From IMG/VR virus record IMGVR_UViG_3300043436_000172, positions 1 to 27,977 of that record: a stretch of 27,977 bases of DNA; one strand, 5' to 3'. Position 1 is the stretch's first letter. Each line of letters begins with the position of its first letter. The position numbers and the translations under genes were made by a program. Source of the DNA: a virus. Shown here piece after piece: positions 1 to 27,977 of the stretch. Below the pieces are notes generated by a model. That model was not told the origin of the DNA. It saw only the letters and a program-made list of their open reading frames with translations, and searched no databases.

Positions 1-979
1 CTGTAGGCAGCTTCTTAGGAGCAGGGGTAAGTGCGCCCGCCAGACCGCCGTACGTGGCGGTCTTAGCAATGCTCTGCATAAACGGAGACTGAAACCCACC
101 GCCCATAGCCTGACCAAAGGCCGTACGTGACTCAGGGGAGGTGAAGAGGTTCTTTACCCCCTGCCCAATCCCGCCAAAAGACATGTCTCGCGCAATACCC
201 TGACGCCCAGCAGCCAGATCAATCGCGGTAGGGGTGCCACGGAAAACGTTGGCAGACTTAAAGTAGTTAAGACCATCAGACGGCATCGCCTGCGATACTG
301 CGCTTTCCCCCGCCCCCACCGTACTACGCGCTGCATCCATAGCCGCAGTGGTCTTAGCCATCTCTTCGGCAGGCGGACGGACCGGAGCGGGCATTGCTGA
401 TGCCTGCAACGACTGAGCGATATTCGCACCGCTATACGCGCCAAGCCCCGCCTGAAGGCCCTTCTTGAGATCGCCCTCGATAAGCCCGTACGCACCGCCG
501 ACCACAAGACCCGTGCCGATGGTGCTAGCAGCGGCCCCGGAAAGCCCAAACAGACTCCCGACTTTGCTCCCGACGCCCGGCGCAAACGTGTTGAGCGTGG
601 CACCGATGATGGTGGGCAGGAGCTTCTTGAGGAACGACGCCTCGTACAGCCCCGTCTCGGGGTTGATGGTCAGGCTACCACCGTGGGCCATCGCAAGTGC
701 CTGAAGACCCTGAACCTCTTCGGGGTTCATGTGGACAAGCATGGTATCGCCACGCCGTCCCTTGGACTCCAAAAGCGAGGCCAAACCGCCCCCGGCAAAG
801 TTGGTCTGGGGGATTTCCTGCCCCGTCATGGGGTTAATCTGGGCATCGTAACCACCGACGACCTCGGTCGGTTGGTTATAGTTAAGCGGCGGCGCGTAGG
901 CGCTACTGTGCATCCCGGCCATCGGGTACGAGGGGTTAGGCTGGGGGACAGCCCCGTTTGAATACAAGTTCTGGTTCAT
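1..979 (-). CDS. Large virion/internal protein, partial (C-terminus beyond left edge)
   Basis: An open frame of 326 codons starts at the ATG at 977-979 behind a GAGGG ribosome binding site and runs off the left edge without a stop. The N-terminus is Asn/Pro/Tyr-rich and low in structure. A GGGLASLLESKGRRGD stretch follows, then HMNPEEVQGL and AHGGSLTINPETGLYEA. Next comes a strongly hydrophobic Gly/Ala/Leu region at roughly residues 117-195 (LLPTIIGATLNTF, ASTIGTGLVVGGAYGL). It follows the nozzle and jelly-roll genes in a podovirus-like order, so an internal, membrane-active or ejection protein is possible. That role is inference only: no family is recognised with certainty and the full length is unknown. 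Confidence 0.7.
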   Translation of the reverse strand, partial: MNQNLYSNGAVPQPNPSYPMAGMHSSAYAPPLNYNQPTEVVGGYDAQINPMTGQEIPQTNFAGGGLASLLESKGRRGDTMLVHMNPEEVQGLQALAMAHGGSLTINPETGLYEASFLKKLLPTIIGATLNTFAPGVGSKVGSLFGLSGAAASTIGTGLVVGGAYGLIEGDLKKGLQAGLGAYSGANIAQSLQASAMPAPVRPPAEEMAKTTAAMDAARSTVGAGESAVSQAMPSDGLNYFKSANVFRGTPTAIDLAAGRQGIARDMSFGGIGQGVKNLFTSPESRTAFGQAMGGGFQSPFMQSIAKTATYGGLAGALTPAPKKLPT

Positions 980-1018
980 GCCGCCCTCACGGGGTCAAGA
1001 TGGCTAGATACTACCACT

Positions 1019-1627
1019 TTAAATATGTACATTCGACACCCAAGTCACGGTCAGGATAACAGACGGGATTTCTGGGATGTTCCCCGTGGCAGGCTCTTCG
1101 GAAAGGAACACATTGGTATCCGAGGACTGCCAAGCTAATTCAAAGTAGTCGTTTTCAGACAACGGGGTCACGTAGTTCCACGCTGATATAATTTCAGAGT
1201 TCGGACCGTCGATGACAACTTTGCCAGCAGAATGCTCTACGTTCTGTCCATTGATCCGAAGCCAAATGTAAACATCGGATGCGCTACCACCAGACTTGTC
1301 TAACTGGACCGAGAACTGGATGTTATAGATGCCCTCTTCTGCTACATATATACGGGAGTTGATAGCCCCGACACTGACATTGAAAAAACTCACTGTCCGG
1401 TTGAACGTCATTAAATTGACGGTATTGGCTACCGGGTTAGACTGGTCTACGCTGCTATAGAAAGACCCGTAAGGCTTTGGCGCGTTAGCCGCATTAGAGA
1501 CCCGACTGAAGAAGAGACGCAAGACGTTAGAGAACTGATCCTGATATCGCTGCTGATACTCTACTGGCGCAACAGGCAGATTTGGCGCAACGATATTACG
1601 GATCTTCTGGCTGCTGTACTCTGCCAT
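1019..1627 (-). CDS. Jelly-roll-like virion protein (possible tail spike or decoration)
   Basis: A 202-residue protein. Its ATG overlaps the stop of the nozzle gene by one base (TGATG), which implies translational coupling. A short helical N-terminus (EYQQRYQDQFSNVLRLFFSR, about residues 23-42) could anchor or trimerise it. The rest is beta-rich, with alternating segments such as GIYNIQFSVQLDKSGG and SDVYIWLRINGQNV, and a final SVILTVTWVS strand. This pattern resembles C1q/TNF-type jelly rolls of phage receptor-binding or virion surface proteins. A virion role is well supported by position; the fold is inferred from the strand pattern only. Confidence 0.72.
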   Translation of the reverse strand: MAEYSSQKIRNIVAPNLPVAPVEYQQRYQDQFSNVLRLFFSRVSNAANAPKPYGSFYSSVDQSNPVANTVNLMTFNRTVSFFNVSVGAINSRIYVAEEGIYNIQFSVQLDKSGGSASDVYIWLRINGQNVEHSAGKVVIDGPNSEIISAWNYVTPLSENDYFELAWQSSDTNVFLSEEPATGNIPEIPSVILTVTWVSNVHI

Positions 1628-3924
1628 CAGCGTCTCCCGTCAGGACGGATGTCAAGGCGCATCATGCCCATCTGCCACGCCACGCCGATGTCGGCTGAGG
1701 ACATACGGAAGGACATCTGACGGCCCCGCACGCGGGTATAGACCTGACCGGTGTAAAGCTCAATCGGGAACGACTGCGTTTCAGTCACGGTAGGCGTATT
1801 AGCCGCAGAGTAGGCACTGCCCGAGTTCTGTCGCGGCTTGACGGTCAGCGTCACGGACGGCGTGTTCGAGTTAGACCCGTTGAAGGTCAAGTCAGGTAGC
1901 ATGCGCCAGATGTACCCGAAGCTCTGCCCGTCTTGGATGTCGAAGTCCGAAGTTTCGATGTAGGCTGCAATCGGCAGGATCTCGCTCGTCGAACGGTCGT
2001 CGTTCCCGTTCTCGTGGTTCATGACCTGATTGGGCACGCTATAGGACACAGTGCTATAGATGATGTGAGACGTTGCAGCAGTCCCGTCGTACCCACGCGT
2101 GCATCCGGTCAACGAATCGGAGGTCTTGCCGGTGTAGAAGATCTTCTCAAAGTCAATCGTGACCACACCCTCGTTCGCATAGGACGCGGCATTAATGACC
2201 GGGATGATCGTTACGCTGCTGTTTATGGCTTCCGACAGGTACGAAGTCTGGATGCTGAACGAAGCCATCGGGTACTGCCGAAGCGGCGAGTCAAGCCAAA
2301 AGCTACGCTCCAAACTGCCGTAGTACCAGATTCGCTCAAGGTGGTTATAGACCACGTAGCGGTTGTTCACGAGGCTATCTGCAGTCGGGTAGAACCACCA
2401 GACCTCGTTATAACCCTCGTTAGAACCGCAGACGATCTGCGCCAACTGATCCGTGTTGATGTCGGTGAACACGAACTGACGGAGGCTGCAAGGCAGCGTC
2501 TCGACGCGACCCGAGTACTGATAGAACTTGTCCACGCCCATCCAGTAGGTCACGTTGTTGACCGTGATGGCAGCGTTCGGGGACGCGATAGAAAGGTTCT
2601 CCATCAGAAGGTTCATGCCCCATACGTACGGCGGACCAAGGTACTGCATCGAGAAGATAGCAGCGTCTGTCCAGATCAGGATTTCCTGCCGGGTATCAAG
2701 CGAAGTAACGATGAACGAACCATACGACAAGCGGGTTTCACCAGATTGATTCGTCGTCGCCGGGACCCATTCAAACGGATTATCTGCATCCGACCAACGC
2801 ACGAGCAGCGGGTCGAAGTCTTCCGTGAAGTTGACAGGGTTGTACGGGTTGGACCCAAACGCAATACAGAAGTTACCCGTGCTGGAGGTCGAAATTTGAT
2901 AGGTGTTGTTTGGGACGTGCCTGCCTGCATAACTGAACGTGTAATTGCCCGCCGACCCTGCAGTTGTAGTTGCCGAAATAGGCACCGTGGTACTACCTGC
3001 GATGTACGCCGTTGTGACAAAAGTTCCTGCCGGTATACCAGTTCCCGACACTACAGAGCCAGTATCAATGCCGGTCGAATCAGCCACCGTGATTGTGGTC
3101 ACGGCTGAAGTAAACGTAGCCGTGGTTGTAGCCTTGACCTGCGTGTTGGCGTAAGCGTTCAACGTGACGGCACGCGCCCACGTGGATGTGTCCTTCTCCC
3201 AGTAGTAAATAGCACCAGAGCGCGGATTGAAAAGCAGGTTCTCCCTGTCGTTGTCCTGCGACCAGAGCCGGATCTGCGTAGCAACCGTAGAGCCTACGCC
3301 CCATCCACCGAAGCCCCACGGACCACCACCCCAGCCAAGACCGAGTGAAAAGGTCGCGTTGCCCGCGTTTATCTCAATCGCAGCAGACACAGCAGCGCCG
3401 CCGCCCGACCCCGTGGACGTAGCGACAACCGCGCCGATGATGGTGAACGTAGTGCTGGTCGGGACCGTGATGACTTCGAAGTTGCCGTTCAACGTTATGC
3501 CGTTGACTACGCCACCGCCTGACACGCCTGAGAAGGTCACATACGTACCGACACTAATATTGTGCGGCAGCGTGGTCGTCACGGTGACAAGGTAGCTAGC
3601 AAGCGTGGTAGCGAACGGGTTGTTAGGCAGCGTTACCGTCTGGGCAAGCGGGGTGATGTCATGGTAGATGCCGGTGTTCTCAACGTATATCTTGGAGTTA
3701 GTGCCCACACCAAGCAGGTTGTCGCTAGCGAGGGTGATCCAGTTGAACAACGACCGACACACGCCCTTGAACGTGAACGTGGACTGATTGATCCAGCCAC
3801 CGATCTTCTCTGCATAACCTGAACGGAACCGGACCTTATCGCAAGCGTAAAAGCCACCCTCGTTGGCGTACGTGGTGGACTCGCGGTTTATGCCGGGACG
3901 CAGTTCAAGTTTTTGCAGAGGCAT
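1627..3924 (-). CDS. Tail nozzle / DNA stabilisation protein (P22 gp10-like)
   Basis: A 765-residue protein starting MPLQKLELRPGINRE. The N-terminal pattern (RPGINRESTTYANEGGFYACDKVRFRSGYAEKIGGW) is typical of podovirus nozzle or head-closure proteins of the P22 gp10 type. Repeated Trp/Gly blade-like segments (GLGWGGGPWGFGGWGVG, DADNPFEWVP, EVWWFYPTAD, RIWYYGSLERSFW) suggest a beta-propeller platform below the portal and adaptors. A Thr/Gly/Val-rich insertion at about residues 95-185 may be an added surface domain. The gene follows the M15 lysis gene and precedes the jelly-roll gene. The nozzle assignment rests on sequence pattern and on the absence of any long-tail genes. Confidence 0.75.
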   Translation of the reverse strand: MPLQKLELRPGINRESTTYANEGGFYACDKVRFRSGYAEKIGGWINQSTFTFKGVCRSLFNWITLASDNLLGVGTNSKIYVENTGIYHDITPLAQTVTLPNNPFATTLASYLVTVTTTLPHNISVGTYVTFSGVSGGGVVNGITLNGNFEVITVPTSTTFTIIGAVVATSTGSGGGAAVSAAIEINAGNATFSLGLGWGGGPWGFGGWGVGSTVATQIRLWSQDNDRENLLFNPRSGAIYYWEKDTSTWARAVTLNAYANTQVKATTTATFTSAVTTITVADSTGIDTGSVVSGTGIPAGTFVTTAYIAGSTTVPISATTTAGSAGNYTFSYAGRHVPNNTYQISTSSTGNFCIAFGSNPYNPVNFTEDFDPLLVRWSDADNPFEWVPATTNQSGETRLSYGSFIVTSLDTRQEILIWTDAAIFSMQYLGPPYVWGMNLLMENLSIASPNAAITVNNVTYWMGVDKFYQYSGRVETLPCSLRQFVFTDINTDQLAQIVCGSNEGYNEVWWFYPTADSLVNNRYVVYNHLERIWYYGSLERSFWLDSPLRQYPMASFSIQTSYLSEAINSSVTIIPVINAASYANEGVVTIDFEKIFYTGKTSDSLTGCTRGYDGTAATSHIIYSTVSYSVPNQVMNHENGNDDRSTSEILPIAAYIETSDFDIQDGQSFGYIWRMLPDLTFNGSNSNTPSVTLTVKPRQNSGSAYSAANTPTVTETQSFPIELYTGQVYTRVRGRQMSFRMSSADIGVAWQMGMMRLDIRPDGRR

Positions 3925-3926
3925 CG

Positions 3927-4265
3927 TTAGACCCTACGCTCGAAGTGCGGAACGTCCTTGAACGACTTCCAGAACCCGCCCCATTTATTCTTCTCGTTGA
4001 GGCTCTCCCAATACTCGCCGACCGGCGTAAGCGTCGGGATGTCGTAGCAGAGTTTGCCGTCCTCAAAGAAGTTAAGGTCGATGGCGCACCGCTTGAGGTG
4101 GATGCTGTTCATCGTCTTGGAGCGACCCGTCTTGACGTAGATGGCCTGCTGCTCCGGGGTACGGGCAAGTTCACCGCCCGTGACCACAAAGCCCAACTCG
4201 GTCGCCTTATTGATGAGTTTGGCAACGTCCAACAGGAACGCCGCTTGTTCCTTTACAAGGCTCAT
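3927..4265 (-). CDS. Endolysin, M15-family peptidase (VanY-like)
   Basis: A 112-residue single-domain enzyme, expected to cut the peptide cross-links of peptidoglycan at lysis. Visible family signatures are GGELARTPEQQ at about residues 30-40, NSIHLKRCAIDLNFF with candidate zinc ligands His56 and Asp63, and PHFE with His107 as the third ligand. GEYWESL and WGGFW are also characteristic of short phage M15 endolysins. There is no signal peptide, so export would depend on the holin. It overlaps the upstream holin-like gene by four bases (ATGA), forming the last gene of a three-gene lysis cassette. Confidence 0.88.
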   Translation of the reverse strand: MSLVKEQAAFLLDVAKLINKATELGFVVTGGELARTPEQQAIYVKTGRSKTMNSIHLKRCAIDLNFFEDGKLCYDIPTLTPVGEYWESLNEKNKWGGFWKSFKDVPHFERRV

Positions 4266-4804
4266 TTCATGGCCTCCTTGAGTGCGTCGGTCTTGTCCTT
4301 GCTCGACTGGCTAGAACCAAAGTAGTACGAGACGACCTGCGTAGCGACCGCAGACAGCACACCCAAGATGTAGATGAGGATGTCCTTGCGGCTAGGGTCA
4401 ATCGGACTTGCTTGGAACAGCACGATGCCAAAGAGCGTGAAGGTGATGCCAAGCAGCCCAAGCGCCAGAATCGGCGTGATGAGCTTGTTCAGGAGCGGTG
4501 CTTTATCGGAGGTGACAATCTGCACCTCACGCTGCCGTGCGTCGTTGGTGTCCTTGAGCCGCATCTCAAGCTCGGCAAGGTCAAGCTTGTCCTCTTCAAG
4601 ACGCAGCTTGAGCAGTTCCTCTTCATGCTCCATTTGGGCAATCTGGATCTTGGCCAAGTCCTCGGGGGACATGTCGGGCTTCAGTTCAACGCCAAGCTTC
4701 TCCTCGACGACCTTCTTGCCCTTCGCCAACACAGCGTTAGCGACGAGGTTAAGCCCGTTGCCAAGCAGCGGCGTCAGGATGGCTTGTAGTGCAGCAGGGA
4801 TCAT
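4262..4804 (-). CDS. Holin-like membrane protein (3TM / GTA-holin type)
   Basis: A 180-residue protein with an N-terminal amphipathic or hydrophobic segment (residues 3-27), a long charged coiled-coil middle (MEHEEELLKLRLEEDKLDLA, about 58-90), and two clear membrane spans at about 108-130 and 141-162. A Lys/Ser-rich tail follows. This resembles the three-TM holins found in gene-transfer agents and aquatic phages, which release the endolysin through the inner membrane. Four-base overlaps with the genes on both sides and the M15 peptidase directly downstream support a lysis role. The exact family is assigned by eye. Confidence 0.78.
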   Translation of the reverse strand: MIPAALQAILTPLLGNGLNLVANAVLAKGKKVVEEKLGVELKPDMSPEDLAKIQIAQMEHEEELLKLRLEEDKLDLAELEMRLKDTNDARQREVQIVTSDKAPLLNKLITPILALGLLGITFTLFGIVLFQASPIDPSRKDILIYILGVLSAVATQVVSYYFGSSQSSKDKTDALKEAMK

Positions 4805-5208
4805 TTCTTCGCCCTCACAACATCATCGCCCTTGGTCACAGTCACATGGTCGCCTTCGACATCAACCCGCATGGGCTGTTCCTTACGGTCGAGTTTGTCC
4901 AACTTGCCGATGAGTTCCTTGATGACCGCAAACTCCGGCTTCTCTTCCTTCACCGTAGCACCGGCAATGCCGTTGAGCATGGAGATGAGCGCAGTCAGCG
5001 AGGCACCCAGCAGGCCCATCACCGCAGCAATCTTGTCGGCCTCCAGCGCAAGGCTGGACAGTACGCCGATGATGACGATGACCGTGATGTACTTGAGGCC
5101 ATCCTTGCCGATGGCCTTGCCTGCCACATCCTTTGCGGTGCTGTTAGCCTCAAGCCGTCTCATCTCGGCTTCGATCTGAACCTTCAGCAAATCAATGTCT
5201 TCACTCAT
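4801..5208 (-). CDS. Two-span membrane protein of the lysis cassette
   Basis: A 135-residue protein. The ATG at 5206-5208 has GGAG eight bases upstream, so a longer in-frame start at 5247 is unlikely. A charged helical N-terminus (MSEDIDLLKVQIEAEMRRLE) is followed by two hydrophobic segments at about residues 37-55 and 60-82. The C-terminal half is charged and coiled-coil-like (EFAVIKELIGKLDKLDRKEQ). Its four-base overlap with the holin-like gene suggests an antiholin, a second holin or a spanin-like partner. The sequence does not decide among these. No lipobox is visible. Confidence 0.7.
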   Translation of the reverse strand: MSEDIDLLKVQIEAEMRRLEANSTAKDVAGKAIGKDGLKYITVIVIIGVLSSLALEADKIAAVMGLLGASLTALISMLNGIAGATVKEEKPEFAVIKELIGKLDKLDRKEQPMRVDVEGDHVTVTKGDDVVRAKK

Positions 5209-5212
5209 TAGT

Positions 5213-5788
5213 TTATCTCCACTTAGGCCCGTCGAACCACGCCGCAATCGAGTGCCGCTTCCCTTCTGTTACAGGCTGCGCCGCATGACGCACAAACGAG
5301 GGGAAGAAGATCGCGGTGCCCTGCTGCCTCATCTCTTCGGCGTTCGGGTAGTGCGTAACGTGGTCAAACGTCAAATCCCCGCCTTTGTACTCGGCAGGGT
5401 CCGTCAATTGAATGACGCACGAGAGCTTGCGGTGATAGTACGGATCGCCATTCATATAAAAAATGTCGTGGTGCGTCTTGTACTCGCCTTGTCTCTCGCC
5501 GTCATATTCTGCGATTTGATAGTAGTCGATCTTGCTGATATGCACGTCGAACCAATCCCGGTTGGCCCAGATGGCAAGCTTCCACAACTCATCAAACATG
5601 TAGTCGAGTTCGGCATCGCCCTTGTTGACGAACCAGATGCTTGAGCGACGGAACGAGTCGTCCGCCTTGATGCCTGCATCCGTGCCGATCTGAGCCTCGC
5701 TAGGTTCACGGCTCTTGGCGATGCTGACAATCCGAGCGCACTGCTCAGGGGTGAAGTAGGACTTGAAGTAACACCATTCGCCTTTCAT
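5213..5788 (-). CDS. 2-oxoglutarate/Fe(II)-dependent oxygenase (prolyl 4-hydroxylase type)
   Basis: A 191-residue enzyme with the full facial triad. HHD at 106-108 supplies the HxD pair, His168 (FVRHAA) is the distal ligand, and Arg178 (EGKRHSI) can bind 2-oxoglutarate. GGDLTF at 137-141 and FFPSFVRH at 161-168 match the double-stranded beta-helix core of prolyl 4-hydroxylase-like and PKHD-type enzymes. A good ribosome binding site (AAGGTGATAA) precedes the ATG. It lies between an adhesin-like gene and the lysis cassette, two genes downstream of a collagen-like fibre, so a virion protein is one possible substrate. Nucleic acid or a host protein remains possible. Confidence 0.85.
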   Translation of the reverse strand: MKGEWCYFKSYFTPEQCARIVSIAKSREPSEAQIGTDAGIKADDSFRRSSIWFVNKGDAELDYMFDELWKLAIWANRDWFDVHISKIDYYQIAEYDGERQGEYKTHHDIFYMNGDPYYHRKLSCVIQLTDPAEYKGGDLTFDHVTHYPNAEEMRQQGTAIFFPSFVRHAAQPVTEGKRHSIAAWFDGPKWR

Positions 5789-5796
5789 TTATCACC

Positions 5797-6312
5797 TTAT
5801 GGGGCACTGTCTACTTCAAATGAAATAGTTGCCGTTGCGATGACAAGAGATGTTGCCGCGATGCGGATTTCTATCAGAACTTCTCTATCACCAGAATTGT
5901 TAGTTACAGTAAGTACCCAATCTCTAGTAGTACTTAAACTATTCCACCCAGCGCCGGGTCCTGAAAAACTACCTCCAGAGCCACTAAGCACTGTTGCTTG
6001 AACTTCATAATCAGAAGTGGTGCCGCTCCCAACAAGCCACTCACCAGAAATAGTTGTTAACGATGTACCTTGTTGTCTGAGCGCCACTCCATCATTTCTT
6101 AAACGATACGTTGCAGTGGCAGTGCCGCCTACTCCTGCTTTACTGTTGTTAACTGCTGTTTGGTTGGTAATCTTTACGGACGGAAAAAATTTCGTCCAAG
6201 CCGAACCATTCCAAGTATAAGCATTAACAGCAGGGACCCACGAAGAGCCGTCCCACACCTTAAGGTACCCGGCTTCGGTAAAACTTGACCCATTCCACAC
6301 CTTAAGCGGCAT
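5797..6312 (-). CDS. Small tail-associated adhesin with WNGS repeats
   Basis: A 171-residue protein. The first 45 residues contain three imperfect repeats: LKVWNGSSF, LKVWDGSSW and YTWNGSAW. The remainder is Ser/Thr/Gly-rich and beta-strand-like (TATATYRLRNDG, WVLTVTNNSGDREVLIEIRI), resembling an Ig-like or carbohydrate-binding domain. The bases are visibly richer in A and T than in the neighbouring genes, which may indicate recent acquisition. It sits directly after the collagen-like fibre, so a role as a fibre tip or receptor-binding module is likely but inferred. The family is not recognised. Confidence 0.65.
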   Translation of the reverse strand: MPLKVWNGSSFTEAGYLKVWDGSSWVPAVNAYTWNGSAWTKFFPSVKITNQTAVNNSKAGVGGTATATYRLRNDGVALRQQGTSLTTISGEWLVGSGTTSDYEVQATVLSGSGGSFSGPGAGWNSLSTTRDWVLTVTNNSGDREVLIEIRIAATSLVIATATISFEVDSAP

Positions 6313-6321
6313 ACCGTTCTC

Positions 6322-8205
6322 TTAGATCTGGAACCAGACGTCGCCCGCGTTCGATGCAGTGGGCGTAGTAGAAGTCACGAACACCTGACCCCCGCCAGTG
6401 TACCCGCTCGTCACGTTACGCAGATAGTTAGCCCCAGCCGGACCCGGAGGGCCAACCGGACCAGTAGGACCCGGAGGACCAGTCGGCCCCGTGGGACCAG
6501 TCAAGCCAGTCGGGCCAGTCGGACCAAGCGGACCAGTGGGACCCGGCACAGTGGAAGCAGGACCAGTCGGCCCCGTGGGACCAGTCAAGCCAGTCGGGCC
6601 AGTCGGACCAAGCGGACCAGTGGGACCCGGCACAGTGGAAGCAGGTCCAGTCGGACCAGTCGGACCCGTAGGACCTGTGGGGCCGGTCGAACCAGTCGGG
6701 ATGGTGAAGTTAAAGACCGCCGCAGTGGGCGAACCAGAGTTCGTGACTGAAGCCGACCCGCCCGCCGGACCAGTCGTAGTCGTACCAACCGAGATAGTTG
6801 CAGCACTACCAGTAGGACCAGTAGGCCCCGGACCCCCCGAAGGGCCAGTAGGGCCAGTCGGACCCGTAGGACCAAGCGGACCAGTAGGACCAGTAGGACC
6901 GGTCGAACCAGCCGTACCCTGCGGAATCGTAAAGTTGAAAGTTGCCGCAGACGAAGTGCCCGAGTTAGTTACTGCAGCGGGTGTACCGGCAGGCCCGGTC
7001 GTAGTCGTACCAACAGTAATTGTTGCTGCAGTACCCGTTGTACCCGTAGGACCGGTCGGACCAGTTGGACCCGTAGCGCCAGTAGCGCCAGTCGGCCCCG
7101 GAGGGCCAGCCACCGTCGAAGCAGGGCCGGTAGGACCCGGAGGACCAGTCGGACCCGTGGGGCCGGGGACAGTCGAAGCAGGACCGGTAGGACCAGTCGG
7201 ACCCGTAGCGCCAGTTGAGCCAGTCGGACCTGCGGGACCCGGAGGACCAGCCACCGTCGATGCAGGGCCAGTAGGCCCAGTCGGGCCAGTCAGACCAGTT
7301 GGACCCGTAGGGCCAGTCGGCCCGGTCGGGAGGGTGAAGTTGAAGACCGCCGCGCTCGTTGAGCCCGAGTTCGTGATCGCCGCAGGGCTGCCTGCAGGGC
7401 CCGTCGTGACCGTGCCAAGCGTAAGCGTAGCCGCCGAGCCAGTCGAACCCGTGGGGCCCGGAGGGCCAGTCACACCCGGAGGACCCGGCACCGTTGAAGC
7501 AGGACCAGTCGGACCCGTAGGACCCAAAGGCCCTGTAGGACCAGTCGGACCCGTAGAGCCAGTAGGACCGGTAGGGCCGGTCGGGATGGTGAAGTTGAAC
7601 GTCGCTGCCGAGGGAGTACCTACGTTCGTAACCGCCGCAGAGCCACCCGCCGGGCTTGTCGTGGTCGTGCCTACGGCAACCGTTGCCGCCGTGCCAGTCG
7701 GACCCGTAGCACCCGTGGGACCAACCGGACCCGTTGCGCCAGTCGGACCAGTCGGACCAGTCGGACCAGTCGGCCCCGTGGGGCCAGTCGGACCCACAAT
7801 GTTGGTCGCCGTGACAATATCCGTGCCGTTGCAGACAAGGATGGTCTTGACCCCGTTGGCAATCGAAACGCCAGTCTGGCCCGTGACCTTGACCGTGACA
7901 GCGAAGCCGCCCGTGGTGTTGTTAAAGACAAAATAGAGCTTCTTGTTATTCGGCACCTCAACTGTCCGCGCAGCGGTCAGCGTCCCGGTGAACTCTAAGT
8001 ACATGTTACGGGCCACGCCCGTAGCGCCGTTCGGGATGGTCAGGATCGTGGGGGAGGCCGAGTCTGTGACTGCCTGCGTGACGTACCCGGCAATGGACTG
8101 CTCAAGCAGGGTGCCAAGGTTGGTATTGGTCGTGACGCCCCATGTACCTGCCTGTTCGCCGGTACCGATGAGCTCAATCCCAAGGTTAGAACTAAAAGTT
8201 GTCAT
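6322..8205 (-). CDS. Collagen-like tail fibre protein
   Basis: A 627-residue protein with GAGG six bases before the ATG. Residues 1-137 form a non-collagen head ([20 protein letters not shown]...), a pattern seen at the virion-attachment end of phage fibres. From residue 138 there are Gly-X-Y triplets, mostly GPT, broken by four copies of a module of about 35 residues shaped like [36 protein letters not shown]. ASTV[PA]GP punctuations also recur. The C-terminus ([17 protein letters not shown]...NAGDVWFQI) is a short non-collagen tip. GPT triplets resemble the collagen region of BclA-type spore fibres, in which Thr can be glycosylated. Extreme repetition makes this gene prone to length change. 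Confidence 0.88.
6477..6644. repeat. Perfect 84-bp tandem duplication inside the collagen-like gene
   Basis: Bases 6477-6560 and 6561-6644 are identical over all 84 positions, and the next two bases upstream also match. The unit encodes 28 residues, beginning [20 protein letters not shown] in the cyclic protein order. The absence of any silent difference points to a very recent duplication, or to gene conversion within the array. Confidence 0.93.
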
Positions 8206-8214
8206 GTTCGGCCT

Positions 8215-9012
8215 CTACGAGTAACGCTTATCGTCGTTTGGATTGATCTCAACCCAGACCGATCCCTGCGAGTCATTGACAGGGGTCCAGCCCCCGGTTT
8301 GGGAATCGTTCACAGGTTGCCATATTGAGCCTTGGCTGTCATCTACCGGGTTCCACAGGTAGGAACTAAACGTGGTGTCGAATACGGAAGCGGAGTCGAT
8401 GAACAGGGACTGAAAGGTAACGCCCGCCAAGGCTGCATCGCTTATGACGGCGCTGTCAGAAAACTGCGAGTTAAATATGCCCTGCGCGGTGAGCAAGTCC
8501 GAAACCGTAACGCCTTCTATGACCGACGCCGACATGTTGATGGTCGGGACAACGGTATCCGCCCCCGTGGCTGACTCGGGGACAGTGATGAACACCGAGA
8601 ACGAAGGGCTAAGGATTTCTGAGGCTTCGGCTGCTTCCGCAACGGAAGATACAAATTCAGCCGCTGCCGACACTGTGTCGAGCGGAACGGCGGTCTCGTT
8701 GATCAGGGAAACGAAATTGACCGTAGCCGCAAACGGGCCGCCTCCCCTTGCCTCTTCCTCGACTTGAGCCACAAGTATGGGCTGAGTGAAGAACTGTGAG
8801 GAGGCGTTGCCGGTCAGGATGACGCTGCTGCTAAAGATACTGCCCGGTGCATCCACCGAGTCAGAGGCAGTGCTTGTCTCAGAGATGAGCGAGACGGCAA
8901 ACAGGACAGAAGCAACGGAGTCCGATCCCGTCACGGACTCAGACACAGCAGAGTTCAGGTATTGCTGAAACCCGCTAATCGTCCACGACGAGATCGGCCC
9001 GTTGCTAAACAT
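8215..9012 (-). CDS. Ser/Asp-rich repeat tail protein with C-terminal WxPVNDSQ repeats
   Basis: A 265-residue protein; the ATG at 9010-9012 overlaps the preceding stop (TGATG), and a GTG one codon upstream is the alternative. The body is made of loose repeats rich in Ser, Val, Ala and Asp (SVSESVTGSDSVAS, SLISETSTASDSVDA, SVAEAAEASEI), suggesting an extended beta-rich shaft. The last 50 residues carry three repeats: WNPVDDSQGSI, WQPVNDSQTGG and WTPVNDSQGSV. No enzymatic motif is seen. Its place between fibre genes supports a fibre or adhesin role, but the family is not recognised. Confidence 0.7.
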   Translation of the reverse strand: MFSNGPISSWTISGFQQYLNSAVSESVTGSDSVASVLFAVSLISETSTASDSVDAPGSIFSSSVILTGNASSQFFTQPILVAQVEEEARGGGPFAATVNFVSLINETAVPLDTVSAAAEFVSSVAEAAEASEILSPSFSVFITVPESATGADTVVPTINMSASVIEGVTVSDLLTAQGIFNSQFSDSAVISDAALAGVTFQSLFIDSASVFDTTFSSYLWNPVDDSQGSIWQPVNDSQTGGWTPVNDSQGSVWVEINPNDDKRYS

Positions 9013-9185
9013 CACTCAATAGATGGCGGGGCACTCGGCGGCTGCTGTTGCAACTGAGCCTGTGCCTGCTGCTGAAGTTTGCCGAAAAGGGCAGCGACCG
9101 TCTCAAACGGCAGCTTGGCCAACGCCAAGAACACGAGGTTGGCTTCGTCAATCGAGAGGTCTTCAAACTTGATCTTGTTTTCCAT
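9012..9185 (-). CDS. Small Gln-rich protein, 57 aa
   Basis: A 57-residue frame begins MENKIKFEDLSIDEANLVFL behind an AAGGTGA ribosome binding site and ends in a Gln/Pro-rich tail (KLQQQAQAQLQQQPPS). Its stop overlaps the next start by one base, so it is probably a real, coupled gene. The predicted content is helical (FEDLSIDEANLVFLALAKLPFETVAALF). It could be a small assembly factor for neighbouring fibres, but nothing in the sequence proves a function. Confidence 0.7.
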   Translation of the reverse strand: MENKIKFEDLSIDEANLVFLALAKLPFETVAALFGKLQQQAQAQLQQQPPSAPPSIE

Positions 9186-9230
9186 AACTCACCTTTGTGC
9201 GGGGGATTAGCCCGTTGTTGATAAAACTGA

Positions 9231-9560
9231 TTAGGCAGCCGGGGCTGCCCAAGGCAGCGGAGGCGCTACGATAGGCGGATTGATCTGATTGTCAATCTGC
9301 TGCTGCACGGCAGCTTCGGTAGTGTCCTTGTCCACGCCGTTGGCCCAGACCCAGCCAAGCACTTGGTCGAGCGTGAGGTCAGCGTATGGGGTGAAGGACT
9401 TGTCCTTCTGAAACGGCACGGAGCAGGTTGAGTAGACGCTTCCGTTGTAGTCTCCGTCCACGCCGTTGCAAGACCAATGAACGATGAAAACGACATCGGT
9501 ATCGCCGTCCTCCTGCGGGAGGCAGTCGAGTTGCGAGATGTTCCAAGTGATAGTGGTCAT
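9231..9560 (-). CDS. Small phage protein after the S74 fibre (DUF7936-like), possible fibre accessory
   Basis: A 109-residue protein with GGAG nine bases before the ATG, starting directly after the stop of the big fibre gene. It opens TITWNISQLDCLP, continues with alternating beta-like segments (TDVVFIVHWSCNGVDGDYNG), then FTPYADLTLDQVLGWVWANG and a Gln/Pro tail. The T[PE]...LT.[ED]QVLGW pattern resembles a small domain of unknown function common in aquatic phages (DUF7936, by memory). Position suggests a fibre assembly or capping partner; this is inference. Confidence 0.68.
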   Translation of the reverse strand: MTTITWNISQLDCLPQEDGDTDVVFIVHWSCNGVDGDYNGSVYSTCSVPFQKDKSFTPYADLTLDQVLGWVWANGVDKDTTEAAVQQQIDNQINPPIVAPPLPWAAPAA

Positions 9561-12212
9561 TTATTTAGTCTCCAGTTGTGCGACACGCGCACGCAGCGAT
9601 TGAATTTCTGCCAACAACAACGGAACCAAAGCCGACACATCCATCTGCTGATACTTCGGTGTGCCATCTTCGTTCACGGCATCCTTCTCGCCTGTCACGG
9701 CGTAGGGAGCGTGTTCCTGCGCCTCATGCGCTATCAGCATTGGGCGGCTCTGCGTTGCGCCCTTCATCTGGCCTTCGTAGACCTTCAGCGCGTCGATGAT
9801 TGCGCCGGAGTCTTGAACTGGCCCGATGATGTCCTTGGCGCGATAGTCGGAGGTTACATTGTAAGCAACCAGACCGCCTGCGCGGTTGTAGGTAATGCTT
9901 CCGCGTACTGATGCGCCAGCCTCTGTGTAAAACTGAATAAATAAATTGTCGCCCGTTGTGGCTGAATTCCAAACGCCAACGGTGTCTGTCGTTGATGTAT
10001 TGTTTCTAAAAATACCTGACCTTGCAGAAGCGGTTGCTGTATCAACCTGCAATCTATCGTCCGCTGCCCCAAAGTTAGAGGTTGCGCCAACCAGCAGCGC
10101 CCCCCCGCTCGTGATGCGGGCGCGTTCGGTGGAGTTGGTCTGGAAAATCAGCGTGCCTTCGGTTATCGGCGCGTTGAAAATAACGCCCGCGTCGTTAGTC
10201 CCAGCAATGACAGCGGTGCCGATGGTCAACCCGCGACCCGCGACCGCGCCAAACCGCGCCTGCACGGAGTTACCCGCGCCCGTCACATCCAATCGCTGTG
10301 CAGGCGAACTCGTCCCGATGCCGAGGTTGCCGGAGGAGTCGAGGCGCATGCGTTCGGTGAAGGTAAAGGTGTTGTTCGCCGTACCAGCGGCGGCGTTGCT
10401 CCAAAGATGGGTTCCAGAAATCTGCGAGTAGAGCGTCGGAGGGTCGCCTGTGGTGCGATAAGCAAAGGTGTTCGTTGCGCTTTCGTAGGCGGCAAAAGCA
10501 AGGTTTGCAGCACCGTTTCCCTGCTCAAACAGCGAGACATAGCCGTTAGCGCCTATTTGCAACGCCCTCGCACCGCTGCGCCACGCCGAAGGAGTCGTCC
10601 CGATGCCGAGGTTGCCGCTGCTGTCGAGGCGCATGCGTTCGGTGACGCCATCAGCAATAATAAGCGCGGAATTGTATGTCGCAATATTGAATTCGTTGTT
10701 TGCGTCCTTAACAGAAATTGCTGCGCCATTTGAGCCGCTATTGATTACCTGCGCAATACGCCCCCACGATTGTGGGTTATCAAGAGAAGTTCCGCCAAGA
10801 AGCCACTGACCCGACGCATCCAGCGTCATCGCCTGCGTGAACGAGATGGCGTTGCCTGCGGTGCCGGAGGGGGCGATTTGAAAGTTAATAGCGCCGTTGT
10901 CATGACGTATCATTGTTGCCGGGGCGGTTCCAACGTACCGAAATGCTCCAGTTCCAAAATAAGCGTTGGCACTGTACGAAGCATACCCACTACTAGAAGT
11001 AACAATGCCGCCTGCTACGGTCTGAATGTTGCCTCCCCCCGTCCACGCACTCGGCGTCACGCCCAGACCGAGGTTGCCGGAGGAGTCGAGGCGGGCGCGT
11101 TCGGTAGGGATATCGCCAGCAGGAGCCGTCAGAAATGCCAACGCGCCTGCGTCAGTCGTTCCTATGCTGATGCCGCGAATTGCGGCCTTGCCGTAGATGC
11201 CAGCAGGGAAGGAGATTTCCTGAAAACCGTTCACGGTTGCGCTGGCCGCGCTCAACGCGAGGTTGCCGCGAACATCCAGCCGCTGCCCCGGCGAACTCGT
11301 CCCGATGCCGAGGTTGCCGGAGGCGTTGAGGCGCATCCCTTCCGTTGCACCCGCATAGCCCCAAATGTGCTGAACGGCGTTGTACTGTGCCAACGCAAAC
11401 AAACTTGCGTCAGAGTTGTAGACATTGAGAACCGTGGCAGTCTGATTTGCGCCAGTAGTTGAAGCCCGAGCAGTAAACGCTGAACTAGCGTTGCTTACAG
11501 AATCAACACGACCAACAGGCGAACTCGTCCCGATGCCGAGGTTGCCTGATGTATCAAGCCGCATCCGCTCGGAGCCGCCCGTAAAGAACGTAATCGGTAG
11601 ATACGTCCCAGTGCCGTTTATAGAACTATTTATACGGTTGTCAGTAGAAGTACTAGCAAACTGAAACCAAGACGAATTGGTTGGATCAGCGCTGCTATGC
11701 GTTCTAAAAGCGGAACTAGATCCAGTCCCGCTCGGGTAGGCCGAAACAATCGTCGAACTGTTTGCAGTGCTAGTAACAAACCCAAAACGGTCAGTGACCG
11801 TGGCGTTGCTCATATCAGCGACAATGCGCTGAGCGGTTGAGCTAAAGGTGAGGTTGCCCGAGAGCGTCAGGTTAGGAAGCGTAGCGTTGGTCGCCGTGTC
11901 CAAATAGACCGCCCGGCCAGCCGGGTAGTCACAGAAGACGAACTTGGTACCTGCTGAGAAGTTGACGAGGCTGCCGCTGTTTGACGAGGCCAGCACCGTA
12001 TCTCGGGAGAGCGTAGTCCCCGAAGACGTATACGTACCAATGCCCACCTCCCACTCATTAGCGGTCTGGTGAACGATGGTGTAATACGTGGTGTTAGCGT
12101 TGCCAATTACAGCAAACGACTGATACCCAGACACCGCCCCCGCGAGGGTTACCGTGCCAGTACTAGTAGTAGTCGTGGTCTCATTGACACGATCAGCAAG
12201 TACAAGAGGCAT
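9561..12212 (-). CDS. Long tail fibre with C-terminal Peptidase_S74 intramolecular chaperone
   Basis: An 883-residue fibre with a strong site (GGAGGCTTAAA) before the ATG. The N-terminus (MPLVLADRVNETTTTTSTGT...EWEVGIGTYTSSGTTLSRDTVL) matches the virion-proximal domain of many phage fibres. The shaft carries seven imperfect repeats of the type ERMRLDSSGNLGIGTSSP. The C-terminus from about residue 785 is a Peptidase_S74 (endosialidase) chaperone. SDYRAK at 788-793 gives the expected Ser-Lys pair five residues apart, and MLIAHEAQEHAPYAVTGEKDA follows. A terminal coiled coil (AEIQSLRARVAQLE) completes it. The chaperone should trimerise the fibre and then cut itself off. Confidence 0.9.
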   Translation of the reverse strand: MPLVLADRVNETTTTTSTGTVTLAGAVSGYQSFAVIGNANTTYYTIVHQTANEWEVGIGTYTSSGTTLSRDTVLASSNSGSLVNFSAGTKFVFCDYPAGRAVYLDTATNATLPNLTLSGNLTFSSTAQRIVADMSNATVTDRFGFVTSTANSSTIVSAYPSGTGSSSAFRTHSSADPTNSSWFQFASTSTDNRINSSINGTGTYLPITFFTGGSERMRLDTSGNLGIGTSSPVGRVDSVSNASSAFTARASTTGANQTATVLNVYNSDASLFALAQYNAVQHIWGYAGATEGMRLNASGNLGIGTSSPGQRLDVRGNLALSAASATVNGFQEISFPAGIYGKAAIRGISIGTTDAGALAFLTAPAGDIPTERARLDSSGNLGLGVTPSAWTGGGNIQTVAGGIVTSSSGYASYSANAYFGTGAFRYVGTAPATMIRHDNGAINFQIAPSGTAGNAISFTQAMTLDASGQWLLGGTSLDNPQSWGRIAQVINSGSNGAAISVKDANNEFNIATYNSALIIADGVTERMRLDSSGNLGIGTTPSAWRSGARALQIGANGYVSLFEQGNGAANLAFAAYESATNTFAYRTTGDPPTLYSQISGTHLWSNAAAGTANNTFTFTERMRLDSSGNLGIGTSSPAQRLDVTGAGNSVQARFGAVAGRGLTIGTAVIAGTNDAGVIFNAPITEGTLIFQTNSTERARITSGGALLVGATSNFGAADDRLQVDTATASARSGIFRNNTSTTDTVGVWNSATTGDNLFIQFYTEAGASVRGSITYNRAGGLVAYNVTSDYRAKDIIGPVQDSGAIIDALKVYEGQMKGATQSRPMLIAHEAQEHAPYAVTGEKDAVNEDGTPKYQQMDVSALVPLLLAEIQSLRARVAQLETK

Positions 12213-12213
12213 T

Positions 12214-12384
12214 TTAAGCCTCCATCAACTGATCTTCTGTAAACCAACGCTGCTGACTGACCCCGTCCGTGTCGGTCCACTCGACGAGGTAGTAGATCAC
12301 TCCATCCTCAGTCATACGCAGCGCGATCACAGGACCTTCAGGCACAACAGCCTTTACGCGAACCATATCGCCTTTCTTGTACAT
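12214..12384 (-). CDS. Small SH3-like/KOW-like protein, 56 aa
   Basis: The start MYKKGDMVRVKA at 12382-12384 is chosen because AAGGAG lies six bases upstream; an in-frame upstream start has no such site. The 56 residues form a compact beta pattern (GDMVRVKAVVPEGPVIALRM, YYLVEWTDTDG, QQRWFTEDQLMEA) like small SH3 or Tudor-like barrels of phage accessory proteins. It sits just before the S74 fibre gene with no gap, suggesting co-expression. Function unknown. Confidence 0.72.
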   Translation of the reverse strand: MYKKGDMVRVKAVVPEGPVIALRMTEDGVIYYLVEWTDTDGVSQQRWFTEDQLMEA

Positions 12385-12394
12385 AGGATGCTCC

Positions 12395-12976
12395 TTATGC
12401 GGCATCAAGGCTGAAGGTGTAAGTCACGTTGAGCGTGTCACCGGAAGTAACGTTGCGATCACCGGGGGCTTGGAAGTCCGCCGCCGAGAACAGGATCCCG
12501 GTCGTGCCAAGCTTGGTGCTGTCACTGATCAAGAACGCGCCGCCAACCGTAGCCGTGGCGTTGATGTTGTACTGGGCAGGCGAAGCCGAGTTGGTGATGA
12601 TCGACGGGTCCGCAGTCGAAGCCGTGCCGAACGTAGCCGCAGGACGGGTCGCGTTGCTATACGGGACGATCTCAGTCCAACCAATATGCGAAGCAGCCGT
12701 ATCCGAAGCTGCCGGAGTATTCGACGCAGCCGCGCCGTAGAGTCCGATGTACCAAGCCGCCGTGTAGGTGACGCCCTTGAAGTACTGCGTGTTCATGTCC
12801 TGAAGGCCCACGTTCACCACGAGGTTCTCGGACTCAGCAGCCCACTTCAGGTTGCCTTCTGCATCACGGCACTCGACACGGAAAACGCCGCCGCCACGAA
12901 GACCTTCCTTCGCGCCGTCACTCTTGGTGATCGAAGCCGCCGCCTCGTCTACCGACTTAGCCTTGTTGGTAAGCAT
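12395..12976 (-). CDS. Virion structural protein, 193 aa
   Basis: A 193-residue protein with AAGGAG eight bases before the ATG. After a polar N-terminus comes GGVFRVECRDAEGNLKWAAE and NLVVNVGLQDMNTQYFKGVT, followed by TAAWYIGLYG. This combination recurs in structural genes of aquatic phages next to adaptor genes (from memory). The C-terminal half is beta-rich and Ala/Thr/Ser-rich and ends with the strand LNVTYTFSLDAA. It lies between a small structural gene and the fibre block, so it may belong to the tail. The exact role is not determinable. Confidence 0.7.
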   Translation of the reverse strand: MLTNKAKSVDEAAASITKSDGAKEGLRGGGVFRVECRDAEGNLKWAAESENLVVNVGLQDMNTQYFKGVTYTAAWYIGLYGAAASNTPAASDTAASHIGWTEIVPYSNATRPAATFGTASTADPSIITNSASPAQYNINATATVGGAFLISDSTKLGTTGILFSAADFQAPGDRNVTSGDTLNVTYTFSLDAA

Positions 12977-12988
12977 CTCAATAACTCC

Positions 12989-13402
12989 TTAAGTAAATCG
13001 AAGCAGCGCAGAATCGGATGAATTGGTCGGCATCTGCACCGTGAAGGTGTTGGTAGCGATCTTGTCTGCGCCAAAACTCAGGACCGCTATGGACTTGTTG
13101 CTCTTGCTTGCGTTGTAGATGAGGCCGCCTGCCGCCGTGAAGGACGCCGGGTTCCACACAGCATCGTTGAAATCAACGTAGACCACGTTGTTCGCCGTGT
13201 TGATCGTCACGCCGGTCAAGACCACGCCCCCGGCAACATAGCTGCCGCCGACAACCTCGTTTGAGGTCGTGTAGACCGTGGTGTTCTCATCCAAGGTCGC
13301 GTTGCTCGTGTAGAGCGCAAGCTTGATCGTATCCGTCAGCAGGTTATGCACCGCCTGCGGAAGTTCAGCCTTGAAGCTCAGCGTTTGGGTCTGAAAGATC
13401 AC
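12989..13402 (-). CDS. Small virion structural protein, 137 aa (GTG start)
   Basis: Starts with GTG at 13400-13402, where GTGA overlaps the TGA stop of the adaptor gene; this coupling supports the choice. The 137 residues begin IFQTQTLSFKAELPQAVHNL, then LTDTIKLALYTSNATLDENT. A long beta-rich, Asn/Val-rich body with YVDFNDAVWNPASFTAAGGL and VQMPTNSSDSALLRFT completes it. The TIKLALYTSNA...L....T.Y pattern is common in small phage tail or structural proteins. Position indicates a head-tail or tail part; function unproven. Confidence 0.7.
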   Translation of the reverse strand: MIFQTQTLSFKAELPQAVHNLLTDTIKLALYTSNATLDENTTVYTTSNEVVGGSYVAGGVVLTGVTINTANNVVYVDFNDAVWNPASFTAAGGLIYNASKSNKSIAVLSFGADKIATNTFTVQMPTNSSDSALLRFT

Positions 13403-14040
13403 GTGTTCACCGGAACCCTAGCCTGACCAGAACGATACGCATCACGCCGGTTGAGGCCATCGCCAAGGCGGGTCAACTGACCAACGGCTTCCTGATACTT
13501 CTGCTCATAGTACTGCATCATGTCGGCTTCACCCTTCAAGTAGGTGTAAGCCTCACGGAGTGTTCCGTAGAGCAAGATGTTCTCGAAGTTGTCCCCAAGC
13601 CACGACGTACCCGCCGTCACGATGCTCTGCGGGTAGTAATAGTAGTGCATCTCTACCTGATACGCGGCGTTCGGGGTCGGCCCCAAGATCAAGGTATTAT
13701 CGTCGAAGATCGCGTAATACTTCGGGATGCCCGTGTCATCCGGGTCAGGAAAAGACTGCCGGATGAAGTTCACGTCCTTGTCGAGCAAGAACTCCTGAGC
13801 GTTCGTCACCGGGTCGATCACCGTCAAGGAGAACGTCGCAAGCCAGTCGCTCGGCAGCGTCAGGTACTTGTTGTTAATGGACAGAGTACCAATCTGGTTG
13901 CGACGGATCGCCGGGATCTGGACCGAGTTATAGATCCGCTCTTCCGCAAGCTGCACAAAGGTAGGGATGTTCGCTACGAACGACGGTTCAGTCGATTCGC
14001 AGTACTGCTGTACCAATGCTGTAAGCGTTGCGTAGTTCAT
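13399..14040 (-). CDS. Head-tail adaptor protein (podovirus SU10/gp11-like)
   Basis: A 213-residue protein. Sequence signs are a helical N-terminus (NYATLTALVQQYCESTEPSF, VQLAEERIYNSVQIP), a beta-rich middle with YLTLPSDWLATFSLTV and FLLDKDVNFIRQSFPD, LILGPTPNAAYQVEMHYYYYPQSIV, and a helical C-terminus with GTLREAYTYLKGEADMMQYYEQKYQEAV. This all-helical bundle with a central beta region matches adaptor proteins that attach to the portal in short-tailed phages such as SU10 and T7 (gp11). The ribosome site is weak. Assignment by pattern, fairly confident as to class. Confidence 0.78.
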   Translation of the reverse strand: MNYATLTALVQQYCESTEPSFVANIPTFVQLAEERIYNSVQIPAIRRNQIGTLSINNKYLTLPSDWLATFSLTVIDPVTNAQEFLLDKDVNFIRQSFPDPDDTGIPKYYAIFDDNTLILGPTPNAAYQVEMHYYYYPQSIVTAGTSWLGDNFENILLYGTLREAYTYLKGEADMMQYYEQKYQEAVGQLTRLGDGLNRRDAYRSGQARVPVNT

Positions 14041-14052
14041 GGTCTAAAAGTA

Positions 14053-14301
14053 TTACCGCTCTTTGCCCTGACGCGTCAGCACGCCAGCCAAGCCACCCTT
14101 GTCGAGCTTGACCCGCTCAATGAACTTGCGGCCCTTGGTGGCAGCGCCGTAGCCCTGCATGTCCATGTGGGTCACGCCACGGTTCACGTCCGTCTCCGGA
14201 TAGCCGTTCTCGCCCGTAGGAGCGTTGTTCGGCTCAGGCTGCTTGTACTTGCCGATGGGATTCATGTCCCAATCGAAGAACTTGAAATCAGGCTTGCCCA
14301 T
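14053..14301 (-). CDS. Small hypothetical protein, 82 aa
   Basis: An 82-residue polar protein with GAGG eight bases before the ATG. It begins MGKPDFKFFDWDMNPIGKY, has a Pro/Asn-rich centre (PEPNNAPTGENGYPETDV), then a Gly/Lys-rich part (GYGAATKGRKFIERVKLDKG). No family is recognised. It belongs to the series of short, Gly/Lys-rich proteins in this operon and lies between another such gene and an adaptor gene. A minor virion or assembly role is a guess. Confidence 0.65.
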   Translation of the reverse strand: MGKPDFKFFDWDMNPIGKYKQPEPNNAPTGENGYPETDVNRGVTHMDMQGYGAATKGRKFIERVKLDKGGLAGVLTRQGKER

Positions 14302-14306
14302 GATGA

Positions 14307-14492
14307 TTACCTCGGGCCAGACGAACCGCGCATCGGGCTGCGCTGATTCATGACCTTAGCCATGCCACGACCGTACTTCTTCATCTCGCTGTTGGTCTTG
14401 CCACCAGCACGCATATTTTTAACGCCTTTATGCATAGAAGCCACGTGCTTGCCGACTTCTTCCTTAGCGATCTTGCGCATACCGTTCTTCAT
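14307..14492 (-). CDS. Small basic protein, 61 aa
   Basis: A 61-residue, highly basic protein with AGGAG before the ATG. About one third of residues are Lys, Arg or Gly (KNGMRKIAKEEVGKHVASMH, KGVKNMRAGGKTNSEMKKYG, NQRSPMRGSSGPR). It is predicted helical with a flexible Arg/Gly tail. It resembles the other tiny basic proteins at 15.6-17.8 kb in composition but not in clear alignment. Its function is unknown; DNA contact or scaffold-like assembly are possibilities only. Confidence 0.65.
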   Translation of the reverse strand: MKNGMRKIAKEEVGKHVASMHKGVKNMRAGGKTNSEMKKYGRGMAKVMNQRSPMRGSSGPR

Positions 14493-14501
14493 CTCAATCT
14501 C

Positions 14502-14879
14502 CTAGGTCGTTACGACCGTTACATCGCCTACGTATCCCTTGGATACGAGATAATTCGGGGTCAGCCCTGCATCGTCTGCTTGGGCTCCGCCAACCGGGTT
14601 CCAGCCCCACTGGATCATTCTACTACCACCCGCACCATCATTGCCGGGTGCAAAATAAGTCGTGTCCGGGCGGGGGTTCCGTATCGCCTGCGGGTCGTCA
14701 ACTGGCCACATACCGAGTTGCAACTGCGGCTGATCAGGTTCCCAACACGACCCACAAACAAGGATATTAACGTTCTTGGTCTTAATGACAAGCGGCCTAA
14801 GCTCCTTCAGCTTAAAGCGCCACCCGCAGCGGTCACACTGCGAGATAGCATTTTTGCCACTTGCAAACCGATTAGGCAT
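14502..14879 (-). CDS. Zinc-ribbon virion-associated protein, 125 aa
   Basis: The start MPNRFASGKNAIS at 14877-14879 overlaps the stop of the preceding adaptor-like gene by four bases, so the longer frame from 14960 is rejected. CDRCGWRFKLKELR and LVCGSCWEPDQPQLQLGMWP supply two CxxC pairs spaced for a zinc ribbon (about residues 15-45). DDPQAIRNPRPD and a Gly/Trp-rich tail follow. This whole arrangement recurs next to adaptor genes in aquatic phages (from memory), which favours a structural rather than regulatory role. Whether it is packaged is unknown. Confidence 0.75.
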   Translation of the reverse strand: MPNRFASGKNAISQCDRCGWRFKLKELRPLVIKTKNVNILVCGSCWEPDQPQLQLGMWPVDDPQAIRNPRPDTTYFAPGNDGAGGSRMIQWGWNPVGGAQADDAGLTPNYLVSKGYVGDVTVVTT

Positions 14880-15604
14880 CAGTAGCCCCCAAGGAAGCTC
14901 TGTCTCGGCACGAACCGCACCGCAGCCTTCTCCCGATCCTCGCCCGCAGCCAGATCCCAAGCCTCGTCGTACTGAGCCTTGAGCGTCATCGTCCGAACAT
15001 CAGCGCCGGGAATCTTCATTGAGAGCATGTAGGCCAAGCCCGCGACCATGCAGGGCAGGAAGCGGAACGGGATATCCTGCCCGTTAGAGCCATTACCCAC
15101 GTCGAACATGCGGCGCAGCCGGGTGTAGTAAATGGTGTACGGGGTGCTGTTGTCGGGCTTCGGCCACACCGTGAACTGCGGATAGACCACGATATTATTG
15201 GCATCGGTTGCACCCGTACGACGATTGATCCAGATCTGGATCGGACGCCCCGTCGCGTTTTTGTTCGGGATGGCAACGTAGGTGCTGGACGAAATCCGGC
15301 TGATGTTGATGTCGATCTGGTTCGTGCCCGTGCCCGTCCGGATCACATGGTCAAGCAGGTCCACCGTGTCGGCAGGGAGGTCATAGGTCCCGACGTTGTA
15401 GGTCAAGGCATGCGTGCCCTGCTCAAGCGTCCACAGATTGATGCCCCGATTGGACCAGTCCATGAGCAACAGGGACAGACTACGCTTGGCCGTACGCAGA
15501 TCGTAACCGCTACGCAGTTCCGCGCCGCAACGCTCGAAAGCCTCTTCCACGATGGTGTTGAGGTCGAGGTTAAAGTCGGTTGTGGCTGTAGTCTTGTCGG
15601 CCAT
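14879..15604 (-). CDS. Head-tail adaptor/tail accessory protein (P22 gp4-like)
   Basis: A 241-residue protein. Helical N-terminus: LDLNTIVEEAFERCGAEL, then RTAKRSLSLLLMDWSNRGIN. A beta middle follows (GTHALTYNVGTYDLPADTVD, IQIWINRRTGATDANNIVVY, QFTVWPKPDNSTPYTIYYT), then a helical end (RFLPCMVAGLAYMLSMKIPG, LKAQYDEAWDLAAGEDREK). FERCG...S G.....R and L..LL.DW.NRG.NLW are typical of P22 gp4-like adaptors that plug below the portal. It is the first adaptor-like gene in the order of transcription and overlaps the zinc-ribbon gene. Confidence 0.78.
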   Translation of the reverse strand: MADKTTATTDFNLDLNTIVEEAFERCGAELRSGYDLRTAKRSLSLLLMDWSNRGINLWTLEQGTHALTYNVGTYDLPADTVDLLDHVIRTGTGTNQIDINISRISSSTYVAIPNKNATGRPIQIWINRRTGATDANNIVVYPQFTVWPKPDNSTPYTIYYTRLRRMFDVGNGSNGQDIPFRFLPCMVAGLAYMLSMKIPGADVRTMTLKAQYDEAWDLAAGEDREKAAVRFVPRQSFLGGY

Positions 15605-15610
15605 TACTTC

Positions 15611-15859
15611 TTATCCTTTACCCGCTTGGCGGAAGCTGCGCGTTTTAGCAGCAATGCCCTTGGGTTGCCGGACGAACTGCTTGCCTTGCGCTTTTCCTTT
15701 ACGCTTGGCGGCGGTGGTTCGGGCATACTCGGAGGAGCTGAGAGCATTGATCGCAGATTCCGGAAGATATCTTTCACCCGTGTCAGAAGATCGTTTACCA
15801 CTTTTGGTTCTCCATTTCTGCTGAGTCCACGCCTTAAGCGACTGCTGTGGGGCTTTCAT
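15611..15859 (-). CDS. Small basic conserved phage protein, 82 aa
   Basis: An 82-residue protein whose ATG overlaps the stop of the HNH gene (ATGA). It reads MKAPQQSLKAWTQQKWRTKS, then GERYLPESAINALSSSEYAR and KGKAQGKQFVRQPKGIAAKT, ending in a basic tail. The W...KWRTKSGK ... TGERYLP..A...LS..EYA.TT pattern is conserved among aquatic phages, and a DUF5872-type match comes to mind but is uncertain. A different frame over the same bases (15604-15801) also stays open. This frame is preferred because of its conserved look and the ATGA coupling. Confidence 0.72.
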   Translation of the reverse strand: MKAPQQSLKAWTQQKWRTKSGKRSSDTGERYLPESAINALSSSEYARTTAAKRKGKAQGKQFVRQPKGIAAKTRSFRQAGKG

Positions 15860-16323
15860 GCTTTTTCTCTAACTTCTAACGGTTTGTTAGCCGTAATATA
15901 TTCGGCTGCTTTTTGCAACAAATTTGCGTTGTCTTTTAGCAGTCCCAATCCTCGGTTGCAATTAGGACAAAGCAGTCCACGAATTTTCCCGGTCTCATGA
16001 TCATGATCAATACATAACCACGAAAACTTTTCTTCTGGTTCGTTGCACAAAGCGCAACAACCTTTTTGCGCTTCATACATAGCGTTATACATGTCTTGAG
16101 TAGCGCCCCGCCGACGTAACCGCCGATTAGTTACTACCCAATTATTGCGCCGCCAATCATTTAAATGGTCACGATTTTGTTCTGCCCACGCTTGCCGCTT
16201 AGCTTGCATGCACAATTTGCACTGCGATTTGTACAAATGCACCAACTTCCCTCCGCGACTAAAAAATTCAGTCAGCGGCTTTTCTTGCTGGCACCCCGTA
16301 CAAATTTTAGTCTCTGTATCCAC
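15856..16323 (-). CDS. HNH endonuclease, recombination endonuclease VII type
   Basis: A 155-residue protein from the GTG at 16321-16323; this start lies in the last 17 bases of the upstream gene, and the longer frame to 16434 would overlap that gene heavily. Cys8, Cys11, Cys35 and Cys38 form an N-terminal zinc finger. The endonuclease VII core follows: CCALC (Cys90, Cys93), DHDH at 106-109, TGKIRGLLCPNCNRGLG (Cys119, Cys122), then AAEYI. Such free-standing genes often behave as homing endonucleases, while in T4 the family resolves branched DNA. The gene is visibly more AT-rich than its neighbours, a sign of separate origin. Confidence 0.85.
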   Translation of the reverse strand: MDTETKICTGCQQEKPLTEFFSRGGKLVHLYKSQCKLCMQAKRQAWAEQNRDHLNDWRRNNWVVTNRRLRRRGATQDMYNAMYEAQKGCCALCNEPEEKFSWLCIDHDHETGKIRGLLCPNCNRGLGLLKDNANLLQKAAEYITANKPLEVREKA

Positions 16324-16606
16324 CGCCCCGCCGTTTATATTCCTTAGCCAACAGTTGGCTTTTTCTCGCGCTCCACTGACCTGCCTTGGTACCCTGCACA
16401 GCCCGAGACTTGATCGACTTGAACAGGCTCTCACGCATGCCGGGCTTGGTGTAGTTCCCGGCCTCGTTGACCTTGCTCTTCACCTTGCCCCCCTTGGCAT
16501 GGCGAATCGGCTCGTCAGTCCCGATCACGGGCTTGTCGTCCCCACGTCGCTTGGCACGAGGGATCTTGCTAGGAGCCATAGCACCCATACCACGCGACGG
16601 CATCAT
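16307..16606 (-). CDS. Small basic conserved phage protein, 99 aa
   Basis: A 99-residue protein; two adjacent ATGs overlap the stop of the upstream gene (TGATGATG). The sequence has a basic N-terminus (SKIPRAKRRGDDKP), AKGGKVKSKVNEAGNYTKPG, RESLFKSIKSRAVQGTKAGQ and WSARKSQLLAKEYKRRGGGY. The block NEAGNYTKPGMR.SLF..IK ... GQWSARK.QLLAK.YK..GGGY is a recurring small-protein signature in aquatic phages (from memory). The last codons are shared with the start of the HNH gene in another frame. Function unknown. Confidence 0.75.
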   Translation of the reverse strand: MMPSRGMGAMAPSKIPRAKRRGDDKPVIGTDEPIRHAKGGKVKSKVNEAGNYTKPGMRESLFKSIKSRAVQGTKAGQWSARKSQLLAKEYKRRGGGYRD

Positions 16607-16974
16607 CAGACGAACTTCCCGCGAGTCTTGCCCTTGGTAGCGCAGCCATCAGCCCGCTTGGACGCGGACGAGACGGAGCCGCCCTTGGCGTACTTCTTCA
16701 CAGCACCGCCATGCTTAAACATCGGCTGACGCCTTGCACGTTCAGCAGCTTCTCTCATCTGCCGATCTTTCGCTGCCTGAGCCTGATCCTTCGCGGCCTG
16801 CTCCAGCTTCGCATCGGACGAAGAAGCCTCACGCGCCGCAGCCCTGCGACGGCGCTCAGCAGCAGCCGCCTCTTGCTCACGACGCATCCTTTCCTGCTCC
16901 TTCAAGAACTCCCGGCGATCTGCGCTATCCGGCGGAGGCGTTGCCTCGTTGGAAGTTCTTTTCGCACTCGCCAT
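16606..16974 (-). CDS. Basic coiled-coil protein with C-terminal ADG..KGKTRGK motif
   Basis: A 122-residue protein from the ATG at 16972-16974, which overlaps the upstream stop by one base (TAATG). A GTG two codons upstream is an alternative. Residues 20-85 form a strongly charged, Arg/Ala/Glu-rich helix (RREFLKEQERMRREQEAAAA, KDRQMREAAERARRQ), probably a coiled coil. The C-terminus turns Gly/Lys-rich (FKHGGAVKKYAKGG) and ends in ADGCATKGKTRGKFV at 108-122. The final motif is shared with the adjacent upstream 65-residue protein. Function unknown. Confidence 0.7.
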   Translation of the reverse strand: MASAKRTSNEATPPPDSADRREFLKEQERMRREQEAAAAERRRRAAAREASSSDAKLEQAAKDQAQAAKDRQMREAAERARRQPMFKHGGAVKKYAKGGSVSSASKRADGCATKGKTRGKFV

Positions 16975-17171
16975 TAGCACTTACCGCCGTAAGCCATCTT
17001 GACCATCTTGCCCTTGGTCTTGCCCTTAGCAGTGATGCCATCGGCACCCTTGCGGTAGACCGAGCCGCCTTCCTTGTAGCCCTTCATCATTGCACGGCCC
17101 ATCGTGTCCGGCGTACGACGCTTCATGGCGCGACCGGCCTTGTCAGCCATACCTTTCATTTTCATCTTCAT
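16974..17171 (-). CDS. Tiny basic protein with ADG..KGKTKGK motif, 65 aa
   Basis: A 65-residue protein starting MKMKMKGMADKAGRAMKRR; its ATG overlaps the upstream stop by four bases (ATGA). It is extremely rich in Lys, Met and Gly. The C-terminal part reads KEGGSVYRKGADGITAKGKT followed by KGKMVKMAYGGKC. Residues 43-57 match the last 15 residues of the next protein (ADG, then KGKT[KR]GK[MF]V). It could bind DNA or a virion surface through charge, but no function is established. Confidence 0.72.
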   Translation of the reverse strand: MKMKMKGMADKAGRAMKRRTPDTMGRAMMKGYKEGGSVYRKGADGITAKGKTKGKMVKMAYGGKC

Positions 17172-17317
17172 TTCGACTTACTCCTAAATTTACGGCCTTT
17201 GTCGGCCTTGTTGAATTCCTTCGCCACCTTGGTCGGGACTCCGACTTTCTTGGCAAAGGCTGGGTTATGGGCGGCAGCAGCCATCAGATTACGCTGCGCT
17301 TTTGACTTACTAGGCAC
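17168..17317 (-). CDS. Tiny basic protein, 49 aa (GTG start)
   Basis: A 49-residue frame reads (M)PSKSKAQRNLMAAAAHNPAF then AKKVGVPTKVAKEFNKADKG and RKFRSKSK. GGAG lies seven bases before the GTG at 17315-17317, and the start overlaps the upstream stop by eight bases. The end overlaps the next ATG by four. The SK.QRNLM.AAAHNP.FA.KVG.P..VA.EF ... DKG pattern is known from small phage proteins of unknown role. It is too short for most gene callers but fills the gap exactly. Confidence 0.78.
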   Translation of the reverse strand: MPSKSKAQRNLMAAAAHNPAFAKKVGVPTKVAKEFNKADKGRKFRSKSK

Positions 17318-17549
17318 GGTGCTGCTCCATCAGTCGGTCGATCTTCTGCTCAAGGCGGTCAAGCCGGTCCAAGAGCATCTGCGAGTTGGCCTGCACCTCA
17401 ACCCGCGTTATGTGATCCCGTGCAACTTCTTCGCGGGTCTTGTTGAGCAAGATCCCAATACGCTGGATCTCGTCAGACTTCTCTTTCATCACGTACCCGA
17501 TGATGGTCACAACACCGGTCAGGATCATGTTCCAGATGAAAGCGTCCAT
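17310..17549 (-). CDS. Membrane-anchored coiled-coil protein, 79 aa
   Basis: The start MDAFIWNMILTGVV at 17547-17549 lies one base after the upstream stop (TGAGATG), so the longer frame to 17615 is rejected. Residues 5-20 form one hydrophobic span. The rest is a charged helix (KEKSDEIQRIGILLNKTREE, VQANSQMLLDRLDRLEQKID) with heptad-like Leu/Ile spacing. The architecture is the mirror image of XhlA-type proteins (coiled coil then span). A role in lysis, virion-membrane contact or DNA ejection is possible. Being embedded among structural genes away from the lysis cassette makes lysis less certain. Confidence 0.7.
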   Translation of the reverse strand: MDAFIWNMILTGVVTIIGYVMKEKSDEIQRIGILLNKTREEVARDHITRVEVQANSQMLLDRLDRLEQKIDRLMEQHRA

Positions 17550-17550
17550 C

Positions 17551-17805
17551 TCAGCAATTCCACGCCCTGAGCGACTTGTTGATCCGGCTGTTCGGATCAT
17601 TCGCTGTCTTGGCACTCGTGAGCTTGCGCTTCATGCCTTTCATCCGGGCACAGAACGAATCACGACGGGCACCGCCTTCAGGCTGCGGACGCTTAAGACC
17701 CGGCTTGCCGGGGTTGGCCTTGTTGTAGGAAGCCCGGCCTTTGGCATTCAAGCCGCCAGCCGGGTTCTTCCCTTCCTTGCGTTGCCACGCAGGAGACTTA
17801 GCCAT
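17551..17805 (-). CDS. Small conserved basic phage protein (DUF6321-like)
   Basis: An 84-residue basic protein reading SPAWQRKEGKNPAGGLNAKG, PGKPGLKRPQPEGGARRDSF, CARMKGMKRKLTSAKTANDP and SRINKSLRAWNC. The EGKNP.GGLN.KGR.SYN, RR.SFCARMKGMK.KLTS.KTANDP.SRINKSLR.W.C signature is strongly conserved in aquatic phages and is, from memory, the DUF6321 family. Its start overlaps the upstream stop by eight bases (ATGGCTAA). No function is known. Abundant Lys/Arg suggests binding to nucleic acid or an acidic protein surface. Confidence 0.82.
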   Translation of the reverse strand: MAKSPAWQRKEGKNPAGGLNAKGRASYNKANPGKPGLKRPQPEGGARRDSFCARMKGMKRKLTSAKTANDPNSRINKSLRAWNC

Positions 17806-18103
17806 AGAACACCATCACCGAGACCACGTCCGTCAGATCGACGTAGATGTTGGTCTGGAAGAGCAAGCCTTCGCCGGGGATGAGGATGTAGTCCGGGCTT
17901 GTCGATGACACAAGGGTATTGATGGTCAACTTGACCGAACCCGAAGCGCCACCGTCTTTTAACACCACGCTGCCCGCACCCGTATCCGGGACGATGTAGA
18001 TCGCCTTGACACGGTTGCGCCCGAGGGTGTTGCCCGCTTGGTCTGCAAGAAGACCATCAGTCGTCCTTACCGCACTGGCTAAGACGTCTGTTTGCATAGC
18101 CAT
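17798..18103 (-). CDS. Small virion structural protein, 101 aa
   Basis: A 101-residue protein with AGGAG six bases before the ATG. It is beta-rich: MQTDVLASAVRTTDGLLADQ, RNRVKAIYIVPDTGAGSVVL, KLTINTLVSSTSPDYILIPG and GLLFQTNIYVDLTDVVSVMV. The length and strand pattern suggest a small beta-sandwich, perhaps a capsid decoration or connector piece. It lies with the 131-residue beta protein just downstream of the homing nuclease. The family is not recognised with confidence. Confidence 0.72.
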   Translation of the reverse strand: MAMQTDVLASAVRTTDGLLADQAGNTLGRNRVKAIYIVPDTGAGSVVLKDGGASGSVKLTINTLVSSTSPDYILIPGEGLLFQTNIYVDLTDVVSVMVFYG

Positions 18104-18115
18104 GTGAGGCTCCTA

Positions 18116-18511
18116 TTAAGCAGCAACCGCGCCACTGATGCCCACGATAGCCCAACCAGCGGCGGTGTAGATCAGGGTGGCAGCATCGCCAACGTTCGTA
18201 AACGTAATCGTGGTGAAGCCGATCTTCGTGGTCGGGGTGAGCACCGCCGAACCACCATCAACCGCGTGAGCGATGATTTTCATCTGCCCCACCGTGCCGT
18301 TGGCAAGCGTCAGGGCCTGCGACACACCGGACGTGGTGAGCGAGGTGAACATATCGGTCACGTTGACCGCACCAGCGCCCGAGAGGGACTGAACCGAAGC
18401 GAAGACATCGCCCGTGACATTGCCCGTGACATTGCCCGTGATGTTACCGGTGAAATCGCCAACGAAGCCGTTCTGCGAAACAACCGGGCCAGAGAACGTA
18501 GTCGTACCCAT
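18116..18511 (-). CDS. Virion structural protein with TGNV repeats, 131 aa
   Basis: A 131-residue protein with a strong GAGGAG site. It begins GTTTFSGPVVSQNGFVGDFT, then a short repeat ITGNVTGNVTGDV coded by near-identical 12-bp units. The body is beta-rich (QALTLANGTVGQMKIIAHAV, TKIGFTTITFTNVGDAATLI, AAGWAIVGISGAVAA). Similar short proteins beginning with the S.GP..S..GF.G motif recur in aquatic phage structural blocks (from memory). A capsid surface or fibre-like role is plausible but unproven. Confidence 0.72.
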   Translation of the reverse strand: MGTTTFSGPVVSQNGFVGDFTGNITGNVTGNVTGDVFASVQSLSGAGAVNVTDMFTSLTTSGVSQALTLANGTVGQMKIIAHAVDGGSAVLTPTTKIGFTTITFTNVGDAATLIYTAAGWAIVGISGAVAA

Positions 18512-18544
18512 GTATATATCTCCTCACATGCGAGTAATAACGGT

Positions 18545-18587
18545 GCTTATCAGTCTGCATGTCGTCAGTCGGGGCTGTCTGATAAGC
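18545..18587. repeat. Inverted repeat in the gap before the 131-residue structural gene
   Basis: GCTTATCAG at 18545-18553 is exactly repeated in inverse at 18579-18587 (CTGATAAGC), with a 25-base loop. It lies in the 104-base gap 18512-18615 downstream of the homing nuclease. On the plus strand a run of five T follows shortly after; on the minus (coding) strand no T-run follows, so a terminator in the direction of the genes is unlikely. It may be an RNA processing or recognition site. Confidence 0.5.
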
Positions 18588-18615
18588 GGATTTTTCCCGA
18601 TGACTCTGTATACGC

Positions 18616-19347
18616 TCAATCAGATGGGGTGTCAACAGCCTTAAACACCCAACCTTTGCAGGGGCCACGGGTGATGGGACGGCCTGATTTTAGGGCCCGA
18701 TTTACGGTGGTGGGCTTAAGCTTAAGCTGCTCACGAAGTGCCTTGATGCTCGGATAAACCTGCGAGGTTCCGTCCGACTTGATGACTACGATCCGGCGGC
18801 ACACCTTGGCGAGGAAGGCGGCGTCACGGGACTTGCCGTAGTTGGGGTTCCGTTCCCCCGACATCGCCACAGAGATCTTGGCTCGGGTTTCGGCAGATTT
18901 AGGCTTCCCGATCAAGTAAGCCCGGATCTTTTCGCGGGATTCTTGGCTGTGATGACGGCCACGGCTGTGTTTGCCGATTTTAAGTTTGGCTTCAGGGGTA
19001 TGGCTGAAGGTCTTCCCCCACATGTAGTTCTTTTCGCCAAACAGTCCTAGATTAGGAGCGGTAGCGTCAGTGCCTAAGTTATAGCAATAATCTTTACCAA
19101 CGTGTTCTTTAAGCCACACATTTTCGGCAACAAGCAGGTCCGCCCCTTCTGGATGTTCTTCGACAATTACAAACGTGAAGGCTTTTTCCCCGTACTTATT
19201 CCACGCAGCTTGAAGATGTTTATTAGCGTGATCGCCCCGCCGCAAACGCCACCAATGCAGGCGTTTCCGTCTTTTAAAGTCCACGGCGCTACCGACGTAG
19301 AACTTGTTGTTAAGGACGTTGATGATTTTGTAGATTCCGCCTTTCAT
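18616..19347 (-). CDS. GIY-YIG homing endonuclease (free-standing)
   Basis: A 243-residue nuclease. GIY at 4-6 and YVG at 17-19 form the GIY-YIG core, followed by KRRKRLHWWRLRRGDHANKHLQ-like sequence (residues 25-46) and the metal-binding Glu75 (VAENVWLKEH). NUMOD3-type DNA-binding repeats occupy about 104-170 (GEKNYMWGKTFSHTPEAKLK; GERNPNYGKS). A NUMOD1-like helix-turn-helix occupies about 186-236 (YPSIKALREQLKLKPTTVNR, GPCKGWVF). It stands between the capsid gene and the next structural gene, right after a terminator, and is visibly more AT-rich. It probably spreads by cutting phage DNA that lacks it. Confidence 0.92.
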   Translation of the reverse strand: MKGGIYKIINVLNNKFYVGSAVDFKRRKRLHWWRLRRGDHANKHLQAAWNKYGEKAFTFVIVEEHPEGADLLVAENVWLKEHVGKDYCYNLGTDATAPNLGLFGEKNYMWGKTFSHTPEAKLKIGKHSRGRHHSQESREKIRAYLIGKPKSAETRAKISVAMSGERNPNYGKSRDAAFLAKVCRRIVVIKSDGTSQVYPSIKALREQLKLKPTTVNRALKSGRPITRGPCKGWVFKAVDTPSD

Positions 19348-19386
19348 TTAGTTACGGTACCTAATCTAAACTAATAACACAATAGA

Positions 19387-19414
19387 CAAAAAGAAGGGGC
19401 CCGAAGGCCCCTTC
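19387..19414 (-). terminator. Intrinsic terminator after the major capsid gene
   Basis: Read on the minus strand: a perfect 9-bp stem GAAGGGGCC / GGCCCCTTC (19406-19414 with 19393-19401) closed by a TTCG loop, followed by TTTTTG. It lies 25 bases after the capsid stop. This is a textbook rho-independent terminator. It would limit read-through into the homing nuclease and later structural genes, or divide expression levels. Confidence 0.93.
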
Positions 19415-19438
19415 CCAAACACGTAAGTGCTTGATTTA

Positions 19439-20347
19439 TCAGGACGAACCCGGCGAGCCGAAAATGCCCAGGGGGTCCGACCAGCCGAAGCTGTAGCGCT
19501 CACGGCTCTTGTAACGGACGTTGCCCGTATCGAAATCCCCGTCCATCGAGTTCGCCAGCGGCGTACGGACAAAGTGCTTCAGACCGTTCGGGACGTCGGT
19601 TCGGAGGAACCAGCCGTTCGGATCAGTCAGGAAGTGGTTGACCGTGTAGCCTTCCGGAATCGAACCCATCGCCTTGAGGGCGTTGATGTCGTTGTCAGCG
19701 GTCGCAACACGGAGCTCCGTGTCGAGGAGGCGCTTGGCGACGAACATCAGAGCCGGGGGCACGATGAGCTTGCGCGGCTTCGCAGCGATGAGCAGACCAC
19801 GTTCGTCGGTCCACCCAGCGATCTGAATCACCGCAGCCTCAAGCGAAGTCTCGTTGAGGTCCGAAGCGGTCAGACGGTTGCTGTTGGTGCCGCCCGAGAC
19901 GAGCGGGTGGGCAGCGTTACAGAGCGACACGCCGTCGCCACCGGTCACAGCCGTGGCAAAAGCGTTGTTCAGCACCGCAGCAGCCTTAACCTGCTTCGTG
20001 TACGCCATAGCGCGAGCAAGGCCCTTGGTGTAGCGCTTGCTGAGCGAGTCGTACAGATTGTCCTCAATCGCCTCTTCCGTGATGGAGAAGCCGAGAGCAA
20101 TCGTCTCGTGGTTGTAACGAGCCGTCCAAGCTTCCTGCGCGTTATCGTACGCAATGGCCTGACCCTCGGGCTTGACCGGGGCAGCGGAGAACCCGCTCAG
20201 CTTCGTCTCTTCTTCAAAGGAACGCTCGGAGGTCTCAGTCTCGTAGATCTCCTTGTGCTCCTCACCGTACTGCTTGTACTCCAGACCGAACAGGGCGTTC
20301 AGGCCGGGCAGCAGCTCCTTAAGAAGTTGTGCGCGTGAAATAGCCAT
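19439..20347 (-). CDS. Major capsid protein
   Basis: A 302-residue protein with GGGAG nine bases before the ATG. It reads MAISRAQLLKELLPGLNALF, GLEYKQYGEEHKEIYETETS, ETIALGFSITEEAIEDNLYD, ARAMAYTKQVKAAAVLNNAF, then LIVPPALMFVAKRLLDTELR and NGLKHFVRTPLANSMDGDFD. The order of N-arm, E-loop-like region, helical spine and PP.L..A..LL motif suits an HK97-fold coat protein, similar to Mu gpT-type head subunits. It follows the decoration-like gene and precedes a strong terminator, as expected for the most abundant late product. Coat function is well supported by gene order. Confidence 0.88.
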   Translation of the reverse strand: MAISRAQLLKELLPGLNALFGLEYKQYGEEHKEIYETETSERSFEEETKLSGFSAAPVKPEGQAIAYDNAQEAWTARYNHETIALGFSITEEAIEDNLYDSLSKRYTKGLARAMAYTKQVKAAAVLNNAFATAVTGGDGVSLCNAAHPLVSGGTNSNRLTASDLNETSLEAAVIQIAGWTDERGLLIAAKPRKLIVPPALMFVAKRLLDTELRVATADNDINALKAMGSIPEGYTVNHFLTDPNGWFLRTDVPNGLKHFVRTPLANSMDGDFDTGNVRYKSRERYSFGWSDPLGIFGSPGSS

Positions 20348-20363
20348 TTCTTAGAACTCCCTA

Positions 20364-20999
20364 TTAGGTGCCGACCGTGTTGTTGTACGCGTGGTAAGTC
20401 GCGTTGAACTTCACGATGAACTCAACAAAGTTGCCGCTGGAGTTGACCGAATCGGTAACGACGTCCACAACACGGAGCGGCAGCGAAGTCGCAACGTTGT
20501 TGATGAACACGCCCATACGGCTGTTGCCAGTCGTCGAGGAACCCGTGTTGAGAACGAGCTCCGCGTTGGTGCCAAACGAGTTGGCACGGCTGATGTACGC
20601 CGGGAGAAGACCGCCCGACGTGCTGTCCGCCACGTTGCTGGTCACGTTGACGACCTTGTACAGCGCGTTCGGATCATCCGAGATGTACGCCGTGATGTCG
20701 TCAGCCGCCACCGCGCCCGGATAGTACTGCGAGAACAGCTTCTGCTTCGTAGCCGGGTTCGTGTAGGAACAGCCAAGGAACACGCCGATCACACCGGCAA
20801 CCGAGTTGGTGGCCTGATTCTGAAGGGTCGTGATGATGACATTTCCCGACGAGTTCAGCTGCACGACATCGCCGTTATAGATGGCAGTGCCGTACGCGTT
20901 ACCAATCGGAATCTGTCGAGTAGCACCCGCAAACGGAAGGCCGCCGACCAAATTGACCGGCTTAAGTCCGTAAGGGGCATCAACAGTGGGGTAAGCCAT
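20364..20999 (-). CDS. Head decoration-like structural protein, 211 aa
   Basis: A 211-residue protein with AGGAG six bases before the ATG. It begins MAYPTVDAPYGLKPVNLVGG, then TRQIPIGNAYGTAIYNGDVV, GVIGVFLGCSYTNPATKQKL and YYPGAVAADDITAYISDDPN. The APYGLKP.N..GG....G.TRQ.PI..G..T.I..GDVV signature is common immediately upstream of coat genes in aquatic phages (from memory). The fold is probably beta-rich and on the capsid surface. A head protease is not visible here, so a decoration or cement role is favoured. Confidence 0.76.
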   Translation of the reverse strand: MAYPTVDAPYGLKPVNLVGGLPFAGATRQIPIGNAYGTAIYNGDVVQLNSSGNVIITTLQNQATNSVAGVIGVFLGCSYTNPATKQKLFSQYYPGAVAADDITAYISDDPNALYKVVNVTSNVADSTSGGLLPAYISRANSFGTNAELVLNTGSSTTGNSRMGVFINNVATSLPLRVVDVVTDSVNSSGNFVEFIVKFNATYHAYNNTVGT

Positions 21000-21021
21000 T
21001 TGATACTCCTAAAAGATGAAT

Positions 21022-21477
21022 TTATTTACCTTTGCCGAAAGAGATGTTCGACTTGCGATCATTAAAGATCGCCATGTTCGAGCGGTTATCTTTCTGGCTC
21101 ATAAAGTTGTTGTCCACGGCTTCCATCTGAGCCTGAGCCTGCTTGAGATAGTAATCTGTACGCTGGTTCATCATCTCTTCAGGGGCCTTGCACAACAACA
21201 GTCCGCCGATCTCGATGTTTCCCTTGAAGCGGGAGTTCGGATCAGCCTGTAGCATCAACTCCGGGTGGTCTTCGGCCTTGCAGGGCTCCCAACCTTCACG
21301 GAGCTTGGAGGACGTGTTCGTTGGGTCTGATGTGCCCATCAAACTGGTCCGGATCCACCTGAATACCCAACCCGGCTGTTCCTTTGGTGCAGGAAGAACC
21401 TGTGGGGGTGCCCAAGCGATCTTGCGCTGTGCGGATTCTCGGTTTTCGAGTTCACGAGTAAGTCTGTTCTCAGCCAT
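21022..21477 (-). CDS. Conserved hypothetical head-operon protein, 151 aa
   Basis: A 151-residue protein overlapping the upstream scaffold-like gene by eight bases. It reads AENRLTRELENRESAQRKIA, PKEQPGWVFRWIRTSLMGTS, NSRFKGNIEIGGLLLCKAPE and MNQRTDYYLKQAQAQMEAVD, ending in a basic tail (NISFGKGK). Helical ends flank a mixed centre with GWVFRWIR and LREGWEPC. It recurs between scaffold and decoration genes in related phages (from memory). A role in head assembly is inferred from position; no motif tells more. Confidence 0.72.
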   Translation of the reverse strand: MAENRLTRELENRESAQRKIAWAPPQVLPAPKEQPGWVFRWIRTSLMGTSDPTNTSSKLREGWEPCKAEDHPELMLQADPNSRFKGNIEIGGLLLCKAPEEMMNQRTDYYLKQAQAQMEAVDNNFMSQKDNRSNMAIFNDRKSNISFGKGK

Positions 21478-22429
21478 TGTTATTCTCCAATTTCATGATT
21501 TCACGTGCGTACTGTTCATTGCTAATGCCAAGCTTCTTGGCAAGCGCAACTTGAGTCGGTGTCAGGCGGACCTGACGCGGCGCGGTTCCCCGCGTTACTG
21601 GAGCCACTACATTGGCTGGCTTTGCGCGAGCGGGCTTTTCAGCCTCCCTCGTTTGAGGAGCCTCGTCTGCCTCGCCTTCGTTGAAGGACTCAGGAAAACG
21701 CTTCCTCATGGTCTCGTCAATTCGCCGATAGTAATCGTCACTACGCGGATCAACACCAGACCGGACCAACTTCTCATGCAGGCCGAGTGCGAGGGCGGTC
21801 ATCTCCTCGTCATCGCCGAACCACGTGTTCCTCGCCTTCCAGTTTTCTGCTTTCTGGTCAGCGGGTTGCGGCGGCGTCGTAACCTGTTGTGTGGGTTGTA
21901 CTCTTTCTGGTTCGTCTTGTAAAGAGGGCTGGAAGCGTTCGTACTCCTTAAGGCGGAGCTTGGCGTCGGTCAGGGCTTCCTGCGCCTCGGTGATCTTTTC
22001 AGAGTCCCCGGAGTCGTACGCCTGCTTCAGGCGGTCCTTGGCAGTGTTCAGCTCGTTGGTAGCGGCCTTGGTAACCTCTTGGATGTAGGCTTTTTCGCCC
22101 GTCCCGAGACGCTGCTTCAGGCGACGGTTCTCTTCCATCTGGGCCTGAGCAAACTTAAGGGCCTCGTCCTTTTCACGGGCAACGGCCTCCTTGGCACGGC
22201 GTTCGTCGTGCCAGACCTTCTTCATCTGCCCAAGGCGCTTCTTGACCTTTTCGGAGTATTCCTCAAGGTCGTCCTTGTCGAGCTCGTCTACGATCTCCTT
22301 CGGGAGGGGCTTACGGCCCCTGTCCTCTGGCGGGGTATCGTCCTCGATCTTGATCTCAATATCGTTAGCCTGACTCTGCACGCTTTCGGCTGCAGGTTCG
22401 TCAGGGAACTTAAACTCTTCCTGTTGCAT
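21470..22429 (-). CDS. Scaffolding-like protein, 319 aa
   Basis: A 319-residue acidic and coiled-coil protein with AAGGAG eight bases before the ATG. The N-terminus is acidic (NDIEIKIEDDTPPEDRG). Residues 55-170 form a long charged helix (YSEKVKKRLGQMKKVWHDER, EALKFAQAQMEENRRLKQRL, AKDRLKQAYDSGDSEKITEA). A Pro/Gln linker and ARNTWFGDDEEMTALALGLH follow, and the C-terminus is basic (APRQVRLTPTQVALAKKLGI). A coiled coil with a basic C-terminus that can bind coat protein, placed between portal and coat genes, is typical of phage scaffolds. It could alternatively be a virion internal protein. Confidence 0.78.
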   Translation of the reverse strand: MQQEEFKFPDEPAAESVQSQANDIEIKIEDDTPPEDRGRKPLPKEIVDELDKDDLEEYSEKVKKRLGQMKKVWHDERRAKEAVAREKDEALKFAQAQMEENRRLKQRLGTGEKAYIQEVTKAATNELNTAKDRLKQAYDSGDSEKITEAQEALTDAKLRLKEYERFQPSLQDEPERVQPTQQVTTPPQPADQKAENWKARNTWFGDDEEMTALALGLHEKLVRSGVDPRSDDYYRRIDETMRKRFPESFNEGEADEAPQTREAEKPARAKPANVVAPVTRGTAPRQVRLTPTQVALAKKLGISNEQYAREIMKLENNNG

Positions 22430-22441
22430 AAAAACAACTCC

Positions 22442-22819
22442 TTATGCGCGACGGATGCCACGGGGGTCTTGGACCACCGCTTCCACCGTGTCGTCGTTGA
22501 TGATGCGGAACTCACGTCCGTGGATGACCACGCGGGTACCGGAATAGGGTCGTGTCAGCACGAAGTCCCCCTCCTTGCACCACGGGCCGGTCGGGAACCG
22601 ATCCTTGTCGGCATAGCAAAGGTCGCCCATCTTGACCACGAACAGGACGACGGTCGTCTGCTCCTCGGTCTTCTTGGTGTCCTCAGCCTTGATCAGGCCC
22701 CCTTCATACTCCTCCTCCACCTGCGGCACTGCGCAGAGGATTCGGTACCCTTTCGGCTCAGGGAGAAGCTTCGCCCTTTCTGCCTGCTCTTTAGTCGCTT
22801 CAATATCAATGTTACTCAT
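22442..22819 (-). CDS. Phage GroES-like co-chaperonin
   Basis: A 125-residue protein from the ATG at 22817-22819, seven bases after GGAG and overlapping the upstream stop by eight. It matches the GroES plan: PKGYRILCAVPQVEEEYEGG as the first strands, a mobile loop at about 34-50 with GGLI, the second sheet with KMGDLCYADKDRFPTGPWCK and EGDFVLTRPYSGTRVVIHGR, and the closing EFRIINDDTVEAVV. An insertion (LCYADKDRFPTGPW) and an extended N-terminus differ from bacterial GroES. It probably pairs with host GroEL to fold the coat protein, as T4 gp31 does. Confidence 0.85.
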   Translation of the reverse strand: MSNIDIEATKEQAERAKLLPEPKGYRILCAVPQVEEEYEGGLIKAEDTKKTEEQTTVVLFVVKMGDLCYADKDRFPTGPWCKEGDFVLTRPYSGTRVVIHGREFRIINDDTVEAVVQDPRGIRRA

Positions 22820-23006
22820 CATCGCGCTCCAAGCGTTTTGCAAGGTCTTTGATGTGGTTCTTTGCGAGTTCAAGACCCTGTAAAGCCCCGCAAAGTCGTT
22901 TGTATTCACCCTCGTCCAGTTTGCCCTGCACGACGGCTTCAACGATCAAGATGCGCTCTTCTTGGAGTTTTGCGTCCAAGTATTCCAGAGCGTTGGAATA
23001 ACTCAT
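22812..23006 (-). CDS. Tiny helical protein after portal, 64 aa
   Basis: A 64-residue protein; its ATG overlaps the portal stop by four bases (ATGA). It is almost wholly helical and charged: MSYSNALEYLDAKLQEERIL, IVEAVVQGKLDEGEYKRLCG and LQGLELAKNHIKDLAKRLER. This type of short helical protein between portal and downstream head genes occurs widely in aquatic phages (from memory). It may be a small assembly factor. No further function is visible. Confidence 0.75.
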   Translation of the reverse strand: MSYSNALEYLDAKLQEERILIVEAVVQGKLDEGEYKRLCGALQGLELAKNHIKDLAKRLERDDE

Positions 23007-25561
23007 GCTTCACTGCTCCCGCCTTCTGGCTGTTGAGTTTGCTCGGCTTGTCTACGACGCATGTCCACGTCGTCTCGTGCTTTGCCGATATCAAGCCCGA
23101 GTCGTACACCTTCAATCTGCTGCTTGGCCGCAAGGGCCGCCTTGTCCTTCTGGATGTCCACGCCGAGACGCGCCGCCTCAAGCTGCTGTCGTCCAGAGGC
23201 TTCGGCCTTACGGAGCTCAAGTTCATCGAGCTTGGCGGCAGCGTCCACCATGTCTTTCTGGGTCTTGCGCTGCTGTTCTGCCATACGGATCTGACCGTCG
23301 ATCTGAGCCTGCTGCGCCTTGGTCTGCGCGATGAGCTGCTTGATCTGCAGGTCCATCATCTGCATCTGTACAAGCGGATCCTGCTGTTGCTGCTGGGCCT
23401 GCTGCATTTGCGCCTCGGCCTGATCCTTCTGCAAGACACGCGCTGCGGCCACCGCAGCAAGCTGCGAGAGCTGGGCCTCGAACTCAGGCGGCAGGTCGTA
23501 CTCGTCGTTGTCACCCTGCGGCAGCGGGGGAAGCGCCGCGCCAAGCTGCTTCTCGATCTCACGGCGGTACTGGAACGCCATGTGCTCCATGATGTGGGCT
23601 TGGATGGCACCCTGCATCTGCTGAGCCTGCGGGCTCTGTCCGATCATCGCCGCGATCTTCGGGTCCTGCATGAGAGCCATGTGGACCTGCATGTGGGCCT
23701 CGTGATCCTGATAGATGAACGCCTTGGCGGGCTTACCCGTCATCAGGTCCATGTTCTCCGTGATGGGGTCACGCGGCTTGGCATCGTCCGGCAGCGGGAT
23801 GATCTTGTCGGCGTTCTTGACCCCAAGGGTCTCGATCATCTGCCTGTGAAGATGCGGCAAGTCATAGATCTGCGGGGCGGTCTGCGAGAGCTGCAGCACG
23901 GCTTGGTACTGCACGATCTTCTGCGACATCGTGGCCGCGTTCGGGTCCGAGACCGGGATGACATCGACGTCATCGTAGTCAGCCTTCTTGGCCTTGCGGC
24001 TGCCCACCTCGGGCTCGTACGAATACTCGTCCGGGGTGTTGTCACGGATGATGCCCGCGAGGAGCTTGAACTCCTGCTTCATCGTGTAATAGATGCGGGC
24101 CTGCACCGCGCTCATCACTTTGAGAACACGCTCAAGGATGGCAAGCGTCGTACCGACCGGGGCCTGCGAAGACATGTCGCTGACCTTGAGGTCCGACACC
24201 GCAGCGAAGCGGCGTCCTTCCTCGACAATCCGGTCCATCAGGAGGGAGAGCGTCTGGCTCGGCTCCTTGTACGGCAGGGGCAAGATGTTGTCGCGGATCG
24301 CACCCGAAGGCACGTCTACGTCGCGGAACTCTCCGGGAGCAATGGGGGTGTCGTCGCCCTTGATACGCAGGCCACGTGACTTGAGACCACCCGGAAGATT
24401 GCTGAGAGTTCCCGCATCGACAAGCTGGCGGAGTAGGGAGGTGGCTGCCTTAGAGTGGCCGCCGATAAGATGAATAAGTCCAAAATAGTAGAAGCCAAAG
24501 CCGGGGATGTACCCGTAATGCACAAAGTGCTGCCGCTTCTCCTTGAGTTTGTCATCTTCTCGCCAGTTGCGCCGAATCGCCAAGATCGTCCCGGTACCCT
24601 TCTCAATCGTCACCACGTACGGCAACGCGAGCCCGGTCTCATTGTTGTCCTTATCGACGTCGGGGTAGCCCGGCAGGTCAAGGTTGACGTGCATCTCAAG
24701 GAGCTGAAACCGGTCGTCCATCGACGCCGAAAAGCCTTGATCCTCGGCCTTCTGCTTCTCAACCTCGTCCATCGTGCGGATCGGGTCACCAAGGTCGATG
24801 TCCCGGTAGAACCCCGCATACTGGAGCTTGCGCAGCTCGTTCTTGGTCTTACGCATGCGGTGCGTAACACGGTCGGTCGTCTCAAGGTTCGGAGCGCCGT
24901 AGGGGACGATGATGTCCTCAGCCGGGATAAAGACCGCAGTCTGACGGTTGAGAGCTGGGTCGAAGTACATCTTCTTGAAGGCGTTGCCCGCCAAGGCAAG
25001 CGAGAGGAGCAGGCGCTCATGCTCCGGGCGGTACTCCTTCATGACCTCGGTCAGCTGATAGTTCATGTCGTCCGCCACGCGGATGGCGGCGTCCTTCTTC
25101 TCCGGAGTCTCGCGGCCCACGATCTTGGTCTTGACCGGCCCCGCAGCGGGGAAGGTCTCCATGATGGTCTCGGACTGGAACTTGACCGCCGACTCCATCA
25201 AGAGGGGGTGGAACACGCCACATGCACCCGGCCACGGCTCGGTACGCTCCTCGTACTTGATGCCAAGGATCTTCAGGCCCTTAATATATGTGTCGAGCCA
25301 GTCCTTGCGGCTGGAGAGATCCTGCTCGTAGTGCCCGATGAGCTCGCCCGCAAGACTCTGCAGGTCGTTCTCGCCCATGAAGTCGGCAAGGTTCGCGTCG
25401 AACTCTTCTGCCCTAGGCTCTTCTTTCATGAGCTCGATGACGGCCCCGTCGATGCCGATGGTCACTGCCTCGGGGTCCTCGATGCTGATCTCAAGCGCGG
25501 GCTCGGCAGCAAGAGCCTCAAGCCCCATCGGCGCTTCGTACAAACCTTTATCAATGGCCAT
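23003..25561 (-). CDS. Portal protein (P22-like, long form)
   Basis: An 852-residue protein with AGGAG before the ATG. The core includes YEQDLSSRKDWLDTYIKGLK, ERTEPWPGACGVFHPLLMES, KFQSETIMETFPAAGPVKTK and AGNAFKKMYFDPALNRQTAV, typical for large P22-type podovirus portals that form the DNA channel. From about residue 640 on there is a very long Gln/Ala-rich helix (QMQQAQQQQQDPLVQMQMMD, KAQQAQIDGQIRMAEQQRKT, GRQQLEAARLGVDIQKDKAA), comparable to the P22 portal barrel. Length well above most portals is explained by this tail. It overlaps the next gene by four bases. Confidence 0.86.
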   Translation of the reverse strand: MAIDKGLYEAPMGLEALAAEPALEISIEDPEAVTIGIDGAVIELMKEEPRAEEFDANLADFMGENDLQSLAGELIGHYEQDLSSRKDWLDTYIKGLKILGIKYEERTEPWPGACGVFHPLLMESAVKFQSETIMETFPAAGPVKTKIVGRETPEKKDAAIRVADDMNYQLTEVMKEYRPEHERLLLSLALAGNAFKKMYFDPALNRQTAVFIPAEDIIVPYGAPNLETTDRVTHRMRKTKNELRKLQYAGFYRDIDLGDPIRTMDEVEKQKAEDQGFSASMDDRFQLLEMHVNLDLPGYPDVDKDNNETGLALPYVVTIEKGTGTILAIRRNWREDDKLKEKRQHFVHYGYIPGFGFYYFGLIHLIGGHSKAATSLLRQLVDAGTLSNLPGGLKSRGLRIKGDDTPIAPGEFRDVDVPSGAIRDNILPLPYKEPSQTLSLLMDRIVEEGRRFAAVSDLKVSDMSSQAPVGTTLAILERVLKVMSAVQARIYYTMKQEFKLLAGIIRDNTPDEYSYEPEVGSRKAKKADYDDVDVIPVSDPNAATMSQKIVQYQAVLQLSQTAPQIYDLPHLHRQMIETLGVKNADKIIPLPDDAKPRDPITENMDLMTGKPAKAFIYQDHEAHMQVHMALMQDPKIAAMIGQSPQAQQMQGAIQAHIMEHMAFQYRREIEKQLGAALPPLPQGDNDEYDLPPEFEAQLSQLAAVAAARVLQKDQAEAQMQQAQQQQQDPLVQMQMMDLQIKQLIAQTKAQQAQIDGQIRMAEQQRKTQKDMVDAAAKLDELELRKAEASGRQQLEAARLGVDIQKDKAALAAKQQIEGVRLGLDIGKARDDVDMRRRQAEQTQQPEGGSSEA

Positions 25562-25571
25562 CTAAATTCTC

Positions 25572-27083
25572 CTAGTAATACGCTTCGCGTCTGTGGCTCT
25601 TGAACCACTTGGTCGGCTCGGGCTCATCTGTCGGCAGGCGTATGAACCCGCCCTGCCTGAACCTCAAAAGCGCCAAAGTCGTCGCGTCCACCAAGTCATC
25701 ATGTGTACCCGCCGGGAAGTCGTTGCACTCCTCGACTACCTCCCAAGCCCAGCGCCTGTCGGGCACCCAGACTATACCTGAACTAAACAGATCTGATACG
25801 GCATTAACCCGGCTGATCTTGTCCTGCCCCCTGCCCGGCGTGAACTCGCTGAGGGGGACCCCCATCCGGCGCATCTCCTGATACAGCGCCGCACCGTTCG
25901 ACTTCTTCTCAACGATGAAGGAGTCCGGCTGCCAATCCTTGTACTCCTCAAGCACCCGCTGCTTCAGCTCCGGGAACTCAAGGCGCTCCTTGACCGCGTT
26001 CAGCAGGATGATGTTGTAGTTGTTGGTCTCCTCGTTGAAAAAGACACCCCAAGTCAGGAGGGCATTAAAGTCCGACCGGTTGGTCTTCTCCTGAGCGGCG
26101 TCGAGCGCCATGATGATGTGCTCGCACTGTGGCGGAGTCTCCTTGTCCCAGACCTGCCACCACTCACGCTTGATAAGGGCACCTTCCTCCGATGTCGGCT
26201 GCTGCATGTACTGAGCCTGCCAGTACCGCACGTCCATCGAAGCCTTCTTGCCCATCAACTCATCTATGCTCCAGAACTCAGGCCATAGCGGCTTCTCGTT
26301 CAGGATCGCAGGGAACTCGACCACTTCCCACTGATCGGCGTCGTCCTCGCGGGTCATGTGGTCCACGATCTTGCCCGTCAGGTCCATCTTCGACCACCGG
26401 GTCATCACCACGATGATTGAGCCACCCGGCATCAGTCGCTGGACCGGGCCCGACTGGAACCACTCCCACGCGGGTTCAAATACGTCTGCTCGACCCTGCT
26501 TAGCTTCCTGTTCAGAATGAGGGTCGTCAATAATAAAGAGATCGGCACCACGGCCAGCAAGAGCGCCACCAACGCCAATAGCGAAGTACTCACCATTAAA
26601 ATTCGTACCCCAACGAGACGCAGACTTACTGTCCGCTTGGAGAGATACGTTGGGAAAAATATCACGATAAGACTCCGAGCCGACCAAGTTACGCACCCGA
26701 CGACCGAAGTTCACCGCCAAATCAGCAGTGTGGGACGCCATGATGACCTTTTTCTGCGGGTTTTTGCCTAGGAACCACGCAGGCGCTAGGTACGAGATCA
26801 TCTCCGACTTGCCGTGACGCGGCGCGATGTTGACGATGACCCTTTTTTTCTTCCCTGCCTCTATGTCCTCGAAGATTTTCGCCAATCTTCGGTGGTGCGG
26901 GCCCACCTTGTAGCCGGGATAGACGTGCTGGATGAAGTCTAGGAACGAATCCTTGCCCAATTTCTGCGTGATCTGGGTCTGATACTGCTTCAAGAGCTCA
27001 GCGACACGCCGTTTTTCCTTCTCCGGCATCGTCGGCAGGGCGCTTTTCAGCTTTTCGAGGCTTTCAGGGGTCAGTTGTAGCAC
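25572..27083 (-). CDS. terL: Terminase large subunit
   Basis: A protein of about 503 residues from a GTG at 27081-27083; an upstream TTG at 27119 would extend it further into terS and is less likely. Positions below are counted from that TTG: subtract 12. The ATPase has APRHGKSE (Walker A, 99-106), LFIIDDPH (Walker B, 194-201) and VVMTRWS (237-243). The RNase H-like nuclease has Asp340 in MALDAA, Glu404 in FIVEKKSNG and Asp474/475/478 in THDDLVDAT. This motor cuts and pumps phage DNA through the portal coded next to it. Confidence 0.93.
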   Translation of the reverse strand: MLQLTPESLEKLKSALPTMPEKEKRRVAELLKQYQTQITQKLGKDSFLDFIQHVYPGYKVGPHHRRLAKIFEDIEAGKKKRVIVNIAPRHGKSEMISYLAPAWFLGKNPQKKVIMASHTADLAVNFGRRVRNLVGSESYRDIFPNVSLQADSKSASRWGTNFNGEYFAIGVGGALAGRGADLFIIDDPHSEQEAKQGRADVFEPAWEWFQSGPVQRLMPGGSIIVVMTRWSKMDLTGKIVDHMTREDDADQWEVVEFPAILNEKPLWPEFWSIDELMGKKASMDVRYWQAQYMQQPTSEEGALIKREWWQVWDKETPPQCEHIIMALDAAQEKTNRSDFNALLTWGVFFNEETNNYNIILLNAVKERLEFPELKQRVLEEYKDWQPDSFIVEKKSNGAALYQEMRRMGVPLSEFTPGRGQDKISRVNAVSDLFSSGIVWVPDRRWAWEVVEECNDFPAGTHDDLVDATTLALLRFRQGGFIRLPTDEPEPTKWFKSHRREAYY

Positions 27084-27645
27084 TTTGCTCGCCCACAACC
27101 TTGTATTCGATGCCCTCAAGCACCGACATCAGCTCTTTCTCGACCTCTTCGATGGGCTTGATCACGTGCGTGACCTCGCTTCGCCGCTTAAAAGCATCCA
27201 CGCCGTCCACTTCGCCGAGCTTGGTCAGAGCCTGAAGGCGGGTTTTGCCATCCTTCGCAGTCTCGATCTCCTTGACCAACCCTGTGATGACGTAGTTTTT
27301 GAGCTCAGCTAGGTCATCTACCAACGCATGGTTCATCTGCTTGACCATGCCCGCCAAGAACGCAATGGTCTCGTTGGGGTAAATGGCAAAATCTGGTCGC
27401 GCCTTAGGGTCCTCGATCATCTGCCGAGCAAGTTGAGTCGCATCCTGCTCATTAGTTTTGTCCGGAATGATCGGCTGGCCCGACAAATCACTGATCAGCT
27501 TTATGGTGCGAACGCGCATGTCAAGCTCTTGGCTCGGACTCAAGCTCGGCAGCGCTTCAGCCGCGTTGGCCGGAAGCACAAAATCTTCATCAATGTCAGG
27601 GACTAGGGGCTGCATTGTTGCGAAATATATACGAATTTGGGGCAT
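27064..27645 (-). CDS. Terminase small subunit (probable)
   Basis: A 193-residue protein ahead of the large terminase. The ATG at 27643-27645 follows a palindrome; a second ATG at 27613-27615 is possible, and neither has a clear ribosome site. After a Pro-rich start, DMRVRTIKLISDLSGQPIIP and TNEQDATQLARQMIEDPKAR precede a helical centre (NETIAFLAGMVKQMNHALVD, LKNYVITGLVKEIETAKDGK, TRLQALTKLGEVDGVDAFKR) suited to an oligomeric ring. The basic tail region (VTHVIKPIEEVEKEL) is typical. Function is inferred from position and helical make-up, since small subunits are poorly conserved. Confidence 0.75.
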   Translation of the reverse strand: MPQIRIYFATMQPLVPDIDEDFVLPANAAEALPSLSPSQELDMRVRTIKLISDLSGQPIIPDKTNEQDATQLARQMIEDPKARPDFAIYPNETIAFLAGMVKQMNHALVDDLAELKNYVITGLVKEIETAKDGKTRLQALTKLGEVDGVDAFKRRSEVTHVIKPIEEVEKELMSVLEGIEYKVVGEQSATTDP

Positions 27646-27663
27646 GGTACCAAATTTGATACC
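27646..27663. promoter_or_regulatory. 18-bp near-perfect palindrome before terS
   Basis: GGTACCAAATTTGATACC reads the same on both strands except for one mismatched pair. It touches the terS start codon. Such a symmetric site without a loop is more like a protein operator than an RNA hairpin. Confidence 0.6.
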
Positions 27664-27672
27664 GGGGGGTGT

Positions 27673-27682
27673 TCTATATAGA
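27673..27682 (-). promoter_or_regulatory. TCTATATAGA, possible -10 region upstream of terS
   Basis: A self-complementary TCTATATAGA sits 27 bases upstream of the terS start, between two runs of six G on the plus strand. It is the only TATA-like element in the GC-rich leader, so it could be the -10 of a late promoter. No convincing -35 is seen at the right distance. Confidence 0.3.
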
Positions 27683-27842
27683 GGGGGGTGGGGTCGGCCC
27701 GGCTAGATTTTGAAAATGGTCTGGTGATTTGTGCGGATCAAAGCGGGGCGGGGCGAGCGCGGGACTCCGACATTGCAGCGGGGGGTCGGGGTAGGGTGGG
27801 GCTGCGCCTAGCCGCGTTTCGGATTCGCCGCCGGGGTGGGGG
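27683..27842. other. Non-coding G-rich region upstream of terS, with quadruplex-type G-runs
   Basis: No gene is visible from 27646 to the right edge. The plus strand is strongly G-rich. At 27780-27801 four runs of three or more G are separated by loops of 2, 2 and 1 bases (GGGGGG-TC-GGGG-TA-GGG-T-GGGG), which fits the G-quadruplex rule. Further G-runs lie at 27664-27669, 27683-27691 and 27833-27843. The minus-strand transcript would be C-rich here. Confidence 0.7.
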
Positions 27843-27977
27843 GTCGAGCAGGTCGAGCAGGTCGAGCAGGTCGAGCAGGTCGAGCAGGTCGAGCAGGTCG
27901 AGCAGGTCGAGCAGGTCGAGCAGGTCGAGCAGGTCGAGCAGGTCGAGCAGGTCGAGCAGGTCGAGCAGGTCGAGCAG
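27843..27977. repeat. Perfect 15-copy tandem repeat of GTCGAGCAG
   Basis: Exactly 15 consecutive copies of the 9-bp unit GTCGAGCAG, without a single mismatch, fill 27843-27977 and continue to the window edge. The unit is GC-rich and includes TCGA. All six frames are open through it (for example Val-Glu-Gln in one), but no start or signal upstream supports a gene. Confidence 0.95.

What the first reader, a model, noticed from the sequence alone, without database searches (positions are those of the whole stretch)
16606..17171. Two adjacent tiny basic proteins share an ADG...KGKT[KR]GK signature
The 65-residue and 122-residue proteins both carry ADG[IC]..KGKT[KR]GK[MF]V, preceded by a GG[SA]V Gly/Lys stretch, although the rest of each is unrelated. 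A shared short tag on different proteins could be a docking or DNA-binding signal within the virion or for proteolysis and packaging. I know similar tails from uncultured aquatic phages but no function for them.
Basis: partly seen in the sequence, partly recalled or inferred. Interest (0 to 1): 0.6.

Follow-up and report, generated by a model that had tools for sequence, protein, structure and literature searches.

The report
Phage C-terminal tag on interchangeable proteins
A family of abundant, mostly uncultured short-tailed water phages puts one conserved 16-residue tag on the very end of hundreds of otherwise unrelated small proteins encoded among its head genes, most likely a signal that recruits a fast-changing set of passenger proteins into the virus particle.

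Summary
Confirmed and extended. The two adjacent genes share a real motif (observed score 83, best of 3,000 shuffles 65). It is one case of an undescribed C-terminal tag, RADG[CI]Ax[KR]GKT[KR]G[KR]ΦV-COOH, after a Gly/Lys linker. In IMG/VR it caps about 190 body families that do not align, usually ending at the stop codon. It is confined to a hypervariable slot between the major capsid and head-tail adaptor genes of one podovirus lineage (Pag-Yong1/HTVC023P/DSL-LC04 type). Selection acts on the peptide: tags in one locus are 78% identical while 57% of four-fold sites differ. Only 5 loci in 84,980 prokaryote species carry it; no Pfam or PHROG family describes it. Two sister tags with the same core (RGxGAAI[KR]GxxFxGVF*, RGTGAATKGxMARGPMA*) are equally C-terminal (75/76, 79/79), always in this lineage. 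Best explanation: a C-terminal recruitment signal that loads basic, mostly disordered, swappable proteins into the head, working like the T4 capsid-targeting sequence or encapsulin targeting peptides. The signal and its confinement are shown; packaging and ejection are inferred. Main rival: DNA binding. Virion proteomics of Pag-Yong1 or HTVC023P would decide.

The parts
16606..16980 (-). P2: tagged gene in the hypervariable slot; body = charged helix, tail = tag
   Evidence: AlphaFold2 helix 20-84, low-confidence tail
16609..16656 (-). C-terminal 16-aa tag of P2, RADGCATKGKTRGKFV, ending at the stop codon
16657..16719 (-). Gly/Lys linker KHGGAVKKYAKGGSVSSASK-type before the tag
16974..17171 (-). 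P1: conserved small basic protein carrying the tag 8 residues before its end; upstream border of the variable slot
17001..17048 (-). tag copy in P1, GADGITAKGKTKGKMV
16307..16606 (-). phrog_17747-like small basic protein; downstream border of the variable slot
17168..17317 (-). small basic module (phrog_16759; also the N-terminus of PHROG virion structural proteins phrog_22033/25121)
17551..17805 (-). DUF6321 protein; carries the tag at its end in some relatives
14053..14301 (-). g14053: internal QGYGAATKG (14131-14157), the core of the third tag type; proteins with the terminal version RGTGAATKGxMARGPMA* were read downstream of the adaptor in four relatives (homology to g14053 inferred from position and motif)
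19439..20347 (-). major capsid protein (phrog_371)
14879..15604 (-). head-tail adaptor homologue; downstream limit of the main tagged interval
   Evidence: annotated adaptor in Pag-Yong1 and DSL-LC04
23003..25561 (-). portal protein (phrog_1216)
25572..27119 (-). terminase large subunit (phrog_38)

Best explanation
The 16-residue peptide is a C-terminal recruitment signal. A partner in the forming head (capsid, scaffold, portal or adaptor; which one is unknown) recognises the free C-terminal peptide, held out on a flexible Gly/Lys linker. It thereby collects a rapidly exchanged set of small, basic, mostly disordered proteins into the prohead. These help neutralise DNA charge and/or are ejected with the genome to act early in the host. 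Shown here: a peptide under protein-level selection, its C-terminal placement, its reuse on unrelated bodies and its confinement to the head module of one phage lineage. Inferred: binding to a head component, packaging, ejection and cargo function.
For: C-terminal placement was not imposed by the searches: 396 tagged ORFs end with 0 and 60 with 1 residue after the tag; the sister tags end at the same distance in 75/76 and 79/79. Bodies: 326 tagged proteins fall into 189 clusters, 142 singletons; loci with P1 94-100% identical hold many different tagged genes in the same slot between conserved neighbours. Peptide-level selection: within-locus tags 78% aa-identical while 57% of 4-fold sites differ; bodies are real genes, pN/pS 0.26, tags 0.19. 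Location: 71/71 loci of 9 kb or more carry the same terminase-portal-capsid-adaptor module or part of it; in 18 viral records of 44-65 kb and Pag-Yong1 all tags lie within at most 4.4 kb; none lie outside the capsid-to-g13399 interval. In 29 capsid-selected (not tag-selected) loci, 23 have an exact tag and 25 the core. Sister tags: 67/67 and 80/80 loci in the same lineage. [quoted passage not shown] encapsulin Family 1 cargo uses short C-terminal targeting peptides for an HK97-fold shell (PMC8346489).
Against: No virion proteomics and no partner identified. The tag is Lys/Arg-rich and could simply bind DNA. A sister clade with a homologous capsid (CRP-902 type) has no tag between capsid and adaptor (0/73) and the DSL-LC04 type nearly none (1/48), so the tag is not needed to build this kind of head. 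P1 and a few others carry residues after the tag. The capsid model failed (pLDDT 39), so no docking site could be examined. No body matches a known effector or enzyme family.
Confidence: 0.47

Rival explanations
1. The tag is a nucleic-acid-binding tail. Gly-spaced lysines and arginines bind packaged or replicating DNA, and the slot encodes a histone-like set of basic proteins that condense the genome; packaging happens by binding DNA, not a head protein.
For: Most slot proteins are very basic (median body pI 9.4; neighbouring small proteins mostly 10.5-11.5). The tag is 4-5 K/R in 16 residues with flexible Gly. T4 internal proteins contact DNA through lysines (PMC3012670).
Against: The strictest positions are not only basic: Asp, Gly, Thr and a hydrophobic last residue are fixed or nearly so and the distance to the C-terminus is fixed, more than charge would need. 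29 of 189 body clusters are acidic. No match to a known DNA-binding family.
Confidence: 0.27
2. The tag addresses the proteins to a host or early-infection target (for example RNA polymerase, membrane or a protease) after synthesis; it is not a virion signal, and the head-gene position only reflects late expression.
For: C-terminal sequences are common sorting and degradation signals; bodies vary as host-facing proteins do.
Against: Confined to one lineage and to the head interval, with sister tags only beside portal, capsid and adaptor genes of the same lineage. Hosts appear diverse (Planktothrix, Pelagibacter), so a shared host target is less likely than a shared phage target.
Confidence: 0.14
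3. The shared stretch is a DNA-level device: a conserved sequence that guides recombination and lets gene bodies be swapped, with the peptide as a by-product; or recent duplication.
For: The slot is a swap site, and a common 3' end would help homologous exchange.
Against: 57% of 4-fold sites differ between tags of one locus and half of the shared residues use different codons: the DNA is not conserved, the peptide is.
Confidence: 0.04
4. Low-complexity coincidence between two Lys/Gly-rich proteins.
For: Both proteins are compositionally biased.
Against: 0 of 3,000 shuffles, recurrence in hundreds of loci at a fixed place, near absence from prokaryote genomes.
Confidence: 0.01

Closest known systems
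T4-type capsid targeting sequence on internal proteins (IPI-III and relatives)
   Same: One short conserved terminal peptide on a diverse, exchangeable set of small proteins at a variable locus of a tailed phage (PMC3012670).
   Different: T4 signal is N-terminal and processed by the prohead protease (general knowledge). Here it is C-terminal, no protease family was recognised in the genes scanned, the sequence is unrelated and packaging is unproven.
Encapsulin Family 1 targeting (cargo-loading) peptides
   Same: Short conserved C-terminal peptide appended to unrelated proteins, sitting with an HK97-type shell gene (PMC8346489 for encapsulins).
   Different: Encapsulin cargo are folded enzymes, usually one kind per shell; here hundreds of mostly disordered basic bodies, several per genome, in a DNA-filled virion. 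The sequence is different and no shell binding is shown.
P1 DarA/Hdf internal defence proteins
   Same: Head-associated internal proteins, co-ejected, touching DNA and capsid (PMC12810830).
   Different: Conserved proteins; a shared short C-terminal tag is not described for them.
DUF6321 / phrog_17747 / phrog_16759 small basic phage modules
   Same: Same gene cluster, same size and charge; DUF6321 is sometimes directly fused to the tag.
   Different: Longer conserved domains with their own families, some also fused to large phage proteins; the tag has no family.

Membership tests
T4-type capsid targeting sequence / internal proteins | constant short terminal peptide on unrelated bodies at a variable locus | tested here: met
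T4-type capsid targeting sequence / internal proteins | signal at the N-terminus | tested here: not met
   tag is C-terminal
T4-type capsid targeting sequence / internal proteins | prohead protease in the head module cleaving the signal | tested here: inconclusive
   no stand-alone protease among the window head genes scanned with PHROG; the protease-named hits on the capsid cover the capsid region of fused proteins
T4-type capsid targeting sequence / internal proteins | protein present inside the virion and ejected | not testable with these tools
   needs virion proteomics
Encapsulin Family 1 cargo | C-terminal targeting peptide | tested here: met
   (position only)
Encapsulin Family 1 cargo | peptide binds the inner face of an HK97-fold shell | not testable with these tools
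   capsid model pLDDT 39; no complex prediction available
Encapsulin Family 1 cargo | cargo is a folded enzyme such as peroxidase or ferritin | tested here: not met
   no Pfam enzyme among 133 tagged proteins
Known protein families (Pfam, PHROG) | a curated family covers the tag | tested here: not met
   P1 and P2: none; 133 tagged proteins: only DUF6321, DUF6496, one marginal LPXTG-anchor hit and mostly unnamed PHROGs, each matched by one or a few members
HTVC023P/Pag-Yong1/DSL-LC04-type podoviruses (phage lineage) | TerL-portal-GroES-scaffold region-MCP-adaptor synteny with MCP homology | tested here: met
   MCP 73% to Pag-Yong1, 67% to HTVC023P, 64.5% to DSL-LC04; synteny

The most novel reading that the evidence does not exclude
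A major lineage of aquatic phages, including HTVC023P-type pelagiphages, uses a lineage-wide C-terminal 'address code' (core RGxGxAx[KR]G, three variants) to load and deliver an interchangeable arsenal of disordered basic proteins. This would be a modular virion cargo system not described before, and could explain the hypervariable island on the contig of the abundant marine virus 37-F6.
Probability: 0.35. Interest if true: 0.87.

Novelty: new variant of a known kind. Interest (0 to 1): 0.7.

Why it matters
It turns hundreds of 'hypothetical proteins' in abundant uncultured phages into one class recognisable by its last 16 residues, and gives a concrete, cheap test of whether such phages carry swappable passenger proteins into cells. 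If the peptide is a loading signal it is also a short C-terminal handle for putting chosen proteins into phage heads. The conserved C-terminus gives annotation pipelines a marker for fast-evolving slot genes that similarity searches otherwise miss.

Tried and rejected
tblastn of P1 or the tags against INPHARED found nothing useful: too short and low-complexity for BLAST; the Pag-Yong1 tag was found by reading its slot proteins and confirmed by profile. PDB sequence searches with the capsid and adaptor gave no hit. The capsid AlphaFold model was useless and was not searched by fold. Considered and rejected: a P-loop (GKT lacks the GxxxxGK context); a recombination site (codons differ); chance; host genes. 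One GTDB hit (L206, Patulibacter MAG) shows an acyltransferase ORF running into a tag near a contig end; treated as a possible assembly chimera. Literature searches found no description of this tag, but most subscription papers are not in the library. An alignment with a mistyped sequence (A1) was discarded and not used.

Full report
What was claimed and whether it is there. P1 (16974-17171, minus) and P2 (16606-16980, minus) do share ADG[IC]..KGKT[KR]GK[MF]V after a Gly/Lys stretch. The two genes overlap by 7 bp, and P1 overlaps the upstream gene by 4 bp, so they read as one late operon (inference from the overlaps). The similarity is not compositional: local alignment score 83 against a best of 65 in 3,000 shuffles, and the core DNA pattern is expected 0.00 times in the window. 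In P2 the motif is the exact C-terminus; in P1 eight residues follow.

It is one case of a widespread C-terminal tag. The search patterns fixed parts of the motif, so its conservation is partly selected, but they did not fix its position. Nevertheless 396 tagged ORFs end with no residue after the tag and 60 with one; P1-type proteins, with 8-9 more, form the second class. In 328 deduplicated tags Asp-14, Gly-13, Gly-8, Thr-6 and Gly-4 are invariant and the last residue is mostly Val, Cys or Ile.

The bodies are interchangeable. 326 tagged proteins with bodies of at least 30 aa form 189 clusters, 142 of them singletons; bodies are basic (median pI 9.4) and poor in large hydrophobic residues (0.15, against about 0.2-0.36 in the larger window head and tail proteins). 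Among loci where P1 is 94-100% identical to the window and neighbouring genes are mostly 80-100% identical, the slot between P1 and the phrog_17747 gene holds one to three tagged genes of many different kinds. The bodies are genuine genes: within clusters pN/pS is 0.26, and 0.19 for the tag. P2 itself is predicted as one long helix (20-84) and a low-confidence tail. Of 133 long tagged proteins scanned, only single members or a few matched any family, none an enzyme.

Selection is on the peptide. Pairs of tags in the same locus are 78% identical in amino acids, yet half of the shared residues use different codons and 57% of four-fold sites differ. A DNA repeat or recombination site would not look like this.

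Where it occurs. Only 5 loci were found in 84,980 prokaryote species genomes, all on metagenome-assembled contigs, one of which (L205) itself carries the phage head module. In viruses, all 71 tag loci of at least 9 kb carry the same gene order, or the part of it that fits the contig: TerL-portal-GroES-like-(three genes)-MCP-small basic genes-adaptor (GroES by PHROG). In 18 viral records of 44-65 kb plus Planktothrix phage Pag-Yong1 every tag lies within one stretch of at most 4.4 kb, and landmark mapping puts all those with landmarks between the capsid gene and g13399. The capsid is 73% identical to Pag-Yong1, 67% to Pelagibacter phage HTVC023P and 64.5% to phage DSL-LC04. Pag-Yong1 has a 308-aa slot protein ending GRDGCAKRGRTKGRFI*, so a sequenced named phage with the tag exists.

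Sampling without the tag. Loci chosen by capsid similarity to the window, DSL-LC04 and CRP-902 show an exact tag in 23 of 29 capsid-to-adaptor intervals of the window clade (core in 25), 1 of 48 in the DSL-LC04 clade and 0 of 73 in the CRP-902 clade. DSL-LC04-type phages have a P1-like protein (MADKMGRAVRRKTKDAMGRAM...) without the tag, and DUF6321 appears with and without it. The simplest reading is that the tag is added to existing proteins as well as to the variable bodies. A quick capsid tree clusters tag types strongly but not into single clades (the careful tree was not finished, and its 'M' labels for four window-clade loci were the third tag type).

Two sister tags. HTVC023P gp32 ends RGVGAAIRGHKFIGVK* and gp51 RGGGAAVRGMGFKGVF*. 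A pattern scan for this form found 76 ORFs in 67 loci, 75 with the arginine 15-16 residues from the end, on 67 different protein starts, and all 67 loci belong to the same lineage, with the tags beside portal, GroES or adaptor genes. A third form, RGTGAATKGxMARGPMA*, is C-terminal in 79 of 79 closed ORFs and all 80 loci are of the lineage; the window gene 14053-14301 has its core internally. Aligned at the C-terminus the first two forms match better (4.73) than at any offset (2.7 or less), with a column-shuffle p of 0.004 and an hhalign probability of 57%. Common descent is plausible, not proven, and both sets were gathered with patterns.

Mechanism. A fixed peptide at a fixed distance from the free C-terminus, on a flexible linker, reused on unrelated bodies and restricted to head genes of one lineage, is what a recruitment signal looks like. 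T4 uses a constant capsid targeting sequence on a diverse set of injected internal proteins (PMC3012670), and encapsulins use C-terminal targeting peptides (PMC8346489). I therefore favour loading of these proteins into the head (0.47). DNA binding by the basic tail is the main rival (0.27). That the proteins are in virions, which head protein binds the tag, and what the bodies do were not tested. Membership in the T4 or encapsulin systems is not claimed.

Link to the ocean. HTVC023P-type phages include the abundant vSAG 37-F6 (PMC9599517). Its report describes a hypervariable island of an unknown protein at 9,000-9,700, on a genome whose gene 9 is the capsid (PMC5490008). Whether that island encodes a tagged protein was not tested.

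Noticed in passing
window 6322-8205 (-): 627-aa collagen-like protein with long GPTGPTG repeats in the tail region.
   Followed up: no
window 18616-19347 (-): GIY-YIG-type homing endonuclease inserted just downstream of the capsid gene (phrog_314).
   Followed up: partly
window 15856-16434 (-): Endonuclease VII/HNH-like gene inserted between the slot border gene and g15611; missing in many relatives, so probably a mobile intruder.
   Followed up: partly
L009, L012, L043 and others; L359, L366; HTVC023P gp53 (L282:19361-19726): EF-hand/dockerin-like motif (PDLTGDGKVTRADVLKGRGV, DKNKDGKISGEDF) recurs in tagged and neighbouring small proteins, a second shared module beside the tag.
   Followed up: partly
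window 17551-17805 (-): DUF6321 occurs alone, fused to the tag, and as the C-terminus of very large phage proteins (phrog_3477, 928 positions): a reusable module of unknown role.
   Followed up: partly
L222, L241, L108, L026: Another recurrent module in tagged bodies: FxxAFxxARxxGxxxFxWxGKxYxT.
   Followed up: no
L483:7565-7909: Extremely His-rich protein (114 aa) in the slot of a window-clade phage, next to tag variants ending RGHTRYRGDKH and KGHTKCACGGGKM.
   Followed up: no
window 22442-22942 (-): Phage-encoded GroES-like co-chaperonin (phrog_3188) between portal and scaffold-region genes, conserved across the lineage.
   Followed up: partly
L206:6746-8425: Acyltransferase-like ORF of a Patulibacter MAG contig runs into a complete tag near the contig end; either a chimera or a non-phage use of the tag.
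   Followed up: partly
INPHARED OL906435, OQ594354, PP438419: Phages named for Planktothrix, Synechococcus and Planktothricoides have the same length (65,014) and the same capsid match scores; possibly one phage deposited under three names.
   Followed up: no
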